Assembly: GCF_015265475.1 (NCBI RefSeq)
Contig: NZ_CP054493.1
Span: forward strand, 496,001 to 560,000
Direction: 5' to 3'
DNA: 64,000 nucleotides
Source: Candidatus Sulfurimonas marisnigri
GTDB taxonomy: Bacteria > Campylobacterota > Campylobacteria > Campylobacterales > Sulfurimonadaceae
Shown one piece after another: positions 1-64,000 of this stretch (within the stretch, counting starts at the first letter, position 1; every line of letters begins with the position of its first letter). The position numbers were made by a program, and so were the translations under genes. The notes beneath the pieces were generated by a model that was not told the origin of the DNA, searched no databases, and was given only the letters and a program-made list of their open reading frames with translations.

Positions 1-22
1 AATAATCAAAAGGAAACACTTT

Positions 23-358
23 ATGTATACAGTACAAATGGAACAAGAATGTGAATGTTTTAAAAAAAGTGAATACTCAAATAATAATACATTTAAAACA
101 CAGCAGGATGCATATAATTATTCAAATATTGTAGCTGAACTTATGAATGAAGAATTCTGTGGTCAACATACTTTCTATTCCCAAAGAGCTGAAGGTGATA
201 ACTTTGTAATTAGAGTGGCTATAAATGCTACTGCTGTCTCTGGTTGTAGCACTGGTGTTAGTTGTGATGTTGGTTGTGGCTCTACTGATGATTGGTCTCT
301 TGAATCTACTGCTGACGCTAATAATGACAGCTGTGGTACTGGCTGTGGCTGCTCTTAA
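23..358 (+). CDS. Cys-rich small protein, unknown function
   Basis: Encodes 111 residues and starts at ATG 23 behind an AAGGAAA ribosome site. The first half contains a CECF motif and mixed polar sequence. The last 40 residues are rich in Cys and Gly, with GCS, SCDVGCGS and a terminal GTGCGCS. No signal peptide or membrane segment is visible. Closely spaced CxC and CxxxC pairs suggest metal, Fe-S or disulfide chemistry, but this is inference; I do not recognise the family. The gene upstream lies outside the window, so operon context is unknown. Two hairpins follow the stop codon. Confidence 0.75.
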   Translation: MYTVQMEQECECFKKSEYSNNNTFKTQQDAYNYSNIVAELMNEEFCGQHTFYSQRAEGDNFVIRVAINATAVSGCSTGVSCDVGCGSTDDWSLESTADANNDSCGTGCGCS

Positions 359-380
359 GTTGTAGGCTCACAATATTTGA

Positions 381-402
381 ATGCATTAAGGAGCTAATGC
401 AT
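381..402 (+). terminator. hairpin after the Cys-rich gene
   Basis: A perfect 8-bp stem (ATGCATTA / TAATGCAT) encloses a six-base loop, 23 bases after the stop of the Cys-rich gene. Only a weak T-run (ATTTT) follows, so it may be a poor terminator or an mRNA-stabilising hairpin. Confidence 0.4.
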
Positions 403-483
403 AGATTTTACCAAAAAGTGTTCAGTATTTTTACTAAGTATGGATTTGTGACTCACTAAGAAACGCTACTAAAGAGTGGCATC

Positions 484-509
484 GAATAGGCAGTTCAATC
501 CGCCTATTC
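484..509. terminator. shared hairpin between convergent genes
   Basis: An 8-bp perfect stem (GAATAGGC / GCCTATTC) with a 10-base loop lies between the Cys-rich gene and the convergent thioesterase gene, 11 bases from the thioesterase stop codon. It probably serves as a bidirectional terminator. The AATAGGC core also occurs in the serS terminator and in the terminator of the serS fragment. Confidence 0.5.
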
Positions 510-519
510 ATGCTAAAGA

Positions 520-924
520 TCATAGTAATTCTTTTACATAATCATTTATATCATCGCGAATGACATCTCGAACATTGATTGGCTTTCTATCTTCATTTAA
601 GGTAACAAAGGTAAAAATTGCGTTTGTCACACTGTACTCTTCATGTGATTGTTTACAACGTACCATTACATTTACATTTATCTGTATGGAGGTGTTACCA
701 ACTTTTATAATCTCTGTATAGATTGTAACTATATCGCCATTCCTGATAGGCTTCAAAAAATGTAAATCTGTTACAGATATAGTAACAGCCCCCGAGTTTA
801 CAATATCTTCTACCGCGATAGAAGCCGCCTTATCCATCTTAGCCATAATCCAACCACCAAAAACGGTTCCTGAATGATTTAAATCACTTGGATATGCTCT
901 TCCTCTTAATGATATTTGCTTCAT
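520..924 (-). CDS. acyl-CoA thioesterase, YciA-like hotdog fold
   Basis: Encodes 134 residues, a normal length for single-hotdog YciA/Acot-type thioesterases that hydrolyse acyl-CoA to free acid and CoA in the cytoplasm. The N-terminal stretch NHSGTVFGGWIMAKMD matches the family pattern N-x-x-G-x-x-F-G-G-x-x-M-x-x-M-D, and a second conserved segment (residues about 45-60, VTDLHFLKPI) forms the substrate-side strand. The ATG at 924 follows an AGGATTGAGGTT ribosome site. It is a lone gene, convergent with the upstream Cys-rich gene. Family assignment is firm; substrate preference cannot be read. Confidence 0.85.
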   Translation of the reverse strand: MKQISLRGRAYPSDLNHSGTVFGGWIMAKMDKAASIAVEDIVNSGAVTISVTDLHFLKPIRNGDIVTIYTEIIKVGNTSIQINVNVMVRCKQSHEEYSVTNAIFTFVTLNEDRKPINVRDVIRDDINDYVKELL

Positions 925-1150
925 AACCTCAATCCTTTTTGTTATATTGAGCTCTATATATTCTAGAATATTATATACGTATTATTAAAATATCTGTGTA
1001 TTTACTGTATATAAATTAATCATACTCTAGATTATTATAGTGTAGTTGAAAATAATTTAAGTAGTAGAAATAGTGCATGTTCAAGAAAAAATCAAGTTAT
1101 CTTTATAAGTAGTTGTTTTGTGCATAAAACACTATTCAAAGCGGGTAGCT

Positions 1151-1182
1151 AATAGGCATACTTTAAAATAAATATGCCTATT
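1151..1182 (-). terminator. terminator of the serS 3' fragment
   Basis: A 10-bp perfect stem (AATAGGCATA / TATGCCTATT) with a 12-base loop lies just beyond the stop codon of the serS fragment. It is homologous to the palindrome behind the intact serS, so the duplicated segment extended past the coding end into the terminator. Confidence 0.65.
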
Positions 1183-1190
1183 TATAGAAA

Positions 1191-1430
1191 CTACATTCCT
1201 AAATAAGGTTTTAAAACTTCAGGAATATCTATACTTCCATCTTCGTTTTGATTATTTTCCATAATAGCTACTAAAGTTCTGCCAACAGCTAAAGAAGAGC
1301 CGTTTAACGTATGAACAAAAGAGTTTTTCTTTCCATCTTTGAAGCGTATTTTTGCACATCTTGCTTGGAACTCTCTTGTGTTTGAGATAGAAGAGATTTG
1401 ACGGTAAGTTGCTTGTCCTGGTAACCAAAC
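1191..1430 (-). pseudogene. serS 3'-end fragment (duplicate)
   Basis: About 79 codons match the C terminus of the intact SerS encoded at 5832-7082, from [10 protein letters not shown] through class II motif 3 ([23 protein letters not shown]) to the final PYLG. I count 6 amino-acid differences over this stretch. Homology stops abruptly near 1430, where the 5' flank becomes unrelated, so there is no catalytic domain and no proper start. The copy has the same orientation as the complete gene 4.6 kb away. The divergence suggests that one 3' end came from a different lineage rather than from a recent local duplication. Confidence 0.85.
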
Positions 1431-1589
1431 GGCAGTGGATATACTTCTTATGTACATGTACCAAAGTGTTAGTATACAAATAGTTTGACTAAGATTATTT
1501 AGTTTATGATTATAGTTTTGGCAGTATATAGGCAGTTACTATTGGGTTTTTAATGGTATTTTCTTATAAAGAATTATTTTAGATTAGGA

Positions 1590-1694
1590 TTCCAAAATCC
1601 TTTAAGGTTTGTGGAACTTTGCAGTTTTTACTTTTTGAACACTTTGTGGAACATGGAAAACTAATATGAGTGCTTCGTGTTCCAAAAATAAGAA
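1590..1694 (+). repeat. dispersed intergenic repeat, copy 1
   Basis: The reverse complement of this segment matches 20713-20820. The central 64 bases (1611-1674) differ at only three positions by eye, and both flanks continue at roughly 85% identity. It contains two direct GTGGAAC heptamers (1611 and 1646). No coding frame is conserved, so it could be a MITE-like element, an IS remnant or an RNA-encoding unit. Both copies lie in accessory intergenic DNA. Confidence 0.75.
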
Positions 1695-1824
1695 GTTATG
1701 AGGTTTAAGTTTAGTGTGACTTCGGATGCTGGAATTTCATCGAGATAGACTCTGAATGGCACCGAATAATTGTAATGATTAGTCTTTAATACTGTGTAGA
1801 ATAACTTTATGAAAGTTGTTAATT

Positions 1825-1842
1825 AAAAAGCCAACATTGGCT
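1825..1842 (-). terminator. terminator downstream of usp
   Basis: On the minus strand the hairpin AGCCA-ATGT-TGGCT is followed directly by a T-run. It lies about 110 bases after the usp stop codon and fits a small rho-independent terminator for that gene. Confidence 0.5.
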
Positions 1843-1951
1843 TACCCGGTCGGCAATAATTTACATTGTAGAAGATGCTTTTTCATCAAAATATGGTTCA
1901 TTTTTGTACTATATTTAAACTTGCTGGCAGTACAGGAGAGAATTGATAAAA

Positions 1952-2818
1952 TCAATCTTTAGCTACATAAATCAACACATCACAGGGAGATGTTTTTAAG
2001 ATATATGAAGCAACGCTTCCCAATAATGCTTTAAGTCCTGCAGTGCCCTGTGAACCTATAACTACAAGATCGTAAGAGTCTTTTTTTATGTATTGAAGTA
2101 TTACTTTTTTATAATCTAGCTTTCCATCCATCACTTTTCCTTTTTCAGCAGAGACATCTTTTATGAAATCCTTCATCTCTTTTGTAGCACGAACTTTCGC
2201 CATTTTATTAGAGTGTTCTAAATCATATCCATATGGGATGTATGGACCTTTTATATCGATTGTCTCGTAGGTGTGAATTACACTTATTTTTGCTTTTGGA
2301 AAAATATTTTTTGCAATCAAGATACTCTGTTTTGATTGTGTTTCGAAATCTGTTGGAGCTAATATATCTTGATAGTTACCTTCGACATTCTTCTTGACAA
2401 TTAAAACTGGCGAATGACTTTGATTTACTACTTTTTGTGCGGTTGTTCCCAGCAAATTTTTTCCGCCTTTTGACTTACTGTGCACCCCTATAATAATCAT
2501 ATCTGCTTTATATGACTTTGCTGCATGAAGTATCACATCATCAGCATCACCTTCTTTTACAGAGACTGAACAAGTTATCTTGCCATCTGTATTCAGTCCT
2601 TTTATCTTTTTCTCTATCTTTTCTTTAACGCCACTCTTATCAATGGAAATTTCACCTCTATTAAAATAGTTTGGCATAGCCAACCAAGGTATTTGTATAG
2701 CATGAATAACAAATAATTGAGCCTTATTCTCTCTTGCCAACATAAATGCTCTTTTTAAAACATTATTTGATTTTTCTAAAATATCTATTCCGACAACAAT
2801 TCTTTTTAGCGTTTTCAT
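1952..2818 (-). CDS. universal stress protein, two Usp domains
   Basis: Encodes 288 residues with two tandem UspA folds. Domain 1 (about 5-142) starts KRIVVGIDILEKS and ends IIIGVHSKSKGGKNLLGTTA followed by SPVLIVKK. Domain 2 (about 148-288) ends VVIGSQGTAGLKALLGSVAS and CDVLIYV. Both carry the G-x2-G-x9-G-S/T signature of ATP-binding Usp proteins. There are two adjacent ATG codons; the second (2818) has better spacing from the AAAGG ribosome site. It is divergent from the SLC13 permease gene. Such proteins act in the cytoplasm under stress or energy limitation; the specific trigger is unknown. Confidence 0.88.
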   Translation of the reverse strand: MKTLKRIVVGIDILEKSNNVLKRAFMLARENKAQLFVIHAIQIPWLAMPNYFNRGEISIDKSGVKEKIEKKIKGLNTDGKITCSVSVKEGDADDVILHAAKSYKADMIIIGVHSKSKGGKNLLGTTAQKVVNQSHSPVLIVKKNVEGNYQDILAPTDFETQSKQSILIAKNIFPKAKISVIHTYETIDIKGPYIPYGYDLEHSNKMAKVRATKEMKDFIKDVSAEKGKVMDGKLDYKKVILQYIKKDSYDLVVIGSQGTAGLKALLGSVASYILKTSPCDVLIYVAKD

Positions 2819-3095
2819 CATATACCTTTCTTTTTTCTTTCTTTAATACATACATTCTTTAGATTTCTCTAGCTTACTCTTTTTTTATTAAAAGGAACAT
2901 CTTTTTTGTGGCCATTTAATGATTAAAGAATTTTTATATCCCGATTTTTCCAATATTTTTAAACTTTTATCGGCCTCTATTTTGTATCTGTTTAAGAAAT
3001 AATAGGACATATTCGATATACTGATAATATAAAATGATAGGAGGGGGTAGTACTCTGCTGATCACAACACTTTTAATTAATACAAGAGATTTTTT

Positions 3096-4958
3096 ATGAC
3101 AAACGATCAAGTTATAGTTATTGCTGTGCTATTTGCTACTATGGTCATCTTCCTTTGGGGACGTTGGCGTCATGACTTGGTTGCAATGAGTGCTTTGCTG
3201 GTTTGCGTAGTCACGGGTCTAGTACCTGGTAATGAAGCTTTTTCCGGGTTTGCTCACCCGGCAGTAATTACGGTGGCCTGTGTGCTCGTACTCGGTCATG
3301 GCCTGTTGATTTCCGGTGCGATTGATATACTATCCCAACGATTCATTCCAACCTCTGCAGGACCAACTGTTAGTATTTTTGCACTCATCGGTTTGGCCGC
3401 CCTGTTGTCGGCTTTCATGAACAATGTTGGCGCCTTAGCCGTTCTCATGCCTGTGGCTATTCAGATGGCTGCCAAGCAGAACCTGCCTCCGGGTAAAATT
3501 CTTATGCCACTGGCCTTTGGCTCAATTCTTGGTGGCATGACCACACTCATCGGGACTCCGCCCAACCTGATCGTTTCCGAGTTCAGAGCGACCACAGGAA
3601 TGGAAAGCTTCAGTATATTTGACTTTACTCCTGTCGGTCTTGCAGTCGCTGCCTTTGGCATTGTTTTTGTCGGGCTTATCGGCTGGCGATTGGTACCCAC
3701 ACGAGAACAGGCGGATACTGGCAGCTTTGACAGTGCCAAATATCTTAGTGAAGTTCGTATTGTTGAAGGCAGTAAAGCGGTGAATAAGCGCTTGCGTGAA
3801 GTTGAGCAAATGCTGGATGAAGCCGATGCTCAGATTCTCAGCATGATACGCAATGATGTCCATATTTCTATACCAAATCCCTGGCGGGTATTAGAGGAAG
3901 GCGATATCCTGCTTATTGAAGTCGAGCCAGAGTCACTATCATCCGTACTTTCAAGCCTGGGCCTCAAGCTGGAAGAGGATTTAGTGTTAGCCGATGCAGA
4001 GAAGGGCAACACCGAAGAAGAAGTGGAGCCACTGCAAGCTGAGACGGGAACAATCAGCGAGGCTAATAATGAGAAAAACAATAGTGATAAGCATAAATCA
4101 TCAGAGGTGCTAATTCAGGAACTGGTAGTAAAGCCAAATGCAATTTTGATCGGCCGCTCGGCCTTAGCTCTTGACCTGCGAGCCAGATACGGTATTAGCC
4201 TATTGGCTATATCGAGAGAGGGTCATCGTTCGATTCAACGCTTAAGTTCTATTTCCATCAAGGCTGGTGATGTGTTACTTATGCAAGGAACACCTGAGGC
4301 AATTGCCAGTTTTGCCTCCTTATTCGGCTGTCTGCCGCTTGCTCCACGTGACATCCTGGTTCCCAAAAATGGACAGGCACTTATCGCTTCATTAATCATA
4401 GCTATTACAGTTGGCGCTACTGTATTAGGTCTATTCCCGGTGCCCGTGTTGTTCGCCGGTGCAGTGTTTGCCTATATCATGCTGGGTATCGTGCCGCTTC
4501 GATCTGTATACACAACTATCGATTGGCCGGTGATTGTGTTGTTAGCAGCGATGCTCCCGGTTGCCGGTGCTGTCGCCTCTACTGGTGCAGCTGACGCGAT
4601 TGCACATTTTTTGCTGGATAATGTAACACAGGGGAATGCTATCCTTGGGCTGATAACACTGCTAGTGGTTACTATGTTTCTTTCCGACCTGGTGAACAAT
4701 GCTGCCACGGCAGCGGTAATGTGCCCAATTGCAATCAGTACCGCGGCTCAACTCGAGGTAAATCCCGATGCCTTTTTAATGGCTATTGCAGTGGGAGCTT
4801 CCTGTGCTTTTTTGACACCTATCGGTCACCAAAACAATACCCTGATCCTTGGACCAAGCGGCTTTCGTTTTGGCGATTACTGGCGCATGGGACTACTGCT
4901 GGAAATCATTGTTGTAGCAGTAAGTGTACCCGCAATACTATGGGTCTGGCCACTATGA
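3096..4958 (+). CDS. SLC13/DASS-family permease with TrkA-C domains
   Basis: Encodes 620 residues, an inner-membrane transporter of the divalent-anion:sodium symporter (SLC13/CitT-like) superfamily. N-terminal helices (1-205) include FMNNVGALAVLMPVA and the loop GTPPNLIVSEF. Two TrkA-C (RCK_C) regulatory domains occupy about 210-300 and 335-420. Further helices (430-620) include FLSDLVNNAATAAVMCPIA, the mirror of the first half. Relatives carry sulfate or other anions; the substrate here is not determined. The base and codon use is strikingly different from its neighbours, visibly richer in G and C with frequent CTG, GCC and GGC codons, which argues for acquisition from a higher-GC, probably gammaproteobacterial, donor. 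An IS derivative begins 12 bases after its stop. Confidence 0.85.
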   Translation: MTNDQVIVIAVLFATMVIFLWGRWRHDLVAMSALLVCVVTGLVPGNEAFSGFAHPAVITVACVLVLGHGLLISGAIDILSQRFIPTSAGPTVSIFALIGLAALLSAFMNNVGALAVLMPVAIQMAAKQNLPPGKILMPLAFGSILGGMTTLIGTPPNLIVSEFRATTGMESFSIFDFTPVGLAVAAFGIVFVGLIGWRLVPTREQADTGSFDSAKYLSEVRIVEGSKAVNKRLREVEQMLDEADAQILSMIRNDVHISIPNPWRVLEEGDILLIEVEPESLSSVLSSLGLKLEEDLVLADAEKGNTEEEVEPLQAETGTISEANNEKNNSDKHKSSEVLIQELVVKPNAILIGRSALALDLRARYGISLLAISREGHRSIQRLSSISIKAGDVLLMQGTPEAIASFASLFGCLPLAPRDILVPKNGQALIASLIIAITVGATVLGLFPVPVLFAGAVFAYIMLGIVPLRSVYTTIDWPVIVLLAAMLPVAGAVASTGAADAIAHFLLDNVTQGNAILGLITLLVVTMFLSDLVNNAATAAVMCPIAISTAAQLEVNPDAFLMAIAVGASCAFLTPIGHQNNTLILGPSGFRFGDYWRMGLLLEIIVVAVSVPAILWVWPL

Positions 4959-4970
4959 TGTCGGAAAATG

Positions 4971-5522
4971 GGGCTTAATGAAAAATTTGGGCTCCTAAAT
5001 AATTATTTATTCTTATAATTTACCAGGTAGTCATCTACTATTTTAAGTTTCAAACTCTTACTAAATCCATTGTGTATTTTTAAAAGTTTTTTAATAGGAG
5101 AAAACACTCCGCCATCTAATGCATTTGTAGTGTTGTTAATAACTATATTTTTTTCATTCTTATACGTAAAAAGTTATGGAAGATGTGTTGTTAAGCTTTT
5201 TGTATGCTGATACAAGTTTTTGATGAGTAAATGATTCTTTTAAAGTTTCAGGTTTAACAGTTTTCTCTGCTAAAAAATCTCTATGCTTTTCATACCATTC
5301 ATTAAGTTTTTTTGTAAAAATAGTTTGAGTTGTTGATGTCAGGTTGTACATAATTTTTTGAAGATCTTTACCGGCTTCTAGTCTTGGATGCATTGTGATA
5401 TATCTTTGTATAACTTTCTTTTGATGAAAGTGACACATTTGTACTGGATAATCTTTAAAAGCCTTGTATAAGCCTCTTTTTCCATATGAATGTTTTAGGA
5501 GCCCAAATTTTTCATTAAGCCC
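4971..5522. mobile_element. internally deleted IS derivative with 29-bp TIRs
   Basis: Positions 4971-4999 and 5494-5522 form a perfect 29-bp inverted repeat beginning GGGCTTAATG and running to GCTCCTAAA. Between them lies only the C-terminal part of a transposase, so the 552-bp element looks like a non-autonomous, MITE-like deletion derivative. No identical target-site duplication is evident in the immediate flanks. It sits between the foreign SLC13 gene and the intact serS region. Confidence 0.8.
5003..5522 (-). pseudogene. transposase C-terminal remnant, frameshifted
   Basis: Reading leftwards, the frame contains KRGLYKAFKDYPVQMCHFHQ, then ends prematurely near 5160. After a one-base frame change it continues with NNTTNALDGGVFSPIKKLL and HNGFSKSLKLKIVDDYL to a stop at 5003. 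The MCHFHQ and NTTNALDG blocks are typical of a DDE transposase family common in Campylobacterota; I cannot name its IS family with confidence. The N-terminal half, including the first catalytic Asp, is missing. The apparent start codon at 5555 lies outside the inverted repeats, so the first dozen residues of that frame are host sequence. Confidence 0.75.
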
Positions 5523-5566
5523 AATATGGTGATAGTAGAATAACTCAACCAACAAAGAGCGAATCT

Positions 5567-5755
5567 ATGGATATTGTAAAAATTAAAGGTGGAAAGAATA
5601 TTTCATTAATCGCAGGTGAAATTGATATAGTGAAATTAAGAAAGTTTCAATCTAAAACATATGATTTACAAATGAAGGAACAATATAAAAATCCTTTTAA
5701 TAGTTTTAAACTGACTCCACCTAATTTTAAAATTTCTAAATTTCGTAAAAAATAA
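5567..5755 (+). CDS. small hypothetical protein
   Basis: A possible 62-residue basic protein begins MDIVKIKGGKNISL and ends FRKK. It lies between the IS derivative and serS, convergent with serS. The ribosome site (AAAGAGCG) is modest. No domain is recognised, and no membrane segment or signal peptide is visible. It could be a chance open frame in the scar left by rearrangement. Confidence 0.35.
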   Translation: MDIVKIKGGKNISLIAGEIDIVKLRKFQSKTYDLQMKEQYKNPFNSFKLTPPNFKISKFRKK

Positions 5756-5789
5756 AACACAATAAAAAATACCACTAAAAATGTGGCAG

Positions 5790-5817
5790 TAAATAGGCAG
5801 TATATACTGCCTATTTA
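5790..5817 (-). terminator. serS terminator, perfect palindrome
   Basis: A 28-bp perfect palindrome with half-site TAAATAGGCAGTAT lies 14 bases beyond the serS stop codon. It probably folds as a long stem acting as a terminator for serS and possibly for the small convergent frame. Its core is shared with the terminator at 1151-1182. Confidence 0.7.
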
Positions 5818-5831
5818 TAAAAAAAATATAA

Positions 5832-7082
5832 TTATATTCCTAAATAAGGTTTTAAAACTTCAGGTATATCTATTGAACCATCTTCGTTTTGGAAGTTTTC
5901 CATAATAGCTACTAAAGTTCTGCCAACAGCTAAAGATGAGCCGTTTAGTGTGTGAACAAAAGAATTTTTCTTTCCATCTTTATAACGGATTTTTGCACGT
6001 CTAGCTTGGAACTCTCTTGTGTTTGATACAGATGATATCTCACGGTAAGTTGCTTGACCAGGTAACCACACCTCTATATCAACTGTATTGGCCGCACTGA
6101 AACCTAAATCTCCAGTACATAGTGTTACTAGGCGGTGAGGAAGCTCAAGCGCAGTTAAAATATCAGATGCACATGTAACCATCTCACTAAATATTTCATC
6201 ACTTTGTTCAGGTTTTGCTAGAGTGACAAGTTCTACTTTGTGAAACTGATGCTGTCTAATCATGCCTCTTGTATCACGCCCTGCAGCTCCAGCCTCTTTT
6301 CTAAAACATGATGTATAAGCTGTCATTTTGATTGGTAGTTTATCTTCAGGAAGTATCTCATCCTGGTAGAGGTTGGTTACAGGAACTTCTGCAGTAGGAA
6401 TTAAAAATAACTCTTGGCCTTGCATTTTGTATAAGTCATCTTCAAACTTAGGAAGTTGCCCGGTTCCCTCTAGCGCAGCTCTGTTTACAAGTGCTGGAAC
6501 ACTAACTTCTTCAAAGCCTCTTTGGCGATTAAAGTCAAGCATAAAGTTTATAAGTGCACGCTCTAATCTTGCCCCCATACCAAAGCTTACACTAAAACGG
6601 CTAGTTGCAAGTTTAACGCCGCGTTCAAAGTCTATCCAGCCATTTTTCTCAGCTAGTTCCCAATGCTCTTTGGGTGTAAAGCTAAACTCTTTTGGCATTA
6701 AAACTTTTCTTATCTCTATATTGTCATTTTCGTCAGCGCCATCTGGAACATTATCATCCGGTATATTTGGGATACTCATGGCAAGAGTCTCTAACTCTTC
6801 TTGTTTAACTCTTTGAATCTCTAACGCCTCAGTTATTTTTATTTTATTTGCATCAACTTTAGCCTTAAGTGCACCAACATCTTTGCCTTCTCGTTTATAA
6901 ACTCCAAACTCTTTACTCATACTATTTTGAGCTGCTTGAAGTGTTTCAAAATCTGATTTTGCTAACTTTAGTTCTTCATTTTTAGTTTTTAAATTTTCAA
7001 TAAGTTTAGCATCAACACCTTTGCGCATTAACTTTGCACTAACGACATCAAAATCTTTTTGTAATAATTTTAAATCAATCAT
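5832..7082 (-). CDS. serS: seryl-tRNA synthetase
   Basis: Encodes 416 residues, the normal bacterial length. The enzyme charges tRNA-Ser, and tRNA-Sec where present, with serine using ATP. An N-terminal antiparallel coiled coil (about 1-110) binds the tRNA long arm. The class II catalytic core shows motif 1 around [18 protein letters not shown], motif 2 [21 protein letters not shown], and motif 3 in the C-terminal [16 protein letters not shown]. The metF-like gene lies 12 bases upstream on the same strand, suggesting cotranscription. A diverged copy of its last 79 codons lies at 1191-1430. Confidence 0.97.
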
Positions 7083-7094
7083 AATCTTCCTATT

Positions 7095-8006
7095 TTATAT
7101 TAATATGTCACGAGCAAGTTGAAATTGGTTAGCTGTCATCAAGTGAATCTTTGGATGAAGTTTTTTAACATCATCAAAAAGCTTTTTACTAAGTTCAAAT
7201 CCAACTCTGTACTCTTCTTGAGCACCTTCTAGATTAGCTTCTCTAAGTGCTTCGAGCCAAGAGCCTGGCACATTTATTCCAGGCACATGAGCAGACAAAA
7301 ATTGTGCAGTACGTAGCTTAGTTATAGGAAATAGACCAATAATCAGCTCCCCTTTTTTATCTTCAGAACAACACTCAGCATTTGCTGCATCTCGAAGTTC
7401 TAAAAGCTGCAAAGCATTTTCTATGTCATAAACAGGTTGAGTGATAATCCCAATTGCTCCATGTTTTATCTTTTTTTGTATCTTCTTTTGAAGTGTTTTT
7501 GGATTTTTTGCATATGAGTTGACAACTGCAAAAGGGTAGAGTGTTTTAGGTTTTACTGTAAGTGGTTTACCTGCATAATTTATACCACTGTTAAAACAAG
7601 ATATGATGTCTAGTAAAAGAGAACTGTCCCCTTCAAATACACCTTTTGCATGTGGCTGGTCAGATATTGTCGCAGGGTCACCTGTAAGTGCTAGTATGGC
7701 TCTAATATCTACTTCATTTGCACCTAAGAGGTCTGATTGTAGAGCAATTTTGTTTCTATCTCGCATGCTCATAGTTGCAATAACTGGTTTATTAAATCTA
7801 TCCTGCAATATTTTGGCTGCAAAAAGAGCGTTATATTTTAGTTTAGCCAGCGGGTTGTCAGTCGTTGTAAAACCATCTACTAGTTTGTCAAGTTCTAACT
7901 CTGCAATCTTATCTACTGTTGGAGTGAAAACAGGGGAGTGACCAGGTGTGGTTTCTAGTGTAATATATGTATCATTTTTTAATTTATTTATCAGTTCATC
8001 AAACAA
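7095..8006 (-). CDS. metF: methylenetetrahydrofolate reductase family
   Basis: Encodes 303 residues with the MTHFR TIM-barrel pattern. ITLETTPGHSP lies near the N terminus, followed by TTTDNP, ALTGDP (folate/FAD site), a central region resembling PFAVVNSY, and GIITQPVYD, where the Gln-Pro pair is characteristic. It is expected to reduce 5,10-methylene-THF to 5-methyl-THF for methionine synthesis. It lies just upstream of serS on the same strand and is divergent from serB. Some Campylobacterota carry more than one MetF-like protein, so the exact role carries moderate uncertainty. Confidence 0.85.
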   Translation of the reverse strand: MFDELINKLKNDTYITLETTPGHSPVFTPTVDKIAELELDKLVDGFTTTDNPLAKLKYNALFAAKILQDRFNKPVIATMSMRDRNKIALQSDLLGANEVDIRAILALTGDPATISDQPHAKGVFEGDSSLLLDIISCFNSGINYAGKPLTVKPKTLYPFAVVNSYAKNPKTLQKKIQKKIKHGAIGIITQPVYDIENALQLLELRDAANAECCSEDKKGELIIGLFPITKLRTAQFLSAHVPGINVPGSWLEALREANLEGAQEEYRVGFELSKKLFDDVKKLHPKIHLMTANQFQLARDILI

Positions 8007-8116
8007 AAAAAGTCCTGCGTCTTGGTATTGTTAAGTGCACTAATAAATCAAATGTAACTAAGTTTTTAGTTAGCGCGGGTATAATTGCGACATTATAACT
8101 AAAGAGAGAAAAATAT

Positions 8117-8743
8117 ATGTTAAAACTAGCCGTTTTTGATTTTGATTCTACGCTTATGGATGGTGAGACTATTGATTTTTTTGCAGAAGAACTTGGACTT
8201 GGTGAAAAGGTTAGTAAAATAACCGAGGCAGCAATGAGTGGCGAGTTAGATTTTTTTGAATCACTTCAGCAAAGAGTGAGTCTTTTAAAAGGTCTTGACT
8301 TCAGCATTGTTGAAAAGATTAGCCACAATCTGCCCTACATGCCAGGTGCTAAAGAGACAATAGCAAAGCTTAAAAAAAGAGGTATGACTGTAGTATGTTT
8401 TAGTGGTGGGTTTAGGACTGCTACAAGCTATGCTAAGGATATCTTGGGTTATGATGCTGACTTTTCAAATGCTTTACATGTCAAAGATGGAAAGCTTACC
8501 GGACTTGTCGGTGGTGACATGATGTTTAACTTCTCAAAAGGTGACATGTTGGTAAGACTTCAAAATATTCTTGGGGTAAGCGAAGATGAGACGCTTGTGT
8601 GTGGTGATGGCGCAAATGATTTATCTATGTTTGCTCATGCCCGAACAAGAGTGGCTTTTTGCGCAAGAGAGATTTTGAAAAAAGAAGCTAATATTATAAT
8701 AGAAACAAAAGATTTAACACAAATATTAAAAGAGTTGAATTAA
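8117..8743 (+). CDS. serB: phosphoserine phosphatase
   Basis: Encodes 208 residues of the HAD superfamily, catalysing O-phosphoserine to serine, the last step of serine synthesis. HAD motif I is DFDSTL with nucleophile Asp7 or Asp9 in the pattern FDFDSTLMDGETIDFFA. Motif II is CFSGGF, and motif III/IV is VCGDGANDLSMF. It lacks the N-terminal ACT-like extension of the E. coli enzyme, as is usual in this phylum. An AGAGAGAA-type ribosome site precedes the ATG. Its terminator overlaps the stop codon. Confidence 0.93.
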   Translation: MLKLAVFDFDSTLMDGETIDFFAEELGLGEKVSKITEAAMSGELDFFESLQQRVSLLKGLDFSIVEKISHNLPYMPGAKETIAKLKKRGMTVVCFSGGFRTATSYAKDILGYDADFSNALHVKDGKLTGLVGGDMMFNFSKGDMLVRLQNILGVSEDETLVCGDGANDLSMFAHARTRVAFCAREILKKEANIIIETKDLTQILKELN

Positions 8744-8752
8744 CTCTTTTTT
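8728..8752 (+). terminator. serB terminator overlapping its stop
   Basis: A 9-bp perfect stem (AAAAGAGTT / AACTCTTTT) with a five-base loop is followed by further T residues. The left arm lies inside the last serB codons, so the terminator and coding end overlap. Confidence 0.8.
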
Positions 8753-8832
8753 GGCGAGGCCAAAGCTTCAGTGAATGAATATAATCTGGACTTTGTTCGG
8801 ATTGTATGAGAAATAAATAATAGGGATATATA

Positions 8833-9147
8833 ATGCTTGAAAATAGTATCTGGAGACAGTATAACGGCGAGAATAGTTTTAGAGAGAAGTTGGCAGAATT
8901 TTGTAAAATGACTACAGTCGATCTTATTTCAGATGATAAAGTACTTTATGCTTTACTTAAGGCAAAGCTTACTAAAAAAGAGATGAGACTGTTTGCCATG
9001 GACAGCGCAGGACTCGGTAATGATGAACTAAAATCTACTTTTTCATATAGTGATGAAGAGCTAGAGCAAGCTAAATTTAAACTATACAAAAAACTAAAAC
9101 AGGACAAAGTTCGTCTAGATTTTAGATCTACTACAATAGAAGATTAA
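8833..9147 (+). CDS. conserved-looking hypothetical, 104 aa
   Basis: Encodes a soluble, charged, mostly helical 104-residue protein with an AGGGATATATA ribosome region before the ATG. The C-terminal half (KLTKKEMRLFAMDSAGL then SYSDEELEQAKFKLYKKLK) resembles the helix-turn-helix spacing of sigma region 4-like folds, but this is weak inference. No membrane segment is present. It is convergent with the OmpA-like gene, whose stop codon is one base away. Function is unknown. Confidence 0.75.
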   Translation: MLENSIWRQYNGENSFREKLAEFCKMTTVDLISDDKVLYALLKAKLTKKEMRLFAMDSAGLGNDELKSTFSYSDEELEQAKFKLYKKLKQDKVRLDFRSTTIED

Positions 9148-9148
9148 A

Positions 9149-10861
9149 CTACTTTAGAATAATCTTGAAGGAGACCCTTCTGGATTTTTCTCTATCCTCT
9201 TTTTCATCAAGTATTACTCTCTTTGAAGAGTTAAGTCCGCTACCTTTAATTATGTTTGATAGCAAGTTTTGAGTCTTTATATCTTGTTTTTTAAACATAT
9301 AAGCAAGTGTAGAAAAAGACCTATTCATAGATAATTTTTCATTTAATAAATAAGTGTTTGTAAAGTCTGCACCAGCCCATTCACTTGAAGTATGCCCATT
9401 GATTTCTAGTGTATTAATAAGCATTTTATTTACATGTAAAAAAGGGAGAAGTTTTTCGCCAAAACTTTTTAAAAACTTTTCTTGTTTGCCAGTTAGCTTA
9501 TATTGAGCAGTTTTAAAATATAAACTTTTATCAATAAACATAATCGATAAATCTTCTTTAATAATTAGTTTATGAGAGTTTATTTCATCTTTGAATACTC
9601 TGCATAACTCTTTATAAAAATCAGTTGCTCTGGGTGCAGTTTGAGCTAGTGAAATATCTTTATTCAGCTTTACAAGCCACATGTTTGTCTCTTGGGAGTC
9701 TTTATCTGTATGTACCCCAACAGCAACTGCTTGAGAGTTGTGCAAGATAGTAAGAGCACTAAATTCATCATAGCTCTCTTCGCCAAAGTGTTCTTGTTGT
9801 AGCATATTGAACTCGCTATCTAAAAGCATTGCTAGACCATCTCTGTTATATGTATCACTTACATATCCAACGCCAATAAGTTTCGAGTCTGAATACTCTT
9901 TTATATCTTTTAAGGTACTAGCATATGTTGTATGGATTATTTTGTCTAATAAAATATTTTTTTGTATGTCAAACTTCATTAGCCTTATCTGCTGTTTATG
10001 CATATCATCTTCTTGACTAAGAGATATAACAAAGTTATTGTCTTTGAGTTGAATAATCTTATGTGGAGTTATAAGCTTTTCATTTCTGTAATGATCTAGC
10101 CAGATACTATCTCCATTCTCTGTTAATCTCATAATAGATATATTTTTGAACTTATCATGATTTGTTTGACTTAAAACAATAATAGAACCATCATTTGCTT
10201 CAGTTGCATCTATCCCTTTGTCATCATATTCAGTTCCAAATTTTTTACTCCATAGCTTGATTCCATCTTTTGAAAACCTACTTATATATATATCATTAAG
10301 ACCAAGTCCACTTTCAAACAGTTTGTCATTTCTTGATCTTGTAGTTACTGAGGAACCAATAGCTAGGACACCACCATCTTTAAGCAATATTAGATTACTC
10401 ATTTTGTCATAATTGCTTGTCCCAAATGTTTTTCTAAAGATAATATCACCATCTGAGTTAAGTTTTAGAATTAATAAAGAACCATCAAGAGTGTAACCAC
10501 CAATATAGTATCCACTTTCTGGTGTTTTAAGTATAGAAACTGCTTCGTTGAAGTTATTAAGATTTATAGATTTTCTAAGTGTAATATTAGCTTGGTTATC
10601 TACTTTTACTAAATGTATTTGAGAACCATGAGTATTTGATATAGATGAGAGATAATCAAATGCATTAGTGTAAGTAGTTCCTTTCTTTGAGACAATACTT
10701 TTTTGTGTTTTGATAAATCCAACTGCACTTATAGTACGATCATAATTTTCTGTTACATCAAGCAACGTATTACTAAATGGTTCATCTACGACAATAGAGA
10801 ACTCTTTTGTTTTTGCATAAAGGGAAGTTACGAGTATGATAATGGCTAAAATATAGTGCAT
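9149..10861 (-). CDS. secreted OmpA-domain protein with propeller-like repeats
   Basis: Encodes 570 residues. An N-terminal signal peptide (MHYILAIIILVTSLYAK) directs export. Residues about 50-390 hold repeated blades such as GGYTLDGSLLILKLNSDGD, GGVLAIGSS and GSIIVLSQT, each followed by a Gly/Asp-rich turn, suggesting a beta-propeller. The last 130 residues form an OmpA/MotB-like peptidoglycan-binding domain (INGHTSSEWAG, NEKLSMNRSFSTLAYMF, SRRVSFKI). It is probably anchored to peptidoglycan at the outer membrane with an exposed or periplasmic propeller. No operon partner is visible. Confidence 0.8.
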   Translation of the reverse strand: MHYILAIIILVTSLYAKTKEFSIVVDEPFSNTLLDVTENYDRTISAVGFIKTQKSIVSKKGTTYTNAFDYLSSISNTHGSQIHLVKVDNQANITLRKSINLNNFNEAVSILKTPESGYYIGGYTLDGSLLILKLNSDGDIIFRKTFGTSNYDKMSNLILLKDGGVLAIGSSVTTRSRNDKLFESGLGLNDIYISRFSKDGIKLWSKKFGTEYDDKGIDATEANDGSIIVLSQTNHDKFKNISIMRLTENGDSIWLDHYRNEKLITPHKIIQLKDNNFVISLSQEDDMHKQQIRLMKFDIQKNILLDKIIHTTYASTLKDIKEYSDSKLIGVGYVSDTYNRDGLAMLLDSEFNMLQQEHFGEESYDEFSALTILHNSQAVAVGVHTDKDSQETNMWLVKLNKDISLAQTAPRATDFYKELCRVFKDEINSHKLIIKEDLSIMFIDKSLYFKTAQYKLTGKQEKFLKSFGEKLLPFLHVNKMLINTLEINGHTSSEWAGADFTNTYLLNEKLSMNRSFSTLAYMFKKQDIKTQNLLSNIIKGSGLNSSKRVILDEKEDREKSRRVSFKIILK

Positions 10862-10985
10862 GTGGGTACTTTTTTATTACTCTTGTAGCAAAAAATATTC
10901 CTAAATTAACAGTTATGATAATTTAAAAGAGAGAGTTGTATTTGTGAGTAGTGAAAAGTAGCAAAAAATATAAATATGGTTTTGC

Positions 10986-11005
10986 AATGCCCTGTTTAGG
11001 GCATT
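10986..11005 (-). terminator. rpsR terminator
   Basis: An 8-bp perfect stem (AATGCCCT / AGGGCATT) with a four-base loop lies 10 bases after the rpsR stop codon. It ends the rpsR transcript, although only a short A/T-rich tail follows on the minus strand. Confidence 0.7.
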
Positions 11006-11014
11006 ACATGAAAA

Positions 11015-11278
11015 TTATCTTAAATTTTCAAATGGTGCAGTTACTACTGTCTTTCTTGTTACAGTGTATGGAACTAATGCTGCTGCACGAGCTCTTTTAA
11101 TAACTGTTGAGATCATATCTTGGTGACGTTTACAGTTACCTGTTAAACGACGAGGCATGATTTTATATCTTTCTGAAAGTGAAAAACGTAGGGCTCCTAC
11201 ATCTTTATAATCCATAAAATCTACTTTTGCTTCACAATACTTACAAAATCTTTTTTTGTATTTTCTTCTTTCTGCCAT
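11015..11278 (-). CDS. rpsR: 30S ribosomal protein S18
   Basis: Encodes 87 residues, with the S18 hallmarks [17 protein letters not shown] and [18 protein letters not shown]. The CxxC plus Cx2H residues make this a zinc-ribbon (C+) form. S18 binds the small subunit platform as a heterodimer with S6. Normally rpsR follows rpsF and ssb in one operon; here both lie 17 kb away, beyond an integrated island. The ribosome site AAGGAAA is retained. Expression must now come from read-through or from a promoter inside the island end (11377-11405). Confidence 0.97.
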
Positions 11279-11305
11279 GTTATTTCCTTTTGTTATCTAT
11301 TTTCT

Positions 11306-11313
11306 AAAATGGT
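11306..11313. other. left border core repeat of the island
   Basis: TAAAATGG, identical to 28202-28209. Read on the minus strand it is CCATTTTA, followed by G, giving Pro-Phe-stop (TAG) in the ssb frame had the insertion not occurred. It probably represents the recombination core left at the rpsR-proximal junction. Confidence 0.6.
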
Positions 11314-11317
11314 TATG

Positions 11318-11447
11318 TTTACCAAAAAAGTGTAAACAAGCTTTTAACCCTCTAGATTATGTTGATATTGATGGAATTGTACCTAATTTTTTTAAAAATG
11401 TAAACAATATGTATAAATTTGTAAATATATGGCATTTTTATTTACAT
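11318..11447. repeat. left-end recombinase-site-like repeats
   Basis: Copies of a heptamer close to TGTAAAC or its complement occur at 11318 (GTTTACC), 11332 (TGTAAAC), 11400 (TGTAAAC), 11421 (TGTAAAT) and 11441 (ATTTACA). The longer block AAAGTGTAAACAAGCT at 11328-11343 is repeated with one change at the right end. They probably are binding sites for the island recombinases. Confidence 0.5.
11377..11405 (-). promoter_or_regulatory. outward promoter toward rpsR
   Basis: On the minus strand TTTACA (11405-11400) and TACAAT (11382-11377) are separated by 17 bases, each one mismatch from the sigma70 consensus. Transcription would start near 11370 and enter rpsR after a leader of about 90 bases. 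The -35 box overlaps one of the terminal TGTAAAC repeats, so recombinase binding could repress it. Confidence 0.55.
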
Positions 11448-11541
11448 TTTATATCGTAGTTAAGTTCCAAATAAATCTTGTGCAACTTTTAATTCAATAA
11501 ACTTTTCTGTTGTTGATGTACTTTCAATCACGCTATAATAA

Positions 11542-11874
11542 CTAAATGAATTGAACTCTCTGAACAATTAAAGAATTTTGCTTAACTGTCAATAGCGGAG
11601 TTAAATTCAGCAGTTTTTCGTAAGTCTTATCTAACTCTTTTATCTTTTCATTTGTATTAGGGTTGATAAAAGTAAAACCATTATCTCTATTTAAAACAAC
11701 TAAACCACCATTTGGACTATTTACACTAAAAACATTATCATTGAAAGTCATCTTTTTAGATTTCGTATACTTCTTATCCATATGTATTTTTGGTAACACG
11801 GCACTCTCTGGTATCACTCTAAAACAGCCAGTAAATAGTAAAATAGGTAGTAAAGCTATTATCAAACTATTCAT
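11542..11874 (-). CDS. small lipoprotein, unknown function
   Basis: Encodes about 110 residues starting at ATG 11874, chosen because a GAAGGAAA ribosome site lies directly upstream. The signal MNSLIIALLPILLFTGC ends in a clear lipobox (L-F-T-G-C), so the protein should be lipidated and membrane-anchored. The mature part is short and hydrophilic, with a predicted small beta-rich segment (NGGLVVLNRDNGFTFI). It is the first gene inside the left border of the island. No family is recognised. Confidence 0.7.
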   Translation of the reverse strand: MNSLIIALLPILLFTGCFRVIPESAVLPKIHMDKKYTKSKKMTFNDNVFSVNSPNGGLVVLNRDNGFTFINPNTNEKIKELDKTYEKLLNLTPLLTVKQNSLIVQRVQFI

Positions 11875-11892
11875 AACATTTCCTTCACACAT

Positions 11893-12195
11893 CTTGTAAT
11901 ATGATATCGATATATATATGTAATTATAAGCTTAATACTATTTGTAATAGTAATTCAAATTGTAGTTTTCAAATATATATAAAGTTAATTTTATTGTGTT
12001 TATTTTATAGATGAAAGCACTACTCTTTCTATTTCTAGTAAATTATGCATAATTATATTCCTTGTGTAATCTTTGGAACCAGTATATTTAATTGATAAAT
12101 ACTTTTTACTTGCTATATTTTGTTTATGATATAATACTCTTAAATAAAAGTATTAAATATAAAAATAACTATTTAAACACTTAATAAGAAGTATT
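11893..12195 (+). promoter_or_regulatory. hip promoter and candidate operator region
   Basis: The gap between the lipoprotein gene and hipB-like gene holds no further gene. A TATAAT box lies at 12130-12135 with TTACTT 18 bases upstream. Inverted half-sites AATACT (12133-12138) and AGTATT (12149-12154) overlap the -10 region. A third half-site AGTATT (12190-12195) abuts the start codon. This arrangement fits autorepression by the HTH protein encoded next. Confidence 0.5.
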
Positions 12196-12504
12196 ATGAT
12201 TGAATTAAAAACACCGTCAGAAACAATAGATATATTGGTTGAAAACATAGAAAGAGCACGAAAGACAAAAAGGCTGAAACAATCTGATCTGTGCACTATG
12301 GCTGATATTTCTGTAACGGCATATCAAAATTTCATTTATAAAAAAAATACTAATCTAATAGCTCTAATCAAAATTATGCATGTTTTAAAAATGTGGAATA
12401 ATTTAGAAGGGTTAATAGAATTCAAAGAACAACTAAGCATTCAAGATATTAGAGATATAAACAAGAAAAAAGAACTCCCAAAAAGGATCAGAAATGAAAA
12501 ATGA
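12196..12504 (+). CDS. HipB-like XRE antitoxin/regulator
   Basis: Encodes 102 residues with a helix-turn-helix at about 22-60 (ARKTKRLKQSDLCTMADIS then AYQNFIYKKNTNLIALIKIM). It is expected to bind the kinase encoded next and to repress their shared promoter. It overlaps the hipA-like gene by 11 bases, the usual coupling of such pairs. The C-terminal third is basic and probably contacts the toxin. Assignment rests on the fold and neighbour rather than close identity to E. coli HipB. Confidence 0.8.
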   Translation: MIELKTPSETIDILVENIERARKTKRLKQSDLCTMADISVTAYQNFIYKKNTNLIALIKIMHVLKMWNNLEGLIEFKEQLSIQDIRDINKKKELPKRIRNEK

Positions 12505-13804
12505 TTTTCTTGAGGTTGAAGCTTTTATATATGGAATGAAAATAGGAACACTTGTTATATATGAAGGTTTAGTGCACTTTGAATATGATGAGATGTTTCT
12601 TTTAAAAAACATTGATATATCACCACTAAAACTTAGCTTGTCAGATACCCAAGGGACTTATATAAATAAAGATAGTATAGATATTTATAAAGGATTAGCT
12701 GGAGTATTTTTTGATTCACTTCCAGATAAGCATGGGATGCCCTTCATTGATAGATATTTTGAGAAAAAAGGTTTTGCACTAAAAGATGTAACTATCCTGC
12801 ATAAGCTTACCTTTATTGCAGACAGGGGTTTGGGTGCAATAGAGTATAGACCTAAAGAACATGATAATAATTTTGTTGTCGTAAATGAAATACAAAATGT
12901 AAAAAAATTAAGAGAAGATATTAGAGATACGCTTGGAGATAAAAAAGAATATACTATTGATTCTTTGATGAATATTATAGATAGTGCATCTCCGGTTGGG
13001 GGTGCAAGACCTAAGATGTTAATATCATTTAATCCTATTACTAATGCTATTAAATACAACAATACAAGCTTAGAAGATGGTTACATAAGATCCATTATTA
13101 AGTTTGATGAATTATATCCGAACGAAGATGGTGTTGATGAAAGCATTGGGCTGACTAAACTTGAATATGTCTATATGACTATGGCTAAAAATTGTGGAAT
13201 AAATATAGCAACTATGCATTTGCACCAAAGAGATAATGAGACACATTTAATTTTAGAGCGTTTTGATAGAGATGCTAATGATAATAAAATACACAAATGT
13301 AGTGCATCAGGATTACTTCACAAAGATATAACGGTAGCTAAGGTAATGTCTTATGAGGAACTATTTTCTTTTACAAATAAAGTATGTGCTAAACAATCAA
13401 GTATTATAGAGTTGTATAAAAGAATGATTTTCAATGCCTTATCTTTAAATCTAGATGACCATGCGAAAAACTTTGAATTTATCATGGATAGAAAAGGTAA
13501 TTGGGATTTGTCCCCTGCATTTGATATTACATTCTCCAAGGGAATTACAAAAGAGCACATGACAACTATTAACGGAAAAGGAATTGATTTTACTATTGAA
13601 GATTTTTTGAGTATTGCTAAAAAGAACTTAATCAGCGAGAGCGACGCAATGAAAATAATCAATGTGTGTTCAAAGGAGCTGACATCATTTAAAAATATCG
13701 CTGAGTCTATAGGGATAGAATCTGATGAAATAGAAAACTGTGAAAAAGAGATTAATTTTCAAGCTAAACTAATACGAGAAAATCAATCTCTGATGCAATT
13801 ATAG
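12494..13804 (+). CDS. HipA-family serine/threonine kinase toxin
   Basis: Encodes 436 residues, the usual length for HipA. The N-terminal Couple_hipA region (about 10-110) includes GVFFDSLPDKHG. The loop SASPVGGARPKMLI corresponds to the regulatory Ser/P-loop segment. The catalytic part carries LNLDDHAKNFEFI (catalytic Asp and metal-binding Asn) and WDLSPAFDITFS. Known HipA kinases phosphorylate GltX or other aminoacyl-tRNA synthetases and induce dormancy; the target here is unknown. The catalytic residues appear intact. It is carried inside the island and may stabilise it. Confidence 0.9.
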   Translation: MKNDFLEVEAFIYGMKIGTLVIYEGLVHFEYDEMFLLKNIDISPLKLSLSDTQGTYINKDSIDIYKGLAGVFFDSLPDKHGMPFIDRYFEKKGFALKDVTILHKLTFIADRGLGAIEYRPKEHDNNFVVVNEIQNVKKLREDIRDTLGDKKEYTIDSLMNIIDSASPVGGARPKMLISFNPITNAIKYNNTSLEDGYIRSIIKFDELYPNEDGVDESIGLTKLEYVYMTMAKNCGINIATMHLHQRDNETHLILERFDRDANDNKIHKCSASGLLHKDITVAKVMSYEELFSFTNKVCAKQSSIIELYKRMIFNALSLNLDDHAKNFEFIMDRKGNWDLSPAFDITFSKGITKEHMTTINGKGIDFTIEDFLSIAKKNLISESDAMKIINVCSKELTSFKNIAESIGIESDEIENCEKEINFQAKLIRENQSLMQL

Positions 13805-14202
13805 AGACCGTAAAATAAACTGTGTAAACTGGAATGTTCCCTAAAAAGAGACCGTTACAAGTTTTGTGTCAGTAACCGGTAGTAATTAAAATTATATCAT
13901 AGTTCAACAATTTAGTTTGAAACTTAGAAAGTTGCAAAACCTGTAGTTTTTGGAGTAAGTTCAAAAATTCAACTCCATTTGGAACCGTCTTTCTGTTACT
14001 AAAATCTGCTCCAAATATAAGAGTTTAAGAAATGAATTTTAAAGGCAGCTCAATAATAATTTTTGGACCTTTTACATTTTTATCCATATATATTTTCTAC
14101 ACTAATTTTTCTATTATTTAATAAGTCATATACCTGTCCTTTATCTTTAAATCTTAAACTCCAATATCCAGATAAAGGACAATATTAGCATTGTTAACGA
14201 TG
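13805..14202. other. 398-bp gap with hairpins and possible IS scar
   Basis: No gene is seen. AGAGACCGT occurs twice (near 13803 and 13845), and the first copy is followed by AAACTGTGTAAACT, which resembles ends of IS256-type elements; this is a weak resemblance. A 12-bp perfect inverted repeat (TGTCCTTTATCT at 14135-14146, AGATAAAGGACA at 14170-14181) lies 22 bases past the end of the minus-strand PepSY gene and may end the efflux operon transcript. Confidence 0.45.
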
Positions 14203-14526
14203 TTACTTCCTAACCTTTTTGTCAATAACAGAGCCATCCATAGCATTAATTTCAAGATAGTAACTCTGAGTTTGCACTTTATAAAACATAATATTTCCAG
14301 TATGAGTTAACCTGATTTCTTGTACATCCTCTTTGGTAGACTCTTTTGCTATTCTAATTGCATCTTCTTCATCAACTTGATGTAATTTATGCATGTTTCT
14401 TTTTTTCTGTATTTTAACCATCGGTCTATTATTATAACCATGTATTGAGTTATGCTCACTTGGTGTAAGTGTTTGCCCTTGAGCAAACACGAACATAGGA
14501 GTTATTAGTAGTGTTAAATATTTCAT
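14203..14526 (-). CDS. small periplasmic PepSY-domain protein
   Basis: Encodes 107 residues with a signal peptide (MKYLTLLITPMFVFAQG). Residues 50-107 form one PepSY-like domain (DEEDAIRIAKEST, then MFYKVQTQSYYLEINAMDGSVIDKK). Its start overlaps the stop of the RND pump gene (ATGA), so it is the last gene of the efflux operon. His and Met residues in the N-terminal mature part might bind metal. PepSY proteins often inhibit or modulate partners in the cell envelope; a role in metal efflux is inferred from position only. Confidence 0.78.
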   Translation of the reverse strand: MKYLTLLITPMFVFAQGQTLTPSEHNSIHGYNNRPMVKIQKKRNMHKLHQVDEEDAIRIAKESTKEDVQEIRLTHTGNIMFYKVQTQSYYLEINAMDGSVIDKKVRK

Positions 14527-17500
14527 CTTAAATCCTTTTTATCTTTAGCAGATATAGTTGTATGCTCTTTATTATAAAAAAGCAGATATGTTGAAGGTAA
14601 AATAAGTAGAGTTAAAAGTGTTGAACTTATAATTCCACCAGTAATTACAACTGAGAGTGGATATTGAATTTCGCTTCCTACACCAGTAGCGTATAGCAAT
14701 GGTAAGATACCGAAGAGAGTAGTAAACGCCGTCATTAAAACTGGACGAAGTCTTAAAAGAGTCGCGTCTTTTAAAATAGTTTTTAAGTCTACATGCAGGA
14801 ATTTAGTCCTAAGTTCATCAATAAAACTCACTAAAACTATTCCATTTAATATAGCTATTGCGAATATGGCTAAGAAACCTATTATTGCTGATACAGAAAG
14901 GTAAATATCTGCATATAAAAGGGCAATTATTCCACCAATAAATCCAAAAGGTACATTAATTAAAATAAGCATAGCTTTTGAGAAAGAATTAAAAGCCGTG
15001 TATAAAAGTAGAATGATTAAAAATATTGTAATAGGGATTAAAATCATCAACTTTTTGGTTGCTTCTTTCATATTTTTAAAGTCCCCAGCCCAACCTATGT
15101 AATAACCATTTGGAATAACAACTTGCTCTTTAATAATTTGATTAGCTTCCTCCACGAAAGAAGCTACATCTCGACCTTCCACTTCCATAGAAAGTACCAT
15201 ATATCGACTAAGGTTTTCTCGTTTAATGAAAGAAGAACCATGACTTACAGAAATGTCACAAATCTGTTCTAAACTAACTAACACACCATTATTTGCACGT
15301 ATAGTTAAAGCTTTAACTGACTCTATATCTTCTTTCGCACCTTTAATCTTAGGTACTATTCCAAAACGACGAATACCTTCTATTTTTTCAGAAACTGCTT
15401 CCTCACCAATTCCATTACGAATAACACTCATTACTTCATCAACGTTAATTCCATAACGAGCAAGTGCTAAATAATTTGGCTCAATTTTAATTTGTGCTTG
15501 ACCAAGTTGAACTTCAACTTCCATCTCTTCTAAACCATCAACACCTTTGAGTTTAGCTTGAATAGATTTAGCGATAGAGTCTAACACTTTTTGGTCATCG
15601 CCATATATTTTAACTGCCAATTCTGCTTTTACACCTTCAAGCAATTCCTCAATTCTCATAGCGATAGGTTGAGTAGGAATAAACTGAACATATTCAAAAG
15701 TATGTTTTAAATCTTTATTCATCTTTTGGGTTAAATCTTCAAGGTTTTCTATATTATCTTTAAGTGTTAAAAGAACTTCCATATAGTTTGCTTGAGCCGT
15801 TTCTCCCTTTTCACTTCTTCCTATCATTGAAAGAACAGATGTTACTTCATTTGGGTAGTTTTTTAATATATGTTTTTCTATTTCACTTGCTGTTTGAGTT
15901 GATTGTGCTAAACCAGTTCCAGGTATAGATATAACCCTATACATAATAGACTCTTCATTTAGCTCAGGCATAAACTCACGACCTTGCTGACTTAAAATAT
16001 AAGCTAAACCAACAAAGATTACAGATACAGCTATTAAAAAAAATTTTGCATGTCCAAGAGCCAACATCAATAATGGAGTATAAGCTTTTTTTACACCTCT
16101 CATCAATGAATTCTCTTTGGACTTTGATGGCTTAAGTAGTAAATACGTTAATACTGGAACTAATGTAAGTGCTACAAATAAAGAACCTAGCATTACAAAA
16201 ACAATGTTTAATGCCATTGGACTATAAAGTTTCCCCGCTAGTCCATCAAGAGATAAGAGAGGTATAAAAACAGCCGCTATTATCAAAACTGCAAAGGTAA
16301 CGGGAGTTGCTACTTCCTTGGCTGAATCCGCTATAACTTGCAATCTAGGTGCATTTGGTTCATCATGGAGCTTTCTAAAACTATTTTCAACAACAACAAT
16401 GGTTCCATCAACAATCATTCCGACGGCAATTGCAAGACCACTAAGACTCATAAGATTTGCACTTACATTGTAATAATCCATCAATAAAAATGCAACTAAT
16501 AAAGATAGTGGTAAAGATATAATTACGATAAAAGCGGAACGTAATTCAAACAAAAATAAAAATAACACTATTGCAACCAAAACCATACCTGACAAAAGAG
16601 CAGATGTCATCGTATTAACAGCTTTATGTGTTATCTCTGTTCTATCATAAATAGTCTCAACAGTAACACCTTTTGGAAGTGCTGCGTTTACTGTATCAAT
16701 TTTTTCTTTGATTAGCTCTACAACTTGAGCAGCATTTGTGGCAGTTCTTTGAAGAACCATTCCCATTACTGCTTCACTTCCATCTATGCTTACCGCTCCA
16801 AACCTTGGAGCTGAACCCGATTCAACTGTAGCAACATCTTGTATAGTGACAGAATGTCCTGCTTCAAATTTAATAACAGTATTGCGAATATCATCAAGAG
16901 TATTATAAAGTCCTGCACCACGAATTAAATACTGTTCACGATTGAACTCTAAGTATTGACCACCCGCTGCTTGATTACTCCTTTGTAAAGCACTTACAAC
17001 ATCTCCGTACGTTACACCAATATCTTGTAGCTTTTTAGTATTAATGAGAACATTATATTGCTTCTCATGTCCACCCCAGCCAACAACTTCTTCAACACCA
17101 CTTACACTTTTAAACAGTGGAGTTACAATATAGTCCTGCATCTCTCTAATTTCACGAAGTGAGTATTTATCAGTAGTGTCTTTTATCTCATACCAAAATA
17201 CTTGACCAAGTCCAGTAGTATTTGGTCCTAATACTGGTTTTCCCCAACCCTCAGGAATGTCAACTCCACTTAGTCTTTCACTTACAAGTTGACGTAAAAA
17301 GTATATATCCATATCATCTTCAAAAAATACGGATACGTATGATAAACCAAAAAACGAGTTTGACATAATCATCTTGACGCCTGCCATACCTGATAAAGCA
17401 GACTCTATTGGATAGGTAAGTAGTTTTTCTATATCTTCAGCAGAATTTCCAGGACTCTCTGTATAAACTACAACTTGTTTAGGTGTAATGTCTGGAAAAG

Positions 17501-17612
17501 CGTCTATCGGTATTTCCTGATAAGCCTTAAAGCCAAAAGCAGTAATTGCTAAAAAAATCGTTATCACTAATAGTTTGTATTTTAGTGATATGTCAATAAG
17601 TATATTCAACAT
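14523..17612 (-). CDS. heavy-metal efflux RND pump, CzcA/CusA family
   Basis: Encodes 1029 residues with the RND plan: 12 helices, two large periplasmic loops, IPIDAFPDITPKQV near the N terminus. The TM4 motif is AIAVGMIVDGTIVVVENS. It keeps the DG and EN residues but lacks the first Asp of the CzcA DFGxxxDG pattern, which is a CusA-like trait, whereas RVISIPGTGLAQS in the second periplasmic part is CzcA-like. The substrate cation is therefore uncertain. It exports metal from cytoplasm or periplasm through the adaptor and TolC-like channel encoded upstream in the same operon. Confidence 0.9.
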   Translation of the reverse strand: MLNILIDISLKYKLLVITIFLAITAFGFKAYQEIPIDAFPDITPKQVVVYTESPGNSAEDIEKLLTYPIESALSGMAGVKMIMSNSFFGLSYVSVFFEDDMDIYFLRQLVSERLSGVDIPEGWGKPVLGPNTTGLGQVFWYEIKDTTDKYSLREIREMQDYIVTPLFKSVSGVEEVVGWGGHEKQYNVLINTKKLQDIGVTYGDVVSALQRSNQAAGGQYLEFNREQYLIRGAGLYNTLDDIRNTVIKFEAGHSVTIQDVATVESGSAPRFGAVSIDGSEAVMGMVLQRTATNAAQVVELIKEKIDTVNAALPKGVTVETIYDRTEITHKAVNTMTSALLSGMVLVAIVLFLFLFELRSAFIVIISLPLSLLVAFLLMDYYNVSANLMSLSGLAIAVGMIVDGTIVVVENSFRKLHDEPNAPRLQVIADSAKEVATPVTFAVLIIAAVFIPLLSLDGLAGKLYSPMALNIVFVMLGSLFVALTLVPVLTYLLLKPSKSKENSLMRGVKKAYTPLLMLALGHAKFFLIAVSVIFVGLAYILSQQGREFMPELNEESIMYRVISIPGTGLAQSTQTASEIEKHILKNYPNEVTSVLSMIGRSEKGETAQANYMEVLLTLKDNIENLEDLTQKMNKDLKHTFEYVQFIPTQPIAMRIEELLEGVKAELAVKIYGDDQKVLDSIAKSIQAKLKGVDGLEEMEVEVQLGQAQIKIEPNYLALARYGINVDEVMSVIRNGIGEEAVSEKIEGIRRFGIVPKIKGAKEDIESVKALTIRANNGVLVSLEQICDISVSHGSSFIKRENLSRYMVLSMEVEGRDVASFVEEANQIIKEQVVIPNGYYIGWAGDFKNMKEATKKLMILIPITIFLIILLLYTAFNSFSKAMLILINVPFGFIGGIIALLYADIYLSVSAIIGFLAIFAIAILNGIVLVSFIDELRTKFLHVDLKTILKDATLLRLRPVLMTAFTTLFGILPLLYATGVGSEIQYPLSVVITGGIISSTLLTLLILPSTYLLFYNKEHTTISAKDKKDLR

Positions 17613-17622
17613 AATTAATTAC

Positions 17623-18765
17623 CTAATGCCCATGTTCGCCAAGTGATGATTTTAACATCATCGACTTCACATAATAGCTTTTATCACTCACATATTCTTC
17701 ATCAAGTTCTATTCCTTGAACCCCTGCATATTCATCATCTTGTGTGATAATTTCAACAACACGAGCTTCGTATGGTAATGAAGGTTCATCTTCATCGTCA
17801 TCATGTTTTTCTTCTTCATGTTCTTCATGGTCATCATGTTTTTCTTCTCCATGTTCTTCATGGTCATCATGTTTTTCTTTTTCTGTTGGCATAAAAACAA
17901 CCCATTCATTGTTGAAAAATGACAGCGCTGATTTCTTAACAGCTACATGTTTTTCTGTTGGTTTAAAATAAAGAGTTGAAGATACAAATGTATTTACAAA
18001 CAAATCATCTGCTTTTTCATCAACACTTGATAGAATAACTATCCTCTGTGTTTTAACATCCAACTCTGGTAGTATTTGAGTTACATGAGTAACGATTTTT
18101 CTACCATTATAATCTACACTGAGTTTTTGACCATTCTTTATAACACTTGCATACTTTAAAGGTAAGTAAGATTGAACATAAAAAGCTTGGTCTTTAATAA
18201 TAGTAATTAGAGCCTCATCTTCCCTAATTACAGTATGTAAAGGTTGTAATAAACTAGATACTTTCCCAGAACTATGAGCATAAAGAATGAAGTTTCCCGT
18301 TGCTTTCTTGAGATTTTTCGTTTGGATACCTAAGGTCTGCAATTGTGAACGAAGTGCGGCTATTTTTGAATCCATAGAATTTTTTTCTATTCCTAAATTA
18401 TTTAATGCCTGAGTAGAAAGCATACCTTTATCGTATAGCTTTTTACTAGCGTCATAATTTTCATTTAAAGATATTATTTGTTTCTTTAAAGAGATAAAGT
18501 CAGCTGTCATTTTAGAGACTAATATTGACTCAATTAAGGCAATTTTCTGCCCACTTTTTACACTTTGACCAGCTTCAACAAAGTATTTTTCCAAATGTCC
18601 ACTGACTAGTGATGTAACTGATTGCTTAGCGTTTGATAACTGAATGATTTGAGAATTCAATTCAATTGATTTTCCAAATGAACGAAGTTCAGCATGTTCC
18701 GTGGGTATATCTACACTAAATAAAGATGTTACATATAGTAGTACTAAAAGAGATATTCTATTCAT
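17623..18765 (-). CDS. RND periplasmic adaptor with His/Asp/Glu-rich insert
   Basis: Encodes about 380 residues when started at ATG 18765, preferred because AAGGAAC lies upstream and the signal peptide MNRISLLVLLYVTSLFS begins there. Barrel-sandwich and hairpin regions follow (VSGHLEKYFVEAGQSVKSGQ, a coiled coil, then SGKVSSLLQPL). Near residue 300 is an acidic, histidine-rich tandem repeat typical of periplasmic metal binding. It overlaps the TolC-like gene by 8 bases and precedes the pump by 10. It should link pump and channel and may deliver or sense metal. Confidence 0.88.
   Translation of the reverse strand: MNRISLLVLLYVTSLFSVDIPTEHAELRSFGKSIELNSQIIQLSNAKQSVTSLVSGHLEKYFVEAGQSVKSGQKIALIESILVSKMTADFISLKKQIISLNENYDASKKLYDKGMLSTQALNNLGIEKNSMDSKIAALRSQLQTLGIQTKNLKKATGNFILYAHSSGKVSSLLQPLHTVIREDEALITIIKDQAFYVQSYLPLKYASVIKNGQKLSVDYNGRKIVTHVTQILPELDVKTQRIVILSSVDEKADDLFVNTFVSSTLYFKPTEKHVAVKKSALSFFNNEWVVFMPTEKEKHDDHEEHGEEKHDDHEEHEEEKHDDDEDEPSLPYEARVVEIITQDDEYAGVQGIELDEEYVSDKSYYVKSMMLKSSLGEHGH
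17798..17880 (-). repeat. 33-bp tandem repeat in the adaptor gene
   Basis: Two complete 33-bp units (17798-17830 and 17831-17863) and a partial third encode the 11-residue repeat KHDDHEEHGEE / KHDDHEEHEEE / KHDDDEDE. The first two units differ at one base, which suggests recent expansion by slippage. The encoded segment is a probable metal-chelating loop. Confidence 0.85.
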
Positions 18766-19927
18766 TGTAAGTTCCTTGATAAAAATTTGTATATATAGCA
18801 TTTTGATTTAATGCTGTATAGATTTGTATAAGAGCTCTTTTTGTTTGAATAACTTTATGTTTAATGTCTTGGAGTTGTAGTAGATTTATATTTGAAATCT
18901 TATATCCATCTTCATACATTTTTAAAAGTTTTAGTTGAGTTTTCAATATTTTTTCATTATTTACATTTAACTCAACTAGTGCTTTTCTTTCTTTTTTAAG
19001 TCTAATAAAGTCCATATTTAAACGAGCGTTCTCATTCTTCATTAAAAGCTCTATACGTGAAGCTTGAAGCATTGCTATCGTCTTTTCTTGAGACCTGTTG
19101 TTAAAAATAGCTAATGGAAGATTCACTCCAACTCTAAGTACATCTTGCTCTGGTTCATTTTCTATCTCTGCAAATAAGTCTATCGATTCAACAGTGTTAG
19201 AATTTAGTTGTGCTTCTGATAGTGCTTGATATTGTTGACTTCGCAAGACCTTAATTGTAGGATTTTCAATATTCTCTATATTAGAGTTTATTTTAAATTC
19301 ATAATCATTTTCAAGCTCTATTTCTTTGCTTATTCCTGCAATCTTTAAGAGTGAGTAATAGCTATCCATTGCAGCTAAAGATAAAGTACTTTTTGAGTTT
19401 TTACTCATTTCATAATCTACTTGAGCTTGAAGTTTTATACCCTGAGAAATTGTACCGCTCTCAAGTCGAGCAATAGAGATTTCATATATTTTTTTGGCAA
19501 TACTCAAGCTTTCATCAGATAAATTTAATAGCTTGTTTGCCTCAGAGTAAGATGTATATGCAAGAGATATATCACGAATAAATATAGCTCTCTTTTGAGC
19601 ATAGTTAATGTCCGCATTTTTATTATTTGCGTCTGTTAGATTTTTTTTATCTTCACTCACACCCCATAAGCGAATAGGTTGGGAATAACCAATACGGTAT
19701 CCATTATCATTTGAGCCAATATCTGGTTCAAAAGAAGAATACTCTAATTCTAATGTAGGGTTTTCATACCTTGTAAGAATATTGCCCTGTTCTTTAGTTT
19801 GTTTAACAGCTAATGCTGAAGACTCCATGTAAGGACTATTTTTTATAGCCTTTTGTAAAAATTCATCAAAACTTTCAGCACTCAAAAATGTGCATAATAG
19901 TAGAGACATAATTATATTTTTCAACAT
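18758..19927 (-). CDS. TolC-family outer-membrane efflux protein
   Basis: Encodes 389 residues with a signal peptide (MLKNIIMSLLLCTFLSA). Two OEP repeats of long helices are visible, including NPTLELEYSSFEPD, the region around YTSYSEANKLLNLS and VGVNLPLAIFNNRSQEKTIA. It is slightly shorter than E. coli TolC, as for CusC/CzcC-type channels. ATG 19927 follows AAGGATAGTT. It is the first large gene of the efflux operon (channel, adaptor, pump, PepSY). Confidence 0.88.
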   Translation of the reverse strand: MLKNIIMSLLLCTFLSAESFDEFLQKAIKNSPYMESSALAVKQTKEQGNILTRYENPTLELEYSSFEPDIGSNDNGYRIGYSQPIRLWGVSEDKKNLTDANNKNADINYAQKRAIFIRDISLAYTSYSEANKLLNLSDESLSIAKKIYEISIARLESGTISQGIKLQAQVDYEMSKNSKSTLSLAAMDSYYSLLKIAGISKEIELENDYEFKINSNIENIENPTIKVLRSQQYQALSEAQLNSNTVESIDLFAEIENEPEQDVLRVGVNLPLAIFNNRSQEKTIAMLQASRIELLMKNENARLNMDFIRLKKERKALVELNVNNEKILKTQLKLLKMYEDGYKISNINLLQLQDIKHKVIQTKRALIQIYTALNQNAIYTNFYQGTYNE

Positions 19928-19981
19928 AACTATCCTTTGTAAAAATAAAAATTTGGTATAAGTATAGGTTAAGGTTTGAGG

Positions 19982-20287
19982 TTATGCGATAGGTGGTTTA
20001 ATAGTTTTTGAATAAGTTTCAAAGAGATATGAAGTGTTTTGTGGAATACTGTGAAGCTTATCTACATTAAGATATGCAATAGTGTCATAAGATGGTACTA
20101 AATAAGGATGATGGTATTCATAATGAACATCACAAATATCTCCACAATCTGTGGTTTTGCTAAATTCACTTACATATTCAACAACATCACATGGTTCTTT
20201 ATCAAACATTGCAAATTCTATTTCATGAAAAACCGAAAAAGAAACTACGAATAATAAAAGAATGGTACTAATCTTTTTTAAATGCAT
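19982..20287 (-). CDS. small secreted Cys/His protein upstream of efflux operon
   Basis: Encodes 101 residues with a signal-like N terminus (KKISTILLLFVVSFSVF). The mature portion contains clustered potential metal ligands: CDVVEY, DCGDICDVHYEYHHPY. It sits 54 bases upstream of the TolC-like gene on the same strand, in the position where small metal-binding accessory proteins such as CzcI occur in other systems. A periplasmic metal-binding or sensing role is inferred; no family is recognised. Confidence 0.65.
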   Translation of the reverse strand: MHLKKISTILLLFVVSFSVFHEIEFAMFDKEPCDVVEYVSEFSKTTDCGDICDVHYEYHHPYLVPSYDTIAYLNVDKLHSIPQNTSYLFETYSKTIKPPIA

Positions 20288-20849
20288 AAGAGTATTCTAT
20301 CTTAAATTTTATTCATAATATACTTAAAGCCATAGTATAACTCATCAATTGAAAAAAAATCATAGTTCCACAACTAGTACTTTTTTAAAACTCATTGTAA
20401 ATAAACCTTTCTAAATACCTATAGTACCGAAGTTTACTTGAGTTTTTAGCCTGAAATATTTTGCATTAGATCTCATTTGTTAAGGTATTGATTATAGGAA
20501 TGATTGTAAAAAGTGAATTTATTTTTTCATTATATACTGATTAAAATATTATAAAATGAGGATTTGGGGTAACATGAATGTTGATATATTTAAGTAGTTT
20601 TTTTAGCTACTCCAGTATTTGGAGCCATTATTTTAATTTAAATTTTATTGTTCCAATTTTGCGCTAGAAATAACCATATTTTAGTAAAGTTATATAAAAG
20701 TGCATGTCTAAAAAGCCCTTATATTTGTAACAAGAAGCGCTCATATTAGTTTTCCGTGTTCCACAAAGTGTTTAAAAAGTAAAAACTGCAAAGTTCCACA
20801 AATATTTAGGGATTATGGAACAAAAAAAATGAGCTTAGTATGTCTATTT
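20288..20849. other. 562-bp gap holding a dispersed repeat
   Basis: No gene is supported on either strand. The right part is copy 2 of the dispersed repeat. The left part is AT-rich; it contains the weak hairpin TCCA-GTATT-TGGA near 20606 and several poly-T tracts. Promoters of the efflux operon presumably lie close to 20288-20340 but no convincing -35/-10 pair was fixed. Confidence 0.5.
20713..20820 (-). repeat. dispersed intergenic repeat, copy 2
   Basis: Inverted relative to copy 1 at 1590-1694. The core at 20735-20798 matches with about three changes, and homology extends on both sides at lower identity (for example CCACAAATATTTAGGGATT against the complement of copy 1). It lies inside the island, 29 bases from the end of the 131-residue gene. 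Confidence 0.75.
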
Positions 20850-21245
20850 TCATGTTAAATTTGCTTCTTGGTAGCGCTCTTTAAATACAAGTACTACCCC
20901 ATCGTGCAGATATAAAACGGTTCCACTCTCTTCTGGGGTTGCTTCTTTGAAGCATACATAGCCTTTGTTGACAACTATAGGCTCATAAAATATTTCATTA
21001 TTTTTAAGAGTATGTATTAGCCCGATTCCGCCTATGTAATATTTTAATTCAACATCGCCGCCAACGTAGTCTAGATTAGGGTCAACTACATATTCTGGAA
21101 AATATTTTTTTAAAATTCTGATAAATGCCCTTCTGCTAATAAAATTTCTTGGCAATCTTTCTAGATTTTGATTATAGTTTGGATAAGAAGAGTGCTGGCC
21201 TAGCTTCAGATTGCCATCAGTCTTGCCTCTTTTTATTAAATTCAT
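20850..21245 (-). CDS. hypothetical protein, 131 aa
   Basis: Encodes a soluble 131-residue protein beginning MNLIKRGKTDGNLKLGQH. The N-terminal 60 residues are basic (SRRAFIRILKKYFPEY). The C-terminal part looks beta-rich (VELKYYIGGIGLIHTL, GTVLYLHDGVVLVFKERY). The gene is last in a minus-strand run of small genes. A truncated 20-codon paralogue of its N terminus lies at 21766-21828. No domain is recognised. Confidence 0.7.
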   Translation of the reverse strand: MNLIKRGKTDGNLKLGQHSSYPNYNQNLERLPRNFISRRAFIRILKKYFPEYVVDPNLDYVGGDVELKYYIGGIGLIHTLKNNEIFYEPIVVNKGYVCFKEATPEESGTVLYLHDGVVLVFKERYQEANLT

Positions 21246-21252
21246 AAATAAC

Positions 21253-21450
21253 TCATCCCCATACTGCTGCGGCTGAAATTACAGTCATAATAAACAAAGC
21301 AATTCCTGGCAGAATATTCAATGTCGTCTTTTCGACCATGCATCTTTCTATAAGCTTTTCTCTATAGGATAAGTTTAATCGAATTATGAAAATCCATAAA
21401 ATAAACCCAACAGCAAATACAAAAAACATTGCTACTCCTAGCATCTTCAT
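21253..21450 (-). CDS. small two-helix membrane protein, 65 aa
   Basis: Encodes 65 residues with two hydrophobic segments (about 3-25, MLGVAMFFVFAVGFILWIFI, and 46-64, ILPGIALFIMTVISAAAV) joined by a charged loop REKLIERCMVEK. This is a helical hairpin in the inner membrane. An AGAGGAA ribosome site precedes the ATG. It ends 7 bases before the 131-residue gene, so the two are probably cotranslated. A broken paralogue sits at 21832-22035. Function is unknown. Confidence 0.7.
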   Translation of the reverse strand: MKMLGVAMFFVFAVGFILWIFIIRLNLSYREKLIERCMVEKTTLNILPGIALFIMTVISAAAVWG

Positions 21451-21507
21451 ACTTCATTCCTCTTTTTGTAGCTTAGCTACATATTTTTAATTTCTAATAA
21501 TTCTACT

Positions 21508-21747
21508 TTATTTTTTCCTATACTTGCTTTTTACAATTCCGCCTTTAGGGCACGAATAGTCCGATAACCGGTTGCTCTCAGTAAAGTATTGGTTATACTT
21601 CTCTTTGCTCCATTCCTTACTGTTGCCGCTTTTATTTTTAGCAACTTTCTCCTCCATTTTTTTCTTATTCTTGTTCATGTTTTTTAAATTTCTAGTTAAA
21701 TTCTTAGCTTCTCGTTCTTCTTTAGTAAGTGCTTTCTTTTTTTTCAT
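21508..21747 (-). CDS. Lys-rich small protein, 79 aa
   Basis: Encodes 79 residues, extremely rich in Lys, Asn and Glu, starting MKKKKALTKEEREAKN and ending SKYRKK; probably helical and nucleic-acid binding by charge alone. A single Cys (DYSCPKGG) lies near the C terminus. It sits between the decayed and intact copies of the 65/131-residue gene pair. Ribosome site is weak. It may be a genuine small gene of the island, but low complexity makes this uncertain. Confidence 0.5.
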   Translation of the reverse strand: MKKKKALTKEEREAKNLTRNLKNMNKNKKKMEEKVAKNKSGNSKEWSKEKYNQYFTESNRLSDYSCPKGGIVKSKYRKK

Positions 21748-21765
21748 CTTTGACCCATCGTTTGA

Positions 21766-21828
21766 TTAGCTATAGTGCTGACCTAGCTTCATGTTGCCAT
21801 CAGCACTACCTCTTTGTGTTAAATTCAT
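21766..21828 (-). pseudogene. truncated paralogue of the 131-aa gene
   Basis: A 20-codon frame, MNLTQRGSADGNMKLGQHYS, matches the N terminus of the intact protein (MNLIKRGKTDGNLKLGQHSS) and then stops. The rest of the gene is missing. It sits just downstream of the broken two-helix gene, mirroring the order of the intact pair. Confidence 0.7.
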
Positions 21829-21831
21829 AAA

Positions 21832-22035
21832 TCACCCACCCCATGTCATTCCGGCTGAAATTGCCATAACAATAAATAAAACAATTCCCAGCATGATATT
21901 AAAAAATACTTCCTCACCCAAAAATTGTCTTTTTATGAAATTTTCTTTACTTGAAATGCGTAATAACATTCTGAAGAGTCAAAAAATAAATCCAGCAAGG
22001 GCACCAAAAAATAATATTATCCCTGTTAATTGCAT
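21832..22035 (-). pseudogene. two-helix membrane gene with internal stop
   Basis: From ATG 22035 the frame reads MQLTGIILFFGALAGFIF, stop, LFRMLLRISSKENF and ends MAISAGMTWGG. Alignment to the intact 65-residue protein puts the in-frame TGA at the Trp of FILWIF, one base from TGG. AGGAGA precedes the ATG. It is either a nonsense pseudogene or, less likely, read through. The shared order with the 20-codon remnant shows that the two-gene unit was duplicated. Confidence 0.7.
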
Positions 22036-22048
22036 TCTTATCTCCTAT

Positions 22049-22141
22049 TTAAATATTATCTGGAAGATTTTGAGGAAGTAATCCATCATCAATACTATTT
22101 TTTCTTGCGTACGCATTTAGCTCTTTAACATGACTATTCAA
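22049..22141 (-). CDS. 30-residue peptide gene with strong ribosome site
   Basis: Too short for routine prediction. TTG 22141 follows AAGGAG at 6-base spacing and opens a frame encoding NSHVKELNAYARKN then SIDDGLLPQNLPDNI and a stop, 13 bases before the next ATG. The spacing and ribosome sites resemble an operon leader peptide or small protein at the head of the minus-strand small-gene run. No homologue is known to me. Confidence 0.4.
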   Translation of the reverse strand: MNSHVKELNAYARKNSIDDGLLPQNLPDNI

Positions 22142-22222
22142 ATTACTTCTCCTTGTATAAACTGTTAATATAATGCGATTTTCTCTAAGCCATTAAATAA
22201 CAATAGAGTAAATCGCACAGCA

Positions 22223-22240
22223 AACCCACGATAGTGGGTT
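22223..22240. promoter_or_regulatory. GC-rich inverted repeat between divergent genes
   Basis: AACCCAC-GATA-GTGGGTT, a perfect 7-bp inverted repeat, lies between the divergent small-gene run and the XRE regulator gene. Its G/C content stands out in this AT-rich DNA. It may be the regulator's operator or a hairpin in the regulator's leader. Confidence 0.4.
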
Positions 22241-22296
22241 GTAATAAAACTATAACGAAAATATACTTGCTTTTAAATAAACATGAAAGTTTTAAC

Positions 22297-22560
22297 ATGC
22301 AAGAATCTATCATATTTTCTGATAAAGAGATATTATTAATGTATAAAAATATTGGAAAAAATGTTAAGAAATGCAGAGAAGAAAAAGGCTTAAGTCAACT
22401 TCAGCTATCACACAGTATGGGGTACAGTTCAGTTAGTTTAGTTTCCGCTGCTGAATTGGCTAGCGATAATAAACACTTCAATTTAGAGCATCTTTACAAA
22501 ATCTCTAAAATACTAGATATTGAGCTCTCTTATTTAATATCAGTAAATGCTGCCGAATAG
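22297..22560 (+). CDS. XRE/Cro-CI-type HTH regulator
   Basis: The longest frame opens at GTG 22234, but ATG 22297 (MQESIIFSDKEILL) fits better because the HTH domain then begins near residue 18 (IGKNVKKCREEKGLSQLQLS through DIELSYLI). The result is 87 residues, typical for single-domain XRE repressors. It is divergent from the small-gene run and 100 bases from the recombinase module end. It may control either; the inverted repeat at 22223-22240 is a candidate operator. Confidence 0.75.
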   Translation: MQESIIFSDKEILLMYKNIGKNVKKCREEKGLSQLQLSHSMGYSSVSLVSAAELASDNKHFNLEHLYKISKILDIELSYLISVNAAE

Positions 22561-22662
22561 TACTCAAAAACTGCAGTGTTTCTTTCACACTTAGATTTTG
22601 AATCTCCACTTTCATAAATTGATCTAATGTCTGAATACTAAAGTTAAAAGTGTTTGTTTTTC

Positions 22663-23097
22663 TTATTGTTTTGTTTTACCTCTATCAACAGGCGTTAAAG
22701 GTTTGTCTAACATCTCTTTCGTAACACCTTTGCTATGAGCATTGTAAGCCCATCTTGCAAATTGTGCTAATAATGCTTCATTTTCAAAATTTAATCTATC
22801 ATTTTCAGCTTCTAAACGCTTTACTTTCTGTATCAATGCGGCTACTTCAGCACTCATGTTTGGAAGTTCTTTTATAGTAGTTGATACTCTATCTTTTGTC
22901 AAGTTATATGCATCTTTAATTCGTTGATGCTTGCCAAGTGTTTGACGTGTATATTTATTTTTAGTTCTAAACTCTATCTCGTCAATTAATTTATCCCAGG
23001 TTAACTTTCCTGACCACCCATCAAGAATTTTTACAATCTTTTCAATAAGTTCATCTGTAAGGTTTTCAGATCTAGTATGTTTTGAATTTTGGCTCAT
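22663..23097 (-). CDS. TnpC-like accessory protein of recombinase module
   Basis: Encodes 144 residues. An N-terminal helical domain (LTDELIEKIVKILDGWSGKL, TRQTLGKHQRIKDAYN) looks DNA-binding, followed by a coiled coil (ALIQKVKRLEAENDRLNFENEALL). This architecture and its place, 11 bases after the third recombinase gene, correspond to TnpC of Tn554-type elements, which influences orientation and frequency of transposition. The name is by analogy; sequence identity was not measured. Confidence 0.65.
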   Translation of the reverse strand: MSQNSKHTRSENLTDELIEKIVKILDGWSGKLTWDKLIDEIEFRTKNKYTRQTLGKHQRIKDAYNLTKDRVSTTIKELPNMSAEVAALIQKVKRLEAENDRLNFENEALLAQFARWAYNAHSKGVTKEMLDKPLTPVDRGKTKQ

Positions 23098-23108
23098 GGT
23101 TTTCCTAT

Positions 23109-25232
23109 TTAACTCAATAATTTTTTTATTTCATCAAACTCAATTGATTCTATTTTTTCTTCTTTTCTTCTTTTTGCTTGTTCAATTGAAGATGTTACAG
23201 GTATGTTTGATAGCTGAATAAACGAGCCTTCAGGAACATTGGGGTCATCTAGAATTTTACAAATCTGATTTAGCCTATCTAATACTATTGTATGATGTTC
23301 AACCCATTTATTGCTTCCATAGTATTTCTTTTCGAGAGCATTTTTAGCTTTTTCTAAAAGCTTTTCAGTTTCATCTCTAAGGTATCTGATTTTATTATTT
23401 CTTTTTGTATCACCTTTTATGCATACCTGTTCTGTACAGCTCATACAGTCTCTATGAAGTTGGCATGGTGTCATAGTATAATCATGTATACATACACCAT
23501 ATTCAGTGAGATGAGCTGTCCTTATTTTGAGTATTGCATATTCATCTCTAGAAATAACAACCTTCTTTTTTAGATCATCAATATTAGCTAGTGGACCAAT
23601 CATAGAATGTTCATCACCAACTGCTTCTCTTAGGCTTAACAGCATTTCATCAGCACTTAGATGATCATATGCGTTATTTTGTTGAACATCAAGCCTACCT
23701 GACCATTTTGCTATATCTAGTTGACTAGCTCCACCTTTTTGAGCTAGTGTGTTTAAGTAGTGTCTAAATTGATGAGACGTGGCTTTGATTGGACTGCCAT
23801 CTTTTTCTTTATAGCCAAACATTTCAAAAAGTGAAGATTTTGAATCTCTTGCTCCTAAAGCATCTGAAATAAATTGATGTGTAAAAGGTTCTACTGTAGG
23901 GACAATTACATCTCTTTGATGGTTATACTCATACTTTCTTTGTATGATTAGCGTTTGAGAATATTTTAATCCGATTTCGGTATTTACATAAGGAAAATTA
24001 TTTGGTAAAAGGCTTAAAACTGCTTTTTCCACATCTTTATATGTAGCATGTTTTTTACCTTTAATCATAGTTGTTAATACTGAATGGTCTCTTAGCCAAC
24101 AGTGAATAGAAGATCTTTTTTTATCAAGGTTTTTATTTGTGTTATTAATACCATATAAAATAAAAGATATCATTTTGATATTTAATAAATGAGTATCTCT
24201 AAGGTACTCAAGCTCATCTGGAAGAAAAAGTTTATCTGGATTTTTTTCGTACCACAATGCTACTTTTCTAGCATCTTTTGTTAACTCCTTTAGCCTTCGA
24301 ACTGTTTTTTTAGCAGTATCTACCATTAAGGATGTTATCCATTTTGGTGTTGCTTTAGCACCTTTTGCTGGAAACCATCGTAATCCATATGACTCTTTAT
24401 ACATTTTACTTTCATCATCTTTGGAAGGATCATAGTTTTTATTTTTTTGTTTTTGTAGTACTTCAATATCAAAAGGCGCTAAAAAAACTTCATTTATTCT
24501 ATTTGGTGAACAAAAAAGTAAAGCAATAGTTGAGCTTGCCATCAATTGATATGGAGTTTGGGCTTTATTAAAAATTTCTGGTATGGCATCTAAAGCTACT
24601 TGAGAAGGCATTTTTTTATTTCTATCCTCATCAGCTTTTTTACCAATTCTAGAAGTATCATTAGGTCTTTTGATTGAATTTCGCCAATCAATTGAAGTTT
24701 TTACTAAATTTTTTTTATTAAGTAATTTTGCAATATCCTCTAGTTTTTGTCCTATTCTATAAGCAGTTGATTGGTTATAGTTAGCTTTTATAATTTCAGC
24801 TGCTTTATTTAAAACGTCATTATTTATATTTACAGGATTTATATTATTACCCATCTCAAGTAGTGCTTTTTCTAGCACCCTTAGTGCTGTTAGTTTATTG
24901 GATATAGATTTTGTAGGGTTATTTGAGAATGTGATTGCAAAGTATGCTTTAGCATAATCTAAATATGGACTTTGTATAAACTCTATTTGTCTTCCACCAG
25001 TTTCTTTTTCATCATCAGTCATCTTCTGTTGAGATTTTTTAGCATAGTCAAATGTTGAGAAAATAGCACGTGTTTTAGCTTTCTTGGCTTTTTGTTCAAT
25101 ATTTAGTTCCCATATATTGTCACTAAATTTTAAATTTGAATTTAAAAAAATTGATTCGTATTTACTTGACTCAATATAAGTATTTAGATTTTGCTCTGCA
25201 GTTATAGTTTTTGGTGTTCTCAAATTATTCAT
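23109..25232 (-). CDS. tyrosine recombinase C (third of trio)
   Basis: Encodes 707 residues, the largest of the three. The C-terminal catalytic domain shows Arg I in CSPNRINEVFLAP, box II ATSHQFRHYLNTLA (H-x-x-R-H) and the nucleophile in NNAYDHLSADEM. Downstream a Cys-rich knuckle (VCIHDYTMTPCQLHRDC then SCTEQVC) may bind zinc. Length and arrangement recall TnpB of Tn554. It overlaps the preceding recombinase gene by 4 bases (ATGA), so translation is coupled. It presumably acts with the other two recombinases on the island ends. Confidence 0.88.
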   Translation of the reverse strand: MNNLRTPKTITAEQNLNTYIESSKYESIFLNSNLKFSDNIWELNIEQKAKKAKTRAIFSTFDYAKKSQQKMTDDEKETGGRQIEFIQSPYLDYAKAYFAITFSNNPTKSISNKLTALRVLEKALLEMGNNINPVNINNDVLNKAAEIIKANYNQSTAYRIGQKLEDIAKLLNKKNLVKTSIDWRNSIKRPNDTSRIGKKADEDRNKKMPSQVALDAIPEIFNKAQTPYQLMASSTIALLFCSPNRINEVFLAPFDIEVLQKQKNKNYDPSKDDESKMYKESYGLRWFPAKGAKATPKWITSLMVDTAKKTVRRLKELTKDARKVALWYEKNPDKLFLPDELEYLRDTHLLNIKMISFILYGINNTNKNLDKKRSSIHCWLRDHSVLTTMIKGKKHATYKDVEKAVLSLLPNNFPYVNTEIGLKYSQTLIIQRKYEYNHQRDVIVPTVEPFTHQFISDALGARDSKSSLFEMFGYKEKDGSPIKATSHQFRHYLNTLAQKGGASQLDIAKWSGRLDVQQNNAYDHLSADEMLLSLREAVGDEHSMIGPLANIDDLKKKVVISRDEYAILKIRTAHLTEYGVCIHDYTMTPCQLHRDCMSCTEQVCIKGDTKRNNKIRYLRDETEKLLEKAKNALEKKYYGSNKWVEHHTIVLDRLNQICKILDDPNVPEGSFIQLSNIPVTSSIEQAKRRKEEKIESIEFDEIKKLLS

Positions 25233-26767
25233 ACTATCAACTCTTGTGCATTTTCTTCTTTATATCTTCTACACTCTATTATTACCTGAGCAACCGCTAA
25301 TATGGTTTTATCGTTGATGCTAGCTATTCTGTAGTCAGTTGTTTTTAAAAGTACTTCACGCTCTTTTAACAGGTGTTCAAAAAGCTTTTCATGTGGACCA
25401 TCAACCCAGGCTTGAAAACTATTACATGTATAGCATGCCAATGGTGCAGAAAGGCTACAAAACGCATAAGTACCACATTTTCCCATAGCCTTACATGAAG
25501 GGTCTACTTTAGGATCGATAATATCACTTGTTGGATCATCAAAGCGTGTAGCTGTCGATTTGTCTTTTACTAGTTTTCCTGCAAAGGCTTGAGCAATTGG
25601 GGCCATGTAGGTAGCAATTGCTTTGTCTATTCTTTCTATTATTTCAGGTAAAGATTGAACATAAACACCAACGTTTTGAGTGTCTGTATGATCAAGAATT
25701 TCTGCAATTATAAGTTCACCATGGCCTTCAACAGCAGCTCTAGTACCAATTGTACGTCTAAAGCGTGTGGATGTAATATGAAGTTTTTCTTCTGTTCTTT
25801 CAGAAATTAAATTAAATTTAGAGATAACTAACTGAATTCTATCTGTTATATCTCCAGATGTAGAATGATAAGCTAGTTCTCCCGTACGTTTATTAGAAGA
25901 AGCAGGAAATAAAGGTGCTTGATTCGGATCTTCTAATATATTTAAAAACTGATTTTTTGCTTCATCGGCATATTCAAGCATAGGCTGTCCAATTTCTGAT
26001 GGTAATATGCGTTGTTTAAATTCTGAGCGTGCTTTTTTTCTATTTTTTACCCTAGGTATGGATATTATATATTCATTAGAGCTATCTTGTTTTTGAAAAG
26101 ATTTTATATCAATTACTTTTAGTAATGCAAACTGTATCGGTCTTGATCCATAAATAATCATTAGCCATACAAGTAAAAAATCTGAATCAGATATTTCATT
26201 TTTGGCATATTTATTATTTAAAGTATCTTGAATTAACTCTAGCTCTAAGTCAGTAAAAGGACCATCATATGGATCCATGGTTAATACGGCTTGTCCTTTT
26301 TGATTCCCAGGTAAGTTTACTTCTTTAAGATATTCATATGCTTCGTTAGACAATCCAGTATAACCCATTTCATACCATTTTTTTAAAAAACCAGATAATG
26401 AACTTAAATACCACATGTGCTTTTTATCTAAGGAGCTTTTATAGCTCTTCAAATCTTTAATAGAAACTTCTTTTATGATTTCATTTTTTAATTTATATAT
26501 GTAATTAAGTAGACGTAACAATAAGTCGTACATATTGATTGAGTGACTCATAGACTTATTTTCTAGGTACCATATAAATGTACGCTTTATACCGTATATG
26601 TCTGTATCAATAAAGCCTAGTTTTGTAAAATCAAATCTTGTGTTTTTAGATATGTCTGAAAATATCCATACATCTAAATTTGGATTAAATTTAAAACCAT
26701 CTTTAGTTATGCATTCATTTGGTAATAGTTCTTGACTTTGAAAATTATCTTCTTGTATTAAAATCAT
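25229..26767 (-). CDS. tyrosine recombinase B (second of trio)
   Basis: Encodes 512 residues. The catalytic domain has Arg I in YGSRPIQFALLK, a box II segment STRFRRTIGTRAAVEG in which the usual first His is Thr and the second is Arg, EILDHTD, and Tyr in NVGVYVQSLPE. A Cys cluster follows (SCKAMGKCGTYAFCS then LACYTC). The altered box II may mean reduced catalysis or a structural role, as known for some paired recombinases. It begins 6 bases after recombinase A and overlaps C by 4. Confidence 0.88.
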   Translation of the reverse strand: MILIQEDNFQSQELLPNECITKDGFKFNPNLDVWIFSDISKNTRFDFTKLGFIDTDIYGIKRTFIWYLENKSMSHSINMYDLLLRLLNYIYKLKNEIIKEVSIKDLKSYKSSLDKKHMWYLSSLSGFLKKWYEMGYTGLSNEAYEYLKEVNLPGNQKGQAVLTMDPYDGPFTDLELELIQDTLNNKYAKNEISDSDFLLVWLMIIYGSRPIQFALLKVIDIKSFQKQDSSNEYIISIPRVKNRKKARSEFKQRILPSEIGQPMLEYADEAKNQFLNILEDPNQAPLFPASSNKRTGELAYHSTSGDITDRIQLVISKFNLISERTEEKLHITSTRFRRTIGTRAAVEGHGELIIAEILDHTDTQNVGVYVQSLPEIIERIDKAIATYMAPIAQAFAGKLVKDKSTATRFDDPTSDIIDPKVDPSCKAMGKCGTYAFCSLSAPLACYTCNSFQAWVDGPHEKLFEHLLKEREVLLKTTDYRIASINDKTILAVAQVIIECRRYKEENAQELIV

Positions 26768-26773
26768 TATAAA

Positions 26774-28057
26774 CTACTCCTTTTTAGCTTTTATGGAATT
26801 GTCACTCATCTCTAATATCACCTTATTGGCTTCTTCTTCAATATGCCTTTTTGTATATGTATGAGCACTATTAGATGTTGGGGACCAACCCATAAGATAT
26901 GATCTAATTTGTTTTTCCCGTTCTTCAGGTATGTTTTTAGCATCCATTATTTTTGAAAACTTATCATTCCATGAATGTCTTAGAATATGAGGTGAAAAGT
27001 TTTGTGGTAAGTTTGGATTTGCTTTTCTTAGTTCAGAGAATACTTTGTTTAGAGCAGATAAACTCATAGGTAAACCACTTTTGTCTGCTACAAATAAGTA
27101 TGGATGATATACTGATTCAGGTAGACTTTCTCTGATCCCAAATAAATATGAGTAAGTCAGGTCTAGTAAGTTTTTAGGTATAGCTAATTTTCTTGCTTGC
27201 GTTTTAACAACTGGCTGGTTTGTTCTTGAATCATCTGAATCATCAGGTCGTCTTAAAATTGAAACAGTTTCTTCTTGAAAATTAAGATCTGACATTTTAA
27301 TATTTAAAAGTTCACCTCTCCTTAATCCAAATTCGTATAACCAAAAAATTATTAGTTCATTTCTTGTCTTAGCAAAAGAACTTTTCCATGGATTCTTTTT
27401 GGAATCTTTATCAATAATTGAAAATAAAAGTTTTAGTTCTTCTTCTGAGAGACTTCTCTTCCCTGAAAGTGGATCTGAACTTTGAACTTTTGGTATTCTA
27501 GCTTCTAAAGTAGATTTAACTGTTTTGATAGCATCGTTAAGTGAAAGAGTTTTTAAACCAAAATCCTCAACGTTAGATAGAAAAGTATTTCCAAGCCAGA
27601 CTAGATAGTCTTTTATAGATCTTATACGATGTCCTGTGCTTTTTGGATCAACGGTATTTATGTTTTTGGTATTACTAGTGTTTCTAAAATTCTCTAAAGA
27701 GTTTAGTTTAATATTTGTTTGCGTATTTGTTGATGAATATTCTTTTGTTAAATCTTCAATATGTAATTTACATATATCACAAAGTATTTCAACCTCAGAC
27801 AAACTTAACAACTTAGCATCTTCTAAACGTTTTTCTAGATTAATCTCTTCTGTGTAGTTGTTTTTCAAAAAAAACATTAATAATTTTAAGTGTTGTAAAG
27901 TTTGTTCTATTGTCTTTACTGCTAAACCTCTTGATCTTAGTTGAGTAATAGAATAAAGTGTAATCCAATAATCTGGAATACCAGTGTTAGATTCTATCAA
28001 CATAGGTAGTCTTTCACCATCTGACATTACAATAGTTTTAATCTTATAAGATGTCAT
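26774..28057 (-). CDS. tyrosine recombinase A (first of trio)
   Basis: Encodes about 427 residues from ATG 28057, preferred over 28069 because GGAA lies 8 bases upstream. The N-terminal SAM-like core-binding domain spans about 80-190. The catalytic domain shows Arg I in YEFGLRRGELLNI, box II SPHILRHSWN and the nucleophile in HTYTKRHIEEE. All catalytic residues look present. The gene follows ssb on the same strand and its promoter region overlaps the right-end repeats, so expression may be coupled to end occupancy or to read-through from ssb. Confidence 0.9.
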   Translation of the reverse strand: MTSYKIKTIVMSDGERLPMLIESNTGIPDYWITLYSITQLRSRGLAVKTIEQTLQHLKLLMFFLKNNYTEEINLEKRLEDAKLLSLSEVEILCDICKLHIEDLTKEYSSTNTQTNIKLNSLENFRNTSNTKNINTVDPKSTGHRIRSIKDYLVWLGNTFLSNVEDFGLKTLSLNDAIKTVKSTLEARIPKVQSSDPLSGKRSLSEEELKLLFSIIDKDSKKNPWKSSFAKTRNELIIFWLYEFGLRRGELLNIKMSDLNFQEETVSILRRPDDSDDSRTNQPVVKTQARKLAIPKNLLDLTYSYLFGIRESLPESVYHPYLFVADKSGLPMSLSALNKVFSELRKANPNLPQNFSPHILRHSWNDKFSKIMDAKNIPEEREKQIRSYLMGWSPTSNSAHTYTKRHIEEEANKVILEMSDNSIKAKKE

Positions 28058-28076
28058 ATTTATTTCCATTTATTTT

Positions 28077-28182
28077 GGTAAACATTATAACATAAAGTGT
28101 GAAAATTAGAAAAGAAAGTGTAAATAAGCTACATTTACCAGTGTATGGCAAATATAAGACTTATTTAATAGAGTAGTTTACA
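28077..28182. repeat. right-end recombinase-site-like repeats
   Basis: Heptamers close to TGTAAAC or its complement occur at 28077 (GGTAAAC), 28119 (TGTAAAT), 28133 (ATTTACC) and 28176 (GTTTACA). AAAGTGTAAATAAGCT (28115-28130) matches the left-end block with one change. A minus-strand TATAAT (28089-28084) overlaps the first heptamer and could be the -10 box of the recombinase operon. Confidence 0.5.
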
Positions 28183-28200
28183 TTTATAACTTGGTGTATT

Positions 28201-28743
28201 TTAAAATGGAATTTCATCTTCATCTATGTCAATCACTGGAACTGAATCGCTACTTGGCATTTGCTTAGAGTAAGCATTGGCATTTTGCTGAGCCGGCTGT
28301 TGATAGCTTTGTGGCTGCTGTTGCTGCTGACTCGGTTGCTGATAACTTTGTTGTTGTTGCTGCTGCTGCTGAGGTTGACCTTGAGGTGCTTGGTAATTAC
28401 TACCGCCACCTTGGTTATCGCCTTTAGAATCTAACATCTGCATAGTTTCAACAACTATAGTATGCTTAGAGCGTTTCTGTCCATTTTGATCTACCCATTG
28501 ATCAAAGTTAAGTCTACCTTCTACCAGGATTTTACTCCCTTTTCTAAGGTATTGGTTAGCAATCTCCGCGCTTCTTGCAAAGAATGTAATATCTACAAAA
28601 CAGACTTCCTCTTTTTTCTCACCATTGCTAGTGAACTTTCGGCTTGTTGCAAGAGAAGTAGTTGCTATTCCCATTCCGCCTTGAGAGTATCTAAGTTCGA
28701 TATCGCGAGTTAAGTTTCCAACCATAATAACTTTGTTATACAT
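28201..28743 (-). CDS. ssb: single-stranded DNA-binding protein
   Basis: Encodes 180 residues. The OB fold occupies 1-110 (YNKVIMVGNLTRDIELRYSQ, CFVDITFFARSAEIANQYL, GSKILVEGRLNFDQW). A glutamine-rich disordered linker with QQPQ and QSYQQP repeats follows. The conserved acidic tip DIDEDEIPF recruits repair and replication partners. The final Pro-Phe-stop codons form the right border of the island. The upstream rpsF lies 32 bases away in the same operon. Confidence 0.97.
   Translation of the reverse strand: MYNKVIMVGNLTRDIELRYSQGGMGIATTSLATSRKFTSNGEKKEEVCFVDITFFARSAEIANQYLRKGSKILVEGRLNFDQWVDQNGQKRSKHTIVVETMQMLDSKGDNQGGGSNYQAPQGQPQQQQQQQQSYQQPSQQQQQPQSYQQPAQQNANAYSKQMPSSDSVPVIDIDEDEIPF
28202..28209. 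other. right border core repeat of the island
   Basis: TAAAATGG, identical to 11306-11313. It encodes the last Pro-Phe and the first two bases of the stop codon of ssb on the minus strand. The insertion keeps the SSB tip intact with TAA as stop. Confidence 0.6.
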
Positions 28744-28775
28744 GAATATTCCTTATTTGTTTAGGCTATTGCCAA

Positions 28776-29213
28776 TTACTCTGCTACTGGTGCTTCAGCA
28801 ACTGGTGCTTCAACTTCTACTGCTGCTGGTGCTTCAACTGCTGCTGCTTCAACTTCAGCTTTTGCAGGTGCTGCCGCTTTTTTCTGAGCTTTTTGCACTA
28901 GTTGATTAAAAGCTGCAACTTCACGGTTAGTATCATATTTGATAGTAACAAAACGAAGAAGATTTTCATTAATACGAAAACGTCTTTCAATTTCAGTAAT
29001 TGCTGATGGGGCAATTGAATAATAGATAACATGGAAGTATCCACGCTCATTTTTATCAATAGGGTATGCTAATTTTCTCATACCCATTGCGTCTGTTGTA
29101 GCAATTTCGCCACCATTTGAAGTAATAACATCTTCGATAGCTTGAATGCTAGCTTGAATTTCTTCTGCTGTTAGTGTTGGTTTTACGATTACTAGGTTTT
29201 CGTAATTTCTCAT
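28776..29213 (-). CDS. rpsF: 30S ribosomal protein S6
   Basis: Encodes 145 residues. Residues 1-100 are the S6 ferredoxin-like fold (MRNYENLVIVKPTL, GMRKLAYPIDKNERGYFHVIYYS, RRFRINENLLRFVTIKYD). The remaining 45 residues are a low-complexity Ala/Glu/Val/Pro tail (VEAPAAVEVEAPVAEAPVAE), longer than in E. coli and without Glu-only tailing. S6 pairs with S18 on the 30S platform. It is the first gene of the broken rpsF-ssb-rpsR operon and has its own promoter and structured leader. Confidence 0.97.
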   Translation of the reverse strand: MRNYENLVIVKPTLTAEEIQASIQAIEDVITSNGGEIATTDAMGMRKLAYPIDKNERGYFHVIYYSIAPSAITEIERRFRINENLLRFVTIKYDTNREVAAFNQLVQKAQKKAAAPAKAEVEAAAVEAPAAVEVEAPVAEAPVAE

Positions 29214-29272
29214 AGAGTATAATCTCCCTTTGGTATTTTGCCAATCATTAAATGATGCAAGGCTTTTGTTTC

Positions 29273-29322
29273 CCTTTCGGATATGGATATATCGTTTGTA
29301 TATAACGATACAAAGAGAAAGG
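29273..29322 (-). promoter_or_regulatory. structured rpsF leader, S6:S18-like motif
   Basis: In the minus-strand transcript an outer stem CCUUUC/GAAAGG encloses an inner hairpin AUCGUU-AUAUACA-AACGAU. A 3' bulge ends in CCG immediately beside the outer stem. The known S6:S18 leader element mimics 16S rRNA with a hairpin and a bulged CCG, so this is a plausible autoregulatory site. It lies at the very 5' end of the predicted transcript. Confidence 0.45.
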
Positions 29323-29330
29323 AACGCGGG

Positions 29331-29359
29331 ATTATATATAAATTATACTTAATTTGTAA
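29331..29359 (-). promoter_or_regulatory. rpsF promoter
   Basis: On the minus strand TTACAA (29359-29354) and TATAAT (29336-29331) are separated by 17 bases. The start would fall near 29324, just before the structured leader. A second TATAAT a few bases upstream is less well spaced. Confidence 0.6.
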
Positions 29360-29510
29360 TTATCTATTCTTTGTTCTTTGTGATGGGGGAACCTTGTTTG
29401 AAGAAGAGATATGTAATATATGTCAATATGTCATATTAATGTGTATGAGTTTACTTTTTGGATATAGTTTTAAAATATAACCCATGAAATAAAAATAGGA
29501 TTTACATTTA

Positions 29511-30539
29511 ATGACAAAAAGAAAAAATAAAAGTTCAAAAAAAGGTTCAAACACTCTAGTGTACATTGCGTGGACTTTATCTATAGTGGCAATAATCTTA
29601 GGCTCACTTTTAGCAGGATACTATATAGGGTATAAAGACGCTAAAAATGATATGCTGAAAAAGGAGATTAGAAAAGATGAAAAAAAATTAGCAATGTTGA
29701 GAAAACTTGAGGCTGTTAGTGCTAAAAAAGATAAAAGTAGTGTAAGCAGTCGTCTTAAAGAGGTCTTGAAAAAAGATGTAAAAAAAGAGTTAGAAAAAGA
29801 ACCAAAAATTATTCTAAAGAGTCTCAGTGCATCACATGAGTATGATGGTGAAACTTTGCCAAAAGCACCAAAGAGAAAGATAAAAATAGTTTCAACAAAG
29901 CCAAAGTTGGCAATTATTATAGATGATGTTAGTGTGAAGTCACATGTTAATGCTATTAAGAGTTTAAACTTGCCTCTTACTATGTCTTTTTTACCGCCAA
30001 GTGAATTTAGGCCTAACTCAGCGATATTAGCATCTCATGAGAAATTCTATATGGTTCATTTGCCTATGGAAGCTAAAAGTTTTACAAAAGAGGAACCATT
30101 TACTTTAAGAGTTGCTGATTCGCAAACAAAGATTTCTAAAAGAATTGCCAGCATAAGAAAATTGTTTCCAAATGTTAAATATATAAATAATCATACAGGA
30201 AGCAAATTCACATCAAATGAATTAGCAGTAAATAAACTTATTTATGCGTTAAAAAAACAAAATATAAACTTTATAGACAGTAGAACTATCGCGTCTACAA
30301 AAGTACCTATGGTCATGAAAAATTATGGGAAAAAATATATGGCTAGAGATATATTTTTAGACCATGAAATGGAAAAAAAATACGTTAAAAAACAGATTAA
30401 AGAAGCAATAAAAGTAGCAAAATTACATGGAACAGCTATAGCTATAGGGCATCCACATGCTAATACAATAATGGCACTGAGTGAATCAAAAAAACTTTTT
30501 GAGGATGTTGAGTTAGTCCTTATAGATAGACTGTATTAA
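29511..30539 (+). CDS. divergent polysaccharide deacetylase family protein
   Basis: Encodes 342 residues. One N-terminal membrane helix (about 18-40, LVYIAWTLSIVAIILGSLLA) is followed by a Lys-rich linker (45-120). The C-terminal domain (130-342) matches the YibQ/DUF610 divergent polysaccharide deacetylase family: KLAIIIDDVSV, LPLTMSFLPPS, FYMVHLPME, YINNHTGSKFT, FIDSRT and TAIAIGHPHANTI. The His/Asp residues of this NodB-like fold are visible. It is anchored in the inner membrane facing the periplasm. It ends one base before dprA. Confidence 0.85.
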   Translation: MTKRKNKSSKKGSNTLVYIAWTLSIVAIILGSLLAGYYIGYKDAKNDMLKKEIRKDEKKLAMLRKLEAVSAKKDKSSVSSRLKEVLKKDVKKELEKEPKIILKSLSASHEYDGETLPKAPKRKIKIVSTKPKLAIIIDDVSVKSHVNAIKSLNLPLTMSFLPPSEFRPNSAILASHEKFYMVHLPMEAKSFTKEEPFTLRVADSQTKISKRIASIRKLFPNVKYINNHTGSKFTSNELAVNKLIYALKKQNINFIDSRTIASTKVPMVMKNYGKKYMARDIFLDHEMEKKYVKKQIKEAIKVAKLHGTAIAIGHPHANTIMALSESKKLFEDVELVLIDRLY

Positions 30540-30540
30540 A

Positions 30541-31320
30541 GTGAATATAGTTCAAGATAAAATTGAGGAGCTTTCATGCATGAAAAGCTATCCTAATCAG
30601 CTTTTATATGACGGTAATCTTGAACTTTTAAAACGAACTAAAATCTCAATTGTTGGAAGCCGAAAACCTACTAAGTATTCTCGTCTTATGATTCAAAAAC
30701 TCGCATCTCAATTAGCTAAAAATGGAATATGCATTGTTAGTGGAGGAGCCATGGGTATTGATGCTGTTGCTCATAGTGGAGCTGGAGCTTTGCATACTAT
30801 ATCTGTGTTGCCGTGTGGAGTTGACATAAGATATCCAGCAGTAAATAAAAACTTACTAAATGATATAAAAAATAATGGACTTTTACTGAGTCAATTTGAT
30901 TCAGGTTTTCGGGCAACTCCTTGGAGTTTTGTAGTGAGAAATGAACTTGTTGTTGCTCTTGGTGATGTATTGGTAGTTGGTGAAGCTGAGCTGGGTAGTG
31001 GAACTATGAGAAGTGTTGAGTTTGCTTTAAAGATGGGAAAAGAGATTTATGTGCTTCCACAAAGACTAGGTGAGAGTGAAGCTACAAATAAACTGCTTAG
31101 GGACAATAAGGCAAAACTGATTTACGATATAGATGAGTTTGTAGCAAGATTTTCTACACATAATGGCATACATGTAGAAAATAAAATAGACGATTTCTTA
31201 GAATTTTGTAATACAAACCCAACTTACGATGATGCTTTGAAAAAATACCCAAGCAGAATTTTTGAAGCTGAGCTTAGTGGTGATATTGAGATTAAAAATG
31301 GATTAATTTTTTTAACTTAA
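30541..31320 (+). CDS. dprA: DNA processing protein DprA
   Basis: Encodes 259 residues from GTG 30541, one base after the deacetylase stop. The Rossmann-like DprA core is clear: ISIVGSRKPTKYSRLM, GICIVSGGAMGIDAVAHSGA, TISVLPCGVDIRYPA and VGEAELGSGTMRS. DprA loads RecA onto incoming single-stranded DNA during natural transformation. The short form without a C-terminal winged helix is usual in this phylum. It suggests that the organism may be naturally competent. Confidence 0.93.
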   Translation: MNIVQDKIEELSCMKSYPNQLLYDGNLELLKRTKISIVGSRKPTKYSRLMIQKLASQLAKNGICIVSGGAMGIDAVAHSGAGALHTISVLPCGVDIRYPAVNKNLLNDIKNNGLLLSQFDSGFRATPWSFVVRNELVVALGDVLVVGEAELGSGTMRSVEFALKMGKEIYVLPQRLGESEATNKLLRDNKAKLIYDIDEFVARFSTHNGIHVENKIDDFLEFCNTNPTYDDALKKYPSRIFEAELSGDIEIKNGLIFLT

Positions 31321-31324
31321 TTTT

Positions 31325-32522
31325 TTAAAATTCAATTTTATTTCGTCCACTATTTTTTGCATAATATAACTTTTGATCAGCTATCATAATATACTCATCA
31401 AGAAAATGTTTTTTATAATAAGATTCAGGATGAACTTCAATTAAACCCATACTAACAGTAGTTTCAATGCTTTTTCCATTAAATTTCAAAACATTTTTCT
31501 TAAAGTCTTTACGAATTTTTTCTAAAACTTTAAATCCATTTGTTTTGTCTATAGCTGGCAATATTATAGTAAATTCTTCTCCTCCGTAACGAATGATAAT
31601 GTCAGAATTTCGAATATGTTTTTTTACTATATCTACAAAATGTTTAAGGACCTTGTCCCCTGCGACATGTCCAAATGTGTCATTAATTTTCTTGAAATTA
31701 TCCAAATCACACATAGCGAGAACAAAAGAGTTGTTTGTTGCCAAAGATAGCTCATACTGATTCATAAATATACTTTTTAAGCCTCGACGGCTTACAGCTC
31801 CCGTTAATGAGTCTTTTGATATTTGTTTATTTATTAACATATTGTCTATTAATGCTAGCTCAGTTCCAATACTTAGAGAGATAAACTCACATTTTTCAAG
31901 GTATGTTAAGAGGACATGACTTTCATCACGCTTTAAATGATTTATCATTTTTTTTGCATCATTGATAAGCCACTTTCCAAAATCACATTTCTCTTCATCT
32001 AGCTCTGGAAAGTTTTTTGATTTTTTATCTTTTATAGAATTTGCAAGTTTATTAGCCATAAAAGATGTGCTTCATAGTAAATGATATTCTTTTTTTCTCC
32101 TATATCTGCTAGGGAATTTATTCGAACATTATTCATAGATAAAAGACTTCCTATATATTCTTCTAAATATACGCTGGCAACCTTATTCCCTACATCATTA
32201 AAAAAAGATAAAAGGTTTATGATGTTTGAGTTGATGTTTTTTTTAGTAACGTTAGAAATCAAAATATTTTTAAGACCATGTATGTCGTTTATCATCAAAA
32301 CATATGGTAGGTTAATAGATATTTTATATTTAGCTATATTTTCAAAATCTTTTAAAACATCAGTATATTTAAAATCACCATTTATAGTGGTTAATATTTT
32401 TCTATAATGGCCTGATATTATTGTTATTTTATCTTCATTATAAGTATTCAAACAAGAGGTATATCTATCTAAAAATTCTTCTAATAGAGTGTCTATGTTA
32501 TCTTGAAAAAACTATGAAACAT
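31325..32522 (-). pseudogene. diguanylate cyclase split by frameshifts
   Basis: The natural start appears to be ATG 32522 (MFHSFF). A T6 run then shifts the frame into DNIDTLLEEFLDRYTSC, which continues as NTYNEDKITIISGHYRKI. A second shift near 32040 (frame one ends EAHLLWL, frame two continues ANKLANSIKDKK) leads into a CZB-like zinc motif (EEKCDFGKWL), then GGDEF domain (DSLTGAVSRRG, RYGGEEFTIILPA, DQKLYYAKNSGRN). The cyclase active site GGEEF is intact in the distal piece, which could still be translated from ATG 32059. Either a recent pseudogene or a sequencing artefact. Confidence 0.7.
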
Positions 32523-32568
32523 AATTTTTCACAGGAAATCCTATTGTTAAGCTTATAAAATTAATAGA

Positions 32569-33597
32569 TTAAATTATTAGCATGGCATCGCCATAAGAGT
32601 AAAAACGATATCTGTTTTCAATAGCGATTTTATAGAGCTCTTGAGCTTTATCTACACCTACAAAAGATGCCACCAGCATAAGTAAAGTTGATTTCGGAAG
32701 ATGAAAATTTGTAAGTAGATGATTTACTCTTAATGGTTTGTTGTTTGGGTGTAAAAAGAGGTTTGCTTCTCCTCTTTGTATAGATTTGTGCCTTGCATAA
32801 AACTCTATGGTTCTTGTTGAAGTTGTTCCGACACTTAATATTGGTATATCAGAATCGAGTAATTCTTTTGCTTTGTCAGAAATATCATAATATTCAGAGT
32901 GCATTGGGTGATCGGTTATCGTCTCTGCTTCAACAGGCTTGAAGGTTCCGCTTCCTACATGTAGGGTTACAAAAGCGTGATCAAAAGCTGAACACACTCT
33001 TTTGTGTTGTTCATGTGTAAAGTGTAGAGATGCAGTTGGTGCAGCAACTGCCCCCTCATTTACAGCAAATACACTCTGGTACTCACTCTCATCCTCTTTA
33101 TTGTCTTCCCTTTGAATATATGGAGGTAGCGGTACGTGACCAATCTTGTCTATTATTGGAAGTATATCTTCAAATCTAAGTAGTTTTTCATCGCTAAAAA
33201 AATGGACAACTCTGCTTCCGTCGTCATTTAACTCTTTTACATGTGCAGACAAATATTTATCAAAGAATATTTCAGAGTCTATTTTTACTTTTCCTCGTAT
33301 ATATACATTGACATCATGGGCATTTAGCGCTCTATTTATAAGAAGTTCAAGTTTGCCACCGCTTTGTTTTTTGCCAAATAGTCTAGCTTTTATTACCTTT
33401 GTGTCATTAAAGATTAGTGCACAGTTTTTTGGAATAAAATTTTCAAACTCTGAGAAAGTTGTATGTGTGGTTTCATTTGTCTTACGATTATAGACTAGTA
33501 GTTTAGCACTATCTCTTGGAGAAGCTGGATGAGTAGCTATAAGTTCACTTGGGAGAGTGAAGTCATAGCTAGAGGTTAAAAGTTCTTTACTTCTCAC
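32569..33597 (-). CDS. queA: tRNA ribosyltransferase-isomerase
   Basis: Encodes 342 residues. QueA transfers and isomerises the ribosyl group of S-adenosylmethionine to make epoxyqueuosine in tRNA. Family blocks are present: YDFTLPSELIATHPASPRDSA, IFNDTKVIKARLFG, GAVAAPTASLHFT, HVGSGTFKPV and TSTRTIEFYA. Its start overlaps the end of tatC by 4 bases, so it is the last gene of tatB-tatC-queA. Confidence 0.96.
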   Translation of the reverse strand: MRSKELLTSSYDFTLPSELIATHPASPRDSAKLLVYNRKTNETTHTTFSEFENFIPKNCALIFNDTKVIKARLFGKKQSGGKLELLINRALNAHDVNVYIRGKVKIDSEIFFDKYLSAHVKELNDDGSRVVHFFSDEKLLRFEDILPIIDKIGHVPLPPYIQREDNKEDESEYQSVFAVNEGAVAAPTASLHFTHEQHKRVCSAFDHAFVTLHVGSGTFKPVEAETITDHPMHSEYYDISDKAKELLDSDIPILSVGTTSTRTIEFYARHKSIQRGEANLFLHPNNKPLRVNHLLTNFHLPKSTLLMLVASFVGVDKAQELYKIAIENRYRFYSYGDAMLII

Positions 33598-34427
33598 TTA
33601 TCTTCGTTTATCGCTTTAAGCTCATCAAGTAGATTTACTTCTTCTTCATCCTCATCTTCCTCTTCAAGAGGTGGGGCAGGGTTTACCATTCTAACTATAA
33701 GAATAGAAAATCCATAAAGAATTACGAGTGGTCCAGCCATTAATAGCTGAGTTAATACATCTGGAGGAGTTAGCATCGCTGCAACTACAAATATAATAAT
33801 TACTGCATATTTGAAAAAATCTCTCATCATCCTGTCATCTATCATACCTAAAAGTGCTAGAAAGTATGCAAAAATAGGTAATTCAAAAGCTATTCCAAAA
33901 CCAAACATAATCTTTGTGAAAAAACCAACATAATCTTCTATATTAATAAGTGGGGTAAACTTGAAACTACCAAAGGTAATTAAAAAATCAAAACCAAAAG
34001 GGGTAACAACATAGTATGCGAATAAAACTCCAAGTGCAAACATTGTTGTTCCGCCTAGAATGAAAGGGATAATCATCTTTTTTTCATTTGCATATAGAGC
34101 AGGGGCGATAAACATCCAAATTTGAGCTAGAATGATTGGCAAGGCACCTACAATAGCAGCGAAGAAAGAAACCTTAAGTGCTACGAAAAACGCACCACCA
34201 ATTTGGCTAGTTGTTACTTTACCATCTATCGCATGGTTGATGCCGCTAGCGTCTTGTACAGATTTTTTACCAACTTCTATTAGTGCATTGTTTAGTGGTT
34301 CAACCATCCAATTTAAAATTGGTTCATGAAAGTAAAACATTACAAAAAACATAACAATAAGGCTAGCAACTGAGATACCTAGTCTTTTTCTTAACTCAAC
34401 TAAGTGTGGTTTTATTTCATCAAACAT
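33594..34427 (-). CDS. tatC: Sec-independent translocase TatC
   Basis: Encodes 277 residues with six hydrophobic segments. The cytoplasmic N terminus PHLVELRKRLGIS and the segment FFVALKVSFFAAIVGALPII are typical of TatC, which binds twin-arginine signal peptides. The C-terminal tail after residue 245 is strongly acidic (EEEDEDEEEVNLLDEL). It overlaps tatB by 8 bases and queA by 4. No tatA is in the window. Confidence 0.96.
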   Translation of the reverse strand: MFDEIKPHLVELRKRLGISVASLIVMFFVMFYFHEPILNWMVEPLNNALIEVGKKSVQDASGINHAIDGKVTTSQIGGAFFVALKVSFFAAIVGALPIILAQIWMFIAPALYANEKKMIIPFILGGTTMFALGVLFAYYVVTPFGFDFLITFGSFKFTPLINIEDYVGFFTKIMFGFGIAFELPIFAYFLALLGMIDDRMMRDFFKYAVIIIFVVAAMLTPPDVLTQLLMAGPLVILYGFSILIVRMVNPAPPLEEEDEDEEEVNLLDELKAINEDK

Positions 34428-34839
34428 CTGTATCTTCTTTTATGGCATCACTCTTTTTTTTCTTTACAAGAGTTACTTCTTCCGGTTTATTTTCTGTTTG
34501 CTGAACGCTATCTTTTGGTGTATCAAAGAAGCCATCATCTGTTTGTAAATCATCATCATCAAGAGTTGTTAATTTTGCAGCCATACTTTTAATGTCAGTT
34601 GCACTTTTTACCTTGTTACCTGCATCAAGAAGCTCTTTTTTATATGAAAGAGCTTCTTCTTTCATCTCTTTAACATTCAACTCTTCTTCTATCGACTCTT
34701 TCATTGAGCCAATAGTGTTTTTAGCACTTCTTAAAAATTTTGCTATCTCTACCATAGCACTTGGTAACTTATCTGGACCAAGAAACAAGATGGCGATAAC
34801 AGCAATAATCATTATCTCTGTAAAACCCATACCAAACAT
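34420..34839 (-). CDS. tatB: Sec-independent translocase TatB
   Basis: Encodes 139 residues. The N-terminal helix MGFTEIMIIAVIAILFLGPDKLP with the G-P hinge is the TatA/B signature. A long amphipathic helix follows (AMVEIAKFLRSAKNTIGSMK) and then a charged tail, longer than TatA, which together with adjacency to tatC supports TatB. Confidence 0.93.
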   Translation of the reverse strand: MFGMGFTEIMIIAVIAILFLGPDKLPSAMVEIAKFLRSAKNTIGSMKESIEEELNVKEMKEEALSYKKELLDAGNKVKSATDIKSMAAKLTTLDDDDLQTDDGFFDTPKDSVQQTENKPEEVTLVKKKKSDAIKEDTDV

Positions 34840-34902
34840 AAAATATCCTCTGAATTATAAACTTTTAATTAAAGGTAGGAGTTTATCTAAAGAATAATTA
34901 AA

Positions 34903-35955
34903 CTACGATATAAACAGTGCAATCTCATCTGCTAAAAGATAGTCTATGTTATAAAAAGTGCCATTTTCAAAAGTTAGCTTGTTCTCATTAACTAAAAGAT
35001 TTGCTTTGTCTAGCTCATTTTTATTTAAAATACTTTCATTAACACCAATGCAAGAGCGAAGTCCTAAAAAAATTTGTTCTATTTTTTTATCTTCAGGCAT
35101 TAATATTTCTGTTCTTATATCAAGTGGATTTTTAATATAATTTTCTAGATTACAGGTAGGATAAAATCTTTGTAAATCAAGCTTGCCTACAGCGCCACTT
35201 CCTAATCCTATATAGTCTTTATACCCCCAGTAACCGAGGTTGTGAACACTTCTGTATGAACCAAAATTACTTATCTCGTACTGTTTGAAGCTACTCCCTT
35301 GCAGCTCATTAAAAAGCCATTTGGTAAGTTTGAGAGTCTCTTTTGACATGTGAGATTTTGACTCAAAAGGAGTTCCCTCTTCGATGGTTAATGCATAAGC
35401 ACTTAAATGATTTATTGGCAAAGAAAAAGCAGTTTCAACATCGTTTAATAAGAGCTCTTTTGTGTCGCCCAGAGTTGCATATATTAAGTCTAATGAAATA
35501 TTTTTAAAACCTATATCTTTAGCATTTTTAACTGCCTCTATTGCTTGGGTTTGCGTGTGGGCACGATTAAGAAGTTTGAGTTTATCTTTGTTAAAACTCT
35601 GCACACCAAAACTTAAGCGGTTTATTCCAAGATTGTACATACCACTTAGCCACTCTGGTGTTGCACTGTTTGGATTGGCCTCAGAAGTTATCTCTATATC
35701 AGGTTTTAAATATGGTTTTATAGTTTTAAAAATATTTTCATATAAACTAGGTTCTATTGTTGATGGTGTACCGCCACCGATAAAAATAGATTCTATCTCT
35801 TTTTCTTGAGCATTAAACCTTTTTAGTTCATAATCTAGTTGAACATTTAAAGCTTTCATATACTCATTTTTGAGATGAAATTTATCAACATAAGAGTTGA
35901 AGGCACAATAAGAACATTTTGAATCACAAAATGGAATGTGAATATAAAGTAGCAT
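34903..35955 (-). CDS. hemW: HemW-like radical SAM protein
   Basis: Encodes 350 residues. The radical-SAM cluster motif is CDSKCSYCAF (C-x3-C-x2-C) near residue 10. SIFIGGGTPST, EITSEANPNS, RLSFGVQSFNKDKLKLLNR and SLDLIYATLG are typical of HemW/HemN. Unlike HemN it lacks the extra N-terminal Tyr/SAM segment. HemW proteins are heme chaperones or heme-related; coproporphyrinogen oxidase activity should not be assumed. It is a lone gene. Confidence 0.9.
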   Translation of the reverse strand: MLLYIHIPFCDSKCSYCAFNSYVDKFHLKNEYMKALNVQLDYELKRFNAQEKEIESIFIGGGTPSTIEPSLYENIFKTIKPYLKPDIEITSEANPNSATPEWLSGMYNLGINRLSFGVQSFNKDKLKLLNRAHTQTQAIEAVKNAKDIGFKNISLDLIYATLGDTKELLLNDVETAFSLPINHLSAYALTIEEGTPFESKSHMSKETLKLTKWLFNELQGSSFKQYEISNFGSYRSVHNLGYWGYKDYIGLGSGAVGKLDLQRFYPTCNLENYIKNPLDIRTEILMPEDKKIEQIFLGLRSCIGVNESILNKNELDKANLLVNENKLTFENGTFYNIDYLLADEIALFIS

Positions 35956-36295
35956 GTTTCCTCATTTTAATTTAGAGTTTTCTTTGTATTTTATTTTGAA
36001 ACACTGTTTAAAGTTTCAATAATCTCATCCATTTTATGGCTTATTAAACTAACTTCGTCTGAAATATCTTATCTAACATTATAGTTTAATGACTCAGAAG
36101 TCTCAGAGATAGATTGAATTAGGATAATTAGTAGTTGCTAAATTCTCCATAAAATAGATTTTATAATTGTATTGTACTGTATCTCTCTCGTTAAAAAATG
36201 GAAAAATAAATTTTACTTAAATAGTAAAGAAAGGAATTAGTTTATTTTAATAGCATATTATGTATAATCACGTTAATTATAATGTAGGTGCTTTT
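35956..36295. other. 340-bp gap with a decayed coding remnant
   Basis: Between hemW and rppH there is no intact gene. The left half holds the remnant described at 35991-36150. The right half carries the rppH leader and presumably its promoter; TATTATGTATAAT near 36256-36268 contains a possible -10 box. Confidence 0.5.
35991..36150 (-). pseudogene. decayed sensory-protein 3' remnant
   Basis: On the minus strand a frame reads SISETSESLNYNVR, stop, DISDEVSLISHKMDEIIETL and ends NSVSK. Ser/Thr-rich heptads of this kind are common in chemoreceptor or related coiled-coil signalling proteins. An upstream out-of-frame MENLATTN segment suggests a further frameshift. Parent family is uncertain. Confidence 0.35.
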
Positions 36296-36766
36296 ATGAG
36301 TAAAAAAGAGTTATATCGTCCAAATGTTGCAATGATAATAGTTTCAAATAATTATCCTGACAAAAAAGAGATATTTTTGGCACAAAGGAATGATTTGCGA
36401 GATATTTGGCAGTTTCCTCAGGGTGGAATCGATGATGGAGAAGAGGTTCAAGAAGCTCTTTTTCGTGAGTTAGAAGAGGAAATCGGAACAAATAAGGTTA
36501 AGATAGTTTCAGAATATCCAGAGTGGATTTCTTATGATTTCCCTCCTAAAGTAGCTGAAAAGATGAAGCCTTTTATTGGACAAAAGCAGAGATACTTCCT
36601 AGTTAAGTTAAAAAAAAATGCACTAATTGATATCAATACTTCGCACCCAGAGTTTAGTGACTACAAGTTTGTATGTGTCGATGAAGTGTTAGGCTTGAGT
36701 GCAAGTTTTAAGCAGAGTGTGTATGAAATAGTAATAAAATATTTTAAAAATGAGGGTTTTTTGTAG
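36296..36766 (+). CDS. rppH: RNA pyrophosphohydrolase, Nudix
   Basis: Encodes 156 residues from ATG 36296 (MSKKELYRPNVAM), favoured over an ATG 36 bases upstream because family proteins start near here. The Nudix box is complete: GGIDDGEEVQEALFRELEEEIGT. QFPQGGID and WISYDFP are RppH hallmarks. It removes pyrophosphate from 5' ends of RNA or hydrolyses dinucleoside polyphosphates. Its TAG stop is followed at once by the lysC ATG, so it leads the rppH-lysC-hobA-holB-folP operon. Confidence 0.93.
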   Translation: MSKKELYRPNVAMIIVSNNYPDKKEIFLAQRNDLRDIWQFPQGGIDDGEEVQEALFRELEEEIGTNKVKIVSEYPEWISYDFPPKVAEKMKPFIGQKQRYFLVKLKKNALIDINTSHPEFSDYKFVCVDEVLGLSASFKQSVYEIVIKYFKNEGFL

Positions 36767-37978
36767 ATGTTAATAGTACAAAAATTTGGCGGCACAAGTG
36801 TAGGTGATTTGGATCGCATACAAAATGTGGCTAATCGCGTAAGTGAAACTAAAAAAGCTGGAAATGATGTGGTTGTAGTTGTTTCTGCTATGAGTGGGGA
36901 GACTAACAAGCTGGTTGGATACGCTGAACACTTTTCATCTAATCCCTCAAGAGCTGAGATGGACATGTTGCTAAGCTCAGGAGAGAGAGTGACAGCCTCA
37001 CTTCTTTCAATTGCATTAAACGAGATGGGATTTTCCGCGGTTGCAATGACTGGGAGAAAAGCTGGGATTATTACAGATAGTCTTCATACAAAAGCCCGCA
37101 TTGAAGAGATTAACCCTGATGTTATGATCAGTGCTATTAAAGATGGTAAAATCATAGTAGTGGCTGGTTTTCAAGGGGTAAATGAAAATGGTGACGTTAC
37201 AACTCTTGGTCGTGGTGGAAGTGATTTAAGTGCTGTTGCAATTGCTGGAGCTATAAAAGCAGATTTATGTGAGATATATACGGATGTTAGCGGAATATAC
37301 ACGACAGACCCTCGCATAGAACCAAAAGCAAAAAAACTTGATAATATCTCTTATGATGAGATGTTGGAACTAGCAAGTCTGGGTGCTAAAGTGCTTCAAA
37401 ATCGTTCAGTTGAATTAGCAAAAAAATTAAATGTAAATTTAGTTACAAGAACAAGCTTCTCTAACGAAGAGGGAACATTAATAACTAAGGAAGAAAATAT
37501 TATGGAAAAACCGTTAGTAAGCGGAATCGCACTAGATAAGAATCAAGCTCGTATCTCATTAATGGGTGTAATTGACAGACCAGGAATAGCATCTGAGATT
37601 TTTAGTAAATTAGCATTAAATGATGTTAATGTAGATATGATTATTCAAAACAAAGCTCATGATGGCACTACAAATATTGACTTCACAGTACCTGTAGGTG
37701 ATTTGTATGAGGCTAAAGGGGTTGTTGATACATTTGTTCAAAAAGGCGATGTTAAAGATGACTCTTATAATGAAAAAATATGTAAAGTTTCTGTTGTTGG
37801 TGTTGGCATGAAATCACATGCGGGCGTAGCAGCTAAAGCATTTTCTGCAATGGCGGTAGAAAGTATAAATATAAATATGATCTCTACTTCAGAGATAAAA
37901 ATATCTATGGTAGTAGATGAAAAATATGCAGAACTAGCTGTTAGAAGTCTCCATAATGCATACGAGCTAGATAAATAA
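36767..37978 (+). CDS. lysC: aspartate kinase
   Basis: Encodes 403 residues. The kinase domain begins IVQKFGGTSVGDLDRI and includes VTTLGRGGSDLSAVA and YTDVSGIYTTDPR. Two C-terminal ACT domains (about 260-403; ISLMGVIDRPGIASEIF, VSVVGVGMKSHAGVAAKAF) give feedback control by lysine and/or threonine. It phosphorylates aspartate to start lysine, threonine and methionine synthesis. It is adjacent to rppH and hobA as in Helicobacter and Campylobacter. Confidence 0.97.
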   Translation: MLIVQKFGGTSVGDLDRIQNVANRVSETKKAGNDVVVVVSAMSGETNKLVGYAEHFSSNPSRAEMDMLLSSGERVTASLLSIALNEMGFSAVAMTGRKAGIITDSLHTKARIEEINPDVMISAIKDGKIIVVAGFQGVNENGDVTTLGRGGSDLSAVAIAGAIKADLCEIYTDVSGIYTTDPRIEPKAKKLDNISYDEMLELASLGAKVLQNRSVELAKKLNVNLVTRTSFSNEEGTLITKEENIMEKPLVSGIALDKNQARISLMGVIDRPGIASEIFSKLALNDVNVDMIIQNKAHDGTTNIDFTVPVGDLYEAKGVVDTFVQKGDVKDDSYNEKICKVSVVGVGMKSHAGVAAKAFSAMAVESININMISTSEIKISMVVDEKYAELAVRSLHNAYELDK

Positions 37979-37981
37979 TAG

Positions 37982-38530
37982 ATGCAGGATTTTGCACAGT
38001 GGAGCTTAGATACTATTAGGGAAGAGGGTAGTAGTTTTAGTTGGTTGGAAGAACAGAGATTTGACTGGACAACGACTACTTCACAGGCCTTGGAACAAAT
38101 TTTAAACGGCAAAACAATTATTTTAATAACCGACAGAAGCAGAAAATGGCTAGAGACATACATACTTTGTCTTATTAACAGCGAGAGACAAGATCGACCA
38201 CTCATTCCTGTTATCAGCATTGATAGTATGTACAAGCACTACAACAGCGTAAGTGGTGGTGAGATGATTGATGTGCTAGAAGATATGATTTCACTTTCAC
38301 ATAAACATGATTACTTCTTTTGGTATATTGGTAAAGGTGATGATAAAAGAGCAGACATAGCAAAAAGAAAAGATAACAGTTATTTTTGGATATTTGATGA
38401 AGATTATCTAAATGCTTTTAATCTAAGGTCATATGACAAGTCTCTTGATATAAAACTATTGCAACTCTACCGTCTTTTTGATGCATCTCTAAATTCAGCG
38501 ATGTTTGGAGAGGTAGATGTTAATTCATGA
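37982..38530 (+). CDS. hobA: DnaA-associating initiation factor HobA
   Basis: Encodes 182 residues matching the Campylobacterota-specific HobA: WLEEQRFDW, ITDRSRKWLETYIL, FWYIGKGDDKRADIA, SLDIKLLQLYRLFDASLNSAMF. HobA binds DnaA domain I as a tetrameric scaffold and stimulates orisome assembly at oriC, analogous to DiaA. It overlaps holB by 14 bases. Its presence is strong evidence for the phylum. Confidence 0.9.
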   Translation: MQDFAQWSLDTIREEGSSFSWLEEQRFDWTTTTSQALEQILNGKTIILITDRSRKWLETYILCLINSERQDRPLIPVISIDSMYKHYNSVSGGEMIDVLEDMISLSHKHDYFFWYIGKGDDKRADIAKRKDNSYFWIFDEDYLNAFNLRSYDKSLDIKLLQLYRLFDASLNSAMFGEVDVNS

Positions 38531-39143
38531 TTCTAAAAAAGGGTATATATTAATCTCTACGGAGATAGAATCTGAGTTTGAGAGACTGTCCCAAGAACTA
38601 AAGCCAAACCGCGTAGTAGGCTTTATAGAAGATGACTTTAAGATAGAACATGCAAAAGCTGTTGTGGCTGAAGCCTATATAAGTGAATCTCAAACTAAAT
38701 ACATAATTATTGGCTCATCGAGTTTCACTAATGTAGCACAAAACTCACTTCTTAAGGTTTTAGAAGAACCCCCTAAAAACATAGAATTTATAATCATTTC
38801 CCCTACAAAATCAAACCTGCTTCCAACAGTTCGATCAAGATTGCCTATTGTAAAGGGTAAAAAAATTCACAGCGTACAAAATATAGAACTAAACCTTGCA
38901 AGGATTGACTATGCAGAAGTTTTTTCATTTTTAAAAAGCAATGCAAGAATAACAAAATCAGATGCTAAAGTTCTAGTAGAAGCACTTTACTATCGTGCCA
39001 CTGTTGTTGACATGCTAATACTTTCAATCTCTCAACTAGAGAATTTTGATAAAGCTTATAGACTTTTAGAGCTAAACTCAAGGCCACAAAGTGTACTAGC
39101 TCTTATACTGATGAGTTTTGTAGGAGATAAAAATGCAGGTTAA
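38517..39143 (+). CDS. holB: DNA polymerase III delta-prime-like subunit
   Basis: Encodes 208 residues, shorter than the E. coli delta prime, as in related genomes. The AAA+-derived core segment is visible: FTNVAQNSLLKVLEEPPKNIEF, IISPTKSNLLPTVRSRLPIV. The LLKxLEEPP and SRC-like SR motifs are typical of clamp-loader subunits; no Walker A is seen. It overlaps hobA by 14 and folP by 11 bases, so translation is coupled. Confidence 0.85.
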   Translation: MLIHDSKKGYILISTEIESEFERLSQELKPNRVVGFIEDDFKIEHAKAVVAEAYISESQTKYIIIGSSSFTNVAQNSLLKVLEEPPKNIEFIIISPTKSNLLPTVRSRLPIVKGKKIHSVQNIELNLARIDYAEVFSFLKSNARITKSDAKVLVEALYYRATVVDMLILSISQLENFDKAYRLLELNSRPQSVLALILMSFVGDKNAG

Positions 39144-40275
39144 TAAATTATCAAGCTCAATTGATGCTAAAAAATATTTAAACAATCTTGGAGTAGACAG
39201 CGGCGGAGTGAACATTCTCTCTTCAAAAATGTCGCATCATATTATTTATATAAAAGAGCTACATGTAGGCGGTGCAAATATACTAAAACAGGATGCTCTT
39301 AGCATAGGAGCAGACTTGGCAGTGCCTCGCGGAACTGTTATTGCTAAAACTCTACATGTAGACTGCATACTTATTGCTACAACTGCTCAGTTGAAAACTC
39401 TTAGTAAAAAAGAGTTGGCTCAACCTTTTGGACTAAAAGAGCTGGCTAGTAAACTGCAAGATATATTAAAAGTTTCAAAGCCTTTACATGTAGATGTTAT
39501 GGGTGTAATAAATGCTAACGACGATAGCTTTTTCTCAGCTTCTAGATTTAATGGCAGTGATGCAATAAATAAAATAGAGCAGATGATAGAAGATGGTGCG
39601 CATATTATAGATATCGGAGGGGTTTCATCTGCTCCAAACTCTCTACATGTAGAGAGTTATGAAGAGCTAAGAAGAGTAAAACCAATAATTGATGTGATTA
39701 AAAAAATGAAACTTTATGAAAAAGTAAAGTTTAGTATCGACAGCTATGAGCCAAAGGTAATCTCCTATGCCCTTGATGGCGGTTTTAAAATAGTTAATGA
39801 TATTACAGGTTTAGAAAATGATGAGGTCTGTAAACTTTGCGCATCCTACAATGCTACTGCCGTTATAATGCATATGCAGGGTTCTCCTCAAACAATGCAG
39901 AAGAATCCTCAATATGAAGATATCTTAAGTGACGTTTACTCATTTTTGGAAAATAGAATTAAAAAAGCTGAATCTTTTGGAATAAATGACATAATTGTCG
40001 ATATAGGCATAGGTTTTGGCAAAACGCTTGAAGACAACCTTATGTTGATTAAACACTTGGAACACTTTTTAACTCTGAATAAACCTATACTTGTAGGTGC
40101 CTCAAGAAAGTCAATGATAGATAAAATCTCATCTTCTTTACCTCACGAGAGGCTGGCAGGTAGTTTGACTTTACATCTAGAAGCAGTTAAAAATGGTGCT
40201 TCTATGCTCCGTGTGCATGACGTAGGTGAGCATATTCAAGCTATAAAAGTACAAGAAGCTATAAACGGCATATAA
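39133..40275 (+). CDS. folP: dihydropteroate synthase, extended form
   Basis: Encodes 380 residues, about 100 longer at the N terminus than E. coli FolP, as is usual in this phylum. The TIM barrel starts near 120: DVMGVINANDDSFF, IIDIGGVSSAPNS, SIDSYEPKV, IVNDITGL, VIMHMQGSPQTMQ, VDIGIGFGKT and GASRKSMI. It condenses pterin pyrophosphate and p-aminobenzoate. Asn-Ala-Asn replaces the common Asn-x-Thr of loop 1. It contains four TACATGTA octamers. It ends the rppH-lysC-hobA-holB-folP operon. Confidence 0.94.
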   Translation: MQVNKLSSSIDAKKYLNNLGVDSGGVNILSSKMSHHIIYIKELHVGGANILKQDALSIGADLAVPRGTVIAKTLHVDCILIATTAQLKTLSKKELAQPFGLKELASKLQDILKVSKPLHVDVMGVINANDDSFFSASRFNGSDAINKIEQMIEDGAHIIDIGGVSSAPNSLHVESYEELRRVKPIIDVIKKMKLYEKVKFSIDSYEPKVISYALDGGFKIVNDITGLENDEVCKLCASYNATAVIMHMQGSPQTMQKNPQYEDILSDVYSFLENRIKKAESFGINDIIVDIGIGFGKTLEDNLMLIKHLEHFLTLNKPILVGASRKSMIDKISSSLPHERLAGSLTLHLEAVKNGASMLRVHDVGEHIQAIKVQEAINGI

Positions 40276-40286
40276 AAGGTATAAAT

Positions 40287-41621
40287 ATGAGATTTCCAAT
40301 AATCGGAGACATAGCAAGTAAATCGGTAATATTTATTGATGTTAAAAGTTCAATGTCAGATGCGATAGAGATGATGTTTAAGAACGGACATAGAAATATA
40401 ATAATAAAAGATAATGATGTTTTTCGTATTTTGACTGTTGTTGATATTTTAAACATACAATCTAAAAACATAGATTTAGAAGCTCCAATAAAAGATTTTA
40501 AATTATCAATAGTTCCTACGATAAATAGATATAAAAATGTCTTAGATACAATAGAATTTTTAAATGGCAGTGTAGAGTATATATGTGTAACAAATGAAGA
40601 TGGCTCGTTATATGGATTAGTTACTCATACTGATATTACAAGCAATATTGATCCAGATACACTTATGGATAACTACCGTCTGCATGATCTTTTAAGACTT
40701 GGCAGTAGAATGAAGTGGGTAAACAAAGATGATAAAACATCTACTTTACTCAGCGAAATGACTTCAAGCTCATTCGATAATGTAATTGTTGTTGAAGATT
40801 CAAGGCCTCTTGGTATATTAACAACAAAAGATGTTATGAAACTAATAAAAGATAGTAAAAAGCTTGATTTGCCTATTAGTACATATATGTCATCACCGGT
40901 TAATACTATAAACAAAAGCGCTTCTATTAAAGAGGCTCTTGATTTTATAAAACAAATGCATTATAAAAGAGTCGTAGTTGTTGATGATGAAGGGCTTTTA
41001 GTTGGAATAGTTTCACAAAAGGAGCTTATCTCTTTGACATACTCAAGATGGGCTATGCTTATGAAAGAGTATCATGAAGAGCTTACAGAGATAAACTCAA
41101 TGCTGGAAAATAAAAACAGAGAATATGCGGAGATGGCTTCAACAGACTCTTTAACAGGATTGTATAATCGTCATAAGTTTAGTGAACTTTTTCTCTCATC
41201 ATATGCATCGATGACACAAAGAGAGAATGATATGTCTTTGATAATTTTGGATATAGACTATTTTAAAAAAATAAATGATAATTTTGGTCATAATGCCGGT
41301 GATAAAGTTCTTATTCAAGTCTCTCATTCACTGTTAAAAACCTTAAGAAATTTAGATATTATTTGTAGATGGGGTGGAGAGGAGTTTATTATTCTTCTTC
41401 CAACTGCCAGTTTAGAAAAGGCCATATACTTAGCAGAAAAGTTAAGAGTTTATATTCGGGAATTAGACTTAGGTGCCATTGGTACTATTAGTGCTAGCTT
41501 TGGTGTATCACAGGTAAGGATAGGTGAAAGTATGGAAAGCGTTGTTGACAGAGCAGATAAAGCTTTGTATTTAGCTAAAAACTCTGGAAGAAATTGTGTT
41601 AGAACGGAGTTAGATTTATAG
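40287..41621 (+). CDS. CBS-domain diguanylate cyclase
   Basis: Encodes 444 residues. Four CBS motifs form two Bateman modules (about 1-125 and 130-255; SMSDAIEMMFKNGHRNIIIKD, VEYICVTNEDGSLYGLVTHTD, NVIVVEDSRPLGILTTKDV, MHYKRVVVVDDEGLLVGIVS). A C-terminal GGDEF domain (280-444) shows TDSLTGLYNRHKF, LIILDIDYFKKINDNFGH and RWGGEEFIILLP, with an active GGEEF site. It should make cyclic di-GMP in response to adenine nucleotides or SAM bound by the CBS part. It starts 11 bases after folP and may be cotranscribed. Confidence 0.92.
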   Translation: MRFPIIGDIASKSVIFIDVKSSMSDAIEMMFKNGHRNIIIKDNDVFRILTVVDILNIQSKNIDLEAPIKDFKLSIVPTINRYKNVLDTIEFLNGSVEYICVTNEDGSLYGLVTHTDITSNIDPDTLMDNYRLHDLLRLGSRMKWVNKDDKTSTLLSEMTSSSFDNVIVVEDSRPLGILTTKDVMKLIKDSKKLDLPISTYMSSPVNTINKSASIKEALDFIKQMHYKRVVVVDDEGLLVGIVSQKELISLTYSRWAMLMKEYHEELTEINSMLENKNREYAEMASTDSLTGLYNRHKFSELFLSSYASMTQRENDMSLIILDIDYFKKINDNFGHNAGDKVLIQVSHSLLKTLRNLDIICRWGGEEFIILLPTASLEKAIYLAEKLRVYIRELDLGAIGTISASFGVSQVRIGESMESVVDRADKALYLAKNSGRNCVRTELDL

Positions 41622-41643
41622 TTTAAGTTACAACGATATTAAT

Positions 41644-41670
41644 GTTTCCACATGTTAAACATGTGGAAAC
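41644..41670. terminator. bidirectional terminator, CBS-GGDEF / dnaK
   Basis: A 13-bp perfect stem (half-site GTTTCCACATGTT) with a single-base apex lies between the convergent stop codons of the CBS-GGDEF gene and dnaK. Effective loop will be larger after opening of the apical A/T pairs. It is the shared terminator. Confidence 0.8.
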
Positions 41671-41680
41671 ACGATTGAAT

Positions 41681-43570
41681 CTACTCTATTTCAGCGTCGA
41701 TAACATCTTCATCATTTTTCTTTTTCTTTTGGTCAGCTTCACCAGCCTCACCGCCTTCTTCTTCTTTTTTATACATCTGCTCAGCCATTTTATGAGAAGC
41801 TTCAGTTAATACTTTTACTTTCTCTTCAATTTGCTCTTTGGTTGCAGACTCATCTTTTAGAGTATCTTTTAAGTCAGTTACTGCAGCTTCAATTTTAGCT
41901 TTCTCTTCAGCATCGATTTTATCACCGATTTCACCTAAAGATTTTTCAGTTTGAGTTATCAGTGCATCAGCTTGATTTTTAAGGTCAACTAACTCTTTTC
42001 TTTTTGAATCTTCAGCTTTGTGCTCTTCAGCATCTTGAACCATTTTATTGATCTCTTCTTCGCTTAACCCTGATGATCCAGAGATAGTGATTGATTGAGA
42101 TTTACCAGTACCTTTATCAGTTGAGCTAACGGTTAAAATACCGTTTGCATCAATGTCAAAAGTTACTTCGATTTGTGGAACACCTCTTGGAGCTGCCGCA
42201 ATGTTTCCTAGCTCAAAAAGACCTAAAGATTTGTTATCTTTAGCGAATTCTCTCTCACCTTGACCTACTGAGATAGAAACAGCTGGTTGGTTATCTTCTG
42301 CAGTTGAGAAAACTTGAGATTTTTTAACTGGAATAGTTGTACCTTTTTCAATAATCTTAGTCATAACTCCACCAAGAGTCTCAATACCAAGTGAAAGAGG
42401 AGTAACATCTAGAAGAAGAACATCTTTAACATCTCCTCTAAGAACACCACCTTGAATAGCAGCACCCGCAGCAACAACTTCATCAGGGTTTACACTTTTG
42501 TTTAGTGTTTTACCACCAAAGTATGCTGAAACCATCTCTTGTGCTTTTGGAACACGGATTGAACCACCAACCATGATAATCTCTTTGATATCACTGTTTT
42601 CTAAACCAGACTCTTTCATTGCTGTTTTGATGTGATCAATAGTCTCTTCTACTAGTTCTTCAATCATACCTTCAAATTTAGCACGAGTAAGTTTGATAAC
42701 AAGATGCTGAGGTCCAGCTTCTGTCATAGTAATAAATGGTAAGTTGATCTCAGTTTCAGTAGATGAACTTAGCTCTTTTTTAGCATTCTCGGCAGCATCT
42801 TTTAGACGTTGTAGAGCCATTTTATCATTTTTAAGATCTATTCCATGTGTGTTTTTAAACTCACTGTTTAAGAAGTCAACGATTTTATTGTCAAAATCAT
42901 CACCACCTAAAAATGCATTACCATCAGTTGAAAGAACTTCAAAAGTACCGTCAGAAATTTCTAAAACAGTAACATCAAATGTTCCACCACCAAGGTCATA
43001 TACAAGTACATTCTCTTCAGCTTTGCTCTCTAAACCATAAGCAAGAGCAGAAGCAGTTGGCTCATTAATAATACGAAGAACATTAAGACCAGCAATAGTT
43101 CCAGCATCTTTTGTTGCTTTTCTTTGTGCATCATTAAAGTATGCTGGAACTGTTATAACTGCATCAGTTACAGTTGAACCTAAATAACTCTCAGCATCTT
43201 CTTTTAATTTAGAAAGAATCTTAGCAGAAATCTCTTGCGGAGTGTAGATTTTACCATCTACATCAACAGCTGCTGAACCATCTTTATCTACTATATTGTA
43301 AGTTACTTTATCGTGTGCTGCTTTAGCATTCTCTTCACTCATCATAAGACCCATAATTCTCTTGATTGAAGAGATAGTCTTATTTGGGTTTGTGATTGCT
43401 TGACGCTTAGCTGGATCTCCTACTAAAACTTCACCTTTATCTGTAAATGCTACAACTGATGGAGTAGTATTCTTTCCCTCTTTGTTTGGGATGATTTTTG
43501 CTTCACCACCCTCATAAACTGCTACACATGAATTTGTTGTTCCTAAATCTATACCAATTACTTTACTCAT
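41681..43570 (-). CDS. dnaK: chaperone DnaK (Hsp70)
   Basis: Encodes 629 residues. The ATPase domain opens [21 protein letters not shown] and includes [29 protein letters not shown] and [14 protein letters not shown]. The substrate-binding domain contains [20 protein letters not shown]. The C-terminal lid ends with an acidic tail [11 protein letters not shown]. It folds nascent and stress-denatured proteins with GrpE and a J-protein. It is transcribed from the grpE promoter, 187 bases after grpE. Confidence 0.98.
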
Positions 43571-43632
43571 TATAATTTCCTTAATTTTATTTCATAAAAT
43601 GAAGCAAATTCATTCGCTCCATCTATTAGTCC

Positions 43633-43715
43633 GTGAAAGGAACTAGTCCCTTTCACTCCGCTTGCGCCACTAAGGCGACTAAAGTTAGATGCTATTGCAT
43701 CATTTTTTGTCTAAC
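43633..43715 (-). other. structured grpE-dnaK spacer
   Basis: The 187-base spacer carries three hairpins on the transcript: GTGAAAGG/CCTTTCAC (43633-43656), CGCC/GGCG (43665-43677) and a nested GATGC/GCATC inside GTTAGA/TCTAAC (43684-43715). None has a T-run typical of a terminator. They could be processing or stability elements, setting different levels of GrpE and DnaK. Confidence 0.5.
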
Positions 43716-43757
43716 TTGTTTTTTTGTTCTCATTCTTAGCTTGGGAATGTATTTTTA

Positions 43758-44309
43758 TTAATTCGCAACTATAACCATAGCTTCACGCAGTGGTCTCTCT
43801 TTATACTTATAACCAGTTTGAAAAGTTTGAACTATATTCCCAGACTCAACATCTTCACTATCTACACTTTGAATAGCGTTATGGATGTTTGGATCAAATG
43901 GTTCATCGTGTGAAACCATAGTAACACCATGCTTTTCTAAAGATGTACTAAGCTGCTTGAGCGTAAGTTCTATACCCTCTTTTAGTTTTTCATAATGTTC
44001 TACCGGGTCTGCAACACCAGCTGTAGAAGATAGTGCCATTTGAAGTGCATCCATAACTGGAATCATATCTTTGGCAAACTTCTCATTTGAGTATTCAACC
44101 GCTGTATATTTTTCACGCTCTAAGCGTTTTTTGATGTTGTCAAAATCAGCATGCACACGTGCATATTTGTCTTTAAGAGCTATAAGCTCTTCTTGTAAAA
44201 GATCAAATTCATTTTCAACTGCTTCCGCCTCTGCTTCTGCTTCATCTATATTTTCCTCTTCATTAATCAGAGGTTCGTTTTGTGATTCTTCATCATTTTC
44301 TTTTGACAT
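43758..44309 (-). CDS. grpE: nucleotide exchange factor GrpE
   Basis: Encodes 183 residues. An acidic N terminus (EEENIDEAEAEAEAVENEF) and long coiled coil (LLQEELIALKDKYARVHADF) lead to the beta-wing domain (NIHNAIQSVDSEDVESGNI, FQTGYKYKERPLREAMVIV). GrpE accelerates ADP release from DnaK. No hrcA gene precedes it, unlike the hrcA-grpE-dnaK order in Helicobacter and Campylobacter. A consensus promoter and HAIR-like operator lie directly upstream. Confidence 0.96.
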   Translation of the reverse strand: MSKENDEESQNEPLINEEENIDEAEAEAEAVENEFDLLQEELIALKDKYARVHADFDNIKKRLEREKYTAVEYSNEKFAKDMIPVMDALQMALSSTAGVADPVEHYEKLKEGIELTLKQLSTSLEKHGVTMVSHDEPFDPNIHNAIQSVDSEDVESGNIVQTFQTGYKYKERPLREAMVIVAN

Positions 44310-44346
44310 AGTTGTTAAATTACTCCTTTTTTAAAAATATACTAGC

Positions 44347-44376
44347 ATTATACATATTGAGTGTAACAATGTCAAG
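44347..44376 (-). promoter_or_regulatory. grpE promoter with HAIR-like HspR operator
   Basis: On the minus strand TTGACA (44375-44370) and TATAAT (44352-44347) are perfect sigma70 hexamers with 17-base spacing. The inverted repeat CTTGACA-N7-ACTCAAT (44376-44356) overlaps the -35 and spacer and matches the HAIR consensus CTTGAGT-N7-ACTCAAG at 11 of 14 defined positions. HspR binding here would block polymerase. Confidence 0.75.
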
Positions 44377-44489
44377 TACTATCTAAATAATTTTACTTAA
44401 GTAAGTTTAGTCTATTGGTATCAAGTATTACTCTTTGTAAAATATATTAATTAGTGTATCATTATATATCATGTATATATGGAGAAACT

Positions 44490-46487
44490 ATGAAGTATTT
44501 CGCTTGGATAATAGGAATTTTAGTGGCATTTTTTGTTACTGCTTACGTAATGGCTTTTACATCTATAGGAAATGGGATGCTTGCACCTACTATAGAAGCT
44601 AAAATAAGAGAACAGACAAAACTAGACTCTAAACTTAGAGTATTTTCGCTTAGCATGAGTGATTTTGAAATTGAATTAGAATTAAATAAAAATAATATTC
44701 TCACAATTAATGGAAAATACTCTCTGTTTAAAGAAAATTTCAATATTGAATATAAAGTAAAGCTAAATGAGCTTAAAACTTTAAAATCTCTTACCGGGAC
44801 AGAGTTAAATAAATCTTTATATACTAGTGGAATCATTAAAGGAAATATTGCATTTGTAGAAATAGACGGAGTTTCTGATTTAGCACAAAGTAACACAACT
44901 TACCATATAGAATTAACAGATTTAAATCCTACCTCCATAATTGCTAGAGTTAAAGATTTGAAATTAGCATCGCTTTTAGATATGACTTCTCAAAGTGCTT
45001 ATGCAAGTGCAGATGTAAACCTTGATATAAATTTTAAAAATATAAATCTACATGCATTGGATGGAAATATAATTTTAAGTACAAAAAATGGCATAATTGA
45101 TCCGACACTAATGAAGAGTGATTTTAATGTAACTATTCCAAAAACTACTTTTTTTATGAATCTAGATGCAAAATTAAAAGGTGATTATATAGATTACAGT
45201 TGTGAACTTGCCTCAAATTTATTTAATATTAATAGTTCGGGAAAAGTTCTCCCAGAGCCTTTTAAAACAGATGCCAAGTACTCTTTAAATATCAAAGAAC
45301 TTGCAGTTTTAAAACCAATTACCGGTGCAGATATTAGAGGAGTTTTTAAACTAAGAGGAATAGTTAATGGAACTAAAGAAAAGCTAACAGTTAAAGGAGA
45401 GAGTGATGTAGCTTCTTCAACTACTAAGTTTGAAGCAGTATTAAAAGATTTTTCTCCCGCAAAAGTTAAAGCAAGTGTAAAAAATATGCAACTTAAAAAA
45501 GTTCTTTATATGTTAAAGCAACCACACTATACTGATGGTCTAATCTCTTTAGATGCTGATATAAGTGATGCTAGAGTGGGTAAGTTAAAAGGCAAAGTAG
45601 TCTCAACTCTAAAAGATGGTGTTCTTGATTCAGAATATATAACAAAAATCTCTGAATTTAAATCTGCTATGCCTAATACTATATACAGCACAAAAACAGA
45701 GACTATTTTAGATGGCAACAATGTTGATATGAAAGTTGACTTCAATTCAAATATTGCAAATATTGATATAAAACGAGCAAGATTCAATATAAAAGACAAA
45801 TCATTAAAAAGTGATTATGAGGTGGGGATTGAAGATTTGGATAAGCTTTTTTTTGCGACCAATCAGCATATGAGAGGAAAAATCATTTTAAACGGGGATT
45901 TGTCAAAAACGAAAGATTTAGATTTAACTCTACATACGAAATTGTCTGGCGGTAAAATAGATGCTAAACTTCACAATGATGATTTTAGTGCAGAGATTAA
46001 ATCGGTAGATACAATTGGAGTGCTTAATATGTTGATATATCCAGAAATATTCAAATCAACATTGAATGCTAAACTGGATTATAACTTAGCATTAAGCAAG
46101 GGGGTATTGTCAGGACATGTAGCGGATGGACATTTTGTTAAAAATCAAACCTTTGATTTAATAAAACAGTACACTAAGTTTGATATGTACAGAGAATCGT
46201 TTAATGGAGATATATCAGCAAAGATAAATAAAGAAAACATACTTGCGTCACTTAATATTCGCTCTAAACAAGCTTCTATTAAGAGCACTGGCACAAAGTT
46301 AAATACAAAAACTTCTATGATAAACTCTGACATAATAGTTCAGACAAAGAAAGATACTATTACTGCAAACATAAATGGGGATGTCAACTCTCCAAAAGTT
46401 AGAGTTGATTTAGATAAGTTTCTTAAGTCTAAAGCAGGTGAGGCTGTTAAGAAAAAGATTGATAAATTATTTAAAAAGTTTTTTTAA
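44490..46487 (+). CDS. AsmA-like envelope protein
   Basis: Encodes 665 residues from ATG 44490, preferred because GGAG lies upstream and MKYFAWIIGILVAFFVTAYVMAF forms a signal anchor. The rest is a long series of beta-rich repeats resembling AsmA/TamB-type bridge proteins (repeated ALKDFSPAKVKASVKNMQLK-like blocks around 150-190 and 320-350). It ends in a basic amphipathic helix (KAGEAVKKKIDKLFKKFF). Such proteins are thought to move phospholipid between membranes. It is divergent from grpE. Assignment is by architecture. Confidence 0.65.
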   Translation: MKYFAWIIGILVAFFVTAYVMAFTSIGNGMLAPTIEAKIREQTKLDSKLRVFSLSMSDFEIELELNKNNILTINGKYSLFKENFNIEYKVKLNELKTLKSLTGTELNKSLYTSGIIKGNIAFVEIDGVSDLAQSNTTYHIELTDLNPTSIIARVKDLKLASLLDMTSQSAYASADVNLDINFKNINLHALDGNIILSTKNGIIDPTLMKSDFNVTIPKTTFFMNLDAKLKGDYIDYSCELASNLFNINSSGKVLPEPFKTDAKYSLNIKELAVLKPITGADIRGVFKLRGIVNGTKEKLTVKGESDVASSTTKFEAVLKDFSPAKVKASVKNMQLKKVLYMLKQPHYTDGLISLDADISDARVGKLKGKVVSTLKDGVLDSEYITKISEFKSAMPNTIYSTKTETILDGNNVDMKVDFNSNIANIDIKRARFNIKDKSLKSDYEVGIEDLDKLFFATNQHMRGKIILNGDLSKTKDLDLTLHTKLSGGKIDAKLHNDDFSAEIKSVDTIGVLNMLIYPEIFKSTLNAKLDYNLALSKGVLSGHVADGHFVKNQTFDLIKQYTKFDMYRESFNGDISAKINKENILASLNIRSKQASIKSTGTKLNTKTSMINSDIIVQTKKDTITANINGDVNSPKVRVDLDKFLKSKAGEAVKKKIDKLFKKFF

Positions 46488-46540
46488 TTTATCTGCTTTT
46501 TTCAAACATAAATAATTATACATGTAGAAAGATCTGCATG

Positions 46541-47194
46541 TTAAGAGATGAGTCCAAAATATTGAGCTGCTTCTAACTCATCATCAGTTAAATTTTCTTT
46601 TTTGTATTCATCTTTTTCAAGCATAAGGTTTTTTATCTTTGTTTGACAAAAATCAAATAGAGTTGCTCTAGCATCTGCAAAATTATCCAAAAAACCAAGA
46701 CCACTAAATTGGTATGGTTCATCTTGCTCAATACAAATCATTGTGCCGGCACATTTTTCTTCTAAAACCTCTACTAACTCTCTATAGTTAATAGCAAATT
46801 CTGTCGCATGCCAGCCAATATTCTCAAGCTCTTTATCTGAAAATTCTGCAACACCATCAGCTGTGGTGTCATCATATGTAGCCCTAGTTGTATTGAATCC
46901 TATTATTTCTTGCCAGTTTGAGAAAGCTTTTATAAGAACTCTACCACCATCTTCTACTACTTGATAGTTTTTCCCAAGTATAGATTCTAAAGCTATAGTT
47001 TGCTCATGTATTAAGGCGTTTGTCTGTTGTTGAGTATGTTTTCCTTGATAGATTAAAATATCATTAGCCGTAAATGGTTCATGAGTGATATTGCCATTTA
47101 TATCAATACCAAAAAACTTTGATGAGTTAATAGCATTTATCAGGTTACTTTTGTCTGTAGTAATAATTTCTTTAAAAAGATTAAAATGTTTCAT
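46541..47194 (-). CDS. hypothetical protein, 217 aa
   Basis: Encodes a soluble acidic 217-residue protein with no signal peptide or membrane helix. AAGGAAT precedes the ATG. Segments such as KEIITTDKSNLINAINS, VEDGGRVLIKAFSNWQEI and YQFSGLGFLDNFADARATLF look like a compact alpha/beta fold. It is divergent from ilvC. No family is recognised. Confidence 0.75.
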   Translation of the reverse strand: MKHFNLFKEIITTDKSNLINAINSSKFFGIDINGNITHEPFTANDILIYQGKHTQQQTNALIHEQTIALESILGKNYQVVEDGGRVLIKAFSNWQEIIGFNTTRATYDDTTADGVAEFSDKELENIGWHATEFAINYRELVEVLEEKCAGTMICIEQDEPYQFSGLGFLDNFADARATLFDFCQTKIKNLMLEKDEYKKENLTDDELEAAQYFGLIS

Positions 47195-47294
47195 ACTAAT
47201 ATTCCTTAATTTCTTTTAGACATTATAAAAGTTTTTGCTTTATTTTAGTATAATGCCAAAAAATTCTTAAGCACTTAAGCTTAATAGTATGTAA

Positions 47295-48326
<1,032 letters not shown>

Positions 48327-48345
48327 AAACAAAAAACTAAAAAAT

Positions 48346-48367
48346 CGGCGCATCTTTTGCGTCGTTT
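48346..48367 (+). terminator. ilvC terminator
   Basis: The stem CGGCGCA / TGCGTCG (7 pairs, one G-U) with a five-base loop is followed by TTTACT. It is the only GC-rich hairpin in the ilvC-purH gap and fits a rho-independent terminator. Confidence 0.7.
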
Positions 48368-48548
48368 ACTACTAAAGTATAACTCACCTCTTAAAATCTC
48401 AAAAAAAACTGTCTGATTTAAAATAGTACAAATATTAATATCTAAATTGATGAAGTTTACCATTATCTAAACTCTTCTTTGCTAAAATTCCATAAATTTA
48501 ATTTCTTCATTGCTATCTTACCGATAGGTAAAGCTTTAGTGATAGGAA

Positions 48549-48577
48549 TTTTCATAGGAATTCACTTCCTATGAAAA
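48549..48577 (+). promoter_or_regulatory. 12-bp hairpin abutting purH ribosome site
   Basis: A perfect 12-bp stem (TTTTCATAGGAA / TTCCTATGAAAA) with loop TTCAC ends immediately before GGAGAC, the purH Shine-Dalgarno region; the GTG start is 13 bases further on. Position and perfection suggest a translational control element or a transcription-factor operator. It does not match the conserved purine riboswitch core. Confidence 0.55.
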
Positions 48578-48590
48578 GGAGACAAGTATA

Positions 48591-50126
48591 GTGAAAAGAG
48601 CATTAGTTAGTGTTAGCGATAAAAGCGGTGTAGTTGAGTTTTGTAAATCTCTTGTAAGTAACGGTTATGAGATTATCTCAACTGGCGGAACTTATAAAAA
48701 GTTGGTCGAAAGTGGTGTAAAAGCTATTGAGATTGATGAAGTAACAAAATTTCCTGAGTGTTTCGAAGGACGTGTAAAAACTCTGAACCCTTATGTTCAT
48801 GGCGGAATTTTACATAGACGTGACAAGCAGTCACATCTGGATCAAGCAAAAGAGTTGGGCGTTGAGTCTATTGACTTAGTCTGTGTAAACCTTTACCCAT
48901 TTAAAGAGACTATTGAAAGAACTGATGACTTTGATGACATCATAGAAAATATAGACATCGGTGGACCTGCAATGGTTCGCTCTGCTGCAAAAAACTTTGA
49001 TAGCGTAATCATTGTAACTGATGTAGAAGACTACTCTACAGTTATCAGCAATATCGAAAATGAAGCTAATACAGTTGAATTTAGACGTGCTATGATGATA
49101 AAAGCGTATGAGCACACAGCTGCATACGACAGCATGATTGCAAACTATATGAATGAGCGTTTTAACAAAGGTTTTGGTGAGAAGCAGTTCATCGTTGGAA
49201 ATAAAGTTATGGATACTCGTTATGGTGAAAACCCTCATCAAAAAGGTGCTTTATATGAGTTTGACAAACACTACTCAAACAACTTTACAACACTAAAAGG
49301 TGAAGCTAGTTTCAATAATATGAATGACTTAAGTGGCGCTGTTAAAATTGCATCTGCATTTGGTGATGAAAATGCTGTCTGTATAACTAAGCATGGTAAT
49401 CCGTGTGGTTTTGCTATTAAAGATACATTGTTAGAGGCTTATGAAGAAGCACTTAAATGTGATCCTGTTTCTGCTTTTGGCGGTGTTGTTGCTGTTAACG
49501 GTACTGTAAATAAAGAGTTAGCAGAAAAAATGAATGAGATATTTTTAGAAGTTGTTATCGCTGGTCGTATAACTCCTGAAGCTCAAGAGGTTTTTGAAAA
49601 GAAAAAGAGAATCAAGCTTTTTGAGATGGGAAATGATAAGTTAGTTCTTGCAAACGATAAAAAAGACTTCAAACATATCGATGGTGGTTTTGTATACCAA
49701 GATGCCGACAAAGTTGGTGAAGATGAAGTTAAAAATGCAAAACTTGTAAGTAAAAACTCTGCAACAGTACAAGAGTTAAAAGATATGGAAATAGCTTATA
49801 AAGTAGCATCTCTTACAAAATCAAACTGTGTTGTATATGTTAAAAACTCTGCAATGGTAGCTGTTGGTATGGGTATGACTTCTCGTGTTGATGCAAGCCA
49901 GTGTGCGCTTAAAAAAGCAAAAGATATGGGTCTTGATGTAACTGGTGCAGCTCTTGCATCTGAAGCATTTTTCCCATTTCGTGATAGCATTGACGCAGCT
50001 GCAGCAGCTGGTGTGAAGAGTGTTATTGAGCCTGGTGGTTCTATCCGTGATGAAGAAATTATAGATGCTGCAAATGAGTTTGGCATGTCTCTATATTTCT
50101 CAGAAATCCGCCACTTTTTACATTAA
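48591..50126 (+). CDS. purH: AICAR transformylase/IMP cyclohydrolase
   Basis: Encodes 511 residues from GTG 48591 ([13 protein letters not shown]). The N-terminal MGS-like IMP cyclohydrolase domain (1-195) includes [32 protein letters not shown]. The C-terminal AICAR transformylase (200-511) shows [34 protein letters not shown] and the final [19 protein letters not shown]. It catalyses the last two steps of IMP synthesis. It is monocistronic, with a hairpin before and after. Confidence 0.97.
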
Positions 50127-50512
50127 AATAAAAATAGCAACGTACTTTCAGCGTTGCTACACTCGTCATGCACAATAGTGCACTCACTCACTATGCGCCT
50201 TGAAATTACATTACTATTTTTATTTTAATAAATTTATTTAATAGTGAAAATATCCATAAGGCAACTACTTACTTATTTGCTTACACACCACCAATAGAAG
50301 AATATGGTTTTGTTTATTGGCGGTTATAAAAACTAATAGAATAATCACGATGATTATTCGGTTTTTATCCTCGGAGAATTTACATGGATGTAAATTTGAG
50401 AATGAGCCAAAAAATGAAATCAGATTTTTCGAAACAACAACTTGATTGACATCCACTCAACCCTTATGATATAATCCACTTAGATAAACAATAATATAAT
50501 TTTAGGAATAAA
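50127..50512 (+). other. 386-bp gap, purH end to cbpA
   Basis: No gene is seen. An 8-bp hairpin (TAGCAACG / CGTTGCTA, 50135-50159) follows purH; it lacks a T-run but is the best terminator candidate. The middle contains AT-rich sequence with short palindromes (for example ATAATCACGATGATTAT, 50340-50356). The right end is the cbpA promoter and HAIR-like operator. Confidence 0.6.
50441..50475 (+). promoter_or_regulatory. cbpA-hspR promoter with HAIR-like operator
   Basis: TTGACA (50446-50451) and TATAAT (50470-50475) are perfect hexamers with an 18-base spacer. CTTGATT-N7-ACTCAAC (50441-50461) matches the HAIR consensus at 12 of 14 defined positions and overlaps the -35 box. HspR encoded in this operon would therefore repress itself. 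Confidence 0.78.
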
Positions 50513-51376
50513 ATGAGCAAATCATTATACGAAACACTTGAGATTGCAGAGAGTGCAAATGAGAGCGAAATAAAAAAAGCATATAGAAAGTTAGCGAGAA
50601 AGTACCATCCAGATATAAACAAAGAAGCTGGAGCGGAAGATAAGTTTAAAGAGATAAATTCTGCTTATGAGATTTTAAGTGACAAGCAGAAAAAACAACA
50701 GTATGACATGCATGGTGACTCCATGTTCGGTGGGCAAAACTTTCATGATTTTTCCCGCTCACATGGTGGCGGCGGTCAAGGTGATTTAGATGATATCCTA
50801 AGAAGTATGTTCTCTGGCGGTGGTTTTGGAGGTTTTGGAGGTGGCGGTTTTTCGCAACAGCGACAGCAACAACCGAATCTGGATATAGAGACAAGTGTAA
50901 TAATTCCATTTAGTGTTTCAATTCTTGGAGGCTCACACTCTGTATCTGTAAATGGAGACAGATTTGACATAAAAATTCCAGCAGGTGTTAAGAGTGGCGA
51001 GAAAATGCGTGTTAAAGGAAAAGGTCATGCGCAGGGCGGAAGAGCAGGGGATCTATTTTTAAAGATAAATGTAGCGGTTAGTCCTGATTATATCAGAGAA
51101 GACGATGACATCATTAAAACTTTTGATGTTCCACTTTCTGCGGCTCTTTTTGGTGAAAAAATATCTATACAGACCTTAGAAAAAGAGATAAAACTTAAAG
51201 TTCCTCAAAATACTAAAAATGGACAAAGGTTTCGTGTAAAAGAGATGGGTGCAATGAACCGCAAGACAAGTGTTAGAGGAAACTTATATCTAGAGGCGAA
51301 TATTGTTTTACCAAAAGTTGATGACTTAGATGAAGATCTTGTAGAGTTAATGAAAGAAAAACTACCAAAAGAGTAG
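50513..51376 (+). CDS. cbpA: CbpA-type DnaJ co-chaperone
   Basis: Encodes 287 residues. The J domain (1-70) contains AYRKLARKYHPDINKE with the HPD triad. A Gly/Phe-rich linker follows (GGGFGGFGGGGFSQQ). The two beta-sandwich substrate domains lie at about 120-285 (VSILGGSHSVSVNGDRFDIKIPAG, LKVPQNTKNGQRFRVKEMG). The zinc-finger domain of DnaJ is absent, which makes it CbpA type. It precedes hspR in one operon, as in Helicobacter pylori. Confidence 0.95.
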   Translation: MSKSLYETLEIAESANESEIKKAYRKLARKYHPDINKEAGAEDKFKEINSAYEILSDKQKKQQYDMHGDSMFGGQNFHDFSRSHGGGGQGDLDDILRSMFSGGGFGGFGGGGFSQQRQQQPNLDIETSVIIPFSVSILGGSHSVSVNGDRFDIKIPAGVKSGEKMRVKGKGHAQGGRAGDLFLKINVAVSPDYIREDDDIIKTFDVPLSAALFGEKISIQTLEKEIKLKVPQNTKNGQRFRVKEMGAMNRKTSVRGNLYLEANIVLPKVDDLDEDLVELMKEKLPKE

Positions 51377-51407
51377 TTAATAAAGTAAAAATTAAAGGGA
51401 GTAAGTT

Positions 51408-51788
51408 ATGATACACCAGTATGATGAGCCAGTTTATTTGATTAGTATTGTTGCAAAAATATTAGATATCCATCCACAAACTCTTAGACAGTATGAGAGA
51501 GAAAATCTTGTATCTCCATCTAGAACAAATGGAAGAATAAGGCTATATTCTCAAAGAGATATTGACAGAATAAAACTGATTTTAAGAATGACTCGTGAAC
51601 TGGGAGTAAACTTAGCCGGCGTAGACATTATCTTAAGACTAAAAGAGAATGTCGATGAAATGGAACAAGAAATTTCAGAACTTAGACAAGAAGTTACTCG
51701 TGCACATAGCACTCGTTCTGTCTCACCAAATAAATCCCTCGTTACTAAAAAAAGCATCTATGAGATGATAATATTTGAGAGTAAATAA
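51408..51788 (+). CDS. hspR: heat-shock repressor HspR, MerR family
   Basis: Encodes 126 residues. The MerR winged-helix (about 10-80) reads LISIVAKILDIHPQTLRQYERENLV then NGRIRLYSQRDIDRI. A coiled coil follows (RLKENVDEMEQEISELRQEV). HspR represses chaperone genes by binding HAIR inverted repeats, often with DnaK as co-repressor. Two HAIR-like sites occur in this window, upstream of grpE-dnaK and of this operon. Confidence 0.93.
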   Translation: MIHQYDEPVYLISIVAKILDIHPQTLRQYERENLVSPSRTNGRIRLYSQRDIDRIKLILRMTRELGVNLAGVDIILRLKENVDEMEQEISELRQEVTRAHSTRSVSPNKSLVTKKSIYEMIIFESK

Positions 51789-51804
51789 ATATAATTTATT
51801 TACT

Positions 51805-53073
51805 TCACTGTTGCTCTTTTAGCCTTATTATATCTGCTCCAACATTTTGCAGTTTCTTTTCAAGTGAATCATAACCGCGATCAAGATGATAAATACGGTG
51901 AACATCTGTAGTTCCATCAGCCACTAGTCCTGCTAAAACAAGGGCACTCGAAGCTCTTAAATCTGTTGCCATAACATCTGTTCCACTAAGTTTAGACTTG
52001 CCATTTACTGTTGCAACATGACCGTTTAGAGATATGTCAGCACCCATTCTCTGTAGTTCACTAACGTGCATAAATCTATTTTCAAACAGTCTCTCCTCGA
52101 TAATAGAGGTTCCATTCGCCTGAGTTGCAAGTGCTAAAAATTGAGCTTGCATGTCTGTTGGAAATGCTGGATACTCCTGTGTAACAATTTTAACTGGTTT
52201 TATTATCTCTGATGGATGGATTGTAATCGTATCTGGCGTGATAGTGAACGTACTTCCCATCTCTTCGAGTTTTGATAACACTGCGCTTAAATGTTTTGCA
52301 TTGACTGAAGTTAGTGTTAGTTCTGATCTGGTAATTGCACCTGCACAAAGATACGTGCCAGCTTCTATCCTGTCAGGTATAACAGAAAACTCTTCAATAT
52401 CTATAAGTTTTCCAGAAGTTCCTTGGATTGTTAAAACAGCTGTTCCTATACCATCAATCTCAACCCCGTTAGAATTTAAGATTTCGCATAGCTGAACTAC
52501 TTCTGGTTCTCTTGCCGCATTTGTTATTGTTGTGCTTCCATGAGCTAAAGCTGCCGCCATAACGATGTTTGCAGTTCCAGTAACAGTAATCTTGTCAAAT
52601 ATGATTTCGCAGCCCTTTAAGCCATCAGGTGCAGAGGCTTCAATATAACCAGCTTTAATATCTATTTTTGCGCCCATTTGCTCCAAAGCTTTTAAGTGTA
52701 AATCAATTGGTCTTTGACCTATTGCACAGCCACCTGGAAGTGAGACTTCGCAGTGCCCAAACCTAGCTAAAATAGGACCTAAAACTAAAATAGAAGCCCG
52801 CATGGTTTTTACAATATCATACGTTGCCTTTGTCTCGGTAAGCGAAGATGTGTCAACTGTTGTTATCTCATCGCCTCTATTAAATGTTGCGCCAAGATTT
52901 GAAAGTAGTTTTAATAGTGTATTTATATCTGCAACATGTGGCAGATTCTTTATGCTAACATTGTTCTTTGCGAGTATTGTCATTGCAATAAGTGGGAGAG
53001 ATGCATTTTTTGCACCAGAGATTTTAATTTGCCCATTAAGAGATTTAACTCTTTTTATTTGTAAGTAGTCCAT
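51805..53073 (-). CDS. murA: UDP-GlcNAc 1-carboxyvinyltransferase
   Basis: Encodes 422 residues from ATG 53073 ([15 protein letters not shown]); an upstream ATG at 53103 would add ten residues not typical for the family. The active-site Cys lies in [17 protein letters not shown], which implies fosfomycin sensitivity of the usual kind. [11 protein letters not shown] and the C-terminal [17 protein letters not shown] are family blocks. It adds enolpyruvate to UDP-GlcNAc, the first committed step of peptidoglycan synthesis. It is convergent with hspR. Confidence 0.96.
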
Positions 53074-53232
53074 TTGAATCTTTATGTAAACTTTTAAAAA
53101 CATTATATCTTATTTTGATATAATTTTGTTAAAGAGTTGTATCGGCTCTTTCTCATCAAAGATGAATCTTTAGTGACTGAGTAAGGGATGGACTTGTCCA
53201 TATTTTACGAGATTTAATAATAGGAATATTGA

Positions 53233-53661
53233 ATGAGTGCAGCTCTTGATAGACTAAAAAATTTAACAAATAAAATCTCAAGTTATGAGACTGCCAGAAA
53301 AGACAATCTAAAGATTCTAGAAAACTTATATAAAGACATAGGGATTGATGAAAAAGTTGAAGAGTTTAGTGAACTATTTAATTTTAAAGCTGTTAACCTC
53401 TCTGGAGCATCACTTCTTGTTGAAAATTTGGGTGAAATTAAAAATGGAAAATATTTGCAAATTTTAGCCATAGGCTATGATAAAGATGCCGTTGTAAAGA
53501 GTAAGAACACCTCTTTGGGCTACTTTGGAAAAGCTGAAAATGTAGATGTGGAGCTAAAAGATAAAATCGTAGAGTTTATACTTAGGTTTAGATTTGAGAA
53601 AAGTTTTATGACACTTGAACATTACCACACCATGCTACTACCTTTTAAGCACAATGAGTAA
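53233..53661 (+). CDS. hypothetical protein, 142 aa
   Basis: Encodes a soluble 142-residue protein. The N-terminal 50 residues form a likely helical or coiled region (ALDRLKNLTNKISSYETARKD, LYKDIGIDEKVEEFSELF). The rest is alpha/beta (GKYLQILAIGYDKDAVVKS). It overlaps the following membrane protein gene by 8 bases, so the two are translationally coupled. No family is recognised. Confidence 0.75.
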   Translation: MSAALDRLKNLTNKISSYETARKDNLKILENLYKDIGIDEKVEEFSELFNFKAVNLSGASLLVENLGEIKNGKYLQILAIGYDKDAVVKSKNTSLGYFGKAENVDVELKDKIVEFILRFRFEKSFMTLEHYHTMLLPFKHNE

Positions 53662-54193
53662 ATTTTATTTTCTGCTTTGGCTCAAATGGGCTGCGAGATT
53701 GGTTACATGTAGTATTATTTTGGCGTATGCCATAACTATTATAATTACATCGTTTATATATTATTCATCAAGTATGCCAACATTTAATAGTGAAGTATTT
53801 CAAGCACTTAGAGATATTTTGGAATTTTGGTTTCCTATAGTTTGGAGCGTTACTCTTCTCTTGGCACTTTTTAGAGGGATGAAATATATATTTAATACAT
53901 GTATAAATGGTTATGAGTTTAAACTTCTTAACTGCAAAAGTGATGAGACAATAGAGATCATAGGCTATGGAGACTTGGTAAAAGTTTGGCGTAAATGGTT
54001 TATGTTAATTATTTGGCTTGTAGGTTCTATAATGGTTTTGTCAATAGCTTATACATCCATTTTTACATCTTTTAGTGGCATCTTTGAGTGGTTTAGTATC
54101 TACTGGCTTTTTTGTTTTATTTTACTTAGTGGTTATTTTTCCTTTATCATTCTTGGCTCTAGGTGCAAGAGAGTAAAGATTGTAAAATGCTGA
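53654..54193 (+). CDS. membrane protein, about four helices
   Basis: Encodes 179 residues from ATG 53654 (MSKFYFLLWLKW), chosen because this ATG overlaps the preceding stop. Hydrophobic segments lie near 10-38, 58-75, 108-130 and 138-162. A small soluble region between helices two and three (CINGYEFKLLNCKSDETIEII) may face the cytoplasm. It overlaps the exonuclease gene by 7 bases. No family is recognised. Confidence 0.75.
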   Translation: MSKFYFLLWLKWAARLVTCSIILAYAITIIITSFIYYSSSMPTFNSEVFQALRDILEFWFPIVWSVTLLLALFRGMKYIFNTCINGYEFKLLNCKSDETIEIIGYGDLVKVWRKWFMLIIWLVGSIMVLSIAYTSIFTSFSGIFEWFSIYWLFCFILLSGYFSFIILGSRCKRVKIVKC

Positions 54194-54903
54194 TATTTCT
54201 AGATGTTGAAACAACGGGACTAGAGAGTGCTGACAGAATTTGTTCTATTGGTCTTATTGCAGTAGATGGCGATAAAATAATTTCAAAATATGACCTTGTA
54301 AATGAAGGTAAAAAAATATCTTCAAAAGCTTCAAGTATAAACCATATTACAAATGAGATGATAAAAGATAAACCTAAACTAGCTGAGTGTGAAACATATA
54401 TGTTTTTACAAGAACATAACAATGAAAATTCAACAATAATAGCCCATAACCTAAAGTTTGATTTGAAAATGTTAGCTACATGTAACTTTAAACCAAATAC
54501 CAAACTAATAGATACACTAAGAGTGACTAAACACCTTATAGCAGAGTGTGAACAGTTCTCTTTACAGTTTTTAAGGTATGAATTACAGCTATATAAGATA
54601 GAAGAAAAAGAGGCTCTTAAATGTGGAATAACAGAGGATATCTCGGCGCACAATGCATTGATTGATTCTTTACATGTAGAGCTTTTATATGAGTATCTTT
54701 TAGAAATATCTTCACATGTAGAGATGATTGAACTTAGCTTTAAAAATGTGCAGATAGAGAAGTTTGAATTTGGAAAATATAGTGGTCGATACATTGAAGA
54801 GATTGCTATGATAGATAGAGCTTATTTAGAGTGGATGCTTAGCAATATTATGGATTTAGATGAAGATTTGCGCTATAGTATCAATTACAATTTAGAGGGG
54901 TAA
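54187..54903 (+). CDS. DEDD-family 3'-5' exonuclease (DnaQ-like)
   Basis: Encodes 238 residues from ATG 54187. ExoI motif is FLDVETTGLESADRICSIGLIA, ExoII HNLKFDLKMLATC, and ExoIII HNALIDSLHVELLYEYL (DEDDh-like with His preceding the final Asp). The last 65 residues contain KFEFGKYSGRYIEEIAMIDRAYLEWML, a DUF3820-like motif found after exonuclease domains. It is probably a proofreading or repair nuclease rather than the polymerase epsilon subunit. It is coupled to both neighbours. Confidence 0.87.
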   Translation: MLIFLDVETTGLESADRICSIGLIAVDGDKIISKYDLVNEGKKISSKASSINHITNEMIKDKPKLAECETYMFLQEHNNENSTIIAHNLKFDLKMLATCNFKPNTKLIDTLRVTKHLIAECEQFSLQFLRYELQLYKIEEKEALKCGITEDISAHNALIDSLHVELLYEYLLEISSHVEMIELSFKNVQIEKFEFGKYSGRYIEEIAMIDRAYLEWMLSNIMDLDEDLRYSINYNLEG

Positions 54904-54905
54904 TT

Positions 54906-55295
54906 ATGAAAGTAGCAGTTGAGTGTAAGTCACCGCTAATGCAAAAATCATTAGAACTTTTTTTGGATAAGCACCTTAGCTCTTTAAAGCAGTGCGATAT
55001 TGTTATAAGAGATGAAAAGTGCCTTAATGATGTTAGATGTGTTTATATCTCCAGTGACAAGAGTGCAGATATAGTAAAACCATTTTCAAAGTCTCAATTA
55101 ATTTTAGCACTTGAGCAAAAATATAAGAGTATGCAAAGCGAGAATTTAGAAATAAAGAGTGTAGTAGAAGATAATGAAATATTTAACGAGTATGCCCCTT
55201 TGGACTTTGATATTTTAGAAAAACGAATTGAGTCTCTAACAAAAGAGTACCAAACTAATATTTTAAAAGCAGTGAGAGCATTTTATGAAGAGTAA
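54906..55295 (+). CDS. hypothetical protein, 129 aa
   Basis: Encodes 129 residues. The first 80 residues resemble a small Rossmann or receiver-like fold (KVAVECKSPLMQKSLELFLD, CVYISSDKSADIVKPFSKSQLILAL) but lack the acidic phosphoacceptor pattern. The C-terminal 30 residues are helical (DILEKRIESLTKEYQTNILKAV). It overlaps rsmD by 11 bases. No function assigned. Confidence 0.72.
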   Translation: MKVAVECKSPLMQKSLELFLDKHLSSLKQCDIVIRDEKCLNDVRCVYISSDKSADIVKPFSKSQLILALEQKYKSMQSENLEIKSVVEDNEIFNEYAPLDFDILEKRIESLTKEYQTNILKAVRAFYEE

Positions 55296-55869
55296 TTTAG
55301 TCACAAAAAAAATCATTTCCGGAAAGTTTAAAAACAAAGTTTTAAAATTACCATCTAAAGCAACGACAAGAACATCAAAGTCTATAGTTTTAGAGTCTTT
55401 TTTTAATACTTTACAGTTTGATATAATAGATGCAAACTTCGTTGAACTCTTTTCGGGAAGCGGTTCTATAGGCCTAGAGGCACTTAGTCGTGGAGCCAAA
55501 AGTATTATGTTTATGGAACGTGACCGTGATGCTATTAAAGTTTTAAAAGAAAATATAGAACAAACTGACCCTAGCTCTTGTGAAGTTTTTGCTGGAGATA
55601 CTTTTGTAAATATAAAAAGTGTTCTGAAAAACCTTCAAAAAAGAGATGAGTCAGCATATTTTTATATTGACCCACCTTTTAGTGTAAGAGAAGGGATGGA
55701 AGATATATATGACAAAACAATAGAGTTGATAGCTTCTTTGCCAAAAGAGAGAGTTGAGTTGATTATAATAGAGCATATGACAGGTCTAGAAATCCCAGAA
55801 AAGATAGGTGCTTTCTCTCTTAAAAAATCTAAAAAATTTGGAAATACAACACTAACCTACTACATATAA
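55285..55869 (+). CDS. rsmD: 16S rRNA (guanine966-N2) methyltransferase
   Basis: Encodes 194 residues. The SAM-binding motif I is VELFSGSGSIGLEALSRGA, preceded by TTRTSKSIVLESFFNTL. The catalytic motif is YFYIDPPFS (DPPF). RsmD methylates G966 of 16S rRNA late in 30S assembly. It is last in a coupled cluster with the exonuclease and hypothetical genes. Confidence 0.92.
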   Translation: MKSNLVTKKIISGKFKNKVLKLPSKATTRTSKSIVLESFFNTLQFDIIDANFVELFSGSGSIGLEALSRGAKSIMFMERDRDAIKVLKENIEQTDPSSCEVFAGDTFVNIKSVLKNLQKRDESAYFYIDPPFSVREGMEDIYDKTIELIASLPKERVELIIIEHMTGLEIPEKIGAFSLKKSKKFGNTTLTYYI

Positions 55870-55895
55870 TCTCTTTTTAGGAGATAATTGGTTAA

Positions 55896-55912
55896 TTGGA
55901 ATAATATTTGCT
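55896..55912 (+). promoter_or_regulatory. sigma54-type promoter of flgI
   Basis: TTGGAATAATATTTGCT has the GG and GC doublets of a -24/-12 promoter at exactly 12-base spacing and matches the TTGGCAC-N5-TTGCT consensus at both ends. It lies 28 bases before the flgI ATG. RpoN controls rod, ring and hook genes in related organisms. Confidence 0.65.
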
Positions 55913-55939
55913 GATATTTTGCTAATTCAAGGATTAGCT

Positions 55940-56986
55940 ATGAGAAATTTTATTCTATTTTTACTTACTATTACTACCCTTTACTCTGCTAAAGTAAGTG
56001 ATGTTGCAAATATTGTCGGAGTAAGGGACAATCATCTTATAGGTTATTCTCTTGTTATAGGTCTTAAAAAGACTGGTGATGGAACAACTTCAAAATTTAC
56101 TCTTCAATCAATCGCGAATATGTTAAAAGCAATGAACATCGATATGGACCCTGTAGATATAAAATCAAAAAATGTTGCCGCAGTTGTTGTTACAGCAGAA
56201 CTCGCTCCATTTTCTAGACAAGGTGATAAGTTTAATATAACTGTATCATCAATAGGAGATGCAAAATCGCTAGAGGGCGGAACACTCTTGATGACTCCTT
56301 TAAAAGGGGTTGACGGTAAAATTTATGGTCTAGCACAAGGCGCAGTAAGTATCGGTGGGCGAAATGGAAAAGGTGCAGGAGTAGACTCTCATCCAACAGT
56401 TGGTCTAATATACAATGGCGGTTTAGTTGAGCGTGAGATTTCAATAGATTTATATAATCAAGAGTATGTAACACTATCTTTAAAAGAGTCTAATTTTAAG
56501 AACAGTGTTTCAATTCAAAAAAATATAAATAGTTTTTACAATACTCAAGTAGCGGTTGCTATGGATCCTAGAACAATAAAGCTAAAAAAACCGAAAAACA
56601 GAAGTATGATAGAGTTTTTAGCGGAAGTTCAAGATATAGATATGAACTATAGTGTTAAAAGTAAAATAGTTATAAATGAGAGAACTGGAACAATAATCTC
56701 AGGTGTCGGAATTAAAATCAAACCAATTATTATGACTCATGGCGATATTACAATAAAAATTACAGAGCAAAACACTTTAAGTAATCCAGCTGGAGCGATG
56801 GTTGTTGATGAAAATATGATTATTGGTATGAACGAGAATGAGTTGTACACTAAAACTGGAACTACAACTGTAGCAAACTTGGTTCGCTCTTTGCAAAAAT
56901 TGGGAGCCTCTCCAAAGGATATTATTTCAATTTTAGAAGCGATGAAAAGTGCTGGCAGTATATCTGCAGAGTTAAAGGTAATATAA
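55940..56986 (+). CDS. flgI: flagellar P-ring protein FlgI
   Basis: Encodes 348 residues from ATG 55940, favoured because AAGGATTAGCT precedes it and the signal peptide MRNFILFLLTITTLYSA begins there. Typical blocks are VSDVANIVGVRDNHLIGYSLV, GLKKTGDGTTSKFT, VGLIYNGGLVERE and AGAMVVDENMIIGMNENELY. It polymerises in the periplasm around the rod. It is directly followed by flgJ, with one-base overlap. Confidence 0.97.
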   Translation: MRNFILFLLTITTLYSAKVSDVANIVGVRDNHLIGYSLVIGLKKTGDGTTSKFTLQSIANMLKAMNIDMDPVDIKSKNVAAVVVTAELAPFSRQGDKFNITVSSIGDAKSLEGGTLLMTPLKGVDGKIYGLAQGAVSIGGRNGKGAGVDSHPTVGLIYNGGLVEREISIDLYNQEYVTLSLKESNFKNSVSIQKNINSFYNTQVAVAMDPRTIKLKKPKNRSMIEFLAEVQDIDMNYSVKSKIVINERTGTIISGVGIKIKPIIMTHGDITIKITEQNTLSNPAGAMVVDENMIIGMNENELYTKTGTTTVANLVRSLQKLGASPKDIISILEAMKSAGSISAELKVI

Positions 56987-57288
56987 TGTACGGATCAAAT
57001 TCAATAAATATGCAAGCCAACTATATGTCACAACAACACCAAATTCCTAAAATTGATCCAAAAGCAGAAAATGCTGAATTAAGAGAGCAAACAGATGCTT
57101 TTGAGTCAGTAATATTAAAAATGCTTATGGATAATGCTATGAAAGATGAAAAAAATCTTTTTTCAGATCAAAATGATCCAGGGGATAAAATTTATAAATC
57201 TATGTATAGAGATGAACTTGCAAAGGCTAGTGCAGGAGGTTTTGGATTTTCTCAAATGTTATATGATTTTTTGAGTGAAAAAGCTTAA
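56986..57288 (+). CDS. flgJ: FlgJ-type rod-binding protein
   Basis: Encodes 100 residues, equivalent only to the N-terminal rod-capping domain of Salmonella FlgJ. LREQTDAFESVILKMLMDNAM and DPGDKIYKSMYRDELAKASAGG are characteristic. The C-terminal muramidase is absent, as usual in Campylobacterota, so rod passage through peptidoglycan needs another hydrolase. Its stop codon overlaps the flgM promoter. Confidence 0.85.
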   Translation: MYGSNSINMQANYMSQQHQIPKIDPKAENAELREQTDAFESVILKMLMDNAMKDEKNLFSDQNDPGDKIYKSMYRDELAKASAGGFGFSQMLYDFLSEKA

Positions 57289-57311
57289 GTTTTTTCTTTT
57301 TTTGTCGATGT
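57285..57311 (+). promoter_or_regulatory. sigma28-type promoter of flgM
   Basis: TTAAGTTT (57285-57292), 11 bases and GTCGATGT (57304-57311) match the sigma28 pattern TAAAGTTT-N11-GCCGATAA at 7 of 8 and 5 of 8 positions. The -35 part includes the flgJ stop codon. FliA-dependent flgM expression would close the usual feedback loop. Confidence 0.6.
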
Positions 57312-57353
57312 TACTGTATAGAGAGAAACTAATAGATAAAGAAAGGATTGATA

Positions 57354-57566
57354 ATGATTTCACAAATCAATAGCGGGGCTATACGTAGTGCTTACTCAAA
57401 TAGTTCTGGGGAAAGCAAAGAAGTGTCAGATAAGAAAGTCACAACAGTCTCTAAACAGGGGGACACAAGCAAAGTGGACCAGATAAAAGAGGCTCTTGAG
57501 TCTGGAGAATATAAAATCAACATAGAAGCTTTATCTGAAAAAATAGCCGAAGAGTTGTTAAGTTAA
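57354..57566 (+). CDS. flgM: anti-sigma28 factor FlgM
   Basis: Encodes 70 residues from ATG 57354, behind GAAAGGA; a TTG six bases upstream is a poorer start. The N terminus is disordered and the C-terminal sigma-binding part reads VDQIKEALESGEYKINIEAL then SEKIAEELL. FlgM holds FliA inactive until the hook-basal body is complete. Its position between flgJ and flgN is as in Campylobacter. Confidence 0.88.
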   Translation: MISQINSGAIRSAYSNSSGESKEVSDKKVTTVSKQGDTSKVDQIKEALESGEYKINIEALSEKIAEELLS

Positions 57567-57581
57567 AATTAAGGATTAGAA

Positions 57582-58010
57582 ATGCTATCTTATCATTTAC
57601 AAAGTGCATTAGGCGACTTGAGAGATTTAATAAAAATTACAGAATCTGATGTAGAAGATATCAAAGAAGCACGGAATAATCCTCAATTTGAGAGACTAGC
57701 ACTAAAAGAAGAAAAATTAAAAAGTTTTGAATCAAAAAAAGCTATGATTGACCACGAGATATCGTCGTTAATGACAAAAAGTCCTGACAAAGATTTGCCG
57801 GATCTTTTAAATGAAGAACAACATACCGCTTTAGGTGAACTTAGAGTGGAACTTTCAAATTTAAGAGAAGTAAATAAGCGATACGCAAAATTGGTTTTAG
57901 CAGTTAGTAATTTATATAATACGTTTTTGGAAAGAATAGTACCAACAGAAATGCAGGGATACAAAAAAGTAGCATCAAAAAATTCTGCAATTCTGGAAGT
58001 GAGAGTATAA
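57582..58010 (+). CDS. flgN: FlgN-like flagellar chaperone
   Basis: Encodes 142 residues, almost entirely helical (LGDLRDLIKITESDVEDIKE, LGELRVELSNLREVNKRYAK). FlgN chaperones the hook-filament junction proteins FlgK and FlgL. Sequence signals for this family are weak; the call rests on size, helical pattern and position one base before flgK. Confidence 0.75.
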   Translation: MLSYHLQSALGDLRDLIKITESDVEDIKEARNNPQFERLALKEEKLKSFESKKAMIDHEISSLMTKSPDKDLPDLLNEEQHTALGELRVELSNLREVNKRYAKLVLAVSNLYNTFLERIVPTEMQGYKKVASKNSAILEVRV

Positions 58011-58011
58011 G

Positions 58012-59901
58012 ATGCCATCAATTTTCAGCTCATTAAATATTGGATATACAGGTCTTAGTGCTTCACAAGTCGGTATTGATACAACAGCCCATAATATTTC
58101 TAACGCTGACAGTGATGGTTATACAAGACAACGAGTTGTGACAACTGCAGCAACGCCAATAAATAGTACAAGTGGAAATATTGGTAACGGTACTGAGATA
58201 TTGGCAATTGAGAGGATTTTTGATAATTTTGTATTTGACAGGTACGTCACTCTATCTTCAGATAAAGAGTTTAGCGATTACGAGAAAAAAACTTTGCAAG
58301 AGCTCTCTTCATATTTTCCAGAGATTGATAATGTCGGGATAAAAGCAAGCATGCAAGAGTATTACAACATGTGGCAAAGTTTTTCTGATAATCCTGATAA
58401 TGATGCTATTAAGTTGGCCCTAGCAAAACAGACTGAAGCTTTGTCAGATCACATTACGCAAGTACAAAACCAAGTTACATCACTACAAGCACAAATAAAT
58501 GATGAGTTGGCAGTGAATGTCAATGAAGTTAACTCTTTAGCAAAAGAATTATCAGAATTAAATTTGTCTATTGCTACAGCTGAAAATGGCAGCGACTATA
58601 CAGCAAATGATTTAAGAGATAAAAGAAATGTTCTTGAAAGAGATCTTTCAAGATTAATCGGTTCTAATGTAAATTCTGGTTTAATAAAGTCAAACATAAA
58701 TATCGATAGCTCTTCAAATATCAAAACAGAAACTTACCTATTGAGTGTTAATGGTTTTAATATTGTTGATGGAAACACTTTTCATCCTATTCATATCTCA
58801 AAAGCAAGTAATCCAAAAGGATTTTATGAAATTTCTTATGAGAGACAAGATGGCACATTACTCCCGATGGCAGAAAAAATATCTGGTGGTAAAATAGGTG
58901 CTATCTTAGATCTAAGAGGTGGAGCAATTGACACAACTAGTGGTTTGCCTGTGGATGGTACAATACAAAATGTAGTCTCTGAGCTTGATGCTTTCGCACA
59001 AGCTCTCATTGAAGCTACAAATAATCTTTACGCACAAACTCCAACTACTAAAATGGAGTCTAATCCTATATCTGGTTTAATTGGTTCAGACCCTCTTCTT
59101 AGCTCTTCATTGAACTTTAAAGAGGGAACATTTGATTTAATTATATATGATATTGATGGTAATGAAGCATCTAGACGAAGTATAACTATTGATCCAACTA
59201 CAACTATGACTGGGCCTATTGGTTCTAATTCAATAGAAGCTCAAATTGGGGCACAGATAGATGATAATAATGACGGAAATGCAAATAACGATATAGATAA
59301 TTTTTTTAAAAATGGTTTTAACTTTGTCAATTATGCAAGTGGTGACAGTGGACTAGAGCTAAGTATTGACCCTTTATCAAAATCTAAAGGCTACACTTTT
59401 AGTATTGAAGACACTCTAAAAGATGGTTCATTTGATTCTGGGACAAATTTTGCAGGTGTGTTAGGATTGAATAGATTCTTTGATGGAAATAGTGCTAAAA
59501 ATATAGACCTAAACCTCTCCTTTAAAGATAACCCTACGCTTCTTTCATCTGGATACTCTTCAACAACAGGAGATAATAGATTAGCTCTTGATATGATTCA
59601 GCAACAGTTTGAAAAATATGATTTTAACATAGGCAGTACCACTTACAATAGTACGATGTATGGAATGTTTGATATTATAGCTACAGAAGTTGGGACAGCA
59701 ACCAATAGTGCTATGGTAAGAAATGACACAGTTACAGCACAATTTAATGCTACAGAAATGGAATACTCCTCTGTTTCAAAAGTTAGTATGGACGAAGAGA
59801 TGACAAATTTAATAAGATATCAAACAGCATATGGTGCTGCCGCTAAAATAATAACTACTATTGATCAAATGATGCAGACACTCCTCGGTATTAAACAGTA
59901 A
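58012..59901 (+). CDS. flgK: hook-associated protein 1, FlgK
   Basis: Encodes 629 residues. The N-terminal rod-like motif is SSLNIGYTGLSASQVGIDTTA followed by HNISNADSDGYTRQRV. The C terminus carries the matching helix EEMTNLIRYQTAYGAAAKII. FlgK forms the hook-filament junction. The central part (300-520) is a variable domain with Asp-rich turns (DDNNDGNANNDID) that may bind calcium. Confidence 0.95.
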   Translation: MPSIFSSLNIGYTGLSASQVGIDTTAHNISNADSDGYTRQRVVTTAATPINSTSGNIGNGTEILAIERIFDNFVFDRYVTLSSDKEFSDYEKKTLQELSSYFPEIDNVGIKASMQEYYNMWQSFSDNPDNDAIKLALAKQTEALSDHITQVQNQVTSLQAQINDELAVNVNEVNSLAKELSELNLSIATAENGSDYTANDLRDKRNVLERDLSRLIGSNVNSGLIKSNINIDSSSNIKTETYLLSVNGFNIVDGNTFHPIHISKASNPKGFYEISYERQDGTLLPMAEKISGGKIGAILDLRGGAIDTTSGLPVDGTIQNVVSELDAFAQALIEATNNLYAQTPTTKMESNPISGLIGSDPLLSSSLNFKEGTFDLIIYDIDGNEASRRSITIDPTTTMTGPIGSNSIEAQIGAQIDDNNDGNANNDIDNFFKNGFNFVNYASGDSGLELSIDPLSKSKGYTFSIEDTLKDGSFDSGTNFAGVLGLNRFFDGNSAKNIDLNLSFKDNPTLLSSGYSSTTGDNRLALDMIQQQFEKYDFNIGSTTYNSTMYGMFDIIATEVGTATNSAMVRNDTVTAQFNATEMEYSSVSKVSMDEEMTNLIRYQTAYGAAAKIITTIDQMMQTLLGIKQ

Positions 59902-59909
59902 TATAGAAT

Positions 59910-60716
59910 ATGAATTTTCCAAAATTTAGTATTTTTATGCTTCTTATTGTATTTATTTTTTCTTTTTTAGGTTCATTTTTTTATGGTGTAGATGCTTATA
60001 TCTTAGATAGTGAATCTATTTTGCTAGCTCCCTCTATGCAAAACCTTTTAGGTACAGATAGGCTAGGAAGAGATATATTGGCAAGATTGATGGAGGGTGG
60101 AAAAGTTTCACTTACTATTGGTGTTGGAAGTGCACTTATTGCCTCAATTGTAGGTTTGATTTTGGGCTCTATGGCAGGCTACTTTAGAGGAGCAGTTGAC
60201 AAAGGCTTTATAGTTTTAGTTGATCTCTTTTTAACATTTCCGACTTTTTTTCTTCTTTTGGCATTAGTTAGTTATGTAAATGCTTCTGCTTGGGTATTAA
60301 TAGTAATCATATCAATTACAGGCTGGATGACAACAGCAAGACTAATTCGCTCAGAGAGTTTTAAAATAACATCACAGCCATACATAAAGATACTAAATAT
60401 TGCTAATGTTAGTAAGTTGAAAATTTTATTTAAATATTACGCCCCTATTTTGGCACCTATATATTTTGTTAGTTTTACTTTTGGTGTAGGTGGTGCAATA
60501 TTAGCAGAGTCTGCTCTTAGCTTTTTGGGCTTAGGGATTGTTGCTCCACAGATGAGCTGGGGGACTATTTTAAGCGGTGGAAAAGATGTTGTTGAAATTG
60601 CTTGGTGGGTTAGTTTTTTCCCAGGACTTATGATATTTTTAGTTACATTTTCACTTATAAATATTTCAAACTATTTACAGCAATTAACAAACAAAAAGCA
60701 GATTCAAAACTCATAG
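59910..60716 (+). CDS. ABC transporter permease, DppC/OppC type
   Basis: Encodes 268 residues with an N-terminal helix (FSIFMLLIVFIFSFLGSFFY), then LGTDRLGRDILARLMEGGKVSL, typical of DppC/OppC. Five further helices follow. The EAA-like loop (SESFKITSQPYIKILNIANVS) contacts the ATPase. No matching ATPase, DppB or binding protein is nearby, so the partner genes are elsewhere. Peptide, nickel or other substrates are possible. It starts 8 bases after flgK but is probably functionally unrelated. Confidence 0.88.
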   Translation: MNFPKFSIFMLLIVFIFSFLGSFFYGVDAYILDSESILLAPSMQNLLGTDRLGRDILARLMEGGKVSLTIGVGSALIASIVGLILGSMAGYFRGAVDKGFIVLVDLFLTFPTFFLLLALVSYVNASAWVLIVIISITGWMTTARLIRSESFKITSQPYIKILNIANVSKLKILFKYYAPILAPIYFVSFTFGVGGAILAESALSFLGLGIVAPQMSWGTILSGGKDVVEIAWWVSFFPGLMIFLVTFSLINISNYLQQLTNKKQIQNS

Positions 60717-60789
60717 TAATTAAAGTAGTATCAATTTTGAAAATGATATAATATACGTTAATGGTGTTTTGACTGAGGATGAAATAAAT

Positions 60790-61359
60790 ATGATTTTAAT
60801 GATAGATAACTATGATAGTTTTACATATAACATTGTACAGTACTGTAGAGAATTGGGTGCTGATTTAAAAATTATTAGAAATGACGAAATGAGCGTCGAA
60901 GAGATAGAAGCCCTTAATCCAGAGAAGATTATTATATCTCCAGGACCAGCATCTCCGGATGAAGCAGGTGTGACACTAAAAGTCATTGAGCACTTTAAAG
61001 ATAAATTACCAATACTAGGCATTTGCTTAGGCCATCAAAGTATAGCGCAGGCATTTGGAGCAAATGTAGTTAGAGCAAAAAACATGATGCATGGTAAGAC
61101 ATCTGTAATGAAACAAAGCTCTACATGTAGAATATTTGAAAATATTCCACAAGAGTTTACTGCGACAAGATATCACTCTCTTATAGTAGATAAAGATTCA
61201 CTTCCAAGCGATATAGAGCCAACAGCATACAGCACTGATGATAATGAAATAATGGCTTTAAAAGTTAAAGACAGAGAAGTTTACGGTGTTCAGTTTCACC
61301 CTGAATCTATTATGAGTCAGTTTGGACACGAAATAATTGGAAATTTTTTAAAAATATGA
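60790..61359 (+). CDS. pabA: glutamine amidotransferase PabA/TrpG
   Basis: Encodes 189 residues from ATG 60790 (MILMIDNYDSFTYNIVQYC). The catalytic Cys is in GICLGHQSIAQAFG, and His/Glu in VQFHPESIM. It supplies ammonia for aminodeoxychorismate or anthranilate synthesis. No trpE or pabB lies in the window, so PabA versus TrpG cannot be settled; many genomes use one for both. It overlaps the next gene by 4 bases. Confidence 0.88.
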   Translation: MILMIDNYDSFTYNIVQYCRELGADLKIIRNDEMSVEEIEALNPEKIIISPGPASPDEAGVTLKVIEHFKDKLPILGICLGHQSIAQAFGANVVRAKNMMHGKTSVMKQSSTCRIFENIPQEFTATRYHSLIVDKDSLPSDIEPTAYSTDDNEIMALKVKDREVYGVQFHPESIMSQFGHEIIGNFLKI

Positions 61360-62549
61360 ATATTAGATACATCTTATTCTTAATATTAGGATTAGATGCA
61401 TTAATACTTATCTTACAGACTGTAGAGTTATCTGCGTCCTATTATGAAGTGTCACTTTTATATGGTGAATACTCATTTTTACAAGCCATTGTTAAAGCTT
61501 CAATTTATCTTTTAGGACAAAATGACTTTGCTCTACGGCTTCCTATGATTATCCTTCATATATTCAGTACTATATTACTATATAAAATATCTGAAAAGTA
61601 TGTAAAAATTCAAAAAAATAGAATTTGGCTCGTACTCATATTTGTATTATTACCAGGAGTTATGAGCTCTGCTATAATTGTTAATGAAGCTGGTTTAGTA
61701 TTATTCGGATTGTTTTTGTTTGTATATGTATATGAAAACTATTCACAAAAATTTATCTATTTATTGCTAAGTATATATTTATTAGTTAGTGGTGGTTTTA
61801 TATATTTATATTTATCTCTAGTGGCTTACTCACTATATAAAAAAGATAACTCATTTTTTATTTTTAATTTATTGCTATTTTCTCTCTCATTATTATTATA
61901 CGGTATAGATGCACATGGTTCCCCTAGAGGGCATATTCTAGATTCTATAGGTCTTTATGCTGCTATTTTTACACCTGTTATATTTGTGTATGTTTTTTAC
62001 GTTTTATATAAAAGGTACTTAACTAAAGATATTGAACTTTTGTGGTTTATATCTTCGGTCGCTTTTGTATTATCACTGTTGCTTTCATTCAGACAAAGAG
62101 TTAATATAGAAGAATTTGCGCCATACCTTATACTTGCCCTTCCATTAGTGGCACAAACTTTTGAGCACTCTTATAGAGTTAGATTAAAGAAGTTTAGAAA
62201 AAGTTATAGACTAATCTTTATTGTTTCGCTATCACTATTATTTATAAATAGTTCTGCAGTGCTATTTAATAAATACTTATATCATCTAATTGAAGATCCT
62301 GAAAAACATTTCTCTTACAAGATGCATGTTGCTAAAGAATTAGCAATAGAATTAAAAAACAGAGGCATTTCTTGTATAAGTACAAATATAAAAATGTCCC
62401 AAAGATTAAAATTTTATGGTGTAACTAAATGCAACAACTATAAGCTAGAAGAAAATGCCTTTGACTCAATAAATAGCAGTAGTGTAACAATAAGTTACAA
62501 AAACAGGGTTGTATATTCCACTTTTGTTACAAAAATAAACACAAACTAA
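61356..62549 (+). CDS. polytopic membrane protein, GT-C glycosyltransferase-like
   Basis: Encodes 397 residues with about ten hydrophobic segments. The early part (VSLLYGEYSFLQAIVKASIYLLG then FALRLPMIILHIFSTILLY) resembles GT39/ArnT-type membrane glycosyltransferases with a first extracytoplasmic loop. The usual catalytic acidic residue pair is not evident: the loop shows SYYEVSLLYGE, with Glu in comparable places. The C-terminal 90 residues are soluble. It overlaps pabA by 4 bases. Donor and acceptor are unknown. Confidence 0.65.
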   Translation: MNIRYILFLILGLDALILILQTVELSASYYEVSLLYGEYSFLQAIVKASIYLLGQNDFALRLPMIILHIFSTILLYKISEKYVKIQKNRIWLVLIFVLLPGVMSSAIIVNEAGLVLFGLFLFVYVYENYSQKFIYLLLSIYLLVSGGFIYLYLSLVAYSLYKKDNSFFIFNLLLFSLSLLLYGIDAHGSPRGHILDSIGLYAAIFTPVIFVYVFYVLYKRYLTKDIELLWFISSVAFVLSLLLSFRQRVNIEEFAPYLILALPLVAQTFEHSYRVRLKKFRKSYRLIFIVSLSLLFINSSAVLFNKYLYHLIEDPEKHFSYKMHVAKELAIELKNRGISCISTNIKMSQRLKFYGVTKCNNYKLEENAFDSINSSSVTISYKNRVVYSTFVTKINTN

Positions 62550-62635
62550 ATATATTTGATATTAGGACTCTAGAAATGGTGCTTAGTTAATTAACAATAT
62601 GATAAAATTTCGTAAATTAAAAATAGGGAGTTGCA

Positions 62636-63973
62636 ATGGCTCAAAAATCGATTAGAGAATTTGACGCAAAATCAATTTTAGCAAAACATTGGGATAAGTA
62701 TTTTCCAGATTTTACTTATGCTTATGAAACTGTAATGGTTCAAAATGGAAAAGAACTGACTGAGGCATCTAAAAGTAAGTCTTGGTTAAAAGAAAAAGCA
62801 CTTGTTGCTAAACCAGATATGCTTTTTGGAAAAAGAGGCAAGAATGATTTAGTTCTATTTAGAGATACAAAGCCAGGTGATGTTTCTTTAGCAAAAGCTA
62901 CTAGCTGGATTGATGAGAAATCATCTTCTGAGCAAACAGTTTATTTTTCATTTGATGGTGATACTCCAACAGGTGAAGCTAAGACAGATATGTTAACTCA
63001 CTTTGTGGTTGAGCCGTTCACTCCACATACACAAGAAGAAGAGTATTATATCTCTGCTACATGTGTAGGTGATAATGACATGCTTTACATGTCAGCTGAA
63101 GGTGGAATGGAAGTTGAAGAGGGATGGGATGAAAAAGTTACTGAAGTAGCTTTTGCTATTACTGACACTGAAGAACAAATTGCTAACAAAATTAAAGCAC
63201 ATATTCCTGCAGATGTAGCAGCTGCTGATAAAGCAAAGTTTGCTGAATTTGCAATAGGTTTCTTTAAAGCTTACAGAGAGTTAAATTTTGCATATTTAGA
63301 AATCAACCCTTTTGTAATGCAAGACAATAAAATTGAATTACTTGATATGGTTGCAAAACTAGATGATACTGCTGGATTTATGATGGTAGATGAGTGGGGT
63401 GATGTAGATTATCCAACTTCATTTGGGATGGAAGAAAAATCTCCTGAAGTTTTAGCTATTGAAGATGCAGATAGTAAATCTGGTGCTTCTTTAAAGCTTA
63501 CAATCTTAAAACCAGAAGCTAGAATCTGGACTATGGTTGCAGGTGGTGGTGCTTCAGTTGTTTATGCTGATACAATTGCTGATTTAGCTGGTATTGATGA
63601 TTTAGCTAATTATGGTGAGTACTCTGGGGGACCAACTACAAGTGAGACTAAGTTTTACGCAGATACTTTAATTGACTTAATGACAAGACATAAGGATGCA
63701 GAAGGCAAAGATAAAATTCTTATCATTGGTGGTGCAATTGCGAATTTTACAGATGTAGCAAAAACATTTACAGGTATTATTCAGTCATTTGAGGCTTATG
63801 CTGATAAGATGAAAGAGCATAATACAAAAATTTATGTAAGACGTGGTGGACCAAACTATGAAAAAGGTCTTAAAGACATCAAAGAAGCTGCTGATAGATT
63901 AGGTCTTTACATAGAAGTTTATGGCCCAGAAACTCACGTAACCGATATTGTGCGTATGGCACTAACTAAGTAA
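62636..63973 (+). CDS. aclB: ATP citrate lyase, small (ATP-grasp) subunit
   Basis: Encodes 445 residues homologous to the N-terminal ATP-grasp/citrate-binding part of ATP citrate lyase. Blocks include MAQKSIREFDAKSILAKHW, NFAYLEINPFVMQDNKIELL, ARIWTMVAGGGASVVYADTI and NYGEYSGGPTTSET, plus IYVRRGGPNYEKGL. With AclA it cleaves citrate to acetyl-CoA and oxaloacetate using ATP and CoA, the key step of the reductive TCA cycle for CO2 fixation. AGGGAG precedes the ATG. The next gene begins 9 bases later. Confidence 0.95.
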   Translation: MAQKSIREFDAKSILAKHWDKYFPDFTYAYETVMVQNGKELTEASKSKSWLKEKALVAKPDMLFGKRGKNDLVLFRDTKPGDVSLAKATSWIDEKSSSEQTVYFSFDGDTPTGEAKTDMLTHFVVEPFTPHTQEEEYYISATCVGDNDMLYMSAEGGMEVEEGWDEKVTEVAFAITDTEEQIANKIKAHIPADVAAADKAKFAEFAIGFFKAYRELNFAYLEINPFVMQDNKIELLDMVAKLDDTAGFMMVDEWGDVDYPTSFGMEEKSPEVLAIEDADSKSGASLKLTILKPEARIWTMVAGGGASVVYADTIADLAGIDDLANYGEYSGGPTTSETKFYADTLIDLMTRHKDAEGKDKILIIGGAIANFTDVAKTFTGIIQSFEAYADKMKEHNTKIYVRRGGPNYEKGLKDIKEAADRLGLYIEVYGPETHVTDIVRMALTK

Positions 63974-63982
63974 GGGAAAAAT

Positions 63983-64000
63983 ATGCAACAATTATTTACT
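63983..64000 (+). CDS. aclA: start of ATP citrate lyase large subunit (partial)
   Basis: Only MQQLFT is in the window, preceded by AAGGGAAAA. The order aclB-aclA is standard in Campylobacterota, so this is inferred from position to be the start of the large, CoA-ligase and lyase subunit. Confidence 0.6.

Follow-up and report, generated by a model that had tools for sequence, protein, structure and literature searches.

A candidate outward promoter at the cargo-side end of GInt-type islands likely serves the severed ribosomal protein gene rpsR

Introduction

Mobile islands usually choose sites at which they do little harm. GInts, genomic islands that carry ginABCD at one end with the cargo behind, favour the end of ssb as target, leave the product of the interrupted gene unchanged and are bounded by short imperfect repeats (Bardaji et al. 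2017, PMC5385486). RT-PCR data in that paper describe an outward promoter that lies within the gin operon and feeds a host gene, the neighbour on the 5′ side of the island, into which it reads; the opposite, cargo-side end is called poorly conserved there, with no common feature. SpyCIM5 of Streptococcus pyogenes splits an operon whose downstream genes regain expression from a promoter in the decayed island; SpyCIM5, however, is phage-like and sits in mutL, its cryptic promoter lies in an integrase pseudogene of one strain, and the genes served are DNA repair genes (PMC3430984). The integrative and conjugative elements ICEKp1, ICEclc and ICEEc1 possess an outward promoter at the 3′ end, while a host promoter drives int in the integrated state; they use one integrase and insert beside tRNA genes, and the abstract and one section of PMC13023037 describe no host gene served by the 3′-end promoter. 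Strand-biased circularizing elements (SEs) have few target sites and encode, besides several tyrosine recombinases, a fourth protein of small size (PMC10214605); SE and GInt proteins are sorted into separate clusters there, and the likeness to the present locus is one of description.

Here, we describe an island that shares with GInts the gene layout, the insertion at the ssb end with the product unchanged, the short imperfect repeats and an outward promoter, in this case a candidate one. Unlike the published GInt promoter, it lies at the cargo-side end, from which it would read into rpsR; unlike the one-strain promoter of SpyCIM5, its box is kept in several divergent islands. Already in print are a GInt promoter that feeds a neighbour at the opposite end (PMC5385486) and the rescue of a split operon by an island promoter (SpyCIM5, PMC3430984). 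For the rpsR case, a literature search with limited coverage of subscription journals found no published report, and rpsR is absent from the main text of PMC5385486.

Results

A GInt-type island separates rpsR from rpsF and ssb

The window, by which we mean the whole 64,000-nucleotide stretch of Candidatus Sulfurimonas marisnigri DNA that was analysed (genome G000), contains a 16,897-bp island (11313-28209) in the last codons of ssb. Each junction (11305-11312 and 28202-28209) bears CCATTTTA, the terminal bases of that gene. When the flanks were joined at this word, the empty site of a relative, G421, was recreated with 203 of 212 bases identical and no gap; the 16,897-bp element is thus an insertion into the ssb end. 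The features of the interrupted operon are as follows.

11015..11278, minus strand: rpsR, ribosomal protein S18, 87 aa, severed from its operon (Pfam Ribosomal_S18, E 1.1e-19)
11279..11304, minus strand: native rpsR leader with the ribosome-binding site AAAGGAAATAAC, matching the ssb-rpsR gap of uninterrupted relatives
11305..11312, minus strand: left copy of the attachment core CCATTTTA, in common with 28202-28209
28202..28209, minus strand: right copy of the core, at the ssb end, from the flank-joining comparison
28201..28743, minus strand: ssb (Pfam SSB), whose end and TAA stop codon come from the island; the stop in uninterrupted relatives is TAG or TAA
28776..29213, minus strand: rpsF, first gene of the severed operon (Pfam Ribosomal_S6)

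While the gap between ssb and rpsR measures 11-32 bases in the 19 uninterrupted relatives for which it was listed, rpsF and ssb in the window now lie 17 kb from rpsR. The severing of rpsR from rpsF-ssb, which an earlier note on this DNA had read from the sequence, is borne out by the recreated empty site and by a genome search in which rpsR was single-copy; a second rpsR that would make a rescue needless was not found. Where the empty site of G421 has TAG as ssb stop codon, the window has TAA; among the other filled sites, G013 likewise has TAA, G448 has TGA, and G423 and G353 have TAG. Because it varies among filled sites, the island brings in the last ssb bases.

Directly after ssb come four adjacent genes of 431, 512, 707 and 144 aa. 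Their order and orientation after ssb are the same in G136, a genome of another family in which the block also directly follows ssb, and in the more distant four-gene block of the Pseudomonas aeruginosa plasmid pTROUS1 (identities of 36% for A, 44.6% for B, 40.4% for C and 54% for D). The description of GInts includes integrase catalytic residues in GinA and GinB, some of which GinC lacks; in the window, GinA matches Phage_integrase and GinB matches NF041502; GinC matches neither the Pfam nor the NCBIfam library. Short imperfect direct repeats, CCATTTTAGAA on the left and CCATTTTAAAA on the right, agree at 10 of 11 bases, the GInt criterion being 10-17 bases. The island is thus of the GInt type, with ginABCD at one end, and its identity to the published reference GInts is one of layout. 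Genes and sites of its interior are listed below.

28084..28092, minus strand: TGTTATAAT, extended -10-like site before ginA, read from the sequence
26774..28069, minus strand: ginA-like tyrosine recombinase gene, 431 aa (Pfam Phage_integrase, E 8.2e-13; 77% to G013, 44% to G136)
25229..26767, minus strand: ginB-like recombinase gene, 512 aa (NCBIfam NF041502, 553.9 bits against a cut-off of 350; 53% to G136)
23109..25232, minus strand: ginC-like gene, 707 aa (48% to G136, 40.4% to pTROUS1)
22663..23097, minus strand: ginD-like gene, 144 aa (pTROUS1 block, fourth gene, 54% over 138 aa; G136, 52%)
14523..19927, minus strand: cargo, an RND efflux set (CusA/CzcA-type pump, adaptor and outer-membrane protein)
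12196..13804, plus strand: cargo, a 102-aa ORF and a HipA-like gene (HipA_C, E 5.8e-41 for 12494-13804)
11542..11892, minus strand: 116-aa ORF directed toward rpsR, a possible source of read-through

A TGnTATAAT sequence also precedes ginA at the right ends of G013, G423 and G448, and TTATTATAAT takes its place in G136, as read by eye. A small helix-turn-helix gene (HTH_3, 22234-22560) adjoins ginD on the opposite strand and is a candidate island regulator. The 102-aa ORF (12196-12504) had no Pfam match, and the HipA-like gene behind it gives 12196-13804 a layout like that of a toxin-antitoxin pair. The ORF at 11542-11892 had no Pfam, NCBIfam or PADLOC match.

Interrupted operons coincide with ginA relatives

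Relatives of ginA (E 1e-20 or better) were found in 5 of the 135 genomes of the genus, each directly after ssb. Among 397 genomes drawn from the class, three, counting the genome of the window itself, had a ginA match with an E value of 1e-30 or lower, and a GinC profile had two matches, in G000 and G136. The contigs of named genomes yielded one locus with GinA; viral contigs held no relative with GinA or the GinB pair. Matches to rpsR were present in 126 of the 135 genomes of the genus and matches to ssb in 128. When the two tables were compared by eye, 121 of the 126 genomes with an rpsR match had that gene immediately behind ssb on one contig; this count includes G484, where a 34-residue piece of rpsR lies behind ssb at a contig end and the full copy is on another contig. 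The two genes are apart in four genomes (G000, G013, G353 and G423), all of which carry a ginA relative behind ssb. In G448, a filled and an empty site lie on two contigs that are 91.6% identical over 442 bases; we rejected its reading as a single genome, and the assembly probably contains two related strains. A DNA search of the genus with the left end matched 4 of 135 genomes, namely its own and three in which 23 bases matched the host leader. As a negative result, this search lacks sensitivity, since it missed G353, which a three-genome search found.

An outward -10 block is conserved at the rpsR-side end

The left end of the island carries the following features.

11316..11338, no strand: inverted repeat TGTTTAC / GTAAACA, 9 bases apart, putative recombinase site
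11376..11381, minus strand: TACAAT, candidate -10 box of an outward promoter, found by the scan and lying in the block that ranks second in conservation across four left ends
11399..11404, minus strand: TTTACA, in the position of a -35 element though more likely an arm word for a recombinase; spacer of 17, 17, 18 and 19 bases in four islands
11420..11446, no strand: further arm-like words TGTAAA (11420) and TTTACA (11441)

On the minus strand and pointing at rpsR, TTTACA (11404-11399) is followed by exactly 17 bases and then by TACAAT (11381-11376). The earlier note had described this motif correctly in sequence, spacing and direction, and its placement at 11377-11405 was shifted by one base. 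A consensus scan of 10900-14000 returned 16 promoter-like sites, against 19.8 (sd 4.0) in shuffled sequence; a plain -35/-10 match was therefore rejected as stand-alone evidence, and conservation was used instead. The motif alone is no evidence; the evidence is that its -10 part is kept at the same place in three other islands.

Four rpsR-side ends were readable: those of the window, G353, G423 and G136, which belong to divergent islands, that of G136 in another family. The left end of G013 was left out because rpsR is cut by the contig end, and the DNA search yielded no more than weak hits (best E 0.004). An outward TAYAAT is present in all four ends, its first base at -103 (G000), -100 (G353), -106 (G423) and -115 (G136) from the rpsR ATG, and is preceded by TGC in three of them (G353, G423 and G136). 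In a four-way alignment, G[GC]TAYAATT is the second most conserved 9-base block, scoring 0.87 against a column mean of 0.46; a core-proximal TTTACA block lies above it at 0.93, and the core and ribosome-binding site reach 0.76. The ends of G000 and G353 are 70% alike over ~153 bases and hence not fully independent. Within 160 bases before rpsR, TGnTAYAAT occurs in 3/4 island ends versus 0/29 uninterrupted loci, and TAYAAT in 4/4 versus 5/29; the uninterrupted set was given as 30 loci, from which L011 (the G013 island, with no rpsR) was dropped. Under a first-order Markov model, the chance per end is 0.007-0.019 for TGnTAYAAT and 0.20-0.46 for TAYAAT.

The kept part reads as an extended -10 box rather than as a -35/-10 pair. 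Compared with the extended -10 sequence TGxTATAAT, the window has GGTACAAT without TG, G353 has TGCTACAAT, and G423 and G136 have TGCTATAAT, so that the window copy is the weakest of the four. In Campylobacter jejuni, the main sigma-70 signal is an extended -10, present in ~89% of promoter regions, with no clear -35 (PMC3656092), and the kept -10 part fits that signal. The upstream TTTACA is kept as well; its distance to the -10 box drifts from 17 and 17 to 18 and 19 bases, and TTTACA is therefore read as a recombinase arm site more than as a -35 element.

Words of the types TTTACA/TGTAAA and GTTTAC/GTAAAC recur at both island ends. The former start at 11331, 11399, 11420 and 11441 on the left and at 28119 and 28177 on the right, and number 113 in the whole window (1.77 per kb). 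We read the TTTACA/TGTAAA words as putative recombinase sites. The proposed overlap of the -35 element with a putative recombinase-binding heptamer is thus real at the level of sequence.

As a comparison, eight plasmid loci (L074-L081) were fetched, and six were scored or searched. Left out were L075 (ssb end found only), L080 (cut at the record start), L077 (no left junction) and L078 (doubtful junction); L076 and L081 were identical in scores and positions and were counted once, and the junction of L074, which the pattern had missed, was read by eye. On an ad hoc scale, the best outward scores were 10, 12, 13 and 11 for the four ends described here and, for plasmid GInt ends with no rpsR behind, 8 in Escherichia coli and 9 in Citrobacter, hosts with other promoter rules. 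The left end of P. aeruginosa pTROUS1 (L074), likewise from a host with other promoter rules, had no promoter-like outward site. These three distinct plasmid ends, with scores lower than the four ends here, are a weak control. At five annotated plasmid loci (L074, L076, L077, L078 and L079), a GInt lies directly behind the plasmid single-strand-binding gene. The cargo behind the plasmid gin genes includes defence-type genes: a type ISP restriction enzyme (pTROUS1), an AbiGi-type antitoxin (pEC0430-2), an anti-phage dGTPase (Citrobacter plasmid) and Avs4 (L081).

A decayed island retains the box

In G353 (loci L060 and L061), ginA starts 21 bases after ssb and the right end is gone. GinA ends before its conserved C-terminal part and has lost its active site; ginD follows directly after ginA, and ginB and ginC had no match in the stretches searched. 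On another contig, rpsR and the left end stand behind a co-directional CofH/MqnC-type gene, with a run of N just upstream. The attachment core has drifted to CTATCTGA, and TTTACA-N17-TACAAT is intact with its TGC. Since a dead island needs no promoter for a circle, the supply of S18 is the simplest reason for the box in G353; the alternative is that too little time has passed for decay. The remnant suggests that an island end may outlive its island as an ordinary host promoter.

Discussion

Taken together, these observations lead to a model in which the cargo-side end promoter probably replaces the lost operon promoter of the essential gene rpsR. A GInt-type island entered the last ssb codons and cut the rpsF-ssb-rpsR operon; one junction restores the ssb end and stop codon, and the other leaves rpsR its own ribosome-binding site. 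From TACAAT (11381-11376), an mRNA would start near 11370 with a leader of ~90 bases into rpsR, passing the attachment core and reaching the native ribosome-binding site. We infer that the promoter is active, gives most of the S18 mRNA and is kept by selection for S18, and that the TTTACA upstream serves mainly as a recombinase arm site, the occupancy of which would compete with RNA polymerase. Some rpsR RNA may in addition come from read-through out of 11542-11892.

The predicted rpsR leader (11265-11369) folds around the attachment core at -15.2 kcal/mol (z -2.4), a value matched by 4 of 200 shuffles. Masking of the ribosome-binding site by this structure was rejected, as AAAGGAAAU stays unpaired in the predicted fold. 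Attenuation of transcription by this fold, as known from the int leaders of some ICEs, is conceivable. With S6:S18-type autoregulation as the motive, the rpsF leader was included in an Rfam scan of 10900-29600, which also covered the island and gave only four matches, all below their family cut-offs.

The DNA itself shows the island with its ends, the cut operon, a single rpsR and a -10 block kept in four divergent islands. The earlier proposal that the element supplies rpsR with expression agrees with the severed operon, the single rpsR and a box in 4/4 ends, that of G353 with its broken operon among them; the transcription it implies is a prediction, and a rescue of rpsR by the end promoter is likely.

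A different primary role for the outward promoter is possible but on balance unlikely, namely that it drives ginABCD in the excised circle and feeds rpsR in the integrated state only as a by-product. Because rpsF, ssb, ginABCD, the end promoter and rpsR are co-directional, joined ends would place the promoter before ginA, and for ICEKp1, ICEclc and ICEEc1, 3′-end promoters have been measured to drive int in the circle (PMC13023037). Yet ginA already has TATAAT with TG before it in 4/5 right ends, the end promoter is kept in G353 though the gin operon is broken, and the three distinct plasmid GInt ends possess no comparable outward site, their hosts following other promoter rules. The circle role and the rpsR role can coexist. 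As a speculation that we regard as doubtful, integration would be a reversible promoter swap: in the integrated state, the rpsF-ssb promoter could read into ginABCD and the end promoter into rpsR, and upon excision each promoter would regain its own genes. Given that the arm words overlap the -35 region, a recombinase on the ends would then lower the supply of S18 and tie ribosome assembly to the state of the island. Were the swap true, erosion of the island left end would be costly or lethal.

It is improbable that rpsR is fed by read-through from the cargo, with the promoter-like site idle. The ORF at 11542-11892 does read toward rpsR, a scan found no terminator-like site between them, and the nearest upstream coding sequence is directed toward rpsR in G423 and G353 too. 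In G136, however, the nearest cargo ORF reads away from rpsR, and read-through from a neighbour therefore cannot be the rule; moreover, a lasting rank among the most conserved blocks would be surprising for an idle site. That the TAYAAT block is part of a recombination site rather than a promoter is most improbable: it does sit among conserved TTTACA words that resemble recombinase sites, but the pTROUS1 left end has the TGTAAAC/GTTTACA pair and lacks TAYAAT there, the best match to a -10 box in the E. coli and Citrobacter ends is 5/6, G353 keeps the block despite its broken gin operon, and the TGC and T-rich run before it are promoter features.

The islands described here settle within an essential operon, a cost that they seem to offset by keeping a promoter at their far end. 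This would explain how ssb can be a GInt target even where rpsR follows, and would assign a function to the far end of GInts, which is poorly understood. An outward -10 box at the rpsR-side end is offered as a candidate sequence rule for other phyla with rpsF-ssb-rpsR operons.
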